64,000 nucleotides of DNA from Bolinopsis microptera (lineage: Eukaryota; Ctenophora; Tentaculata; Lobata; Bolinopsidae). The DNA lies in contig NC_087084.1 in assembly GCF_026151205.1 (NCBI RefSeq), positions 3,775,538 to 3,839,537 on the forward strand, written 5' to 3'. Numbering within the stretch: position 1 is the first letter of the stretch; each line of letters begins with the position of its first letter. Shown here piece after piece: positions 1-64,000 of the stretch. The notes beneath the pieces are model-generated. The model worked only from the letters and a program-made list of their open reading frames with translations, was not told the origin of the DNA and made no database searches. A program made the position numbers and the translations under genes.

Positions 1-145
1 TGTTTCAACTTTTACGTATCAACTCCCTAAAAACAACAATTTTATGACCAGGAAATCGTACAAACCAGGAAATCCTACAAAATTTTTAAAAATAAATAAA
101 TAAATGAGTTAAAATGTTAAATACTGGATTTATATGTAATGATAC

Positions 146-3100
146 CTAGCAGTTTAGAAGTCTCAGCAATCATAGTCTTGCTACTGTCAGCATCACCTGA
201 AATTATGCAAGTCATTATGTTATTTCTGTGATGATCTATTTTACCATTTCATTTTTTAAAGGTTTTTCTTTTATTTTTGTTCAGAGCTAGCAATCACGAC
301 ATTCTATCACAATTTTTTAGCGTAATTTGATATTGACGAATCCTTACCCGCTCTTCTATCATCAGAGACTTGGTTTGCGAATCTCTCAAAGCACTTTATT
401 GGCCGGAATTGAATGATTTGGTAAATCTTTGTAACCTCCAGACCATGCTCCAAATACCAAAGAAGTAGTGGGGTGATTAGGAGGATCTTCTGTCCGAACA
501 TAGACCCAATCAAATACTTTGTCGGTGAGAACGTTTTACCAGACTCGTTGAGGTAACTGTTCATGAAACTACCAATGTTTTCTACCGTCACCTCAACATT
601 TTTGAATATTGGAGTCATCTCAGAAAACTTTGCTTTTAAATGATCTGGGACATGTATATCAACCTCAACAGCTCCAAACAATGACCCTTTTTTAATCATC
701 GAAATTATATCAGTTTCGGTCAATCGAAATTTTTCTTCGCCAGGGTAATGATACTTGTTGGCTGGCTTTTGCTTACTACACAGTTCTCTCCAGGAACATT
801 CCCAAATCGTTACCAATTCATGACCTTGTTCTCGAATGTAGCTTTCAATGTTTTTCGTAGCATTCAGCCGCTCATCAAAGGACTTCCAACTTTTAGCAGG
901 AGTTTTGCGGTCATATTTCGTATCAGTGAAGCAATTATTGCAGCCGTGATAAAAACATCCATGATACTGATAAACAGTATTTGTCGTCCTGAAAACACAT
1001 TTCGTTAGTTTGTTAATGCAGTTTCAATTTGATATTACTGCTACGAAACTAACGACATTAAGTTTTTAAAAATACTCGCATACTCACGTACCTGTGCATT
1101 ATAATAAAGCGAAGTGATTTGCATTCAGTAAGCTCTAAAATAACTTACTTGCAAAATCCATCCACTCGTATTTTCTTGCTGCCTACTTGATACTCAGAAC
1201 CGTTACGAGCGTGCTGGATATGGATATTTTCCTTATCCTCAATAGAAGATAGCCAATGCGTAGCCCCATAGGATTGATTTGATGGGTATTCCTTGGTAAA
1301 ACCATTAATAGCCTGGCGTCTCAAGTACATTCCACAAGGACAAGCTTCAGCCATGCACTCTGAGAAAGTTTGACTAATGTTAATTCTGTAATATATTTAT
1401 AATAGTACTACTAGTAAAGAGGTATTCTGAGAAGATTCTTGTTATTTTGATATACATTATACACCCCTTCTCATTTAACACTCAATCAAATTTCCTATCA
1501 TTCAGCTGAGTCGACCGAGGAGATTGCATTATCGCATAGATCCAATGGATCCTTAGCTACTCCCTGGACAAGGTGACACTAGAATTCGAACCCTGAAATT
1601 TCTGCATAGGCAGAAGCTCTAACAACTGTGTCACCTAACCATCCGTAGTATTTGACGTGAAATGCTCTGCATATGGTAATATCTGACCCGTTGAACCGAT
1701 TTTGATTGTCGATAAGTAGACTGACAGTCAATATCCGATAATAGTACTAGCCACTTGGTATCGACCTGGCACTACATGAAAACAATACCTTAACTTTTAA
1801 AGCTTAATAACTTATAAATTGCGTGATATGACACAAATCATGGATATTACTTACTTAGATAAAGTGCATTGGCATCATATCCCAGTATTCTCGCGCAGTA
1901 AGGACCGTCTGGATCATGTCGAATCTTTGTCTTGCCTGATAAACATAAAACTCTGGTATACTTCTACTACGTAAATATAAGTCATTCTAACTCTAAAATC
2001 GACGTTATTTTCGAAACATACCGACGATAGAATGAGCTATAACTGCTAGATCCTGCAGGAAAAGACATATCAAGTGTACTTACCTGTTTCCTGAAATCTA
2101 TCAAAAATAATGGCAGGACCTCCAACCAGATTATCTCTGAAAAGCTTGACGAGATCCTTATTCTTTTTGTTGAACAGAAAGAATGTTTCGGCTTCCTCGA
2201 GAGTCTGGAAGGCTATCCGCTCAGCTATCCCTGGTGCTAAAAACATGGACATTGATTATCTAGAAATTCAACAAATTGAACAGTAATGACTTCATTCTCG
2301 TGTTTAAAATTATTGGTGTATAAGCTGTCTAAATTAACGATTTTCTTACCTGATACGGCATCCTTAAACAGATCAACATTTCGATCCGTGTAATATATGG
2401 ACATATTCTCCAACGCTCGGATAAAAGGTTCAACATCAATGTTGTTGTAGTAAACAAGATAATCTCGGATAGACCAGTCTCTCTCGTCGAAGATAGTCTT
2501 GAGATTATCATAACGCTTTTGTCCAATCGTTTGAGTCTCCGATTTTGTTATCGGTTCATATTTTGTAGGACTACGATTGATCCACAAAACCTCTTCATCT
2601 GTAATTTTCTGTTGACCGACAGATGGTTCTAGCATATTTGCGTTCTTGAGGGAGGAGTAGAAGGCAGAATAACAAGGAAATTCTTTAGAATCAAGCTTTG
2701 ACAGACAATCTAGAAACTCGTAGGGAAAGAACGATTTGGCAGTACTAGCAGCTCCATATGCCTTGATAAATGAGTCATAGTTAAAACCTGGGGCTATGTA
2801 GTACGTCGCATCCAGAAATTTCAACTCTTCTGTTGCTATAACCATGTACCCAGTCCCTTTCTTGATCACAAACTTGACAGAGTCAAGCTGTGTCAATAGG
2901 GGAGCTAACTCAGACCTAAGGACTTTCAAATCATATCTTGCTCCATTAAAACTCAGAACAGGAAGTTGACTGAGGTAAGCTTCGAACTTATCCTGCAAAG
3001 GTGAATTTTCAAGTTGCTCCAAAACGTCAGCGAATTTTTCTTTTAAAATCATGGTTGATGTTTCACTAATTTCAAGCAGGTAGTCAAGCATGTCTTTAAC

Positions 3101-5104
3101 CAACTTCTTTTGCTCACCTTCTTTTTCAAGTACAAAACACTGTGGTTTTTTGAAGCCTTTCACATTTGAGCACACGGAGATTGACACAAGTTCATGCTCT
3201 GCAGAATACTCTATCTTTTCAGAGCTCTCTCGACCCGTATTTTTAATCATACATTCGATGTCGAAAGCAGCCAGATATGGAAACTTTCTGTTTTCTTTTG
3301 GAACGTGGATGCCTATCGACTCTAACTCATCAAAGATAGTAGGTTTTATAGTGAATACCCCACTTCCATAGTACTCCTTCACACCTCCCTCACAATTTTT
3401 AATGTGACGATGGAAATTGCCAGAATGAGACCAGATCTTATCGCACTTCTTACATCTGTAGGAGTTTGAATACAAGTTTAGGTCCTTGACGAAACTAAAG
3501 TGGTCCTCATGAAGGTGAAGATTTAATACTTTTTCGCTGTCAAGTGTGGACCGAAATATCAGGTCTGTATCACGATTTTCCTTTTGTGTGTAAACATTGA
3601 TCGCAATGTTGAAGATTCGGGATATATCTTCAAGTTGTTCAAGGAAGACACCGTCAAAGTTTGTAATTGAGGCTTCTGTACAGTACTTTTTTAAGAGTCT
3701 GTTTGTTGCTCTTTCCAAACCGTTTAGAGGCGTGTTAAGGAGTAACGCCAAACACCTGAAGAAGCATTTCTTATCGGCGTATGGTTTTCCCCTTTTATCC
3801 TTTGTCAAAGCATTAAGACCCTTGTTGTTTAGAAGATGTGGCGGTAGTTCAACAGAAGATCCTATTGCTATTCCTGGTAGCTTGTAAATGAAGAACTCAA
3901 CATTAGTCACCTTAACAAAAACCCACTCAGTATTCGGACGTTGGACTTTACTAATGAGAGAAATACTTTTCAGCGATCGGATGAAAGCGTTTTTATCCGT
4001 AGAGTTACGAATAAGACTTGGTTTCAGAAATAGGAGTTGATTATTTTGTGAACTCCAATTGAATCTGTACTCTCCAGAAGTCTTATGCTGAAGAATCAAC
4101 CCCATGGACAAGTTCACCTTAAAAGCGTTTTTCTGAGCTCTAAACACTTTCTTAAATAAATGAACCAACTCACTCGGACTAAAGCTAGAAACTTGAAAGT
4201 TATAGCGGTCCATCAACCTTCCTAACTTAACTTTTGTACCAATGTACTTTCCAAAGTTCTTGTAGACATCACCGTACTCGGACTCCTCTTCTACTGATTC
4301 CTCTAAAGGACTTGTTGTTGACTCGATAGAATCAGCATGGTGGAATTGGAGATTCAGATCCATCAAGTGCTCACTATTGTGCTCCGAAAATAGGTTTGAC
4401 TGAACATTAACACCACAGATTTCACACCTTATTCGACAACGAATACTTTTCTGATGACGGTCGAGATGATCATTTCGGGTCACAGAACCACATCGATCAC
4501 AGGTCGTTATCTTGTGCTGAAATTATATCCATTTACCACAAAACTAGAAACATGGTAAATATAAGAATTTTAGCGATGATTGTTAGTATAGTGATGATTG
4601 TTAAGTAAATTTTAATTGTTGTCGTTTGAATATAAGTACAAACATGAATATTAGTACAGACAACACTAGCAATTGACAAACAAGCTGCACGTAGTTCTTA
4701 AACTTACCCGATTTGTAGAAGAGCTCCTTGTGATATTAACATCCTGATGTTCATGTTGGTCGTTATGATCATTGTCTACAGTCTGAAAGTCGGGAAAATG
4801 TCATCAAGAATTATTTACAGATTTAATGTTATTGACTAGATCTAAACATTATCGTGATCAATTACGTTAATTGTTACTCAGTTTAATCTGAATTTGTTAA
4901 GTTAATGATATTCATATAGTTGTAATTCAGATATCCGACGATATGATATCTTTATAAAGATAATGTAGGAATAAGAAATGTTGAAGTTTCACTCACAGAC
5001 GTTGGAGTTTCTCTGGAAGAAGTCGTGCTGTCATCTTTCAGCCAAAACTCTGCTCCACTTCTGCTTTCTTCGGAACATGCGTGCTCTCTTAGCTCGATAT
5101 CCGA
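146..5104 (-). CDS. Type-B (protein-primed / Polinton-like) DNA polymerase, intron-containing, 3' end outside window
   Basis: Exons read on the minus strand: 5104-4997, 4782-4708, 4516-2350, 2236-2084, 1935-1855, 1359-1149, 988-348, 196-146. Each has AG/GT borders and all phases agree. The large exon carries N-terminal C2H2 fingers (one at CDRCGS...H, one at CRIRCEICG), a Cys/His region resembling an OTU-type protease (KKCFFRCLALL; HEDHFSFV), another CxxC...HxxxH finger, then the 3'-5' exonuclease motifs: FDIE (Exo I), FNGARYD (Exo II) and YNNID (Exo III). KSFFPYE is typical of this polymerase group. Exon 2236-2084 has VGGPAIIFDRF; exon 1935-1855 has GYDANALYL, polymerase motif A; exon 988-348 has FYHGCNNC and GLEVTKIYQ. 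Motifs B and C and the stop must lie left of position 1. The first exon with the start codon was not found. Family function: replication of a linear protein-primed element. Transposon or domesticated gene cannot be decided. One intron holds a SINE. Confidence 0.85.
1455..1650 (-). mobile_element. tRNA-derived SINE inside a polymerase intron
   Basis: On the minus strand this is a diverged copy of the SINE at 49762-49970: the B-box core GGTTCGAA is present as GGGTTCGAAT, followed by the same body (TGTCACC, GGATCCATTGGATCTATG-like, CCTCGGTCGACTCAG) and tail (GTTAAATGAGAAGGGG). It lies wholly between the exons 1935-1855 and 1359-1149 of the polymerase gene. Confidence 0.75.
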
Positions 5105-6170
5105 CTAGGGAACCCAGATATCATTATTAATTGTAGAATGAAATAGTAACTATAAGCTAAGAACTTTTATTGACACTACAGACAATTTGTTTTCCACTTA
5201 CAAATACAGCTGCGAGTTAAGTTAGTAATTATTTTATCGAATGAAATCAAATAAATGTCACCATTGCACAAAAACCGCATTCTCTGCATTCTCCAACGCG
5301 TCGCCTCTGTTTCTTCCTAGAGGGAGACAATTGACACTGAGGTTCAGTCCCCTCTCCGCCCGAAGTCATCATCAAGCCAACCCCCAGAAAAAGAAGAGCC
5401 CATCTTTTAAGGCGACAGTATTTCATGGACTAGTGTACTAGTATCTTCCTGTGAGAATAAATCAGATTGCTACCGTTAGATAATAGAACGTACATCAAGA
5501 CTTTGTATTAGGAAAATTGAGGTGGAACCACGACAAGTCAACGTGTGAAAAATTAGTTGGAAATGAGTAAATGGTAAATCATAAGACATATAAATATATT
5601 TATATAATTTCGACGTAAAGTTTTAAGACACGATGTTGTACTTGTAGTTGTAAAGAAGAGAGTCTGGTCGACCGAAAAGATGAATTATAATGATCTTTTA
5701 AAACTTACAATTTCAACAATTGTTCTAAAATACTATGCTGACATACTATAACAGCTCAAATACAACAAAGCAGAATCGTACGAACCTTGAGAGTAAGATT
5801 AAACAAAACAACTTTGATCCAGATTAAACGTTAATAGATATCACTTACCTAAGACCTCAAGATATGAAGAAGGAAGAGACTGTCCACTTCCAGTAAAACA
5901 CGCACCTGTTCGCAATTATACCTTATCAAGTAATCAAACAAAGACAAACACTGATCGCACTAATGTCATGAGGGATAGTCCTCTAAAATTGAGGTAAGAA
6001 ACAATGTCATAGTAACTGGACTGTGTACAGTATACATATAAAACATTTTATAGTGTGTATTAAGTTGTTTTATCTCTATAAGTCTATAATACAACGTAGG
6101 GTTTGACAAGATTGAATATATATATATATGTATTTAAAAAGGTCTAAATGTTTAATATAACTATGTAGGA
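5105..6170. other. No recognisable feature upstream of the polymerase exons
   Basis: AT-rich sequence where the 5' exon(s) and promoter of the polymerase gene should lie. A minus-strand CTTAG/GTAAGT site near 5850 looks like a splice donor, but the frame that would match phase 0 ends in TAG, so no exon is called. A 66-codon plus-strand frame at 5241 has no support. Confidence 0.4.
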
Positions 6171-6179
6171 AACTTTTAA

Positions 6180-6350
6180 AATGACTCCGACTGGGATTCG
6201 AACTTGTAGCTGGCCCCGGCTAAAATGTGACAGATTAGTCATCTGTGCTAAAATTATCGTTTAATAAAAGAATGTCTCCGACTGGGATTCGAACTTGTGA
6301 TCTCCGGCTAAAAAATTTGGCAGATTAGTCAACTGTGCTAAAGCTAAATG
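6180..6350 (-). mobile_element. Two tandem tRNA-like SINE heads
   Basis: Two similar units, about 6182-6250 and 6275-6345. On the minus strand each has an A-box-like TTAGCACAG(A/T)TG and a B-box GTTCGAATCCC at the usual spacing for a tRNA-derived RNA polymerase III promoter. Stems do not pair well enough for a functional tRNA, so these are SINE heads or decayed tRNAs. Confidence 0.65.
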
Positions 6351-6407
6351 TGCCCCAATTTTTGGGGTAAATACAGCTCGAAAAACTCCCATTAAACTAC
6401 TGCCATC

Positions 6408-6550
6408 TGAAATCTGAAATCTGAAATCTAAAATCTGAAATCTGAAATCTGAAATCTGAAATCTGAAATCTGAAATCTGAAATATGAAATCTGAAATCTG
6501 AAATATGAAATCTGAAATCTGAAATCTGAAATCTGAAATCTGAAATCTGC
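6408..6550. repeat. 7-bp tandem repeat (GAAATCT)n
   Basis: About 20 head-to-tail copies of GAAATCT with a few single-base variants (for example GAAATAT). It sits next to the SINE heads and may have grown from a SINE tail. Confidence 0.9.
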
Positions 6551-6910
6551 AGCTGCCAGTAGTACTTGTATTATAGTATGGCCTGTCGTGATATCATGGA
6601 TCGCTTAAGTTCCACGAGGATCTGGTATTCCCCATAATTCTGCGGCCTCTACATGTATCGTCATCTTGCACAACTCCTTAAGAATCTTATAAAAAAGATT
6701 TTTTATAAGTGCTTGGCATGTGAAAATTTGCAGCCTTCCAGACATTTATCGAATTAACGAGGTGTCGTACTCGTACGTCACCTCAATTAAGATCAGGCAA
6801 CAGGGAGCTGACCAGGCAAGAACCCAGTTGATCGGGTCGGAGGTCAAGTGATTATAAGCCTGAGGTCACGTGACTATAACATCACCAGCCAACATGGGCT
6901 GCACGACGGC
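6551..6910. other. Flank of inverted-repeat element
   Basis: No gene seen. The last part (about 6885-6910, CATGGGCTGCACGACGG) resembles the reverse complement of 9274-9300, so the terminal inverted repeat of the neighbouring element may extend outward into this flank. Confidence 0.35.
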
Positions 6911-8348
6911 CAGGCCCCCTCATTATTCGGGGTCCCACGGAGATCAGATTATGTCACCAATTAGTGACGTATAATTAGTGATGTGATCCATCAGTAGAAT
7001 TTAATTGACCTAGAAATGGGCTAGATACAGAGTAGAGTTCACATGTCAACTCTGTTCACATAATATTATTAGTTAAATTGTGTTAATACTTTACCATACT
7101 ACACGTAATGAAACAAATAAACCCTGTTTACAATGAGATAACATCACGTGATCGAATCACGTGTTTTGATAACAGAGCTAGAGACTAAGGGGTATGGAGC
7201 ACACTGCTTTTCATGTGTTTTATATACTGACCATTAGTACCTTTACACAAATTGTACTACTAGTCTTAACTATAATTCTAAAGATTATCTTTTGTGGGGA
7301 CCGCGGAGGGCTCGTCGTCCGAGTATAAAGCTGACACTCCTGATCACTACGTTCATAGAAATATTTCCTTTACCCTCATGAGATGTTGTCCGTATATATT
7401 GTCTTAACAATTGATCAATGTTCTCATTGTTCCAAATCTCATGATTCAATTTCACTTAACAAATTAACTCCTAACTAACCTTATGCCTAACTTACCTTAT
7501 GCCTAACACGCATTACACATTATTTTATTTCCTCATCTTTGCCTTTGTTGATTGTTCATCTTCTCGCACAATTCCTTAAGTGGGTGAGTCATCGTCATGT
7601 GAATGTTTGTTTTTCATTATGATCATTATGAGCCTAACATATTTTTTCCGGTTTACTTGCTACACGTTGCGATCAAAAGGGTGTGTCAACGATTTACTTT
7701 ACTGAAGCCCGTACCTTTTAGTAGTACCTACCTCTCGATATACGATTTTGGACTCGAAGCTTCCCCCTTGTAATGCGATCTCGGAATGCTGAAGTCCGTA
7801 CGGAAGGCTGTGGATGTGATTGGTTCCATATACTTATATCTATAAAGAACGTGATATTTGGCCTGAAAATTTAAAGGAGAATGCACAAATTTGTCGCGTA
7901 GAACTGAAATGATCGCAATCTGTCGCGAGGATCTGAGAAAATCGCGATTTGTCGCTGCAAACGTCAAAAATCGCGATTTGTCGCGGAGAATGGGAAAAAT
8001 CGCGATTCCGCACGTGTCGCGATTTCCTTTGTCCTTGAATTATATACCTAAAAACACATGCCTTTGGCACGTACGTCTCACATACTAAAGTCCTTAGATA
8101 CGAGAACCCCCTTTAGCAAGAGCTCCCGTCCCTTATGTGATATACGAGTCAAGCGGTCAGATCTTAAAGATCATGTTTACTTCTTAATGCAATGCCATGG
8201 TGTACAGAGTTGACATGCGAACTCTACCCTGTATCTAGCCCATTTCTAGGTCAGTTAAATTCTACTGATGGATCACATCACTAATTATACGTCACTTATT
8301 GGTGATATGATCTGATCTCCGTGGGACCCCTAATAATAAGGGGGCCTG
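6911..8348. mobile_element. 1.44 kb non-autonomous DNA transposon with long terminal inverted repeats
   Basis: The left end starts CAGGCCCCCT, the right end finishes AGGGGGCCTG; behind these the match continues (GGTCCCACGGAGATCAGAT, TGTGATCCATCAGTAGAATT, CCTAGAAATGGGCTAGATAC, GAGTTGACATG) for roughly 150 bp with small gaps. No transposase-like frame is inside. The middle holds TCGCGA-rich repeats (separate entry). A diverged half copy lies at 10808-11060. Confidence 0.8.
7885..8022. repeat. TCGCGA-rich internal tandem repeats
   Basis: About four imperfect copies of a 30-36 bp unit built around ATCGCGATTTGTCGC, inside the 6911-8348 element. The repeated palindrome TCGCGA is unusual in this AT-rich DNA. 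Confidence 0.75.
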
Positions 8349-8349
8349 G

Positions 8350-9270
8350 GGGTCCTTTCCGAAATGAAACTTAGTAGTAAATATTGCTTAGTTTTCCCTT
8401 TTTTGCTAAAATCCGTTCCGAAAACCAACTTAAGTAACAAAGTTAGCAAATTTTCAAGCAAAATTTTTGAATTAAGTTTTTACTTCGATTTTTGCTTAGT
8501 TTCAACTTAAGAGCTATTTTTTGCTTAAGTTGCTTCCAATTTTTCATTTTTTGCTAATTTTTTTAAGTTTGGTTCAGACCAACCTTAGAATTGTAAGTTT
8601 TTACTTAATATCCCAAATTTCATTGCAAGTTGATTGAATTGAACAATTTGAACAATAATTCAGTGTTCATAAAAGGATTTTCTTTAGATTTGTTTGGAGA
8701 GGCGAATCATACACAGTTTAGGTTCTAAAAAGGATTTTAAAGTTATCATTCATCAAGAAAAGTAATCATTAACAATATTATTCCGTACATTAATTCCTTT
8801 TCTGATTTCTTCCGCCTCGTTCGGCTGCCTTGGAGGGGCAGCCCGCCGGGATTGTTCAGCTTGCTCTTCTCTCATATCTTTCAATAATTCTAATTTCAAT
8901 AGTGAATATTAGAACTCATAAAATTAACATTTATTGATTATCAAATTCAAATTGCGATATCAAATTCAACTCAACATGAATGGTTATATTCATGATAACA
9001 AAATCCATGGCACACCAACAAGCACGTGATCGCACCAACAAGCAATTGCATGACGAATTACGTCATCAGAGTTTTTGCGCGCATTTTAGGCGCGCATTTG
9101 TTACTTGCACGTGTAAATTTGTAACTTTGACGCGTTTCGTAAACACTTTAAGTAAAAGTTTCGGAAACGCTGCACTTTACTTAAGTAGTGTTTCGGTAAG
9201 GACAAACATGATTTTACTTGGCGATTACTTAAACTAAGTAAGAACTTAAGTTTCATTTCGGAAAGGACCC
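8350..9270. mobile_element. 0.92 kb nested element with perfect 24-bp terminal inverted repeats
   Basis: Ends are GGGTCCTTTCCGAAATGAAA... and its reverse complement, perfect for 24 bp. The flanks CCTGG (8345-8349 and 9271-9275) are a possible 5-bp target duplication. The element has inserted at the right tip of the 6911-8348 element. Its subterminal parts are full of CTTAAG/ACTTAAG words on both sides. No transposase frame is seen. A 348-bp piece recurs at 14703-15050. Confidence 0.8.
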
Positions 9271-9279
9271 CCTGGTCGT

Positions 9280-9583
9280 CGGCCTGTCTTCATGTTCTCC
9301 GTTTCCCGCTTATTGGACCAGGTGATCTCGCATGCTTTTTATTTAAATCTGAGAATGTGAATGTAAGTGTAATTCTAATTAGCCAGATTCATTTTCTGAG
9401 ATAAAGCTAGAAATTTAACAAAATATAATCGACCTTGTTATTGTAGCGCGATGCACTACTGGGTCGCGCGCGCATCAAATAATGCTTCTCGCAACCACAG
9501 ATGCAGATCGGCGAGATGCGAAGGCAGAAGGATTGACATCGTGAATCAAACCTTGTTACAAACTCATTTTGATGACCGTTCCT
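9280..9583 (+). repeat. Dispersed repeat module (GCGCGATGCACTACTGGG family)
   Basis: Repeated without gaps at 15051-15354. Its 3' half (TTGTAGCGCGATGCAC ... GATTGACATCGTGAATCAAA) is also found, diverged, at 43858-43992 and more weakly at 51298-51365. It contains short GC-rich inverted words (GGGTCGCGCGCGC, GATCGGCGAGATGCG). Confidence 0.75.
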
Positions 9584-9796
9584 TGCCGCTTTCACACCAA
9601 ATTTTTCACACCAAATTTTTTCGGCTGCCAGAGTGATATGACCACCATATACGTCACCAATTAATTAACATGCAAGCTTGAAGCACCGTGGAAAATTAGA
9701 GAAGCTGACATTGGGGAACCAATCAATTAGCCTATGTAAGAACCACCTGAGAAATAGTAACCGCTGGAAATCCTCTTCTTCTTGGAAGGAGTCTTT

Positions 9797-10162
9797 CTAA
9801 CAGCCAGACGGTCCAGATGATAGTCTGTTACAACTTGTTGTTCCTTTATAGAACGAAATATTCTTGAAGTTGAACAGATAAGAGGGTTTTGGGCGATTCA
9901 CTCGGGTTTTGAAACCTCTGTAAAACCCTTCGACCATGTTAAAGGTCCGAGGGAACTCTAGAGGATATGTGGGAGGAACCCTCACCTCGCTGTCTACAAT
10001 GGCTGACCCTAAGTAGGGTTTCTCGAAATAGTTCACTACAACCATTAACTCAGGATATTTAAATTGGATGTAGAAGGTGGCAGGGACATTTAAAGATTTG
10101 ATCTTCGTGCAACGCAGAAGGCATGACTGTTGATAGAATGCGATACTACTACCTTCTATCAT
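9797..10162 (-). pseudogene. Open frame of unknown origin, 121 codons (extends upstream without a stop)
   Basis: The frame is free of stops for at least another 15 codons upstream of its first ATG and has protein-like composition (for example VVVNYFEKPYLGSAIVDSE, YPLEFPRTFNMVEGFYRGF). I do not recognise the family. It lies in a repeat-rich zone, has no splice sites I can trust and is probably a transposon or gene fragment. The frame ends at a TAA/TAG near 9797. Confidence 0.35.
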
Positions 10163-10199
10163 CCAATATTTATACCTAAGATCTAGCGACGTATTAATA

Positions 10200-10583
10200 A
10201 TAAAACAAATATTTTAATAAAACAAATATTTATTTTTACGGCACAATCAAACAATATCAATAATAAATAAATCAGGGGAGGTTTCAAGAGGTTTCAAGTG
10301 CCGAAGGCCACTGCTTATCTTTAGGATTTGAGAGTGACCTGTGCTTGAAACCCCCTCAACCATCCACTACGTCAATATACTTATTATACAAATATAGAAA
10401 AATATAATAATCTGAAATTACTTATTGGTTTAGTTTGGTGACAAAGGAGAGCCCAGTTGAGTTTTAGTTTAGCTTTAGGTTTTGAATCACAGTTTAAAAG
10501 GTTAGCCATGTTTCATGGCAGAGAGAGATATCATGTGTGCATAGCCGTACCGGATGTAGAGTTTGAGATATAATATAGATTAG
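10200..10583. other. No recognisable feature
   Basis: AT-rich, with a short direct repeat (AATAAAACAAATATTT at about 10200-10230) and (GAGGTTTCAA)2 at 10278-10298. Nothing gene-like. Confidence 0.4.
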
Positions 10584-10811
10584 TTACCATGTATTAGGGT
10601 CATCTCGATTTTGGAGGGATAGCAAGTGCTTTTTAAGGTTAGATTTAATAACACCTGACGAAGCTGATAAGTCTGAATTCTTGGAAGAACCCGGGATTAT
10701 TATCCCATCTACATTAGCATCACATATTTCGAATACATAGGGGCTGAGGTCATTCCAAATTTTCGTAGAGGTGTACAAAAAATTGACACCTGATCGGTAC
10801 TCCCCTTGCAT
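10584..10811 (-). pseudogene. C-terminal tail of a non-LTR (LINE) reverse transcriptase, truncated
   Basis: The 75-codon frame reads RSGVNFLYTSTKIWNDLSP early and SNLKKHLLSLQ near the end, the layout seen after the reverse-transcriptase thumb in CR1/L2/Jockey-type LINE proteins (a short Y/F-rich block with W-N-x-L-P followed by a K-rich FKxxLKxxL helix). Its N-terminal side is cut off at about 10811 where the transposon half copy at 10808-11060 starts. Family membership is inferred from this pattern only. Confidence 0.5.
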
Positions 10812-11060
10812 GCCTTTGACACGTACGTCTCACATCCCTTGATACGAGAACCCCCTAGTCTTTAGCAAGGTTCCCGTCCCTTATGTAATCTGTAAATCGA
10901 GCAGAGAGATCATGTTCACTTCTTCATTTATAGCTTCTATTCTATGTACAGAGTTGTCGTATTCTAACCCAGATCTAGCCCATTTCTAGGTCAATTATAT
11001 TCAATCCATGGATCACATCACTAATTATACGTGACGTGATCTGACCCTTCTTGGGGGCCG
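10808..11060. mobile_element. Diverged half copy of the 6911-8348 element
   Basis: Shares with 8060-8330 the words CACGTACGTCTCACAT, TACGAGAACCCCCT, CCCGTCCCTTATGT, ATCATGTTCACTTCTT, ATCTAGCCCATTTCTAGGTC and GATCACATCACTAATTATAC in the same order and orientation. The left half and the clean terminus are missing. Confidence 0.75.
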
Positions 11061-11330
11061 AATCAGTTTCCTTACCCAAAGTTTCCCACTGATTTTTTCA
11101 TTAGATATCCGATCCCTATCAGGTGTTAAAGTTCTCAATTAAATCAATGTTTATCACAAAATGCGATCGAAAATAGAAATAAGATCGTAGAAAGTTTCAG
11201 ATCTCTGGTAGCTTCAATTCAGCAAACAATAACGTAAGCATACTTCTGGACGTAAACGAAAGAAACGTTTATGGTTAAGCATATCAATATTATGACTTAT
11301 ATACCAAAAGGAACACCAACATTTTACTCG

Positions 11331-11354
11331 GGGGGGGGGGGGGGGGGGGGGGGG
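11331..11354. repeat. Poly(G) run, about 24 bases
   Basis: An uninterrupted G tract (C tract on the other strand), followed by TTAATTTATGGGGGG. It is a strong G-quadruplex candidate and also a place where length in an assembly is unreliable. Confidence 0.9.
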
Positions 11355-11532
11355 TTAATTTATGGGGGGTAAAAATATGGACTGTTATAAATATGGTTCT
11401 TTGGCCCGAAAAGGACCAAATTAGACCCCAAATAATATTACCGACTAAGGTAGGTAAACTGCACCATCCACTGTCATCAGTTTGCAGTTGTCTCAAGCTT
11501 GCCTCCGGAATTATTGGCCAAATACATGACAG

Positions 11533-11830
11533 GAGGGGGGTGCAAAAGTCAGTACCCATATGTTGACCTTAAATTTAATATCTCAGTCTTTGAGTGCCCA
11601 ATTGAAATAATTCTTTTTGGTAATGCCTAATGGTATGATTTACTACTACTACTATACCACCACTAGTTCGAGGAATTTGATATTCGTGTTCATTTTTTTC
11701 AAATGAAGGTTCATTTTCGTATTTATTTGATAGTTTGGATAATCGGATCGAGCCAATTTTTTTAAAAGTTTCAGCTTCTCAGATGACCAAGATATGAAGC
11801 ATAACGCGACGAGGTTATTCATTATATTTA
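11533..11830 (-). mobile_element. Partial copy of the 773-bp mariner-type MITE
   Basis: Matches the reverse complement of 46597 to about 46320: GAGGGGGGTGCAAAAGTCAG resembles the MITE end, then GAGTGCCCAATTGAAATA, AGTTCGAGGAATTTG, CATTTTTTTCAAATG, GATAGTTTGGATA. The other terminus is lost. Confidence 0.65.
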
Positions 11831-12420
11831 CGTGTGATCAGGAGATTGGGTTGGCAGGCTACCGGACAACTGAACCCAATTTGGACTTTTCCTAGACAGG
11901 GTAGCTTGGGAAAATAATTGTAAACCCAATCAGTCTACCTAATTAACTTTGAAACAACAACTGAACCCAATCGTCACAGAAAATCACAGTTTAACAGGTT
12001 TCCAAACACCGCTTTAGATTAGCTGCTGCCTGGTTTCTAGTGCTATAATTTCGGAGACAAAACAGAGACAATATTTCATTAATGTTATATTTTAATAGGT
12101 AATTGTAAATATATAATAATTGTTACTTAAAATCTCACACAAAGTCATCATAATATTTCTGCTTAAGCAGTAACATCGTGTCCAAAGCACTTATAAATCA
12201 TTATGATACCATCATCAATATTACAAACAGCACTCTTTATGATATTCAACAAAAATATATATATTTTTGTATATATAGACGTATATATATTTTGTATATA
12301 TTTTGTATATATAGACGTATATATACGTCTTCTCCGTCTTGTCAAAAAGTAGAGCGAACACCAAAGGGATGCACTTCTTATCGATGACAGCGTGGATGGA
12401 GTAACTCTGTTAGTCAGTCA
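11831..12420. other. Unassigned AT-rich stretch with ATATAT runs
   Basis: Contains several GATTGGGTT/AACCCAAT words in both orientations (11845-11970), a TATATA-rich part with two copies of TATATAGACGTATATATA at about 12275-12330, and no credible gene. Confidence 0.4.
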
Positions 12421-12421
12421 A

Positions 12422-13590
12422 CTATAGATGCCAAATGACACGATTAAGGTGCTGGAAGTTTGATTCGGGGTGGAGGAAGCTCACAGCAGAAATATTAACA
12501 AAACGTAAAGTTGTATTTTCAAAACTCAGTCCCATTTTCATATGTGAAAATTTCTGAACACACATTTGACAGATTGGATGAAATTTTTGCCCACAAACCA
12601 ATAAGTCAGTTAATTGATGATGGTATGAAACCAAATAAGGGTACTGGAAGTCAAAATCTCGAAAAAAATTGGAAAATCATACTGTCCCATACTCTGTCCC
12701 ATTTTCAGTTTTTGAAGTTAAAATTTCCAGGGCCGAAATTTTATAGTTTTGGCCGAATTTCTGACCTGCAACCAATTAGTCAGTCAACTATAGATGCCAA
12801 ATGACACGATTGAGGTGCTGGAAGTTTGATTCGAGTCGGAGGAAGCTGACAGCAAAAATCTTAACAAAACGAAAAGTTGTATTTTCAAAACTCTGTCCCA
12901 TTTTCAGATGTGAAAATTTCTGAACACAAATTTGACAGATTGGATGAAATTTTTGCTCACAAACCAATTAGTCAGTTAATTGATGATGGTATGAAACCAA
13001 ATAAGGGTACTGGAAGTCAAAATCTCGGAAAAAATTGGAAAATCATACTGTCCCATACTCTGTCCCATTTTCAGTTTTTGAAGTTAAAATTTCCAGGGCC
13101 GAAATTTTATAGTTTTGGCCGAATTTCTGTCAACTATAGATGCCAAATGACACGATTGAGGTGCTGGAAGTTTGATTCGAGTCGGAGGAAGCTCACAGCA
13201 AAAATCTTAACAAAACGAAAAGTTGTATTTTCAAAACTCTGTCCCATTTTCAGATGTGAAAATTTCTGAACACACATTTGACAGATTGGATGAAATTTTT
13301 GCCCACAAACCAATAAGTCAGTTAATTGATGATGGTATGAAACCAAATAAGGGTACTGGAAGTCAAAATCTCGGAAAAAATTGGAAAATCATACTGTCCC
13401 ATACTCTGTCCCATTTTCAGTTTTTGAAGTTAAAATTTCCAGGGCCGAAATTTTATAGTTTTGGCCGAATTTCTGTCAACTATAGATGCCAAATGACACG
13501 ATTGAGGTGCTGGAAGTTTGAATCGGGTCGGAGGAAGCTCACAGCAGAAAGCTTTAAAAACGAAAAGTTGTATTTTCAAAACTCTGTCCC
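12422..13590. repeat. Tandem array, about 3.3 copies of a 346-366 bp unit
   Basis: Unit starts (GATGCCAAATGACACGATT) at 12427, 12793, 13139 and 13485. The first unit is 366 bp, the next two are 346 bp; the 20-bp difference is the segment GACCTGCAACCAATTAGTCAG-like before the junction, present only once. Overlapping frames across the units come from the repeat and not from a gene. Confidence 0.9.
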
Positions 13591-14702
13591 ACTTTTAATC
13601 AGGGTTGGGAAAAATGTTTTTTCGTTTTTTTGAGAACCGGCGTTTTTTGCGTTTTTTTAAATGGTGGCCTTTTTTAATTTGAATAACCCTGTACCTACCC
13701 ACATCATTTGACCTTCTGCAAAATGGCAGTTATCCTAAAATTATTAATTTTGTTAACAAATGTTTGCAGGTTGTGCCAACAAAAAACGTTCGATATTTTT
13801 CAGCTTTATTTCTATGAGGCTATATGCTATACAAATTTGTCTCGGAATAGTAGCGTCAGGATTAATGATCATACTAACTATAACCACTGCGAATTTTTAA
13901 ACTCGAATTTGTAAACTATCGAATTTCAAATTTGCCAATTCGTAAAAAAGCATTTAAAATGAGAAAATATCACATTATATTATATTACTTTTAAGATATC
14001 ACATTACTTTTAAGTGCAATTGATTAATGATTACTTAGAAAGTCTGTTCGAATTTTCCACATAAATCTCTCGTGAGTCATGAGGCTGTGAAAACTTCGGG
14101 ATGCTGGCATTATGGTGATGGTTAAATAGACTAATAACAAGACCAAAAGAGGCCAGGTGGAGTCCAGCTAGCGATTGGAAACTTACCTGGGACCACAGGC
14201 TATCATGTTCATAAACATGCCGAATAAAGATTCCGCCGAATAAAGATTCGGCGGAATGACAGGCTAAGGGCCGCCCAGTAATTGGAAACAGAAGCAGTCA
14301 GGTTTACTTCCAGTTCCCCTCTTGAAGTTGTAAACGCGTCTGTGAGGGTACTGAAATATTCAGACTTTATTTTTATCTGCAATGTTGGGTGTTAATTACA
14401 AATCACATGAGGTTTTAAATACAGCTCCATATATTGAGGATGCTTGGATTATGGTAATGGGTAAGTTGACTAACACAGGAGCCAAATATAGTTAAAAACA
14501 GGTTGAGTCTAGCTTTAGCGATTGAAAACATAAACAGACATGTTTACAGGAGGGCAAGGGTGGCTCAGTTTGGTGAAAAACCAAAGTTCGCTATAAAACA
14601 GCTTGTTAAAATATCACTGCACCATTCTGATTTGAATAATTTTATAAATAACAAATCAACTTCATGATGTTCGTTCGGAGCATTATTTTCCTTTTCGCAG
14701 TT
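13591..14702. other. No gene; weak internal duplication
   Basis: About 14100-14200 and 14435-14550 share ordered words (ATGCTGGCATTATGGTGATGG / ATGCTTGGATTATGGTAATGG; GAGTCCAGCTAGCGATTGG / GAGTCTAGCTTTAGCGATTG), an old direct duplication. A short hairpin, TTCCGCCGAATAAAGATTCGGCGGAA, is at 14229-14256 (26 bases, interrupted here as stem CCGCCGAA / TTCGGCGG). Confidence 0.4.
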
Positions 14703-15354
14703 GGCCTGGGGGTCCTTTCCGAAATGAAACTTAGTAGTAAATATTGCTTAGTTTTCCCTTTTTTGCTAAAATCCGTTCCGAAAACCAACTTAAGTAACAA
14801 AGTTAGCAAATTTTCAAGCAAAATTTTTGAATTAAGTTTTTACTTCGATTTTTGCTTAGTTTCAACTTAAGAGCTATTTTTTGCTTAAGTTGCTTCCAAT
14901 TTTTCATTTTTTGCTAATTTTTTTAAGTTTGGTTCAGACCAACCTTAGAATTGTAAGTTTTTACTTAATATCCCAAATTTCATTGCAAGTTGATTGAATT
15001 GAACAATTTGAATAATAATTCAGTGTTCATAAAAGGATTTTCTTTAGATTCGGCCTGTCTTCATGTTCTCCGTTTCCCGCTTATTGGACCAGGTGATCTC
15101 GCATGCTTTTTATTTAAATCTGAGAATGTGAATGTAAGTGTAATTCTAATTAGCCAGATTCATTTTCTGAGATAAAGCTAGAAATTTAACAAAATATAAT
15201 CGACCTTGTTATTGTAGCGCGATGCACTACTGGGTCGCGCGCGCATCAAATAATGCTTCTCGCAACCACAAATGCAGATCGGCGAGATGCGAAGGCAGAA
15301 GGATTGACATCGTGAATCAAACCTTGTTACAAACTCATTTTGATGACCGTTCCT
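14703..15354 (+). mobile_element. Second copy of the nested element plus flank, internally deleted
   Basis: 14703-15050 equals 8343-8690 and 15051-15354 equals 9280-9583 with only one or two base changes and no gaps. The 589 bp between these parts at the first locus are absent. The right inverted repeat of the nested element is therefore lost. Confidence 0.9.
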
Positions 15355-15814
15355 GAACTAAAAGTAAAATAAATATTTCAGAATATTCTAGAAGGTTATG
15401 GATTATTCTACAGGGTAGCCAAGCCTGCAGCCTAACAATTATTGATACATGGCATGCAACGTATGTCAAAACAATTATAATGAGTAATTCGATTTATCGA
15501 ATTTGCATTTTTATTGTTGAATATATGTTCATTTTCCATTCTATTATTATTATTGACGGCCCTTGCACAAACTAATCATTGAGGTTAAGACCGAGTTTGT
15601 TTGTCTATTTCTTGCTTCTCCAATTATCAAATTAGATTATAGCGGTGCTTTATTGAAATAACGATCCCTGGAGGTCTAATATAAATGTTTTGGGTCGCAG
15701 ACTGACATTAACCATAAAATCGTTTTCGCAAATTCCACCTTATAGATCATTTGGCTTGAAAATATGATCTTACTCGACATAGACAGGATTTTCTGCAGCT
15801 GGGCCTCCTATATT

Positions 15815-15898
15815 TACATTGTTTTATTTACGTTGTTTTATTTACGTTGTTTATTTACGTTATTTTATTTACGTTGTTTTATTTACGTTGTTTTATTT
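15815..15898. repeat. 14-bp minisatellite TTTTATTTACGTTG, short block
   Basis: About six copies, one shortened (TTTATTTACGTTG lacking one T), just before the larger block of the same unit. Confidence 0.85.
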
Positions 15899-16004
15899 TT
15901 GACCATTGTTAATGGTTTGGCCCGGCGCGCGCTTTTTCGTAGCACTTGCCGTCGGCGCGCGCTACTTCGAAAAAATTTATAGACGAGTAACATCCGTCAA
16001 TTTT
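15899..16004. repeat. GC-rich island between minisatellite blocks
   Basis: Contains two copies of GGCGCGCGCT, the second followed by ACTTCGAAAAAATTTATAG, then GACGAGTAACATCCGTCAA. The last part recurs reversed at about 51915-51945, so it belongs to a dispersed repeat. Confidence 0.5.
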
Positions 16005-16322
16005 ATTTACGTTGTTTTATTTACGTTGTTTTATTTACATTGTTTTATTTACGTTGTTTTATTTACGTTGTTTTATTTACAATGTTTTATTTGCTTTGTT
16101 TTATTTACGTTTTTTTATTTACGTTGTTTTATTTACGTTGTTTTATTTAAATTACGTTGTTTTATTTACGTTGTTTTATTTACGTTGTTTTATTTATGTT
16201 GTTTTATTTACGTTGTTTTATTTACGTTGTTTTATTTACTTTGTTTTATTTATATTTTTATTTACGTTGTTTTATTTACGTTGTTTTATTTACGTTGTTT
16301 TATTTACGTTGTTTTATTTACG
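16005..16322. repeat. 14-bp minisatellite TTTTATTTACGTTG, about 22 copies
   Basis: Head-to-tail copies with scattered substitutions (ACATTG, ATGTTG, GCTTTG) and two length variants near 16148 and 16255. Because the unit gives long stop-free frames rich in F, Y, L and V (FIYVVLFTLFYL), it mimics a membrane protein but is not a gene. Confidence 0.92.
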
Positions 16323-16999
16323 TCTGCTAAGCTAGGGATCTAAAATGAGAAGTACGGACTCGTTAAGGGGGAAAAGTATTTACTTGTAAGCAACTTTGAA
16401 AAGTCCGACTCATACGACGTACGATTCAGATAGAAATTTTTTGTTTTTGAATTATTATCATCGGGGCCGTTGTAAAATGTAATTGTTTGCCGATGTTAGA
16501 GAAAATATATCGTTCGCGAACAAATTAAACACACAATTCTTAGGTGATTAGGCAAGTATTTAAAAGTAAAACGAAAATTCTACAAAATTACCAGACAATT
16601 TACTTATTTAAACAGCTTGTTTCTCTTAAGGTTGAACTTTAAGTTAATCGATGATTGGAATATATGTAGAAACACAAGTTTTTGAAAACGCTCAATATTA
16701 GTCCGTAGCATGCGATTTAGAAATAGAACTCTTCCATCGATTTCTAGAAGGAGAACTTTTCAGTAGAATTGAAAAGTACGTACGATACGAGTAAATTGAA
16801 AGTCCGACTCATTCGTACTTCTAATCTTGGTTTATTACTGTTCAGAGCTATAAATCAGTCAAGTCAAGTTAAATCATTGCTAAAAATCAATCCAAACCCA
16901 ATAAGGTTTGCTTCACGGCCGGTTATCTATTCGGTAGTGATTTGCATTGAACAGGGCATAATATTAACACGTGATGATACTAGCTACGTTCTGTAATAA
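16323..16999. other. No recognisable feature
   Basis: Unique-looking AT-rich sequence with three GTCCGACTCATWCG-like words (about 16405, 16440 side, 16800). No gene or transposon end was found. Confidence 0.35.
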
Positions 17000-17518
17000 T
17001 GATATCACAATGCTGGCAAGCATGACCGTGCCTTTTATATTCACAATACTATTTACCCCCTTTATTATTTACCCCCTTTATTATTTACCCCCTTTACTAT
17101 TTACCCCCTTTACTTTTATACCCCTTTATTGTTTTTCGGGCATTAAGACTCATCGAAAGTAGTTCAGCAGGTATATTTAAGTTCAAATCATTCTAATTCA
17201 ATGTTAAAGATGACAGAAACAAGAAATAGTTATGTTGAGGTTTTTAAGAAATTTGCGCAAAATACGCGCCAGCATGTTATACGAAATTCGGTAAAAAACC
17301 CAAAATCGCCATATTCAGGTGCTTTAAAAACCATGTTAAAATTGAGTTAGAGATCTAAAACTTTGCAGGGCGTCTAGACGTTGACCAAATCGACTGTATA
17401 AAAAATTTCGTGTTTCAGGAGTATCGGGAAATGGGTTTTCTGGAACCCCTGTTTTACGATAGATTGTCGTGATATCTATCTATATATAGATGTCATCATG
17501 AATATATGTATATATACA
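17000..17518 (+). repeat. Module X, diverged copy (X0)
   Basis: Starts like X (TGCTGGCAAGCA), carries a five-fold TATTTACCCCCTT tandem repeat (17047-17130), then follows X closely (CATTAAGACTCATCG, AAAACCCAAAATCGCCATATTCAGG, GGCGTCTAGACGTTGACC, TACGATAGATTGTCGTGAT; words shown separately). It lacks the GC-rich double hairpin of X. Confidence 0.75.
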
Positions 17519-18026
17519 TTTGACCAAAACCCATAATCATGGGTAGAGTGGACCGCTGCCAGTGTCTCTCTTTCCCAAACAAAAGGAAATGATATTAATT
17601 TAATTGACCGTTCTCAAATGCAAAATGATACCGAAAATGAAATCGGTCGCTCGCTTTTCCCATTCATTCACGGCTTACGAATTGTAATAAGTTTCGATTG
17701 ATTAGGTACATCAATCAGATGCTGTAAAAATCTCTTTGGGTTGCGTTCGGGTCGATACCTAGTATTTCGGGGTAAGGGTGGTAGTTATTACTTATTGAAT
17801 TAGCTGAAGTTTATTGAATCTTTATTGCCGAGTACAGCTGCCTTCGGGTAGTTCTTCTTAATCTATTACAATTGTAAATGAATAGGAAAAGCGAGCGACC
17901 GATTTCATTTTCGGTATCATTTTGCATTTGAGAACGGTCAATCAAATTAATATCATTTCCTTTTCTTTGCGAAAGAGAGACACTGGCAGCGGTCCACTCT
18001 ACCCATGATTATGCGTTTTGGTCAAA
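17519..18026 (+). mobile_element. 0.5 kb MITE, copy 1
   Basis: Ends TTTGACCAAAACCCATAATC and its reverse complement, with terminal inverted repeats of about 140-150 bp. The interior reads CACGGCTTACGAATTGTAAT first, taken here as plus orientation. It has no coding capacity. Confidence 0.9.
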
Positions 18027-18747
18027 TATCATCTCTTTTTGATTATAATGTCAGGGTACTTTATTTATAAAGTCGAAATATAAACTGATATCTTCATTAA
18101 TAAGGAGGAAGTTTCAACAATTTCGAAATTTTTCCTTTAAAAACATTTCCTTGTGTTTAGGTAAGCATATCGGTCGATCACTGACTGAATATGCCACTTG
18201 ATACTCATTCAAGTTGGCATTAAATTCATTTATAAAGACATTAAACTGTCGTGGCAAAGCAGAATTTGTTGGAAATCACGAATGAGCAAAATTCTCACCT
18301 TTCGCACGTGCAAACTTTGAGCGGACGTTGCGTGCGCATCCAATATTGAATCGCCGTAACTTTTTGCATGTAATTGTTTTATATATAGCTTGATAAGCAT
18401 GCAAAGTTTCAAAGTATTTCAAGAAGAACTGTAATCACAACGGCACTCTAAAGTTGACAGAAAATGACGAAAACAGCAATTTTTAGTGATTTTAGCAATT
18501 TTCTATCAATTTGGGCGTGTCCCCACGTGTGCAACTTTTTGATTTTTAACTTTAAAACTAGCCTAATGCACAATTTCTACCTATAGGAAGCAGAACTGAG
18601 CTCCACAACCCAAGGCATGGCCCAACACCAGAGAATACTAAATCGCAAAATTGACGTTTTTATAAAATAATTCTTCAAAAAAGCACAAACTTCAATGACG
18701 AATATCTTTATGAAGGAGCAAGCTAGAAAAATTTTCCGGTAGATTTT
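18027..18747 (+). repeat. Module B, copy 1
   Basis: From TATCATCTCTTTTTGATTAT to GGTAGATTTTCAGAAT. Near-identical to 26744-27464 and slightly diverged from 21874-22596. Non-coding; contains GCACGTGC and GCGTGCGC words. Confidence 0.85.
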
Positions 18748-19061
18748 CAGAATTTATTTTTAATTGTAGTTGACGAAATGAGAGTCTCCACTCAGTGTGT
18801 TAAAACATAATTCTTTGTCGACGTTTCGGCTACATGCCTTTGTCATAAACAGGACGTACTGAAAACTTACATAGCTGCAAAGATACAATGTTAAAATAAT
18901 CTATTAATACTACGAAATATAACAACAACAAATAACATCTTGAAACCCATAAACGATCACAAAATTTTTTTCCAAAAGAAACATAAAATATAACGGCTAA
19001 AAGAATCCACACCGCAACAAGCCGTGAACAATTCCTCATAGTACTACAAACATTTTACCAA
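18748..19061 (+). repeat. Module C, copy 1 (Penelope-like 3' region, reversed)
   Basis: From TTATTTTTAATTGTAGTTGA to ATTTTACCAAGAT. On the minus strand it carries GGCATGTAGCCGAAACGTCG, the degenerate hammerhead-like motif described at 25773-25800. Confidence 0.8.
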
Positions 19062-19606
19062 GATCACAGTGCTGGCAAGCACGAGCGGTGTCTTTATTGG
19101 GGGTATACTATGTACCCCCTTTACTATTGTACCCCCTTTACTATTATACCCCCTTTGGTACTCGTCGGAAGCCGCTTTCGTGCACGCGAAGCGTGCACTC
19201 CGGCCGGAGGCGGCGGCCGAAGGCCGCCGCCTCCGGCAGGAGTTTTTCAGGCATTAAGACTCATCGGAAGTCGTTCAGCAGATTTATTTTTAGTTCAAAA
19301 CATTCTAATTTGATGTCAAAGATGAAAGGAATAAAAATAGTTATGTTGAGATTTTTAAGAAATTTGCATAAAATACTCGCCAGCACTGTTATACGAAATT
19401 CGGTAAAAAACCCAAAATCGCCATATTCAGGTGCCTTAAAAACCATGTTAAAATTGAGTTAGAGATCTGAAATTTTTCAGGGCGTCTAGACGTTGACCAA
19501 ATCGACTGCAAAAAAAGTTTCAGGTTTCAGGAGCATCGGGAAGTGGGTTTTCTAGAACCCCTGTTTTACGATAGATTGTCGTGATACATATATACATATA
19601 TATATA
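19062..19606 (+). repeat. Module X, copy 1, with GC-rich double hairpin
   Basis: Starts CACAGTGCTGGCAAGCAC, then three GTACCCCCTTTACTAT-type repeats, two GAA-loop hairpins (19180-19198, 8-bp stem; 19204-19236, 15-bp stem), and ends in a TATATA tract. Its reverse complement is the spacer of the large palindrome (22898-23441). Confidence 0.85.
19180..19236. other. Two adjacent perfect hairpins with GAA triloops
   Basis: First: GTGCACGC-GAA-GCGTGCAC (19180-19198). Second: CCGGAGGCGGCGGCC-GAA-GGCCGCCGCCTCCGG in three parts at 19204-19218, 19219-19221, 19222-19236. The core GCGAAGC of the first is the DNA mini-hairpin known for extreme stability. The same pair, reversed, is at about 23268-23326. 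Confidence 0.95.
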
Positions 19607-20110
19607 TTTTACCAAAACCCATATTCATGGGTAGAGTGGACCGCTGCCAGTGTCTCTCTTTCCCAAACAAAAGGAAATGATATTAATTTGATTGACCGTT
19701 CTCAAATGCAAAATGATACCGAGAATGAAATCGGTCGCTCGCTTTTCCCATTCATTTACAATTGTAATAGATTAAGAAGATCTACCCAAAGGCAGCTGTA
19801 CTCGGCAATAAAGATTCAATAAACTTCAGCTAATTCAATAAGCAATAACTACTACCCTTACCCCGAAATACTAGGTATCGATCCGAACGCAACCCAAAGA
19901 GATTTTTACAGCATCTGACTGATGTAATCAATCGAAATTTATTACAATTCGTAAGCCGTGAATGAATGGAAAAAGCGAGCGACCGATTTCATTCTCGGTA
20001 TCATTTTGCATTTGAGAACGGTCAATCAAATTAATATCATTTCCTTTTGTTTGGGAAAGAGAGACACTGGCAGCGGTCCACTCTACCCATGAATATGGGT
20101 TTTGGTAAAA
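19607..20110 (-). mobile_element. 0.5 kb MITE, copy 2 (outer left of the palindrome)
   Basis: Ends are TTTTACCAAAACCCATATTC and its reverse complement; the subtype differs from copies 1, 3 and 4 (TTTGACC). Interior is in minus orientation (CATTTACAATTGTAATAG first). Pairs with copy 5 across the palindrome. Confidence 0.88.
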
Positions 20111-20130
20111 TCTATCTATATATATATATA

Positions 20131-20483
20131 TTCAGGGATAGACGCTTTGCCAGTCAATTGTAGCCTGTATTTAATTGTCCATAGATTCAAAAGTATAAAA
20201 GATACAGCCATTTCCGACCACAGGTCTTGAAAATAATTGTTTACACTTTAGTTTACATTGTATAAACAAATTATTTGACGTCATGAACACCCCAATTGAT
20301 AACGTCATCAAGTTAACCGTTTTTAAAACTTGATTTTTGACAAAGTAATAACTTTTAAAATTAATTTTAAACCATTAAGGAGTAATTTTATTCAAAATCT
20401 GAGGAAATTTTAACCTTAGATAATTGTTCAAGCATTCTGAAAATCTGGTTATCTTGTTTTGCTCTTATGAGTGGGTCAATCAT
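20131..20483 (+). repeat. Module D, copy 1 (long form)
   Basis: Begins TTCAGGGATAGACGCTTTGC after a TATATA tract; includes TTATTTGACGTCATGAACACC and ends with GGTTATCTTGTTTTGCTCTT plus GAGTGGGTCAATCAT. Paired with 25867-26220. Confidence 0.85.
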
Positions 20484-20795
20484 TTATTTTTAATTGTAGT
20501 TGACGAAATGAGAGTCTCCACTCAGTGTGTTAAAACATAATTCTTTGTCGACGTTTCGGCTACATGCCTTTGTCATAAACAGGACGTACTGAAAACTTAC
20601 ATAGCTGTAAAGATACAATGTTAAAATAATCTATTAATACTACGAAATATAACAACAACAAATAACATCTTGAAACCCATAAACGATCACAAAATTTTTT
20701 TTCCAAAAGAAACATAAAATATAACGGCTAAAAGAATCCACACCGCAACAAGCCGTGAACAATTCCTCATAGTACTACAAACATTTTACCAAGAT
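20484..20795 (+). repeat. Module C, copy 2
   Basis: Same as 18748-19061 apart from a few bases, directly joined to palindrome E at AAGATAGCTCC. Confidence 0.82.
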
Positions 20796-21364
20796 AGCTC
20801 CTTCATAAAACTGATTAATCTAAAATTATCTAGGTTAATAAGTTCAATATTACATTAACTTCCAAGTATATTTTATCCATTCACCTTCATTTACGGACTC
20901 AGACAATTGAGTATTTATTTCTGGGTTTTCACGTTTTATTAGAACCGACTGCCACAATTGACGGTCCACATAGTCTTTACATCTTTTTCGAACTATAAAC
21001 CGAAACGGTATGTTTGGCATTGAAATGTCTGCATGATCCTCTAGGTAGTGCTTCCCCATGGCCGTAGATTAGTAAGGGATGGCAACAAATCTACGGCCAT
21101 GGGGAAGCACTACCTAGAGGATCATGCAGACATTTCAATGCCAAACATACCGTTTCGGTTTATAGTTCGAAAAAGATGTAAAGACTATGTGGACCGTCAA
21201 TTGTGGCAGTCGGTTCTAATAAAACGTGAAAACCCAGAAATAAATACTCAATTGTCTGAGTCCGTAAATGAAGGTGATTGGATAAAATATACTTGGAAGT
21301 TAATGTAATATTGAACTTATTAACCTAGATAATTTTAGATTAATCAGTTTTATGAAGGAGCTAT
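20794..21364. repeat. Palindrome E, copy 1: two inverted ends of a GIY-YIG/Penelope-like frame
   Basis: Arms 20794-21070 and 21088-21364 (277 bp each) are reverse complements around a 17-bp spacer. Each arm encodes, reading outwards, the same 69-codon tail (minus strand 21059-20850, plus strand about 21099-21308): MGKHYLEDHAD, then F-x-F-I-V, DYVDRQLWQSVLIKREN and PEINTQLSES. H..DH, R..WQS.LI and P.INT resemble the C-terminal part of GIY-YIG endonuclease domains of Penelope-like elements; the catalytic GIY-YIG block itself is absent. One residue differs between arms (E or D before WIKYTW). Family call is tentative. Confidence 0.7.
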
Positions 21365-21873
21365 TTGACCAAAACCCATAATCATGGGTAGAGTGGACCG
21401 CTGTCAGTGTCTCTCTTTCCCAAACAAAAGGAAATGATATTACTTTGATTGACCGTTCTCAAATGCAAAATGATACCGAGAATGAAATCGGTCGCTCGCT
21501 TTTCCCATTCATTCACGGCTTACGAATTGTAATAAGTTTCGATTGATTACATCAATCAGATGCTGTAAAAATCTCTCTGGGTTGCGTTCGGGTCGATACC
21601 TAGTATTTCGGGGTAAGGGTGGTAGTTATTAGTATTACTTATTGAATTAGCTGAAGTTTATTGAATCTTCATTGCCGAGTACAGCTGCCTTTGGGTAGTT
21701 CTTCTTAATCTATTACAATTGTAAATGAATGGGAAAAGCGAGCGACCGATTTCATTCTCGGTATCATTTTGCATTTGAGAACGGTCAATCAAAGTAATAT
21801 CATTTCCTTTTGTTTGGGAAAGAGAGACACTGACAGCGGTCCACTCTACCCATGATTATGGGTTTTGGTCAAA
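21364..21873 (+). mobile_element. 0.5 kb MITE, copy 3
   Basis: TTTGACC subtype, plus orientation. Flanked by TA on both sides (GAGCTA before, TATCATC after), between E and B, which suggests a TA target duplication. Confidence 0.88.
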
Positions 21874-22596
21874 TATCATCTCTTTTTGATTATAATGTCA
21901 GGGTACTTTATAAAGTCGAAATATAAACTGATATCTTCATTAATAAGGAGGAAGTTTCAACGATTTCGAAATATATCCTTTAAAAACATTTCCTTGTGTT
22001 TAGGGAAGCATATCGGTCGATCACTGACTGAATATGCCACTTAATACTCATTCAAGTTGGTATTAAATTCATATATAATGACATTAAACTGTCGTGGCAA
22101 AGCAGAATTTGTTGGAAATCACGAATGAGCAAAATTCTCACCTTTCGCACGTGCAAACTTTGAGCAGACGTTGCGTGCGCATCCAATATTGAATCGCCGT
22201 AAATTTTTGCATGTAATTGTTTTATATATAGCTTGATAAGCATGCAAAGTTTCAAAGTATTTTAAGAAGAACTGCAATCACAACGGCACTCTAAAGTTGA
22301 CAGAAAATGACGAAAACAGCAATTTTCAGTGATTTTAGCGATTTTCTATCAATTTGGGCGTGTCCCAACGTGTGCAACTTTTCGATTTTCAACTTTAAAA
22401 CTAGCCTATGACACAATTTATACCTATAGGAAGCAGAACTGAGTTCCACAACCCAAGGCATGGCCCAACACCAGAGAATACTAAATCGCAAAATTGACGT
22501 TTTTATAAAATAATTCTTCAAAAAAGCACAAACTTCAATGACGAATATCTTTATGAAGGAGCAAGCTAGAAAAACTTTCTGGTAGATTTTCAGAAT
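21874..22596 (+). repeat. Module B, copy 2
   Basis: As copy 1 with a few percent difference (for example TTAATACTCATTCAAG, ATATATAATGACATT). Joined to D at the shared word GATTTTCAGAAT. Confidence 0.82.
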
Positions 22597-22897
22597 GCTT
22601 GAACAATTATCTAAGATGAAAATTTCCTCAGATTTTGAATAAAATTACTCCTTAATGGTTTAAAATTAATTTTAAAAGTTATTACTTTGTCAAAAATCAA
22701 GTTTTAAAAACGGTTAACTTGATGACGTCATCAAGGGGTGTTTATGACGTCATATAATTTTTTTATACAATGTAAACTAAAGTATAAACAATTATTTGCA
22801 AGACCTGTGGTCGGAAATGGCTGTATCTTTTATACTTTTGAATCTATGGACAATTAAATACAGGCTACAATTGACTGGCAAAGCGTCTATCCCTGAA
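22586..22897 (-). repeat. Module D, copy 2 (short form)
   Basis: Reverse complement of D, with the variant TGATGACGTCATCAAGGGGTG, a CRE-like TGACGTCA palindrome; lacks the GGTTATC...CAATCAT tail of copy 1. Confidence 0.82.
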
Positions 22898-23441
22898 TAT
22901 ATATATATATGTATATATGTATCACGACAATCTATCGTAAAACAGGGGTTCTAGAAAACCCACTTCCCGATGCTCCTGAAACCTGAAACTTTTTTTGCAG
23001 TCGATTTGGTCAACGTCTAGACGCCCTGAAAAATTTCAGATCTCTAACTCAATTTTAACATGGTTTTTAAGGCACCTGAATATGGCGATTTTGGGTTTTT
23101 TACCGAATTTCGTATAACAGTGCTGGCGAGTATTTTATGCAAATTTCTTAAAAATCTCAACATAACTATTTTTATTCCTTTCATCTTTGACATCAAATTA
23201 GAATGTTTTGAACTAAAAATAAATCTGCTGAACGACTTCCGATGAGTCTTAATGCCTGAAAAACTCCTGCCGGAGGCGGCGGCCTTCGGCCGCCGCCTCC
23301 GGCCGGAGTGCACGCTTCGCGTGCACGAAAGCGGCTTCCGACGAGTACCAAAGGGGGTATAATAGTAAAGGGGGTACAATAGTAAAGGGGGTACATAGTA
23401 TACCCCCAATAAAGACACCGCTCGTGCTTGCCAGCACTGTG
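22898..23441 (-). repeat. Module X, copy 2: spacer of the large palindrome
   Basis: Reverse complement of 19062-19606, including the double GAA hairpin (as TTC loops) and the GGGGGTAC repeats. It ends GCTTGCCAGCACTGTGAT. Confidence 0.88.
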
Positions 23442-23444
23442 ATA

Positions 23445-23757
23445 TTCAGGGATAGACGCTTTGCCAGTCAATTGTAGCCTGTATTTAATTGTCCATAGAT
23501 TCAAAAGTATAAAAGATACAGCCATTTCCGACCACAGGTCTTGCAAATAATTGTTTATACTTTAGTTTACATTGTATAAAAAAATTATATGACGTCATAA
23601 ACACCCCTTGATGACGTCATCAAGTTAACCGTTTTTAAAACTTGATTTTTGACAAAGTAATAACTTTTAAAATTAATTTTAAACCATTAAGGAGTAATTT
23701 TATTCAAAATCTGAGGAAATTTTCATCTTAGATAATTGTTCAAGCATTCTGAAAATC
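23445..23757 (+). repeat. Module D, copy 3 (short form)
   Basis: Mirror partner of copy 2 across the spacer, with the same TGATGACGTCATCAAG variant. Confidence 0.82.
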
Positions 23758-24468
23758 TACCAGAAAGTTTTTCTAGCTTGCTCCTTCATAAAGATATTCG
23801 TCATTGAAGTTTGTGCTTTTTTGAAGAATTATTTTATAAAAACGTCAATTTTGCGATTTAGTATTCTCTGGTGTTGGGCCATGCCTTGGGTTGTGGAACT
23901 CAGTTCTGCTTCCTATAGGTATAAATTGTGTCATAGGCTAGTTTTAAAGTTGAAAATCGAAAAGTTGCACACGTTGGGACACGCCCAAATTGATAGAAAA
24001 TCGCTAAAATCACTGAAAATTGCTGTTTTCGTCATTTTCTGTCAACTTTAGAGTGCCGTTGTGATTGCAGTTCTTCTTAAAATACTTTGAAACTTTGCAT
24101 GCTTATCAAGCTATATATAAAACAATTACATGCAAAAATTTACGGCGATTCAATATTGGATGCGCACGCAACGTCTGCTCAAAGTTTGCACGTGCGAAAG
24201 GTGAGAATTTTGCTCATTCGTGATTTCCAACAAATTCTGCTTTGCCACGACAGTTTAATGTCATTATATATGAATTTAATACCAACTTGAATGAGTATTA
24301 AGTGGCATATTCAGTCAGTGATCGACCGATATGCTTCCCTAAACACAAGGAAATGTTTTTAAAGGATATATTTCGAAATCGTTGAAACTTCCTCCTTATT
24401 AATGAAGATATCAGTTTATATTTCGACTTTATAAAGTACCCTGACATTATAATCAAAAAGAGATGATA
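23747..24468 (-). repeat. Module B, copy 3
   Basis: Mirror partner of copy 2 (21874-22596). Confidence 0.82.
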
Positions 24469-24986
24469 TTTGACCAAAACCCATAATCATGGGTAGAGTG
24501 GACCGCTGTCAGTGTCTCTCTTTCCCAAACCTCCAAACAAAAGGAAATGATATTACTTTGATTGACCGTTCTCAAATGCAAAATGATACCGAGAATGAAA
24601 TCGGTCGCTCGCTTTTCCCATTCATTTACAATTGTAATAGATTAAGAAGAACTACCCAAAGGCAGCTGTACTCGGCAATGAAGATTCAATAAACTTCAGC
24701 TAATTCAATAAGTAATACTAATAACTACCACCCTTACCCCGAAATACTAGGTATCGACCCGAACGCAACCCAGAGAGATTTTTACAGCATCTGATTGATG
24801 TAATCAATCGAAACTTATTACAATTCGTAAGCCGTGAATGAATGGGAAAAGCGAGCGACCGATTTCATTCTCGGTATCATTTTGCATTTGAGAACGGTCA
24901 ATCAAAGTAATATCATTTCCTTTTGTTTGGGAAAGAGAGACACTGACAGCGGTCCACTCTACCCATGATTATGGGTTTTGGTCAAA
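24469..24986 (-). mobile_element. 0.5 kb MITE, copy 4, with an 8-bp insertion
   Basis: TTTGACC subtype in minus orientation. TTTCCCAAACCTCCAAACAA shows a small duplication of CCAAAC that copy 3 lacks. Flanks are GATGATA and TAGCTCC, again TA on each side. Confidence 0.88.
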
Positions 24987-25556
24987 TAGCTCCTTCATAA
25001 AACTGATTAATCTAAAATTATCTAGGTTAATAAGTTCAATATTACATTAACTTCCAAGTATATTTTATCCAATCACCTTCATTTACGGACTCAGACAATT
25101 GAGTATTTATTTCTGGGTTTTCACGTTTTATTAGAACCGACTGCCACAATTGACGGTCCACATAGTCTTTACATCTTTTTCGAACTATAAACCGAAACGG
25201 TATGTTTGGCATTGAAATGTCTGCATGATCCTCTAGGTAGTGCTTCCCCATGGCCGTAGATTTGTTGCCATCCCTTACTAATCTACGGCCATGGGGAAGC
25301 ACTACCTAGAGGATCATGCAGACATTTCAATGCCAAACATACCGTTTCGGTTTATAGTTCGAAAAAGATGTAAAGACTATGTGGACCGTCAATTGTGGCA
25401 GTCGGTTCTAATAAAACGTGAAAACCCAGAAATAAATACTCAATTGTCTGAGTCCGTAAATGAAGGTGATTGGATAAAATATACTTGGAAGTTAATGTAA
25501 TATTGAACTTATTAACCTAGATAATTTTAGATTAATCAGTTTTATGAAGGAGCTAT
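24986..25556. repeat. Palindrome E, copy 2
   Basis: Mirror of copy 1, centre at 25271. The plus-strand frame 25291-25500 ends in TAA and is followed in the same direction by module C (25556-25866), so E-right plus C looks like the 3' end of one Penelope-like element: endonuclease tail, 3' untranslated part, hammerhead-like motif. Confidence 0.75.
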
Positions 25557-25866
25557 CTTGGTAAAATGTTTGTAGTACTATGAGGAATTGTTCACGGCTT
25601 GTTGCGGTGTGGATTCTTTTAGCCGTTATATTTTATGTTTCTTTTGGAAAAAAAATTTTGTGATCGTTTATGGGTTTCAAGATGTTATTTGTTGTTGTTA
25701 TATTTCGTAGTATTAATAGATTATTTTAACATTGTATCTTTACAGCTATGTAAGTTTTCAGTACGTCCTGTTTATGACAAAGGCATGTAGCCGAAACGTC
25801 GACAAAGAATTATGTTTTAACACACTGAGTGGAGACTCTCATTTCGTCAACTACAATTAAAAATAA
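25556..25866 (-). repeat. Module C, copy 3
   Basis: Mirror of copy 2. On the plus strand it reads away from the E frame and holds the motif at 25773-25800, then ends in AATTAAAAATAAATGA. Confidence 0.82.
25773..25800 (+). ncRNA. Degenerate hammerhead-ribozyme-like motif
   Basis: TATGACAAAGGC-ATGTA-GCCGAAACGTC: a GGC/GCC stem II, GAAAC and GTC fit the hammerhead layout CUGANGA-stem II-GAAA-stem III-NUH that is common in Penelope-like elements. However, the C3 and G8 positions are A and A here, so catalysis is unlikely. All four copies of module C share this sequence. Confidence 0.3.
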
Positions 25867-26220
25867 ATGATTGACCCACTCATAAGAGCAAAACAAGATA
25901 ACCAGATTTTCAGAATGCTTGAACAATTATCTAAGGTTAAAATTTCCTCAGATTTTGAATAAAATTACTCCTTAATGGTTTAAAATTTATTTTAAAATTT
26001 ATTACTTTGTCAAAAATCAAGTTTTAAAAACGGTTAACTTGATGACGTTATCAATTGGGGTGTTCATGACGTCAAATAATTTGTTTATACAATGTAAACT
26101 AAAGTGTAAACAATTATTTTCAAGACCTGTGGTCGGAAATGGCTGTATCTTTTATACTTTTGAATCTATGGACAATTAAATACAGGCTACAATTGACTGG
26201 CAAAGCGTCTATCCCTGAAT
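25867..26220 (-). repeat. Module D, copy 4 (long form)
   Basis: Mirror of copy 1 including the GATTGACCCACTCATAAGAG tail; small differences such as TTTATTTTAAAATTTATTAC. Confidence 0.82.
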
Positions 26221-26239
26221 ATATATATATATAGATAGA

Positions 26240-26743
26240 TTTTACCAAAACCCATATTCATGGGTAGAGTGGACCGCTGCCAGTGTCTCTCTTTCCCAAA
26301 CAAAAGGAAATGATATTAATTTGATTGACCGTTCTCAAATGCAAAATGATACCGAGAATGAAATCGGTCGCTCGCTTTTTCCATTCATTCACGGCTTACG
26401 AATTGTAATAAATTTCGATTGATTACATCAGTCAGATGCTGTAAAAATCTCTTTGGGTTGCGTTCGGATCGATACCTAGTATTTCGGGGTAAGGGTAGTA
26501 GTTATTGCTTATTGAATTAGCTGAAGTTTATTGAATCTTTATTGCCGAGTACAGCTGCCTTTGGGTAGATCTTCTTAATCTATTACAATTGTAAATGAAT
26601 GGGAAAAGCGAGCGACCGATTTCATTCTCGGTATCATTCTGCATTTGAGAACGGTCAATCAAATTAATATCATTTCCTTTTGTTTGGGAAAGAGAGACAC
26701 TGGCAGCGGTCCACTCTACCCATGAATATGGGTTTTGGTAAAA
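26240..26743 (+). mobile_element. 0.5 kb MITE, copy 5 (outer right of the palindrome)
   Basis: TTTTACC subtype in plus orientation; mirror partner of copy 2. Right flank ATATCATC is the start of module B. Confidence 0.88.
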
Positions 26744-27464
26744 TATCATCTCTTTTTGATTATAATGTCAGGGTACTTTATTTATAAAGTCGAAATATAA
26801 ACTGATATCTTCATTAATAAGGAGGAAGTTTCAACAATTTCGAAATTTTTCCTTTAAAAACATTTCCTTGTGTTTAGGTAAGCATATCGGTCGATCACTG
26901 ACTGAATATGCCACTTGATACTCATTCAAGTTGGCATTAAATTCATTTATAAAGACATTAAACTGTCGTGGCAAAGCAGAATTGTTGGAAATCACGAATG
27001 AGCAAAATTCTCACCTTTCGCACGTGCAAACTTTGAGCGGACGTTGCGTGCGCATCCAATATTGAATCGCCGTAACTTTTTGCATGTAATTGTTTTATAT
27101 ATAGCTTGATAAGCATGCAAAGTTTCAAAGTATTTCAAGAAGAACTGTAATCACAACGGCACTCTAAAGTTGACAGAAAATGACGAAAACAGCAATTTTT
27201 AGTGATTTTAGCAATTTTCTATCAATTTGGGCGTGTCCCCACGTGTGCAACTTTTTGATTTTTAACTTTAAAACTAGCCTAATGCACAATTTCTACCTAT
27301 AGGAAGCAGAACTGAGCTCCACAACCCAAGGCATGGCCCAACACCAGAGAATACTAAATCGCAAAATTGACGTTTTTATAAAATAATTCTTCAAAAAAGC
27401 ACAAACTTCAATGACGAATATCTTTATGAAGGAGCAAGCTAGAAAAATTTTCCGGTAGATTTTC
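26744..27464 (+). repeat. Module B, copy 4
   Basis: Forms, with module C copy 4, a direct repeat of 18027-19078, so the palindrome is flanked on both sides by B-C in the same orientation. Confidence 0.85.
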
Positions 27465-27780
27465 AGAATTTATTTTTAATTGTAGTTGACGAAATGAGAG
27501 TCTCCACTCAGTGTGTTAAAACATAATTCTTTGTCGACGTTTCGGCTACATGCCTTTGTCATAAACAGGACGTACTGAAAACTTACATAGCTGCAAAGAT
27601 ACAATGTTAAAATAATCTATTAATACTACGAAATATAACAACAACAAATAACATCTTGAAACCCATAAACGATCACAAAATTTTTTTCCAAAAGAAACAT
27701 AAAATATAACGGCTAAAAGAATCCACACCGCAACAAGCCGTGAACAATTCCTCATAGTACTACAAACATTTTACCAAGAT
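27465..27780 (+). repeat. Module C, copy 4
   Basis: Practically identical to 18748-19061. Confidence 0.82.
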
Positions 27781-27798
27781 CACAGTGCTGGCAAGCAC
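27781..27798 (+). repeat. 18-bp stub of module X
   Basis: CACAGTGCTGGCAAGCAC, the first 18 bases of X, then unrelated sequence (CGGGGTCG). This marks the right border of the mosaic. Confidence 0.8.
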
Positions 27799-28227
27799 CG
27801 GGGTCGTATGTGCAGTGAAGTTTGTTTCAGGTGTATAGTATGATGGAGGAGCACTTGCCCTGGTGGCGGATAATGCCCTGCACCAGCAGTCCACCCCAGC
27901 CTTGCTGGTGGCGATAATACCCTGAACTCTGCTGTCCAACACCAACATTAGTTTGGTGGCGGGGGATTTGGTAAACCTACTGTGGTCTCTGCTACTCCTG
28001 TGGCCTCCCTATCCGATGGCTTCCCTGAACCTATGGCGTTGAAGATCCTGGAGCGTTCACTATTTCTGATGAGTCATTGGTTCTGGCGGTGATAGTATTT
28101 GTTTGTGGCAACAGTAACAAACGAAATCAATAACAGGTATTCCTGCCAGCATCCAAAAACTAGCCTATATTTTTGCTACGGTACCCACTCTCTCCTTGAA
28201 TCATTATTATAAGTTGATATCTTTCCC
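27799..28227. repeat. GC-richer stretch with three imperfect 50-bp repeats
   Basis: At about 27857-27965 the words CTGGTGGCG, GATAATRCCCTG, GCWGTCCA and ACCCCAGC/ACACCAAC recur three times, about 50 bp apart. No gene recognised. Confidence 0.5.
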
Positions 28228-28540
28228 GTCTCTGAAGAAGGAAGTTCTCCGCTTGAATCGTAGGAAGTTTTCAAGCGCTCCTTGAAGTCGTGTATTTTCA
28301 GAGCGTCTCCTTGATCGTCGGTAGTTTTCAGAGCGTCCTCCCTTGAATCGTAGTATTTTTTTTCAGAGCGTGCGCCCTTGAATCGTAGGTAGTTCAGAGC
28401 GTCCCTCCTTGAATCGTGGGTAGTTTAGAGCGTCTCCTGAATCGTAGGTATTTTCAGAGCGTCTCCTTGAATCGTAGGTTGTTGATTCGTCTTCTTGTAT
28501 CGTAATTAGTATGACCGTTCTTCTGAATCGTCGAGTTATG
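28228..28540 (+). repeat. Minisatellite, about 33-36 bp unit
   Basis: Eight to nine imperfect copies of TTTTCAGAGCGTCTCC-TTGAATCGTAGGTAG with small indels. Confidence 0.85.
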
Positions 28541-29414
28541 GTTATTCGTCATCTTCACTGATAAAATTTGAACGATGATATACATTTGATACAACATGGT
28601 ATTGTATATATATACAAGACCCATACTTATATAATGGGCTCGAAAAATAAAAATGTTTTTTCTCGAATTTTTTCAACTACCCCTACTTTTACGACTTTAA
28701 AAAAAGCAATGTATATGCCCACCGATAGTCATTACCCATGCCCATTTGAAAGGTTTAGGAATAAATGGCGGATTATGGTGCCCCCCCTCACTAATAAATG
28801 GTGATAATCCTGCCCATTGCCCAACGAATCAAGATTGACGATCTTTTAAAGTTAGTAGGCCGTAAATTTAAATTAAACGCAGAAGAAAAAATTCTTACGT
28901 GAAAGTACTTGGTATCTCCTTCTACTTGAGTCCATATAAGCCCTGATAGACTGCTATCCGTTAGAGCAATCCTGATGCTACACTGCTCAACTACTGCACA
29001 TCCTGATAAATATTCATCCGCATATTTTATTGAATTACTTCTTTTTGTAAATAAACTTTCAAATCATAGCAATTACATCGGGCCCTAAGTCCAAAGTGCC
29101 CTAAGTCAAAGAGCAACATAGATTGTCATAAACAAAATTACCAATAAACACTTAAGTTTTTAAATTAAAAGATAAAATAATAATATACTCACAATAAAAA
29201 AATGTAAAATTTACTATAAAAATATAACTAGTCAGGCAATCATGAAATTTAAAGATCTGAATAAAGATTTGTTCGGGTTATAATACCATTCGGAAGTTTA
29301 TCAGACCTTAAAAATCAAAAGTTTTAAAAACACGATAAATGACCATCAATATAAAAGGATAATTTAACCTTAAATACAGTATAATACCTTTAAATTATTC
29401 CTTTTCCTCTTCAG
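28541..29414. other. No recognisable feature
   Basis: AT-rich; one 78-codon frame at 28568 has no supporting signal. A polypyrimidine tract at 29395-29414 leads into the exon candidate that follows. Confidence 0.35.
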
Positions 29415-29615
29415 ACAAGCGGAATTACAACTGGATGGTCAAACAATCTCATCAACGCCTGCAAGTGCAAACGAAAAGATGAAACCAGTTCTTGATCCTG
29501 TCGTGTTGATATGGACAAAAAGTCAGAGGAAATGCTTCTGTGTCCTTCCACATCTCATGAATGTATTAGATCCCAGACAAAAAACAACTACCTTTTCGAA
29601 TTCAATTGTCGCATT
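29415..29615 (+). CDS. Isolated exon candidate, unknown product
   Basis: A strong acceptor (CTTTTCCTCTTCAG) and a GTGAGT donor bracket 201 bp with one frame open throughout (starting after one completing base; QAELQLDGQTISSTPAS ... VLDPVVLIWTKSQRKC ... VLDPRQKTTTF). Both other frames have stops. The composition is protein-like and hydrophilic with a V/L/W-rich centre. No partner exon of matching phase was found nearby, and the family is not recognised. Confidence 0.35.
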
Positions 29616-31304
29616 GTGAGTCCATGATAATAATTACTCATCAAGTCATTGAAGTAAATGTATGGAGAGTTTTGTTTTCACAATTGTGGTCACCAATTTT
29701 ATGATGCAATCAACTATTTCGCCAGGGAAAGACTACCTGATTTCCCTTCGACAAATATATATCAGACTTCGACTAGGCAATACAAGAAGTTAATTTTCAA
29801 AGATATGCTCACGATTTTATCTTATCATCATTTTGTTTGATAGATTCCTGAATCAACAGATTTGCATTGATATTCAGATATTCAGAAACTAAAGAACGCG
29901 ATGTTTTCTTTGCCTGTCAGTTAGAAAATTAAAGAGATTAATAAATTTATTGATTTTAAGTCAACAAACATCGATTTGCCGAGTTTGTACTTATAATTGT
30001 ATAAATTCCCAACCCCCCTGGGCCAGGTCAACTAGAATCTGATAAACTGATAAATCCAGATCTAGCCCTTCAGGCACTAACAACAGTCTAGGTATTTTAT
30101 ACTAGTCGACCTTATACACAATTACACATCACATCAACAAGAATAAAATATATAAACTCTTCCCACAGCATAAGAAAATAGCACAACAGAAATATATTAT
30201 CATAACACAAAAGTCCCACTTTTCAAACACAAATAGTTCAACAATACAGTACAAAAATTATACCATCTACAAACTGATATAATAAATTATATACATTATA
30301 TTATAATTGATCCTAATTTACAAATAGCATAATAAACTACTTTATTTACATTTACATCAATAAATAAAAGCTACGCATACCTACAATGAAAACTGAGAAT
30401 TCAGAGTACGTAAGATTTCCCATACATACAAGAAAACGAATCCGGACAAGATAAAAATATCATTAACTATACTATCGGGTACGAATCATGCGTGAAAAAA
30501 TTAAACGAGAAAAACATAAAGCACATACTATTTCACATGATTATTTCTTTCGTGGATCGGATAAGTCCATCAGCAGGAGCAGACACGAGAATAGTTCCTC
30601 AGAAATCTTATCCATTCAAAGAACACTAGATATTGCGCCCTGGTATTGTATCTTAATGTACACATTGTAGCTTGCAGAAGGTCGTTGTTCCATTCCGTTG
30701 TTACTTCCTCATCTATTGAAGGATTATATATCTATTATAAAAAATACCCACAAGTATTTCCTAGTATCTACTTTATGATATATCTACGAATACAATCACT
30801 GCCAAGATAAAAAACTTCAAATCTATTTTAGTGTTGTTAAAAATTATTGCTAGGACAAGGTAGTGACAGTTGATAATTTATTTACCTTCGTGAATTGTCC
30901 AAAAATATGATATTGATGCTTCACTCGTAGCCGAATTTTCTTGAGAAAAACAACACACTGAGAGGTATAAAAAATGACAAAGATGCGAAGTAGTTAAAAA
31001 CATTGTTTTTGGCAATAAAGTTACGTATTACATTACTCATGATAGTATCTAAATTACGTGGAGGAAACATTTATTATATCCAAGTTGAGAAAAACAGCAA
31101 TAAACGTACCCAAGCCCTGATGCCGTTGCGGACCCTGTCTCCGTGGTCCCAATAGGAGCCACATGTGTTATCAGAAAATGACAGTGTTATCAGGAATCTC
31201 CTTCCATTTCGCAGCACATTCCTCCCTCTCTTTAGGTTATAACCCCAGTTTTCCATACAATTTGGCTGGTTGGGTACCTGAGTACGGCATTTCGTGCACT
31301 GACA
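29616..31304. other. No recognisable feature
   Basis: AT-rich. Short frames at 29658 (+), 30488 (+) and 31074 (-) lack convincing starts or splice sites; the last ends in a GTACGT donor-like site and could be an exon, but nothing else supports it. Confidence 0.3.
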
Positions 31305-32165
31305 GCAAGATACATTGTACTAACTAATCTACTAGTAAACAGCATGATACATTGTACTAACTAATCAACTAGTAACAGCAGATACATAGGTACTAAACTA
31401 ATCTCCTAGTAAACATCAAGTACATTGAACTAACTAACTACTAGTAAACAGCAGATACAGTTGTACAAACTATCTACTAATAAACAGCAAGATTACAATG
31501 TACAAAACTAACAACTAGTAACCAGCAAGATACAATTGTACTACCTAATCAACTAGTAAACGGCAAGAATACATTGTACTAACTAATCTACTAATTAAAC
31601 AGCAAGGTAAAATTTTACTAACTAATCACTAGAAAACATCAAGATACATTGAACTAACTAATCTACTAAAAAAACAGCAATATACATTGACTAACTAATC
31701 TATTACTAATAAACAGCAAGATACATTGTACTAACTATCTCTATGAACGCAAGATACATTGTACTAACTAATCTACTAATAAACAGCAAGATACATTGTA
31801 CTAACTAATCTACTAATAAACAGCAAGATACATTGTACTAACTAATCTACTAGTAAACAGCAAGATACATTGTACTAACTAATCTACTAGTAAACAGCAA
31901 GATACATTGTACTAAGTAATCTACTAATAAACAGCATGATACATTGTATAACTAACTACTAAAAAACGCAAGATACATTGTACAACTAATCAACAAGTAA
32001 ACAGCAGATACAGTGTAACTAACAATCTACTAGTAAACAGCAAGATACATTGTACTAACTAATCTACTAGTAAACAGCAGATACATTGTACAAAGTAATC
32101 ACTAGTAAGACAGCAGAATGTTTACATATCCTAAGTAATCTACGGTAAACAGCAAGATATGGCCG
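31305..32165 (+). repeat. 37-bp minisatellite, about 23 copies
   Basis: Unit AACAGCAAGATACATTGTAC-TAACTAATCTACTAGTA. Copies in the middle (about 31760-31920) are nearly perfect; the edges carry many single-base deletions. Confidence 0.93.
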
Positions 32166-32221
32166 ATAGAAAATTTAACATTTACTAACTAATCTACTCT
32201 ATGACTACTACTAGACTTCCA

Positions 32222-32600
32222 TATTATTACCACCCTACTCGCGTGGGTGGACTCCTGGGGTGGACTTTTATTCAGCGCGTATTTTGTAGCCTGTTCAACT
32301 TGACGTTTTGATTCGTTACTATCTCAATGTCACAAATACACAGAATGTGAGGTGATCATCTAAAGAAAACACTCATCTTCACCAGTTGTAAAGTTTATCT
32401 TGTACTCCAAAATATAGCTCGCTCAGTGAGCAATAGAAGTTGACAATACAATACCAACGATTCCTGCGACCGGTCGTCATATAACGAGTGTTGCACAAAA
32501 ATGGGGTCCCTAAATTAAAATTCTATGAACACTGTTACCATGCAAAATGATCTGAGTAACATTTTGAAAATTTGAAGGTCTACTGTAATATTGCAAAAGT
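32222..32600 (+). repeat. Dispersed repeat, left member of an inverted pair
   Basis: Matches the reverse complement of 37060-37440 with gaps: GGGGTGGACTTTTATTCAGCG, TTTTGTAGCCTGTTCA (shown in parts), GACGTTTTGATTCGTTACTA, GAGGTGATCATCTAAA, AATAGAAGTTGACAATAC. It starts near CCTACTCGCGTGGGTGGA. Confidence 0.75.
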
Positions 32601-34213
32601 TATGAAAACAAACCTACTTAAATCAGAAGTATTTGGGAAAATTTCAAATTTGTACGTAGTGGGTTCTACAGGGTGGCCTCCTTGCGGCGCGCATCAGACG
32701 AGTGGGCTTTTCAACAGCCTCATAAGGCCAATATCATAGCACAAATATGTGAGTAAGACCTTAATTATCAGCTATGAACCCCTCACTAGAGTAGTAACCG
32801 TATCTAAAAAACAAGGAATGTAATCCGTCAAAGCTCAAATTTTTTACTCTTCTCATGCAGTAGTTTACTATGAATTTACTATCTAATTATCGTTGATCGT
32901 AGCTGCATTACAACAGTAGAAAGTAACCAAGGAAGACTGCTGATTTAACGAAGCAATTTCAACGTGAACAGTTCCAAAATACATAATCATGCGAGATAGT
33001 TCAACTTGAACCTTATGTTTTTACAGTCTAAAATCACAATAAAATCACGTGAACTGCAAATCACAAAATCAAAACACATCAATCTGATAGTCCCCGTTAC
33101 AGAACGCTTTCGGACAACCCAACGCTTAAAAAATAAATATTTATCCCTTCTTGTGACCACCGATGTCCCTAACTCTCCTAGTCCGGAGGAGCATCGTAGC
33201 GACCATGGTTTCCGTTCTTATGTTCTTCCCACTCGGCTTCGTAAGATCGAATTGCTGGAATCATCTACAGAAAGACTTTGACGATCTCAGGGCCGTGGTA
33301 CATTGTGGATGTCGGAGTATAAATCATCGAAAAGTTGAGACATTCCACTCGGTCTGTTTTAAAATACAATTATTTCCCTTTAGCAGCATCAGATTTATCT
33401 ATGTTGGGTTTGATAGACTAGAGAAGGCGATTTGAATATTCATTGATAGTATAAGCATAGTCAGCATAATGATAATTTATATACCTTTTTATGGTACCTC
33501 GAAGTCTCCGATATCTGTCATTCAGTAATCATCACTCAAAATCTACTTATTAAATTTATTAACTAACAAGTTTAATGTATTACCGTCCTAGAAGGTTTCC
33601 TGAGAATTTGAAGTCTCTGAAGGTGCTGGCATGTCTACAAAGCTCTTCGATTGAGGAGTTTTGGACCCCTCGGCGGTCCAAATGAAATTATAATGCTGTG
33701 GGGCATTTTTCAACCTCTACGAGGTAAACGCCCTCGCAGCAATAACCTGTAGAGAATGAACATGTCATCAATGTGAAGTTCAAAGAATAAAAAATCAGAG
33801 TGGCCGATTTCAACGGGCAGAAATTCTAATATCATGGCCATGGGGAATGGACTATTTTTTGTCGAATTTGCAAACCAAACTGGCAAACTATTGTTGTTTT
33901 TCGTCACTATTCTAAATAAATGAATGCAAACGTTCGGCCGAACATTTACATGAAAGAAACTTACCGTTTCTTTCGTTATTAATGTCAGACATGGCCGTCT
34001 TGGTTTCCGCACCTATATCTTCTATCAGATTAAAGTTGAACCCACACTTTTACTGCTCGTGGGAAGGAGGAAAGCAAACGGAGAACCATTTCATGAGCAT
34101 CTCGTGAAGTACCATCATCAAGTCGATTCTGATATCAGCAGCTGCAAAAAATTCGCGTCCTATTACTAAAATGCTAGCTTTTTCGAACTCGTATTTGGAA
34201 TAACCACTTCTAG
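32601..34213. other. Low-evidence region, possible gene debris
   Basis: A plus-strand frame starting ATG at 33163 has a signal-peptide-like start (a hydrophobic VSVLMFFPLGFV stretch, then NCWN and CGC) but no exon borders I trust. A possible 31-codon terminal exon lies at 33592-33685 (acceptor TACCGTCCTAG, frame RFPENLKSLKVLAC..., TGA). A minus-strand 100-codon frame at 33710-34012 is unrecognised. None can be joined into a gene. Confidence 0.2.
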
Positions 34214-35040
<827 letters not shown>

Positions 35041-37059
35041 GAAGAGCAGATTGAAAGTACATTCATTGCAATTTACGCATTTGACTGTGGGAAATGTTCT
35101 TCATCTTAACTGATCATCTGCTAGAACTGTCTCATCTGGATCAACCGAGAGTATCTTCCGCAGGAGTCCTGAGTGGTCTATCGGGACAGCCACGGATCGT
35201 CTCTCCCTACCTGTTGAATTAAAGACAAAGTCAACGACGGATTTCGCATGTTAGTCCTATAACTAAATGTAATCCAAAATAGAGAATAAATAATTTTTAC
35301 ATCTGAAACGATTGTTATGTTCTGAATGGTGATATATAATCATGAACAAAAGTCAGGGATTTTACCTTCTGTTAAGGCTGTTAGAAGACTCTAGCACCCT
35401 CTCCCCTACAAATCGACATATCTCGGTCTGAACTTTAAACCGCTTGCCTCACACCATCTAACACAGTCGACCTGTCCTGTTAATTGTGTGAATCATCAAG
35501 ATACCAAATTTAATCCTTCAATATACAAATAATTTGATTATTAGACAAAACAGATTTAGAGCTCGACGTATCTTCATGGTTTTCCACACTGTGCTGTAAT
35601 CAAACGCATGACAAACCTCTTTGCTACATTACCAATAAAACCCATATTGTTAAGGCGAGTCGAATGATTACCTGAGTTGATCGCGTCCATGAAAGGGTTA
35701 AACTGCTTCTGTCCAGCATGTTAATGTCCGGTCCATGCATCCAGCATTGCCTCGCCTCCGTCCACTCTCCCTGCGTGCATGGCCATGAAAGCTCGAAGCT
35801 CCCCTCTAAGCTCTTTGACGATCCGACGAAGGATCCCAGATTCCTTCTTTTCTTTTGAAGTTGCTTCAATTCTTCCTGGATATGCGGATTACCAATTATA
35901 TTCTTCCTTACAGGGCGCGTGAACAATCAGCATGAAATATCAATTAATCAATCTTGTTTTTTGAGTAGAAAGTCCCCAATGTGTACATTGGATGTTTAAT
36001 TGGAAAAAGACATAGCTTACAAAATACCTTTCATGGCCTTTTGGAGGACAGGATGAATTATCCTTCGTGCCATTACAAACAACACCATAACTATCGCGGA
36101 ACAGCAAAAATTAGAATATTCGGACATATTCTAAAAATTGGAAAAGTATTAATCAAAGGTGTGGGTGTGGGGGGGGGGGTGGGTTGCCAAACAACAGAGA
36201 GGCGATTTGAACGGGTAGGCAATTTCATAAATTCCATTAACGCGATATTAAGGAAGATTGGAACAGGCTAAAATCTACAATGTAGCGAATTGATTAACTG
36301 GCTAAATCGCTGCAATTAAACATAAAAGTATTGCTTAACTATGGATATTCCTATGTATCTAGGCAGAGGAACCGGCCACAGCCAGATTGCGTTGTCTCGT
36401 GACTAAGTTTCACGAAGTAGTAAAATTGACCTTATTTAATTTTTAATAAAGGATGCACATTCAAGCAATAAATCGATCAGCGGCTCAAAAATGATATTTG
36501 CATTAAGGAGGGCCCAGTGCATGACAAGTAAGTCTGTTAAGGCATCTGTTAGTTCTGAATTACTGAGTCTTGAACAAAGATAAGTTGATTTCGAGACAGT
36601 GCACACGGATAAAGTATCAAGTTGAAAATGATAAGACTTAAGTTATGGTCCAGTCACCCCCCCCCCCCCCCCACCCCCCCCCCCAACAGAAGGCAGCTGT
36701 ACCAGAAACAGTTCATTGGATAGGGGAGTAGGGTATTATGACGGAGTGAAGTTTATATAGCATGCAAAACAAAAACAACAACTGACAGCACTGAGCAAGT
36801 GGACCTGGAAATTGAGGAAGGAAATAACTGTGGTTTGTCACCCATTCCGAGCTATCAGATTTCCTCCCCACGAGAACGATCAGGCACTCAGGATTTCCCA
36901 CCGAGAACGCTCACCATCCGATGCGCGCACTTTTGTCAACGTGACGGCACGTGACGTTTCAAATCGTTGTCACGTGGTACAGAAAAGGGAGGTTCCTAGA
37001 GCGTTTGATCCTCGACAAGATGGAGTTTCTCACGGTTTTATATCAATAACTATCGCTAT
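35041..37059. other. No clear gene; G and C homopolymers
   Basis: A minus-strand stretch at about 35675-35900 has an acceptor-like ATATCCAG and a CTCAG/GTAATC donor with a continuous frame (NPHIQEELKQLQKKRRN...). It could be an exon but is unrecognised. Poly(G) at about 36168-36180 (GGGGGGGGGGTGGG) and a C-rich run with one A break at 36656-36684. Confidence 0.3.
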
Positions 37060-37440
37060 TTTATAGTAGAGGTTGAAACTTTCACCAAATGTTTCCCTAG
37101 ACATTTCTGCATGGTAACTGTTTCATTAGAATTTTAATTTATGGACCCAATTTTGTGTCAACAACACCTTCCGGAACTAGACGAACGGTCGCTAGACGTG
37201 GTTATTGTATTTGTCAACTTCTATTGCACACTGATCTAGCTACATTTTTAGTACAAAGATAAAACTTTACACCAGGGTGAAATCTGAGACGTTTTCCTCT
37301 TTTAGAAGATCACCTCACATTCTTGTATCATGACATTGAGTAGTAACGAATCAAAACGTCAAGATGAACAGGCTACAAATACCGCTGAATAAAAGTCCAC
37401 CCCATGGATTCACCCCACGCTCGTAGGGTATTACGGTGTA
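37060..37440 (-). repeat. Dispersed repeat, right member of an inverted pair
   Basis: See 32222-32600. The two copies face each other across about 4.5 kb. The outer end reads CTCGTAGGGTATTACGG. Confidence 0.75.
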
Positions 37441-40400
37441 GTGCTGTATTTATTATAGTTTGTGGCAACAGATTAATCGTACGAAATACCGTTTAACATA
37501 TTGTAAATGCCTCAAAATCAACTAACCAGGGAGACCCTATATCCTGATGCCACTGAACGAACAGCACTGTTGTCCCAAGTAGGTACAGCACTGTTGCAGA
37601 CGACCAATTAGCTTTCACGAATGTTGGGAACAGAGGCGGTCATGTGATCAAAACGAGAGTTCGTGATTCCTGTGGAACATAAAAATAGTAATTATATGTG
37701 GTTAGAGGGACTAAGAGATTTAATAACAATGTAAGATTTTTTGAGTACTTACTTTAAACAATCGCATTACAGACTAAAGGTGTAAAACAAACATCACATT
37801 CTTAACCTAGTCATATTTCTTAAACCGTAATAAATAAAAAAACTCTTCGAAAATTCATTATTATAAATAAACCAACAATTTTCCAACCTGCGATCACAAT
37901 CTTAATATGAAGAGGTAGTTGTCCAGCCAAACTGCAAAATGTTCAACCTCCTTCACACATCCGACGTCTCTGACTTACATGACTATTAAAATTACAAACA
38001 ACCATCTATATACATTAGGAGCAATCTTCGTAACATCGTAATAAGACAGAAATCTTAAAAATTCCGGGGGTTTAAGCACTTTCCATAAAAGTCAACATAA
38101 CAATATAAAATATAATAATTATTATACGGGTTAAAACCTGTGTAAAGTCGCCGCCATGTATCAGAACACTCCATCAGGAACTTGAAAGTTATACCTATCC
38201 TTTGTTGTGAGTAACAGATGTACACACAAATCTTACTTTCGTGGCAGGATCGTAAGTGGAATCGTCAGAAAGTGAATGTATATCTCGTCATGTCTGTTTC
38301 TGTAAGATCAGATTATCTTGCTTTATTACCATATTATACATAAAATAGGAATATTTTATGCTTGAATTTAATTTTTAACATACCGGTAACACATCATCTG
38401 TTATCAAATCGAAGTTTAAAAGACGGAAATCATTCACTTAATTTTCTCCATAAGTCACCAGAAATTAATTAAGTAACCCCCCCTCCTAATAGAACCTAGT
38501 AGGAGAATCTGCGTGTATACGTCGTAACACTCGCTCCAAAAAGTCTCAAAACTTCAGAGAAAATGCACCCTGTCCAATTCCTTCAATTTGGTAACCCACT
38601 GTATCGTCATGCACTGAACATACGAATTTCCCCTTTCAATCATGAAGCAGGAATGATATACGACTGTTCATCAACTTTAAAATATGTAAGGGAGTCTGTT
38701 TGTGTTTATCTTATGATATAAATTCAGATGTTATTCTGGAATAATCTGACCTTGAAATTTTACGTTTTTTCATAGCACAATCCCGACATTTAGTCGATAT
38801 TTGACTATTCGAAAAATAAAAAATAGTGATATCATTATTTGAGTAACATTATTTAATCATTACAAAAATCAAATTAAATACAAGAAATTTCATACAGAAA
38901 TAAAACTTTCGGAATTATCGTTATCTAATAACATACAATAAGATAATTAATAACTTAAATCTTAATCAACATTCAACTCTAATTAATTAGTATATATTCC
39001 AATCTAAAATAAAGCCAAAAACGTCCTAATGCTCAATTAAAAAATTGTGAACAGATCTTTATTCAGATAATACAATAATCCGGATTTTGGGAAGCGCCCA
39101 GGTTAGGATTGTGATTCCCCAATCAAGAGACACGCCTTATATTTGACATAGCCTTTTCAAGACACCACCTGAAAAATCATCTAAGTCCTTGAAGCGATCT
39201 CTCTTGTACTTGTATGAGAAGAGTTCATAAATCCTTTTGAGGTCTTCATTTCGAATATAACAGATGTATCACAACTTTGGATATTGATAACTTACGCAAT
39301 TACTTATCCGAACTGCAAAGCAGAGTGTTCCTGAAACCATCTTCACATTCAAATTTACCAAATCAGGTTGTGTACGTTTACAATGACGAGTTCGGGCATT
39401 CCACCTGCCACCCAGAGGAGCACGAACAAAACCTGTGCTGTATCAAGTTTTTCCCTACAGTGGAATTTTGTTTTAAAAAAGTTTGATCTTAAGAAAGTGT
39501 TTCTGTGAGCCTAGGCTAAATGAACCCAGAGACTCCCTATCAAGAGATGGTAGGAGAGAAAGTATAGAAAGCATTTTATCCAACTACCACCAGGAGATAA
39601 GCTTCGCCAATTGGCGAATCAAATGCTCCCAGTTCAGGGTCCCAAGTTTAGTTTTCAATTTACAGCAGAGACAAGATATGGATACTGACCGTACGCCCAC
39701 AAATAATTTTTATCCTTGCCTATCAGTCCCCTGTTTCAGCTATTTTTTATTTGCATCACACCTGATGGGTCCCGTTCTCTGCCAGATACCAATCATTTTC
39801 CTGTGGATTACCAGATCATAATACATCATCTTGGATCTTTGAACATTTGAATTTTTGAGAATGATCTAACACATAACTTCGTGCACTACAACTAAACCAC
39901 ACGCTGTCATCAAAAATAAGACATCGAAAATACTTGACACTAAGCAAATTGACATAGATCGTTTGCGTGCAGATTTTTTTAGCGATTCGCGTACCAACAA
40001 TTCGTACGGTAATTTTCAAGTAATGTCAAGACCATGATGGCCATGATGAACGAACAGTGGTGTACATGATATTAAAACGTGATATCAACAATCCGCAAAT
40101 TACCTCATAATTTTACGCCTATTTAACAAAACGAATTATAGATACCAATTCCGTGTGTTATACAAAATTATTATATATATATAATAATATATACAAAGCA
40201 TTACAATGTATTTGCTATAAATAGTACACGTTATCAAAATAAACACAATTACGCAATATCAGGCTAATAACATACTGAAACAATATTCTGTTACACTGCA
40301 TAAACAACTAACATATAGTTTAAACCATAGGTGCATATTCATAGGGGTCAACTTAGAATTGGGGTTCATACTAGGGATGGTCACTGCGTCAGGTTTATTC

Positions 40401-43400
40401 AGGTTAAGTCCAACCAAATATTAAACCTATTTTTACCTATATCTATAAGATCACACGATTGCAGAAATATGCAAACGTTCGATTTCTTGTCTATTCATCA
40501 CTGCTGAAAAAATTACCAAGTTTACTATAAAAAGCTCTAGTAATTAAATGAACAGCTATTCAAACGTGAATTTTTCAAACGGTGAAATGTCCCTATTCAT
40601 TGGGTGAGCTGATCCTGCAAATACATTCAATATGATGATGGAGGAGGCTCCCAAATCAATAGTCCTCGTTATTCTTCTCAGGAAGATCGAAAACATAAGC
40701 AGGTTGTTTGCTTGAAGAAATATCACAGATAGCAAGCATTAATGTAAGTTGTAGTTGTATCGTGTAAACTCCATTACCTGAAGTGGTAATATTTCATTTT
40801 TCCATTAATTTAGAACCTAGCCTTTCATCTACAGCCAGCTCTAGCCACTATGAGAAATGTGAACAAAACATACAACAAACATCGACCACATATTTTACAT
40901 TTTTACCCGTTTTAGAAAGTAGTAAAAACACAAACCTATTAAAACCTGGGACGAGCTAAACTGGTGCCATTGTATCGTTTTCACGATTTATTACTTAAAG
41001 TCAATTTTATAAGCTAACATGTTATTTAAATCAAAACAATAAGTTCCTACCTTATGGATATACCAAAGCAATGAAAGAGGGTTTGGATTCTATTTTGAAT
41101 TAGATCAGAGTAAATCAATCCAACACAACCTGCATAATCGCCATCTTGTTAAGTCTCAAACTGATACAGGCGGTTTCCATGAGTCAGCAAATTATCGGTT
41201 ACTTGGAATCTGGGTGGACAAATTAAGATATGAATCATTTTGTTATTTCATAATATATTATTGTTCATTCGGTCATCGTCGAATTTTCTTTGAAACAAAA
41301 TGAGAATTGTGTAACAATTTGGAAGTTTTATTGATTAAACAAATTTGCTTTATTATCATCATTATTTTAGCTAACGGTTCGTTAGTTTTTCATTATATTC
41401 TATAAAAACTGTGTATTTTTCAACCATATAATTCACGAAAGATGTTTGTTTAACCATATCCCATTTATTCTGTATTACTTTTTCCTCTTTGCTACGGAAA
41501 ACCTCTAATGTACTGGAGTCCAAAATGTTTGTATAATGTAACTAATGAGAATGCTATTATAATGAATAATGAAATATCTAAACTGTGGCCCCTGTATTAA
41601 ATTAATTATCTCATTGGTTGTTAATAATCAGGCATTCTGATTTCCATGCATGAAAGTATTATATTTTAAGCAAAAATGACAATTAAATAGATCTTGAACA
41701 CAAAGTAACAGGATGTGCCAAATAATTAAGAAAACAAAATTTTAAATAATGGTACAAAAACATGGTAATGCAATTTTGAGTTTAGCAAACTTACAGGTGA
41801 TCCAAAAATTGTAATAACCAAGCACAATTAATACTTTCTTCTTCAATTGTAAGTATAATTGGAAAACCTCTCCAATAACTCTCCCTGTCAGAGCACCAAA
41901 CTGTAATGCAAGAAGTTACATTTTTAACTACCTTAAATATTCATTGAATACATTATCCTTCATCTCGAGCCCTATAATATCATAAAAGTATAGACTTAAA
42001 TCAAACTAATCTTGATACAAAAGAAAAGTAAAAATCAAAGCAAACTCAAAGTCAAACATACAACATTAAAAGAATGTATTAAAAGGGCGAAGTTCCTAAT
42101 AACCCTATCAAGGTTCCCTGCAATCACAATCTTCTTATGATGATGCAATGCTCTATCCACCCATTAAATGAAACAAATTCCATTTTAAAGCTTCTTATAT
42201 GTATCATCTCCACAATGCAACAAACGTCCCCATCAGTTATAATCATCCTAAACAGATATGTAAATAGAGACTCACTTAACAGTTACATGATCAACTCCAT
42301 ATCCATTGAACATTTCAGAAAACAAATTTATAATAAAAACAAAATTTAAAATAAAAATATATCATAATAAATAAAGTAAAAATTGATTTATACAAACTTA
42401 ATTTCAGGACCAGCACAGCCAAATGCCTTGAACATGCTCTGCCCGCCAAAAGAACCACAAGACGGGTCAAAATCGAAGTAGCATGTTATTTGCAAATTTG
42501 TGACAGGAATTAAAAGTGTATCAATCAAGAGATCAGTTCAATCTTAAAAAGATGACTGTGGTTAGGAAAATTTTCAGTCACATGCTCTGTTTACTTTTAG
42601 AAGTTGACTGATATCTACAAATAAGCAAACGAAAAAAATGCTGGAAAAAACCCTCACTTGATAAGAAGGCGTCTGTAATCAGATGAATGTGCATTTATTC
42701 AGTATCTACAAATTTTCAAGCAAACTGAAATCCATGGTTTATAAACCACGTAAAACTAACTCAATATGTAATTCTCACTCGAAAGAGTTCGATTAATAGT
42801 ATCAGAAATAACCACAAGCGTTTGAATCCTCTCTTTTTGGTTCCAGACCTATAAATTGAGTCACCAGTCATAAAATGCATGTTACATCCCAGCCTATTGT
42901 AAAGAACACTGTTATGAAAGATAATGCATAATGGTAACAGGTCGTGAAATTCTGTTGTGATTACTAAATTAGTTAATCAATAACGTGGATGATATATTTT
43001 AATTCGATAAAATACATTGCAATTGAAACACATACCTTGATACAAGCGGTGATCAATTTTTTTTTATAGAGTTTAGTGGATCCTAGTTGATAGAATTTTT
43101 ACAAACTCATCAGGAGCATTTGATAGGGATATTGTAGGTAGACATATTTGCACCACGTTTGTAACATTTTTATGGCAAGGGCAAAATGTTCTCCCATTGG
43201 TTTAAAAAATAAACAAATTCATTACCTACAGGCAGGTGGCCACAAATAAAACTCCAAAAAACGTCATAAAACCCTGAATGAACTTGCATGAATATTACGA
43301 AGGGAAAAAAATAACTCAATTGCAAAAAATGTAAGCCCACAGACGATCCTCAAAAGCAATTCTTGAAAAAAATTTGTCATTCTACTATTGTAACTATCAG

Positions 43401-43857
43401 ACCAAAAGCGAAGAGGAAAGCTAGCGTAGCCCAATAACTACCTGGGGATTGATTGAGTGAACTGAAGTTCACATATTTTCTTCTCCATGTCACACAAGGA
43501 AAACAAAATTTTTTAAAAAAACAGAACTTTAATTTTATGCCCATTACAATGAATAATAATAAAATAATAAATAAATAAATAAACATCCGATAATGAAACT
43601 TGTTAGAAACAGTATAGCCCAAAATGCTCACAAACAAAAAAAACAAGAACATGCAAGTTCAATGTCATAAGGTTGAACCAACGCAAACAAACAAAAGCCA
43701 TACTGATCTATCTTACAAGCCTAGTGACTCAATCAAACAAAACATCAATCACGGTTTTCATGGCTATGAGAAAGGAGATGACTAAACAGAAAAAGTGCCC
43801 CAATTGAATAAGGACCTCTTAGCAGAAAGTATATGACATATTTGCAAACTAAGTGTT
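37441..43857. other. Long stretch without recognisable genes
   Basis: 6.4 kb of AT-rich sequence. Frames of 60-112 codons (for example plus 39277-39486 and 39483-39821) lack splice signals and known motifs. ATATAT runs occur at about 40170. No transposon ends, long inverted repeats or tandem arrays were noticed. Confidence 0.4.
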
Positions 43858-43992
43858 TGTAGCGCGATGCACAACTATACGGCCGCGCCGCGCATCCACT
43901 AATGTCTTCTCGCAACCACATCTCTTCGCTAGTCGGCTAGATGCACCACTGGGCCTCCGCCGAGCTGTGAAGGATTGACATACGTGAATCAA
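43858..43992 (+). repeat. Diverged copy of the 9280-9583 repeat family
   Basis: TTTGTAGCGCGATGCACAAC, CGCGCATCCACTAATG, CTTCTCGCAACCACA, GATGCACCACTGGGCC and GAAGGATTGACATACGTGAATC follow the order of 9440-9560. Confidence 0.7.
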
Positions 43993-45822
43993 ACAAATGT
44001 AGGATGCATGACAATGTTGATGTAGCTATGAACCCACACACGGCTACCTTTATCTATTTGCAGGCAAGGTAGATTGATGTAGCTACGGTGAAAATATTTC
44101 AGATAACGATTCTCATCATGAAAAAAGACATACAAATAGCTAGGATGGCCCATGTGTCCCAATACACTTGCCACATTGGCATCAATGGACCTTACCGATT
44201 GATAATTGCAAAATATTGTTCACTCGCGCGATTCTTATTAAGTTTAATAACCCTTCAACAATAGATGATAGGTCTTAGCTTTAGAAACAAAATTGTCCAC
44301 ACACACTGTCACACATGTTTCGATAATTTGTTATAAATAATGGTTTATTTTTATTTTTTTACATACTCTTCTTAGAGTGGTGACATGGGTCCATAAATAT
44401 AACAATACAACTGATAAACAAAAAAACAACTGGGGTAGGAAGGTAGCCGTGGTGGTGCGTAACTTTACGTCTGCTCTCGCTCAAGACAGCTGCCTTCTTT
44501 CTCCATTTCACTGTGAACCTAATTTCTAGATTTTTATAAAATACAATGCAAGTGCAGGTTACTAAGTCTTAATCTACTTAACAACTCAATAGCAAGTCCC
44601 AATACCTGGAGTATATTCCTTGATAATAGAGAGAACATTAAGTTTTTTCAAATTGTTTGCTATAATTGATATTAAAAAAAAATTTGTTGTTTTCTTGTAA
44701 AAATTTGTTGTATTTCCTGTTATTATAAAATTACAGGCTAGGTTAGTTTGAGTCCCCCGCTTATATAACCCACAATAAAAGTCAATTAATGGCACTGAGT
44801 CCTTGATCTTGGCCGATGGTGAACTGGCCTTTTGAGCTCCGTCCTTCACCCAGCAGACCTAACTGGCTGGCGATATTACTACAGGTGATTTGCACGCGTC
44901 AACATTCCAATAATGCAATTGCACCACGTACCATGCACGTGATCGATACAGCCAATCAGAGAACAAGAATCCGCAAAGGTAAATCTGCGCACTTTTACCA
45001 GGCCCAAAATATGACTTTTCGCGAATAATTTCAAAATCTAGGTTGTCCCAAATTGTGCTCCTGGGAATAATAATAAGAAAAAATCTATACTGTACATAAT
45101 TTTAAATTATGGCCTTCTTATTGTTGGCATAGTATGTGTCTTAATTTTAAGTGTCCGAATTAAAAATCATCGAGTGACTGCATTGTATAAATTAAGGAGA
45201 GTACCATAAAAACATTAAAACAAAAGGAGGAACAACTATAACATACTTATATAATATCAACATTAGAACAAATACAGTCACATAATTCTCTTCTCCTAAT
45301 TCTCTTTTCTCCTAGCTGGGAGCTAACTTAGTTTTACGGGCGAACAATTTGTGAAAACCAGACTTTTACTAATTCTTTTATTTTCGAAGTTAGGCCCCTA
45401 CCAGTAAGTTCCTGCATCATTCTGTCAACTGAAATTACTATTAAAGTGAAACAAATGTTATTTTTTTTAGTGAAATCAAGATTTTAAAATTTTATCCTTT
45501 ATTTTAACAATCAAAATATAATCAAATTTATTAAGCTCCGTATTGAAAGTTTATAAATTTTTAATATATTCACATTACTCTTATAAAATTCAAATTAATG
45601 TATAAGTCTAATAACCGGCTGCTAGAAGAGCCCAATATCTTGAAAACAGGAAATAAATTTTATATGATTATACTACCAATAAAAATAAATTTAAAAACTA
45701 TCCGTGTTTTTTTAAAAATTAAATTAGAATCTTACCTAAATCTAAAGCCAGCTTTGTATAATTACTATTAGATCATAATATATCGTCAATTCTAAATATT
45801 ACTATGCAACAAATCAATAATC
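43993..45822. other. No recognisable feature
   Basis: AT-rich; GATGTAGCTA occurs twice (44020, 44075). A minus-strand frame of 87 codons at 44586 ends without recognisable motifs. Confidence 0.35.
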
Positions 45823-45824
45823 TA

Positions 45825-46597
45825 CAGGGTGGGCCAAAAGTCAGTGTGCTAACGTTGGTCTTATACCACCGCAGAGTATTATAAATTTTATAGCTTGTGT
45901 CATTCAGAAGGCAAACTGTACATACTTGTACTGAGGATTCCGATTCAAAATTTTAAATTCGAATATATAGACCACGCCCAATCAATATTAAAACACCTAT
46001 ATTGTTTTTCTCTGAAATCCTGAACGCCTCATAATTTATAGAGACGGAATAATATCACATGTTAGCAAATGTCTGACAAAATGAGTGCAAAACGGATTAG
46101 AAATGACGAAGAATAACAGCTTTAGTGTATCACCCGTTAAAAAATTTACTTGTTGGATAATGTTACACCGTGACACGAACCTTAATTGGCACCCTTACCA
46201 ATTCCCATAATGTTAACGGGGTAGTTTAACGGGTCACCTTATCCACGTGATTAGGTTAACCAATCACCATTAACACACGTAATGAGCGAGCTTGTAAGAC
46301 TTCAAAACTCGGTCATCTGAGAAGCAAGAACTCTCATTCTTTCAGGGCTAACGAATTCGAATGGTCCAAACACAATTCAATTAACATTAAGCTTGTATTC
46401 CGATATCCAAACCTATCAAAAAAATGTGAAAAATGAACCTAACCATTTGAAAAAATGAGACGCGAATATTTTCGAGTTGACAAATTCCTCGAACCAGTGT
46501 GGTACTAAGTCATAACCAGAAGGAAGTATTTCAATTGGGCACTCAGTGACTGATCTGAATAGGCCACGTTTGCACACATAACTTTGGCTCCACCCTG
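45825..46597. mobile_element. 773-bp Tc1/mariner-type MITE
   Basis: Left end TA-CAGGGTGGGCCAAAAG, right end CTTTGGCTCCACCCTG-TA: imperfect inverted repeats of about 28 bp, flanked by TA on each side, as expected for Tc1/mariner-class transposition. No transposase frame is present. A partial copy lies at 11533-11830. Confidence 0.82.
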
Positions 46598-46599
46598 TA

Positions 46600-48845
46600 C
46601 TTACAAGCGTACTCAGCCCCAGCCACGCATCCGTTTCTTATGCGCGCGGCTCAAGCCGCGCACTCACTATTCTTTAATACTTTTATTGTCTTTCTAATAA
46701 ATCTCGTGTCAAAGTGTATGTCTAAATGATTATGTTTGTGTAAATCCGAATCCAAAGATGATTTAGAGACAAAGGATGAAGGTCCCAAGCGTAGTGCCTG
46801 GTACGTCTTTTTACGGACCCCATTGGACCACTACTCCTTGAAACGTCTCTACAACTATTGAACATTTATTAACGTTATATAATAAATAACGTCATTTGAC
46901 AATTATTATCATAAATCTACAATCTAACGTCTTGCTGAGGTGGGATGAGTAAACTGCGTCAACAAACTATAAATACTTACAACATACCAAATTTAAAACC
47001 ATCACCACGGTTTATTTAATATCAAGGGCCCAAATTGTAATACCTCTATTTCGTTGTAATATCAGTAATAGTATACTTCACATCTTATACTAAAATGAAA
47101 TACAATAGGATACAAGTTTCGAGAAAGAAAGGTTTGTTCGAATTATTAACAAAAGTAAACACAAGTCCATCAATACTCCACGGAGGCGAAAAAGGTACAA
47201 CGTCTGCGTCTGGTGCTGCTAGCATATATTGATCAGATGTTTATTGATTGAGATATATGGTTCTATTGTTTCGTGACTATCAAGTTCTAGGTTGGTTGTA
47301 TAAAGTTCTGCTTAAGATACTTCGTCATCTCATGTCCAGTATAATAATAAGATAGTTAAACAATACAAGTATTTCAGTAGTATGACCCATAACAGAGTTA
47401 AGTCGTCATTACTCACAATTGTTTATCAATCTGTCAATTGTCTAAGTCGTTGTGTGTTAGACGCTGAGTTAGCAAGTAAATAAGTTTTGTTACGGCGCGC
47501 TAGACGTTTAATCCCGTCGAAGAGAAGATGTGACAATGACAACGCTACAGAATCATGTTTTCCGCGCGTAACGTAGAATTTTTCAATGAAACAGAAAATG
47601 TTTTCAATGAACAATAAATTAATTTTTAGTGCACATTTTACAGAGTAACGAGATGTAAAACAATTTTAATAAATATATGCCACATTTGGTGTACTGACTT
47701 TTTGTCCTTGACTGTTTAGTATATTTTGAAGGACAGGCAACTAACGGTTGCAGGGAATTGCTTGCCTGAAAGCTTTTGCACACCCAAAACGCTAGATTCA
47801 GTGAGTTATGTTAGAGACAGGGCTCATATTAGGAAATCAGAAAAATTGGTTAGGCAGACTAAGGGGGTTTCTGTTAGTTGTTTGTTATATGGGTTACAGT
47901 CTTGTTTGTGACAGAAAGGGTCTACACGAATATTATGCCTAAGTTTAAAATAGGTGTATTTGTGAGGATATAAGATGCAACTTTTAAGATGGATATTGGA
48001 TAGCTGTTTGAAAAATTATGTTCGTTTGTATCAATGGTTATAATATATCTAATATAAATATCTTAAACAATACAGTTCAAATTAAAAAATTTCTTTATAC
48101 TGCATTATCAAATTAAATGTTAATAAATTCCAAAAATATACAATCATTTTATTTTATTAAAGACTTTTCACACATAAAAGCAGTGTCGAACGTTGCTGTT
48201 GGCGCCCGCCCCTCCAAAAGGCGCCCCCATGTAATTGTTATTTTCATCATAACTCAAGCCAAGATCGATGCGCATAATGCAACGACTATTGTTCTCAGCA
48301 TAATAGGCATAATCTGTGTAGGCAACTGATTTAGTTGAAAGTTAGAAAATTTCTTAAACCCTGAGACGTCTACTCCTAATACCAAGGGAAAGGAGCCTGA
48401 TTAACTACTTTGTCTATTCAGTCACTAATATGCACCAAACAAAGGATTCTCTTATAACGTCGAATCTTAGTTCTCCAACAGTGTAGCTGCAGACCAATTC
48501 AATATCAACGAATCATGATAAAGCATGGTGAAGATAACAAGTGTGTTGCACATATTATTATAGTTAAATTAACACAGCAATACAATAAGAATAAAATTTT
48601 TTTTTTTTTTTGTCACAATTGAAGTAAGATTATTCAAACAATATTAATTAATTAATTAAAATTGAAATTTAAAAACACCACTATTAAGCGTACACTTTTA
48701 CTCAGCAGTGTCACTACAACTAGTTTACAAAAATACTTTTAAAACTATATATCAAAAGCAAAATAAAGTTCTATGTATAAATTCGTTCATAAAACTTCCA
48801 AAAAGCTAATATAATTTAGATAAGTCAAAGAGAGGGTTAAAATTA
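46600..48845. other. No recognisable gene
   Basis: GC-rich word GCGCGCGGCTCAAGCCGCGC, an inverted repeat, at about 46641-46660. A T-run and ATTAATTAATTAATT at 48597-48660. Short frames at 47426, 47726 and 48117 lack support. Confidence 0.4.
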
Positions 48846-49110
48846 TTAATAAAACATATTTGCTACCTCAGTGTCAGATAAAGTAAACAAATAAGTCTTC
48901 AGTGCGGACTTAAACGCCTCAACAAAATAACATTGTTTAACTGAGTCTGGTAGTGCATTAAAAACTCGTGGACCAACCACACTAAAACTACGATCACCAA
49001 AACCCTTGGTTGAACGATAAGGGACTATGAGCCTAACAGTGTGTCCATGGTGAGCATACTTAAACATATCTTGAAGGTACAGTGGCGCTATTCCATTAAT
49101 AGCCTTAAAA
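48846..49110 (-). pseudogene. C-terminal tail of a LINE reverse transcriptase (5'-truncated)
   Basis: The frame reads KAINGIAPLYLQDMF, RLIVPYRSTKGFGDRSFSVV, GPRVFNALPDSVKQ, FKSALKTYLF. K-x-x-N-G-x-A-P-x-Y-L, followed by G-x-R-S-F-x-V-x-G-P-R-x-x-N-x-L-P and F-K-x-x-L-K-x-x-L, is the classical end of CR1/L2/Jockey-type LINE proteins. The catalytic part is missing upstream, where the frame closes after about 88 codons; this is the usual 5' truncation of a retroposed copy. Confidence 0.75.
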
Positions 49111-49230
49111 GATAGGAGACATATTTTAAAAAAATATACACATAATATAACAATTACCCTATATAAAAATTCAATATAAATTCAATAGAAAACTAAATAA
49201 ACACCCTTTAAGTAGTATAAGTAAGCCAGT

Positions 49231-49740
49231 TTAAAGAACTGGCTCCAAATTTATATCTAATTCTGCTATTTTTACTGCACTACTACTTTTTAACCCTCTC
49301 TCTCCTCTAAGAGCTATGACTGTTGTTCTCAGAAGGTCAAATCTTACTCTCTTCCTAATAAATGTCATTGCCTCACTATATCGTTGGCCTGATTTCCTAG
49401 AAAGTTTATCCGCTAATTTCTTGAAGAACTTATTAGCTTCCCTTCCCATACCCCCAGTGGTTGATAGGACTATCGGTGTAAACGTCCCATGTTCCACTTC
49501 TACAATCCTTTTATTGTATAAATTCTTTTTCTGTCTCTCGTGGCTATTGTACATAGTGGTTGGAGATCCAAGAGCCTTATTGGAAGGAGCTTGAGCATGA
49601 AATAATCTTACATCTAAAAATGCCCTTTCCAATGGGTTCCATACACTCCTAGCACTAACATCTAATCTAGCTCCATCTGCTTTGTTGGCCCCTGCAGGAA
49701 GTTCTCTCCCGTTGACAGGAATGAAGATAAGAATAAAACT
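49231..49740 (-). pseudogene. Transposon-protein C-terminal domain, fragment
   Basis: The frame is open from about 49740 (GANKADGARLDVSARSVWNP, then LERAFLDVRLFHAQAPSN) through EVEHGTFTPIVLSTTGGMG and YSEAMTFIRKRVRFDLLRT to a stop at 49231. I know this block as a repeated C-terminal domain in retroelement proteins of cnidarians and other invertebrates. D-x-A-R-x-D ... F-L-D-V-R resembles the D...(D/E)xK arrangement of a restriction-like nuclease, which is inference only. It lies back to back with the SINE at 49762. Confidence 0.6.
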
Positions 49741-49761
49741 GATTTTAAGAATTGCTTCAAA

Positions 49762-49970
49762 CTTAGGGGCATGGTGGCCTAGTGGTTAGAACATCCGCCT
49801 TCTGTGCAGAAGGTTCAGGGTTCGAACCACAGTGTCACCTAGTCTAGGGAGTAGCTACGGATCCATTGGATCTATGTGATCTCCTCGGTCGACTCAGCCG
49901 AATGATAGGAAACTTAATTGAGGGTTAAATGAGGAGGGGTCACTGTAAAAGTTCAAGAAACTTCAGTGCA
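49762..49970 (+). mobile_element. tRNA-derived SINE
   Basis: GGCATGGTGGCCTAGTGGTT contains a canonical A box (TGGCCTAGTGG); AGGGTTCGAACCAC a canonical B box; CCTTC-TGTGCA-GAAGG is an anticodon-arm-like hairpin. Acceptor strands do not pair, so it is a SINE head. The body runs through GATCCATTGGATC and GGTCGACTCAGCC to a TATTAACTATTAAC tail. Same family as 1455-1650. Confidence 0.88.
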
Positions 49971-50841
49971 TACTGTAAACATAGTACTATTTACTATTAA
50001 CTATTAAAACTATTAACTATTAACTGCTGTGCAGGACATTCAAGTCAGTCTAAAACACATTAAAGTCGACTATTGAATTAGAATTATAATTAAATTTACA
50101 CAGCAACAAAATATTGTGCTCTGCCAATTGCAACACTTGAGTTACTTTATTATATATATACTGTTTGACATTTTCTAACGTCCTATCAGGGCAGATGTTT
50201 TTTTTTTTAAAAAACATAATAAAAATAGTAAACGATTTAGAAATGCTTCGATCTGCAGTGCAGGACATTCAAATCAGTCAAAAACTGTTAAGAGTGCCCT
50301 TCTATTTATTGACGGTTAAACTTTAAAGCATAATTGATAATGTGATAAAATCGATGGGAATAAGTATGGATGACGACACCACATAAATAGAGATACATAA
50401 GAACATAATCAAATTATAAATCGAAACAATAATCTAAGAAAGGGAAAGGAATTGCGAAACGCTTCAAAAGGCAATAATACTTAAATACTACCAAGGTTTT
50501 CTTGTGAAAATATGACAGTATCGTTACAGCGCTCGATTTTCATACTACGGTGGAAATTTGCACAAATATGCGCGGCGCACCTAAAATTTTAGTTTCACTT
50601 TAAAATTATATTTCGGCCATAATTGTGTTTCATAAATTTAATTTTGTTATTTTAATTTTATTTATTATATCTATAAGGTGCATGGAAAAAAATCTAAGAC
50701 ATGTCATCAAATTATAATAAAAAATAAAGTATGTTAAAAACTTTTCTGTACCACCTGCACCACGCCACCACTTACCACTTACGTTGTGGACTAGCCTTGC
50801 GGTATGAGTGCGCGGCTATATTGTGGCTAATTCGCCCACTA
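49971..50841. other. No recognisable feature
   Basis: TGCAGGACATTCAARTCAGTC occurs at about 50031 and 50260, a short direct repeat. AT-rich, no gene. Confidence 0.4.
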
Positions 50842-51063
50842 TTGTATCACGTTGTGACCCCACGGTCGTTTCACTATAGTCCTCAGTCCTGACGATACAG
50901 GGGGAGCCGTGCACTCGTGCGCGGCGGGTCATACAACGTATGACAAGCCCACTATGGAACTAAATCATAAACACAATAAATAAAAAATGCGATCATGAGA
51001 ATCATGATGTGAAACATGAATTTTACTATAGTGAAGCGACCGTGGGGGTCACCACGTGATACA
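50842..51063. mobile_element. Small inverted-repeat element, about 220 bp
   Basis: 50842-50880 and 51027-51063 are inverted copies (TGTATCACGTTGTGACCCCA with CGGTCGTTTCACTATAG) with about three differences. No coding capacity; MITE-like. Confidence 0.65.
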
Positions 51064-51109
51064 ACATTTACAAACGTTTTTAAGCCCCCTTTCTTGGAGG
51101 ACTTCGCCG

Positions 51110-51195
51110 CTTCGACGCGCCGCGCGAACTAGCATTCTTGCTTCGCGCATCGTTGCTCTGCTTCGCAGAGCAACGATCTCGATGGGTTGACATCG
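51110..51195. repeat. GC-rich repeat with a perfect 13-bp hairpin
   Basis: Hairpin 51149-51177: ATCGTTGCTCTGC-TTC-GCAGAGCAACGAT, loop TTC (GAA on the other strand). Surrounding words (CGACGCGCCGCGCG, GGGTTGACATCGT) link it to the 9280-9583 repeat family. Confidence 0.85.
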
Positions 51196-51297
51196 TAAAC
51201 TAACCCCCTTTCATATTAGGAGGGGGTTGGGTATTAATTTATTACGGTTGATTACGGAGGGAGGAGGGGGTAAAATTGCTAAATATCAAATATTGAT

Positions 51298-51365
51298 TAT
51301 TTGTAGCGAAATGCGCTATTGGGCCTTGCCGAGCGAGCTGCGAAAAATTAACATCGTCAATTAAA
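51298..51365 (+). repeat. Short diverged copy of the 9280-9583 family
   Basis: TTTGTAGCGAAATGCGCTAT, TGGGCCTTGCCGAGCG, AAAATTAACATCGTCAATTAAA. Confidence 0.5.
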
Positions 51366-51536
51366 TTCATTAAGTAATATGTGAACGACCCCTATATAAG
51401 TAATTCAGTACATCAATGTCAAATTGTCAAAAGTTAAATAACTTCATTTATCGGCTTTTACTAATTCGCTCGCCCAAAAATTTCACGTGACTTGAGTTTT
51501 TATGATTTTGCAGCCGTACAAAACGGTTTTACATAA

Positions 51537-51618
51537 ACCCTAATCCCAACCCTAACCCTAACCATAACCCCGAAGCTAACCATAACCCTTACCATAACCC
51601 TTACCCTAACCCGGGCCC
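51537..51618. repeat. Degenerate interstitial telomere-like repeat
   Basis: CCCTAA units with variants (CCCAAC, CCATAACC, CCGAAGC, CCCTTACC), about 13 units on the plus strand. The animal telomere repeat is TTAGGG; here it is internal and decayed. Confidence 0.75.
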
Positions 51619-51954
51619 TAAACAATCGAATTCGTATTTTACTAGCCTGTCACGTGACCAAAACGGTTTTTTGCCCATATAACTCTCTAGGGAAGAATTT
51701 TAACCCTACGTCATGGGGGGTGATTCGGAATCAGCGTCCAAAAATACACCGATTTAGATCACTTTCATGCCCAAAGGGCCTTTTCACAAGAATTTTCTTA
51801 AAATTTGGGCGAGCGATTTAGTAGGAGCGTCATTTATCACAAGAGGGCCAAAGTTGAAAGTGCAACGATACTGCTCATCCTGCTAACTGCTGCTATATAA
51901 CTGATGCTTACTTTGACGGATGTTACTCGTCTAAATTTCTTCGAAACTGCTAAC

Positions 51955-52035
51955 TGCAGCTGTCGCGCCATTTGCAGCATTTAGCAGCATTTAGCAGCAG
52001 TTAGCAGCAGTAAGCAGCAGTTAGCAGCAGTTTTA
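51955..52035. repeat. TTAGCAGCA short tandem repeats
   Basis: Seven to eight units of 9-10 bp (TTAGCAGCAT, TTAGCAGCAG, TAAGCAGCAG), preceded by CTGCTAACTGCAGC words of the opposite sense at 51945 and 51885. Confidence 0.85.
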
Positions 52036-52102
52036 GCATTTAGGCGTGTTTACTGCGCAGCGCACGCCGTGCACAACTACTGAAAACTGCTGCTAACTCT
52101 AC

Positions 52103-52108
52103 TTTATT
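52103..52108 (-). terminator. Polyadenylation signal AATAAA of the transporter gene
   Basis: AATAAA on the minus strand (TTTATT on plus), about 87 bases after the stop codon at 52195. Confidence 0.5.
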
Positions 52109-52194
52109 TTATTTTTTAGTTTTTTCTACCATCGCAATGTAATTGTAAAGGCTGCCCATAGTTTTTAATTGGGTTTCCAATGTTTCTGGTTTGG

Positions 52195-53822
52195 TTACCA
52201 CTGGTCTTGCTCCTCCATAGAATTCACAACTAAGATCTGAACAGCACTTAGCGCCAAGCCAGCGATGATAGCAATTTGCGGTGAAGCAAAAGAAACCAAA
52301 GCGGTGCCGGCTACCGCTGCCATCGAACTTGCACCTTGCATTATGCCAGATCCAATAGCCATCCCATTTTTTCCGAAATATCGAACGTCGTAGCTTATGT
52401 AATTCTTTTCCATTGAGATCATCCCGTATACCAATTTTCCTAAAAATGTCATGACCACAATAACGATTAGGTTTTTTTCGATGAGCAGCAACATCAAGTA
52501 GCTGGCTAAAATAATCACGGCAAGCGAGGTGTACAAAATTCTAAATCTAATCTTCTTTCTGATGATCGGAGATGCAATTCTTCCTAGTCCTGCTGCTCCT
52601 GCAACAAATGCCAGGGGGAAGAATTGAGTTCCTTGAGTGACTGTTTCGCAGTTGGTACCTTCTCCTCCAACTTCTTTTACGTTGAAAAGTCGTATCAATG
52701 AAGGTAAGAGTAGAATAGTCCCCCAGCCTTGGTAGTTATTAATGATGACAAAAAAGCACAGTTTTAATAGTCTCATTTTGAAATTTGGTACCTCCACAGC
52801 TTTTGCTTTTCCATTTTCAGTTGGTTCTGTTTGGTTGATTGTTTCCAAATTGGAGCTGTCTTTTAAGAAAATGTGTAGGATTAAAATTGGAGGAATGAAA
52901 ATTGGAAGAGAGGCGATGAGCAGGAATGTTCTCCAGCCGAGCAGATCTAGACTGAAATACCCGATAACTGGAATCCAGATACTGCCTACAGAGTAACCTA
53001 AGCCACTAACCAGTATTAAAGTATTCATAATCTTCTTACTGCTAGCTTTCTCGGCCTGAAACACGAAGGTGACAGACATATTCAATCCCACAGTGAAGCC
53101 TATGAGGGCCCTTGAGAGTAGGAGAGTCAGGTAGTTCCCCGCCACAGAACAGACAATGGTGCTCACTATACTACCGTAGAGGGACTGGCAGATAGTTTCT
53201 CGTCGGCCAAATCTGTAATTAGAATAATTTGAGGGAATTGAAAAGTTCTCAACTACCAAAAATGAGCAACTAAACAACAAACCATGATGTTGCCTAGTAT
53301 TAGTAAAAGTATAAACGGTACACTGTACAGGTACCTCGAGCGTGGTAAGATGAGTTGAGGACTTCCAGTCCTCATATTCACAGTTCAGTATTTAACTATT
53401 ACAGTCGCACTGAAGCTCTTACCGAGTAGATAAGGGACCTGCAGCAAAGGTAGTAATCCCCATTGTTAAATAAAGAATGCAGCCTAGAATTCCTTCCTGC
53501 CAATCATTAACTCCAATTTCGCAGGCCACGTATTGTGTTAAAACACCTGCAGAATTTCAAAGTCATGCAAAATCCTTGACAATGGGTAGCATAATGTTCG
53601 CAAGAAACTGCTTAATCTGTTAATTTCAATTCAGTTTTTTTCAAAGTTATCATTCTTATAAGAGTGATATTTTAGGAATTTGAAAATACCTGGTAAATAT
53701 ATCTCGATGCCATCCCCGATATTGATAAGCAGTCCAAAGAAAAGAAGAATCCAATCCTTTGTTGTCCAAGTATCGTCCGTCTTTTGGAGAAGATCACTTT
53801 GTTCGCCTAAGCTTTCTCCCAT
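52195..53822 (-). CDS. Major facilitator superfamily transporter (SV2/SLC22-like), three exons, 424 aa
   Basis: Exons on the minus strand: 53822-53690 (133 bp), 53546-53423 (124 bp), 53212-52195 (1018 bp with TAA). Donors GTATTT and GTAAGA, acceptors CTGCAG and ATTACAG; phases 1 and 2 fit and the joined frame is open throughout. Exon 1 begins MGESLGEQSDLL and reaches TM1 (DWILLFFGLLINIGDGIEIY). Exon 2 holds CEIGVNDWQEG and TM2. Exon 3 opens with FGRRET, the MFS loop 2-3 signature, then LLLSRALIGFTVGLN (TM4). A central hydrophilic loop (SSNLETINQTEPTENGK) splits two six-helix halves; MQGASSMAAVAGTALVSF is near the end. DGIEIYLPG and CE-G-V resemble SV2/SVOP and organic-ion transporters. At 424 aa it is somewhat short for that group, mainly because the extracellular loop after TM1 is small. 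Substrate unknown; plasma or vesicle membrane inferred. Confidence 0.9.
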
Positions 53823-54214
53823 TATAATAGTAGCTGTTAAAAATGAGATCTAAGTAAAACAATCAAAGCTACATCACATATTGTGCACCGACAAAATTGT
53901 TGTTTTGCAAACTTAGCTTTAGACTAGTTTCGTTTCGCAAAACACGTAAAATAGAACAATATAAAACATAATGTGTTAAACGTGGCAACTGAATTACTCC
54001 TAAAGTTTTATCGCAATCACTAGACAGATTGAAATTGAGTCACTTTAGTCACGATTACATACTATAGTATGTAGTTTGCAGATTCTCCCAATCTACATAT
54101 TTCAAAATTCCATGTGTGTAAATCTATAACTATAGATCTGGAATTGTCAGGAAAATCGGTGTAAGAAATTAACCTTGTACATCCTTTGTTGTCTTAAACT
54201 CAGCAATCTGATTA
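53823..54214. promoter_or_regulatory. Upstream region of the transporter gene
   Basis: The start ATG at 53822 follows TATTATA on the minus strand. No clear TATA box position or upstream exon could be fixed. Confidence 0.25.
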
Positions 54215-54260
54215 TCTGATGTTACAGCAACCTTGTATATAAGGTTGCTGTAACATCAGA
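54215..54260. repeat. Perfect 20-bp inverted repeat, 6-base loop
   Basis: TCTGATGTTACAGCAACCTT, loop GTATAT, then the exact reverse complement. It is followed by an (ATAATA)n-like stretch. Nothing coding nearby. Confidence 0.95.
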
Positions 54261-54844
54261 ATATATATTAATATATAATATAATAATAATAATAAATTGA
54301 CTCTGAGGTTCAAATTCACATAATAGTTACCTAGCAATCGAAATAAGCATCACATTGATATTTTGTTGTGCAGTTTACTTAGAAAATCATCAACATGAAA
54401 CCTTAAACATTTTTCATACTATCAGGTGGGCGGTGGCTGCCAAGATTTTCCTTTTATTGAGTATGAGTTTTATCCTAATTTATTCGACATAACTCTCAAC
54501 ATTGGGCCTATTGCCACAACAATAATATATGCAATGTTCAAGAAATTCCCAACTTAATTGTCCAACAATTCCATACTTAACTGTCATGATTCCATGAGCA
54601 AAGTTTATTACTTCGAATAATTTTAGAATGAGATGAGATAGTGATTGAACAATCTGGACAGATGTTATACCTTATCACTCTTCTTTTAGCAGGTAGGGAA
54701 ATATTTCTTTAAATGCACTTTTGTGGTACAACATACAAACAACAACAACACCCACTTTACCTCTATAGGGATACTTTTTTCTGTTATTGACAAATTTTAA
54801 AACAAAGTAAATCACTTTCACTGAACCAGTTTAATTGCCAGCAG

Positions 54845-55237
54845 GTGCAGTGTGGACATGGGACTGTGAGTATGAACTTGGGAAGGTTTACCAGTACCAC
54901 TATACTAGTGAACTCATCAACACAGTTCCTGACAAACAATCTGCTCCATCAACTAACCATGGTAGGGTTTTAGAACTGAAATATTGTTTCAATTACTTGC
55001 ATCATGTTTCAATTATTTGCATCAACGTATTGTTCAGTAATCAGTTATGCATGCATTTCGTTTGGTGAAATGTGGTCTTGGTCAATTAACATATCTATCA
55101 GCTAGTTATTCATTTTACTTTCAAAACGTAAAGAAAGGCTGTGTTAATAAATCTGTTAATTTTGTTCAGGTATTATACTCAGCGGAGTAGTTACTCTAAT
55201 TCCTCTTGCTATGCAGACTGACATGTTCTACATTGAG
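54845..55237 (+). CDS. Large lipid transfer protein (vitellogenin/apolipoprotein B type), N-terminal exons
   Basis: Exon 54845-54961 (acceptor GCCAGCAG, donor G/GTAGGG) and exon 55170-55237 (acceptor TTTTGTTCAG, donor GAG/GTGAAT); the phase-1 junction fits. The first reads WDCEYELGKVYQYHYTSELI then NTVPDKQSAPST; the second reads LSGVVTLIPL and MQTDMFYIE. C-x-(F/Y)-x-x-G-K-x-Y-x-Y-x-Y-x-(G/S)-E-L is the opening strand block of the vitellogenin-N beta-barrel that binds partners and lipid in vitellogenin, apoB, apolipophorin and MTP; a following strand 'SG...' and a short hydrophobic one also match. Signal-peptide exon and the many further exons of this large protein were not found; the next 4 kb are filled by a fold-back element and local duplications. 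Either long introns or a gene fragment. Confidence 0.55.
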
Positions 55238-55795
55238 GTGAATAAAAACATACAGTTTCTCACCACATTAAACACACATTTACAATGTCAAGCCATAATT
55301 CAACAAACTATTTGAACATTTGGGTTGCAAATTCCACACTGCACCTCACAACTGCACACCAACAACAGGCCACCTCCACATCTCCCTGAACACATATCCT
55401 GGCACACTGCAACCTGCGCTTGGGGAGGTGGGGGTTCCCTTGTGTTAGGATGTGTGCTTCATCTTAAATAAATCTAACTGGTTACTCGCAATATTATAAC
55501 ACCCAATTTGAGCTCAGGATCCAAACAGATCACTAGATGTACGGCTGTACAACTGTAGCCCTAGGACATTGTACCACCTCTCTTCACTGACCTTACATAA
55601 TGGTTTAATGAGTGGGCCGTGTATGATTGAATGGAGAGCATGAAATCTGATTCATGGCTGGTAAATTAATTATATATAATTTTAAAGGGGGAAGATTTTT
55701 AGGTGCAAGATCCAGGTTGTTCGCTTTATTTCTGTATTAGATTTTAGATTAGGATTTGTATTTCTGAATTGAAGTCTCTTTGTATTTTATTATTA
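55238..55795. other. Intron or intergenic, nothing recognised
   Basis: Contains a CA-rich, purine-poor part (55330-55430) but no exon with credible borders. Confidence 0.4.
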
Positions 55796-56995
55796 GGGGG
55801 CATACCCCAATACAGTGGTTGTGCCGTCCGACCAAATGACTTCATAGGCAGTTCAGTGACTTTCGCGCACCGTTTCCACAATCCAAAAAAAAATTATTTT
55901 GAGAATACCCATTTTTGTAATCGAGCATTTCTGGTTAAGAGTGCAATTTCGGGAAAAAAATTATTTTGTGGGTTTGGAGACGCTATACGTTATCATTTCC
56001 TTGCCGGTATCGGGTTGAATTTGCTCGCCGTATATTCACATCAATGTCAAAGGTGTGTGTACTTCTTGGATATCGTATCTTAAAAAGGCTGGTGTGTTAT
56101 GAATTTTTAAGAATGTCAAAAAGCTAAAATATTGTCCCACTTTTCAGGCTGATTTTTACAATAAGGGGTCAGTCAGGGAATATCGGATTATTTGATGCTG
56201 TACAATCAAATGTTTCTCTGAATTCTGGGGCAGTTTTTGATGCCCTCAAAATGGTTTTTACTCATCACCCTTTGTCTATGGACCCTCAAAGCCATACAAC
56301 AAATTAGGCACATTTTTAGTTTTTAATATTTACTGATTTTCTTAAATTTTTGATAGGAAAGTGATAGTGGACTTTTGGGGTTTGCAAAATTAAACCGCAA
56401 CTAGCACCATTAATATATGAGAATGAACAAACAAAACACCTTTAAATGCTTTCTTTGAAGTTAATGGAGAAAAGTTGATTTTTTAATGCAAAGCCCAATG
56501 TGCCTAAATTTAGTTGTTTGCTGTTTGAGGTGCACTAGATCAGAGGTGATGAGTAAAAACATTTTTGCGGGCATCAAAAACTTGCGCCTGATTCAGAGAA
56601 TAATTTGATGTCAAGCATAAATATCCGATCTTCCCTGACTGGTAATATTGTTAAATAAGCTGAAAGGTACAAATTTAGCTTCTTTGACTTTAAAAAATTC
56701 CTAACACACAGGCCCCTTTTTAGATACGTATCAAGATTTTACACACACTTGACATTGAATGTGAATAAACGGCCGAGCAAAATGCTACACGATACGCAAG
56801 AAGAAAATGTTAACTTTATAAGCGTCTCAACCCCAAATAATTTTTCCGAAAATTGCATTCTTAACCAGGAATTGCTCGATTACAAAAATGGTATTCTCAA
56901 AATATTTTTTTCGGTGTGGAAACGGTTGCGCTAGAAGGTCACTGAAATGCCTATGGGTCATTTGGTTTCTGGACAGATTTGGGTTTATGCCCCTT
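55796..56995. mobile_element. 1.2 kb fold-back element (imperfect full-length palindrome)
   Basis: The left half reads GGGGGCATACCCCAATACAG, ACCAAATGACTTCATAGGCA, GTAATCGAGCATTTCTGGTT, ACTCATCACC; the right half is its reverse complement with roughly one in five bases changed (TCAGTGACCT, ACCAGGAATTGCTCGATTAC, GGTGATGAG). The two halves meet near 56395. The frames at 55769 (+) and 56749 (+) fall inside and are not genes. Confidence 0.8.
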
Positions 56996-57437
56996 ATATG
57001 AGTGGATAGAAAATACTGGGCCATAAAAGGGGCTCGTGAAGATGTTGAGGTACTGATTATAAATTTGCTCCGGTGGTATAGTTCCTAAGTTTTATGTTCA
57101 AATTGTAAGGCTTTATAGCAAGTAACAACAATTACAAGTTCACCTTGACTATACTCATTTTCAAAAACACAGTTCATTGTTATTGATCATTGTTCATTCA
57201 ATGATTTTATTACAGTCTGTAATCATAATAATATGGGAGCAGTGATATACAAAAGTATCATCTTACAAACTCTATATTAGTCTGCAATTATTACCCTTAT
57301 TATCCAAATCCTGCATAAAACTTTTACACTCACCTTAGCCCTCATCTTCCAACCTACAATCCGTTCATTTTCCCACCAAAATTTTCTCTGATTTACCACT
57401 TTACAATCTCAAATTAATTAACTCATGGATTTACCAG

Positions 57438-57577
57438 GTTATACTAGAGTCAATTACCACAGCAGAATATATAGAACACACTTTACAGCCATGTGCTGGA
57501 CCTCTACAAGTTTGCGGCTCTTTTCTGGTTTTATTCTGACACTTTCAGAATACCCAGAGATCAAACAGGAGCTTACG
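57438..57577 (+). CDS. Weak exon candidate downstream of the lipid-transfer exons
   Basis: 140 bp with TTTACCAG before and ACG/GTACGT after. In the phase expected from the exon at 55170-55237 the frame (VILESITTAEYIEHTLQP...) is stopped by TGA near 57538; a second frame (YTRVNYHSRIYRTHF ... LSEYPEIKQEL) is open across. The acceptor lacks a pyrimidine tract. Probably not a functional exon. Confidence 0.2.
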
Positions 57578-58030
57578 GTACGTGTTTTGGAAAATATTGA
57601 TATTTTCGGGATTATTTATGCGATCAAATTAACTTAAGATAATTCTTTATCGTAGATTTAAGCTGAGCTTCCGAATATCATGACTGAAGAATAGAATATT
57701 CAATGGATACGGTTACGTGTGTTAGGAAAATTGATATTTCGGGATTATTATGCGATCAAATTACTTTAGATTTATAATTCTTTATGTAGATAAAATTTAC
57801 CTAGATCCCAATAAGAGTTGCGCTCGTTCCAGCGATCAATTTTGATTATTATCTTCCCCCAAACCAATTCTCCGCCAGCTCGCTGAAAGATGATAATGGT
57901 TTTTGTTGTTGATTTTAATTTCATCTCTTCATGTGAAAGAGGTTGTGGGTTGTATAAAAGTAGCAACGAGATAGAAGCTGAGCTTGCAATATCTTGACTG
58001 AAGAATGGATATCGTTAATTCTTTTATGAA
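57578..58030 (+). repeat. Local direct duplications
   Basis: GATATTTTCGGGATTATTTATGCGATCAAATTA-type sequence occurs at about 57597 and 57730; GCTGAGCTT-C-AATATC-TGACTGAAGAAT occurs at about 57661 and 57976. An overlapping pair of partial duplications. Confidence 0.75.
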
Positions 58031-59989
58031 TGAACACTGGAAAAATTACATTCATTACTGCTTCATTACCTTACGACGAGAGATTTCAAGGCTATATTTA
58101 TTCATTTATTCTAGTCTTGATCCCAATAAATTTTAGACTCGTTTAATGGACCGTAATTCGGCAGTTCCAGTGTATTATCAGTATAAGTAATAACTCCATC
58201 TTATCCACTTATCTGAACATTTGATATCTATCGGCTTCTTGGAGATTCTGCAATCCTGCAGGAAAGATGAGGTGAGTTATTTACTATATAATAGCATTGT
58301 AGCCTCACATGTAACACCCTCAGCTCAAACGATTGTATTCAAAAACTTTAGTATCAGCGCTGCAAACCTCAATTACAAATCTCATCTGAAAATATCTATC
58401 AATGTTGGACAATGTATTTTGGTTAAATTAGGGTTGCAATGCACCAAATTAGCTTCAGAATGTCAATAATTTACCAATATCTATAGAGAACCCTTTGCCG
58501 TTTAGTTAGAGAGTTATCAGTCGTTTTAGAGTGTTATCAGTATACATGACTGGAAACTGAGATCTAGAATCTGAACTTCAGATATTCAGATTCAAATGAG
58601 ATCTAGAATCTGACCTTTAGACAGAACTTTAATATCCGTTCTCACAAGATCCGGCATTACTAATTTCTTACAGACACCAGCTACCAGAACCTGTTACTGA
58701 CAGGCCCCAGTTACCTGTTTACTCGAGTGAGATAATACTATTTTCAAATCCTAGTTTTCGAGAATTGCTAAGTAAACAAACGTTTAATTCACAAGACACG
58801 ATGTTACCTACTTTATGGACGTCGTCAGAAGGATGTTAAAATTTTACGAGTGATCACCTAGTTAATAGTTATCACGTATATGTAAGATATCCCTGCCTAC
58901 CTTTAAAGGATTATGGAACACCATCTTTAGTGACGTTTCTAATTTTCAATTAGACGAGGATCATTAGTATCACAGAATATTTCAAAAATTACCTTAATAT
59001 AGTTTGACCTTTTCAGTGACGTGTATCCTGGATTTAAAGGGTGTCATTAGTGAACACATATAAATAGTAAAATACTTTAACCCTTGGGAGCCCGCCTTAT
59101 CTATAGTCATGTTGAATCCCTCTGTAAGTGTAGTGCGTTCATCGTGTGGGTATGTTTTGTACTACAAAAGAAAAAAACATTTGCAAATTGCCAACACGAA
59201 AGCGTTGATAAATAGTCGCAATATGTTTCATTCATCAGAATGAGTAAACCCAAATCATTAAGCTATCATCAGTGACTGGACGAGTGTGATAAACTAAAAG
59301 ATTTGCATGAGCTTTATTTTTACCGTTAATCGGTATCACGCACAAAAATAACTAAAAGTCACCTTTAATATGTTGTGGACCGTTAGTCGAGATTAATTCC
59401 TTTGAACGCTCATTATAACAGTACAAATATAAGCTGCATTTTTCGCAGATTTACATCACTTAAACATGTAATAATTGATAACTATGATTGAATAAAGAAT
59501 CGGGCCGATTTTCAATTTGATTTCGAAATGTCATCGATAGTGAAGAATATGTAAGACTAATGCAGCCAGTTGTTTTTTCACGTTATAAAGATAATCAACA
59601 ATACTTTGATTACTGTTAATTTAATTAATTACTTTATCTATCAGCTATATCAATAAAAGTTAATTAACTTTCAGAGTAAAAGTGTTAGAGACGAGCAGTT
59701 AATCAGTGCTTGGAAGATAAAAACGTTGTCAACAAAAAAACGTGTCTACAATGCCGACGGGTTCTTAATAAATTAATTATTCTGCGAATGATTAGATTTA
59801 GTTTATTTCAGTTCAACGCTGTTTGTAAACGTTTTTTTCACATGTACACCTATGTAAATTGTATATTTTGGATTTGATTAAAATAAAAAATAATCTAAAA
59901 ACTTGTTTTTGATCTTACATCATCCTGGTGGCTGTTCTTGTGTCAAAAATTTGTCCGAAGCAATCACAGGGGCTAATAAAGCTATGGAT
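58031..59989. other. No recognisable gene
   Basis: A donor-like AGATGAG/GTGAGT is at 58270 without a clear exon. GATCTAGAATCTGA occurs twice (58561, 58601). Confidence 0.35.
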
Positions 59990-60245
59990 TTTCTTAGTTA
60001 TCACCTAATTAAATCACTAATTGCTTTAATTAATCACTAATCACCTTATCAATAAAAATACTCGCCTGATAAATACTAATCACATAATTAATCACTAATC
60101 ACATAATTTACACTAATCACATAAATAATCCTAATCACCTAATTCCGAATAATAGAAATTATTTGGAACTCCCAAAAAACTGTCCACCTAATTAATACAC
60201 TAATCACCTCATTAATCACTAATCACCTAATTAATCACCTAATGA
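59990..60245 (+). repeat. Minisatellite, CTAATCACCTAATTAAT-type units
   Basis: Twelve or more imperfect units of 11-19 bp built from AATCAC and CTAATTA words, interrupted at about 60145-60180. Confidence 0.8.
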
Positions 60246-60387
60246 CAATGACCAGGTGACAGTAGCTGGACGACACACCTCCACTTACGAAGTAAACATA
60301 GTAGACACTCCTCATGTTTGATGTTCAACAATCTCTACCCAAGTGAAATGTTTATATTTAATATCATTAGTTATTATAGTTATTTTA

Positions 60388-60560
60388 ATGGTCCAGTACG
60401 ATAATTATAGAAGATTTGAGGTGCAGTACAAACCTTCAATCTCCATGTGTGACCGCTCTCAACCTGGGATAGTCGCTGATAACAACATCTGTGAGGCATA
60501 CCTGTTCAATTTAAAGGTTGTCATGTGTTCGACAGTTTTCAGAGCTGGGAGGGGGTATTG
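60388..60560 (+). CDS. Possible exon with Cys pair, unknown secreted or membrane protein
   Basis: The frame starts at ATG 60388 (MVQYDNYRRFEVQYKP) or, with a non-ATG start, 15 codons earlier in a hydrophobic LYLISLVIIVILM. It continues SISMCDRSQPGIVADNNICE. A donor-like ATCT/GTGAGG follows at about 60490. CDRSQPGIVADNNICEAYL is similar to CDRNLVGTISITNDDLLCGSYL in the exon at 63609-63871, so both may belong to one gene or a small family. Not recognised further. Confidence 0.3.
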
Positions 60561-62776
60561 ACGATTCAGACAAACCCGGAGCAGAGTACGAAAACAGAGT
60601 CAATTAAAGGAACACACAGCTGGCAAGCAAAATGTTCAAGCAATCATCACAAATCGATAATATTATGAACAGGCTTTACGGGCAGATTCTTGGTTCATTC
60701 CTCAGCTTAGTGGCCAATAGCAATCGATGAGTTACGTCACGTGACTCAAATCCGACCAAAGCAGCAACTGGTGCATTGGGACGGTTATCCTATGTTTACT
60801 TTCTTATCTGTATTTTGACACTCTGTTGAGTGGTTATCAGATCTTTTTGTGTAGGCTACTAGATAGTACAAATACAACATCAACCGAGAGAGAGCGTTGT
60901 CAGATGACGTCGGTTCGTTTCTCGGAGGCGGTTTCACATTGAAGTGGAGGATGGAAGTGCACTGTTCTTTCAGTTGCTCAGTGTTCTCAAAACAGTGCGA
61001 TTAGTTTGTAATCTCACTGTTTGAGAGCAACTAACAACACAGTTGGTGCGATTATTAACTAATTGAATGAAATATAACACCAGAGTTATTGCACTCGGCC
61101 TACGCTCCGTGAAATAAAGCGATAATCGAACTCGGCTTCGCCTCGTGCGAGTATTGTATCATTTGCACTCAACTGCGCCTCGTGCAATAATAGTGTAATT
61201 GCATATATGCTGTTAGATTAGCGTATAAAATCTTTTTTATTCTTGCGCCTTTTTTGCTGGGCCCCTGGGGTATTCACCGCTCTATTTAATCTTTTAGATT
61301 TAGATTATATAAATTTTTCGGGAAATTTATATAGTACATAAAATTTAGAATTCCTTAGATTTACAGAATGCATAGCTTTAAGATTAGACTAGTATATGAT
61401 AGTGGCTGGATTGAGTTTGTTTGGTCGTACCGACGACTAAACCAATCAGATCTCAGCATCGACATCCATATCTTGGAATTCAATGTATTATTCCAAACAA
61501 ACTTGTCGCCAAACAATTAACCTATGGTCTAAAAACAATTTTTACTGGTTATAAATATATTTACCTTTTCAAATTGATGCAAGAAATTTACTCCACAAAT
61601 GTTATAATAATTCTTTGAGTAATACTTTCTTTAGCCGTGATTCATACCTTAATAAACACTACAAAGTAGTTTTAGTGTCAAACCTTATCAGTTCACAGAG
61701 ATAGTGAACTCACGGGGTACCAGTAAATGTATAAATATTTCTTTAAAAACGCGGGAAATTAACGGAAAAATATCGGGTTGCGTAAATTATATTTGAAACT
61801 CTAAGGTGCTTGTTTCACATACTAACCCACACTTGTTCGCGTTTTTTAATATTTCATTATTCCCATTGACCATCCCTGAAAATAAATTGCCGATACACAC
61901 TCGCCGCGTTTCACGTTTTGTTTTATCGCTTTTAAAACGGTTCTTAGCTTCAATAGATGATTGGTATGCTGGAGTCTACTAAACAATATTGATGTGATAA
62001 GACGTGGGGGAATATCCACATTGGTGAGTTTTACTGTGTGCTACACACACCAACACAAGCAGGTTTAGATTTTTATAAGTGACAGTTATTTCCTTTAGAC
62101 TCATACTTTAACGATTTATTGAATGCTTTTGATTAATTTGTTGCTTATTATTAACTCTGCTATGACTACGGAAACCTTTTTTTTTCGAATCATGAATAAA
62201 AATGAAAATTTTCGGGATTGCATGAAAATGTAATCTGCTGTTACCAAATTTAATTATACCAATCTTTTCCGTTACTCACACAAAATTGTACCACAGCAAC
62301 TGGGTTTCCAGAACTTTAAGGAATTAAAATTCATTGTAGAAAACTCGTAATAATCCTTCGCACAAGCCCCATATATATATTGGGAAAATTCTCATACACA
62401 AAAAACGTTAAATTATCTTTCAGCCTCTTAGGATTGGTCATTGCTGCTATTTAGGTCAGGCATATTGGATCTGGTCATTATTCAGCCTCATTTGAAATAC
62501 CATCATGACATTTTTTATGTAGTATATTAAATATGAATTTTACAAGTTATTACTGGAATGAGACAAAAGATTTATTCCTTGTATATATTGCTTTTATGGA
62601 CTTATTGCTATATATTTCGCGAAAGCTAAGATTGTTCGATTTCATGGTGCTCGGAAAAGCCAAGTTCAAAATCCTTTTCGAGTCTCGAAAGGATCCTATA
62701 ATAATCTTTCGGTGTATAATTAGCCAGGAATTATACTCCAGGACGTTCCAAAGAGATTAGATCACGCCTGATTGTC
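60561..62776. other. Mostly unassigned; hairpin-rich patch at 61085-61200
   Basis: At 61092-61195 three related words, each able to fold on itself, follow one another: GCACTCGGCCTACGCTCCGTG, CGAACTCGGCTTCGCCTCG and GCACTCAACTGCGCCTCGTGC (20-21 bases, each a separate unit in the sequence). Elsewhere no gene was seen; frames at 61421 and 62533 have no support. Confidence 0.45.
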
Positions 62777-63205
62777 ATGGAAAAGGAATTGACCAGTGAG
62801 GGTTGAGCAATGGACCTAACGAGGCCCTTGAGCACCGCAAAGTGATCCATGTCGGATATTTCATCATTTTCTCTGGGCTGTTTCCATATTTCAAGGCAGC
62901 TGGTACACAAAGGAACCCAGAAAGAAATTAGAAAACAGCTTACTTTTCTATGAGAAACTAAATTATTATATTACATACCTTTTTGTTTTCGCCTCTTGAA
63001 AAGGGTCTTAATTATAAAATATATTACGGTACATTGTGAGCTTGGAAGTGTACTTTGAAAGGAATTTGCCCAGGTGAGGGTTAGGAGAATGAGACTAACG
63101 AGCTTGAGCACGCAAAGTGAACCATGGAGCATATTTCAATAATTTTTCTCTGGGTCTGTTTCCCTAATTTCAAGGCAAGCTGGTACACAAGGAAGCCAAA
63201 GAAAA
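62777..63205 (+). repeat. Diverged tandem duplication, about 290 bp apart
   Basis: 62781-62940 and 63059-63220 share GTGAGGGTT, TGAGCAC-GCAAAGTGA, TTTTCTCTGGG-CTGTTTCC and TTTCAAGGCA-GCTGGTACAC (each word written in part) in the same order. Confidence 0.8.
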
Positions 63206-63608
63206 ACAGTTCTCTTACTATTAGCAAAACTGTTTCAATAATCTTTTCTCTGTTAAAAATCATTCGAGTCTTGACTATGTGGCTTTCTTCTTACGCAAGT
63301 AAACTGTTATGTGGTTCCTCGTGCTTTGATAAAAGTGGATCGATCAATTACTCAATTACCGCCAAATAAAATTTATTCTTCCAGTTTGGAACTATATACT
63401 CTTTTATGTCAGAAAAATAACGGTGTAAAATTCATATACATCGTTAGGACTCAGATTTTTATTGTCAGTATCTCCAATAATTATATTTCTAATACAAGGC
63501 TTCTCTGGTTCAGATATTTCCTGCATCATCGAGGAGAAAAAATGGTTTTCTAAAGAAACGTTTGCTATTTCGATAGCAACTACACAGAGTATAAATGTTT
63601 GAATACAG
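63206..63608. other. No clear feature
   Basis: A plus-strand frame includes SKLLCGSSCFDKSGSI, vaguely like the neighbouring Cys exon, but has no splice borders and may be an exon relic. Confidence 0.25.
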
Positions 63609-63871
63609 ATGAATTCTACAGACATTATCATGGAAGCCCAGTTTTTCAAGGACAAATCTGTTCACAAGACCCATCATTCTACCAGGCTTGCGATAGAAAT
63701 TTGGTGGGTACGATAAGTATAACCAACGATGATCTTCTCTGTGGAAGTTACTTATGCAAAGTTAACCAACTGGGCTTCTTAGATATCCTTCCACTGTCAT
63801 TTATGAAAGGAGTCGGCTATCTTTGTCACGGTCTGTTTGACTTGGCAACACTAGGAGAGACGAAGAAGGAT
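63609..63871 (+). CDS. Exon of an unknown cysteine-containing (probably extracellular) protein
   Basis: 263 bp with GAATACAG acceptor and GAT/GTGAGG donor; the single open frame starts with two completing bases and ends in phase 0. It reads EFYRHYHGSPVFQGQICSQD, PSFYQACDRNLVGTISITND, DLLCGSYLCK and ends GLFDLATLGETKKD. Five cysteines in the first 70 residues and no lysine-rich or nuclear features suggest an extracellular domain. I do not recognise the family. It resembles the segment at 60388-60500. The rest of the gene must lie beyond the right edge or in upstream exons not found. Confidence 0.5.
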
Positions 63872-64000
63872 GTGAGGTTATGAAATACCACCATGCCTAG
63901 TGGGAGAACGTGGTTTCCTTCTAAGATATCTGTGATGAGATATTTGATACTCACTATTGTTTGAGGATGAAGGTATCTGTAATGGTTTACAAATTATGGT
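63872..64000. other. Presumed intron start at window end
   Basis: Nothing recognised after the GTGAGG site. Confidence 0.3.

Follow-up and report, generated by a model that had tools for sequence, protein, structure and literature searches.

Organization of the Locus

The analysed window comprises 64,000 nucleotides of the Bolinopsis microptera genome (NC_087084.1, positions 3,775,538–3,839,537). Between positions 17005 and 27798, segments designated X, B, C, D, and E and a 0.57-kb palindrome (M) are present in 2–5 copies each and in both orientations. The region features a large inverted repeat (19604–22900 versus 26746–23442) with 99.6% identity over 3,305 aligned bp, which is far above chance, and direct B-C-D copies on either side of this large palindrome (17502–19082 versus 26223–27798, 98.2% identity). 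The preliminary description had noted both the recurrence and the direct B-C repeats, and had interpreted the six segments as reusable modules; their independence is not sustained, as they are pieces of two repeat families, designated here as R and T. The locus was divided as follows:

17005–17517, plus strand: X of R', an older and diverged copy of R that forms the outermost host; 82–91% identity to R 1–554, in pieces
17518–18753, minus strand: R copy Z (B minus, C plus), split by T; R 2097–864, 95.6%
18754–19063, plus strand: first arm of T (segment D), truncated where R-A entered behind the A of D/M; uninterrupted D/M junctions occur in other T loci
19064–19606, plus strand: 5' part of R-A (X) as far as the (AT)n insertion point; exact 5' terminus
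19607–23442, minus strand: 3.84-kb inverted insertion, consisting of a full R (21364–23442) and captured M, D, tail, E, and B2 (21363–19607)
21364–23442, minus strand: full-length R, 5' side of the inverted insertion; 98.1% to R 1–2097
23443–24986, plus strand: remainder of R-A (E, C minus, B plus) with the true 3' end GGTCAAA followed by T; 98.3%
24987–25905, no strand assigned: remainder of T, comprising the 0.57-kb palindrome M, the second arm D minus, and a tail of ~37 bp
25906–25916, no strand assigned: second copy of the T target duplication, sequence ATTTTCAGAAT
25906–26239, minus strand: E of R copy Z; R 550–876, 96.7%
26240–27469, minus strand: hybrid R copy, with B2 minus resembling that of the neighbour R-Y and C plus resembling that of Z; 47/47 variant columns, one switch
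27470–27779, plus strand: second D copy, beginning the next tandem unit
27780–27798, plus strand: 19-bp X stub, where the duplicated nest gives way to low-copy sequence
19605–20111, no strand assigned: example of a B segment, with inverted ends of ~155 bp and an outward-facing 3'-hairpin motif on both

R' begins with the 5' terminus TCACAATGCTGGCAAGCAT, and its X part runs out in an AT-rich tract that is the insertion point of the next R. The final 11 bp of Z (18743–18753) constitute the first copy of the target duplication, and the inner end of B2 in the hybrid copy (26719–26744) is the pseudo-3' end where the inverted insertion stops. The junction word GATTTTCAGAAT, formerly placed at B/D, is actually located at C/D and C/E.

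The X stub, earlier given as 18 bp, is real and measures 19 bp when its first T is counted (27780–27798). The first 18 bp of X have 739 exact matches in the genome (368 forward and 371 reverse). The sequence that follows the stub (27799–28250) has one other genome match (C1, 93%), and no X terminus is present in the ~250 bases before that match; the stub is therefore preferred as a break, and a second Helitron family beginning at 27780 was rejected. A separate family consisting of X and B was also rejected, since X meets B in the window at the border of the inverted insertion.

Element R Resembles a Non-Autonomous Helitron-like Element

X, E, C, and B are successive parts of a single repeat of ~2.1 kb, R, which is found near-full-length at no fewer than 36 places in the genome and has an identical order of parts in all 30 fetched copies. 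Because these four segments are contiguous in one family, the apparently varying module order mostly reflects insertions dividing one unit, and the segments looked "defined" because they are transposon ends. A 5'-TC terminus (TCACAGTGCTGG) is present at the edge of 30/30 fetched copies, partly by construction, as X was in the query. The insertion site has an A at −1 in 29/30 copies and a T at +1 in 30/30, without target duplication; the 3' end was placed using a motif that includes the +1 T, and the same T is also visible when the copies are inspected directly. Empty sites are provided by the D/M junction of T and by the sister site described below.

The 3' hairpin of R (CCCATGAWTATGGG) lies 10–11 nt from the end and has a predicted energy of −4.8 kcal/mol (z of −2.2 and −2.4). 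Its motif occurs ten times across the five B segments (nine exact copies and one with a single mismatch). The two ends of B are inverted homologs of one another. The inner B end continues into C in 38 of 39 cases, the remaining one (L051) adjoining the 5' end of R; this count covers fetched loci outside the sister site, with overlapping loci kept in. R also inserts recurrently into the (AT)n tract of other R copies, making this tract an insertion hot spot, and the inserted R is inverted at L010, L011, L017, L018, and L026 among the 30 copies.

On the basis of its sequence, R looks like a non-autonomous Helitron-like element. It shares with non-autonomous copies of Helitrons of the Helibat/Helraiser type the 5'-TC, the A before and T after the insertion, the absence of duplication, a short palindrome situated ~11 nt from the 3' end, and head-to-tail copies; the probable read-through into flanking DNA is a further likeness. 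In contrast to these elements, R has a 3' end of (C/A)AAA and not CTRR, and this end lies in a 0.5-kb near-palindrome with the hairpin in both orientations. The fetched copies lack a CTRR-3' terminus and mostly end in GGTCAAA or GGTAAAA before T, and R is for this reason classed as Helitron-like and not as a canonical Helitron. Helentrons, HINEs, and DINE-1, as characterized in the relevant part of PMC4067079, are likewise non-autonomous, with an internal (AT)n microsatellite, short tandem repeats, and a 3' palindrome. Subterminal inverted repeats are described for HINEs, and R differs in its insertion between A and T from the T-rich preference of these elements. The Helitron_like_N model produced 41 matches in the genome and none in the 14 control genomes (0/14), none of them linked to the ends of R. 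A literature search with short words of the R sequence found no published record of this element.

Element T Resembles a Pair of Penelope-like Retroelement Ends

Segment D and the 0.57-kb palindrome are the inverted 3' ends of a second element, T. Judging from its structure and from motifs read by eye, T appears to consist of two Penelope-like retroelement ends joined head to head, 1.2 kb in all. The halves of M encode the last 73 codons of the retroelement frame, which at L072 extends to 683 aa, is open at the fetched end, and contains RYVDDCF and NKSYIGETGR, reverse-transcriptase-like and GIY-YIG-like by eye. This frame matched no Pfam family even at E 10, and the two PDB rows obtained (E 0.17 and 0.65) are not meaningful. 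In each of the 25 T loci (among L043–L068, sister site excluded), one or more D/M junctions (...CCAAGATAGCTCC...) are uninterrupted. The palindrome, previously taken for an independent 0.5-kb MITE, carries the C-terminus of the T frame and is joined to D in one arm or both in 25/25 loci; a Foldback or MITE origin was ruled out, as its halves are coding and part of T. The locus has long inverted repeats in common with Foldback elements, but here the nesting of families and a single inverted insertion gave rise to them, and a recurring foldback unit was not found.

The tail of T is usually located at one end and at both ends in L058. Target duplications of ~8–12 bp accompany eight of the ten examined two-armed copies (L044, L045, L047, L049, L050, L059, L063, and L066), the end of the duplication being uncertain by 1–2 bp in L047, L050, and L066 and an A-run lying between in L063; the duplications are unclear in L058 and L061. 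In the window, the duplication within R is 11 bp long. Inverted pLTR-like arms and what looks like a single long frame are features shared with the endonuclease-containing Penelope-like element Pen2 of Adineta vaga, as are a 31–37 bp tail usually at one end and short target duplications, according to the part of PMC3846280 that deals with such elements; T differs from Pen2 in having a frame without a match in the database libraries used.

Hammerhead ribozymes belong to the biology of Penelope elements, which was the reason for looking for one in D. Rfam detected none in 18700–21400 at E values up to 5, and the window has no Rfam hit at the gathering threshold. Three microRNA models were hit in 18700–21400, each scoring below its gathering cutoff and each lying on the palindrome.

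The junction of T within R is found in exact form at three further places (C1, C4, and C11) and with two mismatches at one more place on C11. At the three exact places T has different truncations, and the C4 place is 89% identical to the window in its C part and 97% in D. These differences favour independent hits of T at a hot spot, one exact position in R, over R and T having moved together.

The Sister Site and the Flanking Repeats

A sister nest without the palindrome is located ~130 kb away on the same contig (C13:3929635–3943188). It contains X-E-C-B unbroken within T within R, and it can be used as an empty site: its target sequence equals the two insert flanks of the window joined together. 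The first unit of the sister nest has a homopolymer smear at its centre and many small indels in its left half (94.6% identity and 118 gap openings versus the window), and because of this poor sequence it counts as weak evidence.

At the B-C repeats flanking the large palindrome, 47 of 47 variant columns fit one switch, a pattern suggestive of a single unequal crossover. The D/X junction was found exactly at four places, all in the window locus and the sister site, and with two mismatches at two further places (C3 and C8). The B/M junction gave four exact matches and one with a single mismatch, all in the same two loci. Since the exact composite junctions are confined in this way, the mosaic does not represent a spreading element type, and the suggestion that it moves as a unit found no support in this genome-wide search. 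A modular composite element, put together from defined cassettes and mobile as a whole, would account for the common sharp ends of the segments and for the one step that did join several of them; nevertheless, every segment is part of one or the other of two families that have ends of their own, and given the confinement of the exact junctions we regard such an element as extremely improbable. The modules do occur elsewhere as parts of these two families with clean ends, the outcome that the preliminary description had named as speaking against a composite. Nesting, which it had set aside, and recombination account for most of the mosaic.

An Inverted 3.84-kb Insertion Forms the Large Palindrome

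Compared with the sister site, the large palindrome amounts to a single 3.8-kb inverted insertion inside an (AT)n tract. The insert starts at the 5' end of R, extends past the 3' end of this R and through T, and finishes at an inward-facing hairpin belonging to an adjacent inverted R. Its termini are 5'-TCACAGTG ... GGTAAAA-3', and it lies between A and T with no duplication and no loss of target; its pseudo-3' end is an exact match to the hairpin motif. Over 3,843 aligned bp, the insert shares 99.64% identity with the sister segment; its X matches that of R-A without a difference over 545 bp, and its R has no substitutions relative to R-A in 2,078 aligned positions, gaps not counted. Among the other R copies (435 pairs of 30), the median identity is 98.0%, and one pair is as close as the insert R and R-A. 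End positions, insertion without loss, and identity can thus be read directly from the alignments. We infer that the insert is a Helitron read-through product re-inserted into its parent, R-A. Since the 3' hairpin of R-A itself is intact and matches the motif exactly (24962–24987), a damaged stop does not account for the bypass. The growth by acquiring and inverting segments proposed earlier is retained for one 3.8-kb step with Helitron-like ends, the rest being nesting and recombination; one event of the read-through form was observed.

Read-through of Helraiser, a reconstructed bat element, to an alternative downstream terminator was observed experimentally in cell culture, and among 395 bat copies 39 had acquired new 3' ends, in one case through bypass, as reported in the corresponding sections of PMC4778049.

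An alternative with two steps, which we consider rather unlikely, is that R-A first gave rise to a copy that inserted, inverted, into its own (AT)n tract; an inverted ectopic gene conversion would later have copied B2-E-tail-D-M from right to left via the ~155-bp B ends. Both the recurrence of inverted R in the (AT)n of another R (5 of 30 copies) and the inverted homology of the B ends agree with this course, as does the intact stop hairpin of R-A. However, it requires two events and a copied tract finishing exactly at the hairpin end between A and T; moreover, the outermost B end on the left belongs to the donor B2 type, differing from the right arm once within the aligned B2 stretch, and no trace of a first B end is left.

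The smear and indels in the first unit of the sister nest, as if reads had failed at a palindrome, and the presence of near-identical nests ~130 kb apart raise the suspicion of a library or assembly artefact, such as an inverted chimera or a missing adapter, with the two loci partly one locus assembled twice. This is very unlikely: a chimera is not expected to begin at the exact 5' terminus of R and finish at the exact hairpin end, the insert sits without loss between the A and T of a known target, and the palindrome arms differ by four substitutions and an 8-bp indel.

Proposed History of the Nest

Returning to read-through, the mosaic was probably formed by two transposon families nested successively, recombined, and then altered by one read-through inversion. 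An R (X-E-C-B) would first have landed in an older R at (AT)n, as supported by the anatomy of the locus. T then landed in R at C/E with the 11-bp duplication, and a second R, R-A, landed in T after the A of the D/M junction; both steps can be demonstrated, the latter because uninterrupted T copies exist. Unequal crossover between two neighbouring R copies probably produced the tandem duplication of the nest, in line with the one clean variant switch. As the probable mechanism, rolling-circle copying would have begun at the 5' end of R-A and, without halting at the 3' hairpin of this element, would have taken in T and E before ending at the hairpin in the B segment of the neighbour; that hairpin faces a suitable way because B holds the 3' end in both orientations. 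The 3.84-kb copy would have inserted inverted in the (AT)n of R-A, giving the palindrome. The nest, or part of it, appears twice on the contig in the assembly, with the window copy ending in the X stub.

Overall, the locus puts a parent, an uninterrupted sister copy, and an apparent read-through product in one genome, with the ends, the stop, and the target readable to the base, and a seemingly new modular element resolves into two families and recombination. The two insertion hot spots, that of R in the (AT)n of R and that of T at one position of R, represent testable targeting rules. More tentatively, and with considerable doubt, we suggest that a two-way stop on the R palindrome might turn inverted neighbours into working stops, so that clusters of R could throw off composites, here with a retroelement, for which the (AT)n of R would serve as a landing strip.

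Locus and repeats

The assembly comprises 264.65 Mb in 232 contigs, with the window at C13:3775538-3839537. Self-comparison confirmed repeats at 17.0–27.8 kb of the window.

Main repeats within the window
19604-22900 against 26746-23442: main inverted repeat, 99.6%, 3,305 bp, 541-bp spacer
17502-19082 against 26223-27798: outer direct repeat, 98.2%

The preliminary description had read these repeats as a mosaic of six reusable modules (X, B, C, D, E and a "MITE"), possibly a new composite element type. The repeats are sound, but the modular reading mostly fails: X, E, C and B form one Helitron-like element, R, and D belongs with the 0.57-kb palindrome M (the "MITE") to a retroelement, T. The locus is a nest of these two recognisable kinds of transposon, with recombination.

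Other features of the window
307-1023 and 2237-4522, minus strand: open frames of 238 and 761 aa, resembling transposon-type DNA polymerase by eye; a Pfam search of both gave no family above cut-off
12417-13596: tandem array, 346-bp unit, 3.4 copies
15811-15898 and 16001-16323: a 14-bp unit (TTTTATTTACGTTG-like) in two arrays, immediately left of the nest
31302-32159: tandem array, 37-bp unit, 23 copies
52195-53391, minus strand: major facilitator superfamily transporter frame (Pfam MFS_1, E 3e-19)

The Helitron-like element R

A genome search with window 19604-23446, in which 35 candidates were scored, gave at least 222 matches, the window's own copy being absent from those listed. The best were ~2.1-kb blocks (query ~1745–1760 to 3840–3843), at least 36 of them at 93–98%. 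Annotation of 30 fetched copies placed X, E, C (reversed) and B in this order within a single unit. In unrelated surroundings, R starts with TCACAGTGCTGG after an A and mostly ends in GGTCAAA or GGTAAAA before a T. Across the 30 copies, the A precedes R in 29 and the T directly follows it in all 30, the 3′ end having been located by a motif that includes this T. No target duplication was seen in the flanks of the 30 copies. Just within the 3′ end, 10–11 nt from the terminus, lies the hairpin-forming CCCATGAWTATGGG (−4.8 kcal/mol). These features are like those of Helitrons in the passages describing them in PMC4067079 and PMC4778049, although R lacks a terminal CTRR. Helitron_like_N had 41 matches in the genome, many inside long open frames, and 0 in 14 control genomes; an enzyme source for R may therefore be present, with none of the matches tied to R itself.

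Both flanks lay in other R sequence in 9 of the 30 copies, and one flank only in two more (L020, L029). Since six of the nine (L010, L011, L017, L018, L024, L026) have both flanks in the (AT)n between X and E, this tract is a frequent R insertion target. At L034 (1501-3599) and L051 (near 95), the R 5′ end exactly adjoins a B end, i.e., R inserted directly beside the hairpin end of another copy; the L034 copy has C after it.

The Penelope-like element T

D and M are joined in copies genome-wide. These T copies begin with a tail of ~37 bp, continue with D (311 bp) and reach halfway through the palindrome (~294 bp); in many of them, variable DNA and the reverse complement of the same three parts follow; the tail is usually at one end (at both in L058). 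Target duplications of ~8–12 bp flank eight of ten examined two-armed copies (L044, L045, L047, L049, L050, L059, L063, L066), with the duplication end uncertain by 1–2 bp in L047, L050 and L066 and an A-run intervening in L063; the other two, L058 and L061, showed no clear one. Inside L072, a longer copy, lie two inverted frames (680 and 683 codons) that run open to the fetched edges and contain RYVDDCF and NKSYIGETGR, which we take to be motifs of a reverse transcriptase and of a GIY-YIG nuclease. This reading was not confirmed by sequence searches of Pfam and PDB with the L072 frame. The frame runs on through the palindrome half up to its stop codon. Penelope elements, in the passages of PMC3846280 describing them, have pLTRs in inverted arrangement, one of them with a 31-bp tail, and 8–10-bp duplications. 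T shares the inverted arms, the short tail usually at one end and the short target duplications, and we consider it Penelope-like.

The exact T-in-R junction was found at three further places, on contigs C1, C4 and C11, which suggests repeated T insertion at one R position because T is truncated differently at each. The same R base position, between ATTCTGAAAAT and CTACC, was entered by T in L043 (C11), L074 (C1), L075 (C4) and the window (25906), and the R copies hit differ in divergence. A target preference of the Penelope-like element for one R position is possible.

Order of nesting and the sister site

In the window, T lies at the C/E boundary of an R copy, Z, which is itself preceded by an older X with an AT-rich end (17005-17517). 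ATTTTCAGAAT flanks T on both sides (18743-18753 and 25906-25916) and is the junction word of the preliminary description. A further R copy, R-A, sits within T, following the A of the D/M junction. One or more D/M junctions free of R were present in each of the 25 T loci among L043–L068 outside the sister site, the second arm being truncated before the junction in some (L059, L061). The junction without R is the empty site of the R-A insertion.

The same nest is found at C13:3929635-3943188, ~130 kb from the window. Its second unit, reading B2− (the neighbour's B segment), C+, D+, an uninterrupted R (X+ E+ C− B+), M, D−, tail, E− and then B2− C+ E− X−, is the nest without the palindrome. The first unit resembles the window's palindromic form, its left half carrying many small indels, and was given little weight. 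A ~0.8 kb homopolymer smear, adjoined by the indel-rich arm, occupies its palindrome centre (C13:3933396-3934231; L053, L041) and is likely failed sequencing at the inverted repeat; part of the sister site may be an assembly duplicate. The exact D/X junction occurs at four genome places and the B/M junction at four, plus one with one mismatch, all within the window locus and the sister site; D/X with two mismatches occurs at two places, on C3 and C8. This confinement of the exact junctions speaks against a composite that spreads as a unit.

The B-C on the right (26240-27469) combines sequence of Z and of R-Y, the neighbouring R copy of the sister site: the first 23 variant columns match R-Y and the next 24 match Z, so that the type changes once, near the B/C boundary. 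Some neighbouring columns are single indels, and independent variants are therefore fewer. Such a pattern is the expected trace of a single unequal crossover between adjacent R copies. The tandem unit breaks off at 27798, 19 bp into X; what follows matches the genome at one other place, on C1, where the fetched letters before the match show no X terminus.

Origin of the palindrome

Compared with the uninterrupted R-A of the sister site, 3,836 bp (19607-23442) are inserted, inverted, between A and T of the (AT)n in R-A, with no loss or gain. This insert duplicates the nest: it runs through X, E, C and B, past the R-A 3′ end, and onward across M, D, tail, E and B2, stopping exactly at the inner end of B2. 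It matches the sister segment at 99.64% (3,843 aligned bp) and the window's right arm at 99.64% (3,305 aligned bp; four substitutions and an 8-bp indel). Its X is identical to that of R-A over 545 bp, and its R part shows 0 substitutions against R-A in 2,078 aligned positions, gaps not counted; pairs among the other 30 R copies (n = 435) have a median of 98.0%, one pair (L019, L020) being equally close.

Because B ends in ~155-bp inverted repeats, the 3′-hairpin motif lies at both edges of all five B segments (10 matches, 9 exact). A rolling-circle copy of R-A would have run through its own 3′ end and stopped at the second hairpin, at the inner end of B2. Experiments on Helraiser, in the relevant passages of PMC4778049, showed read-through that ended at another terminator further downstream, more often when the hairpin was lost. 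Against read-through count the intact hairpin of R-A, the single such event seen, and the inner B ends, 38 of 39 of which run into C in the fetched loci outside the sister site. A two-step history of self-insertion and inverted gene conversion is also possible. Read-through of R-A is the economical reading of the insert, and the palindrome looks like one instructive event resembling Helitron read-through beside its source.
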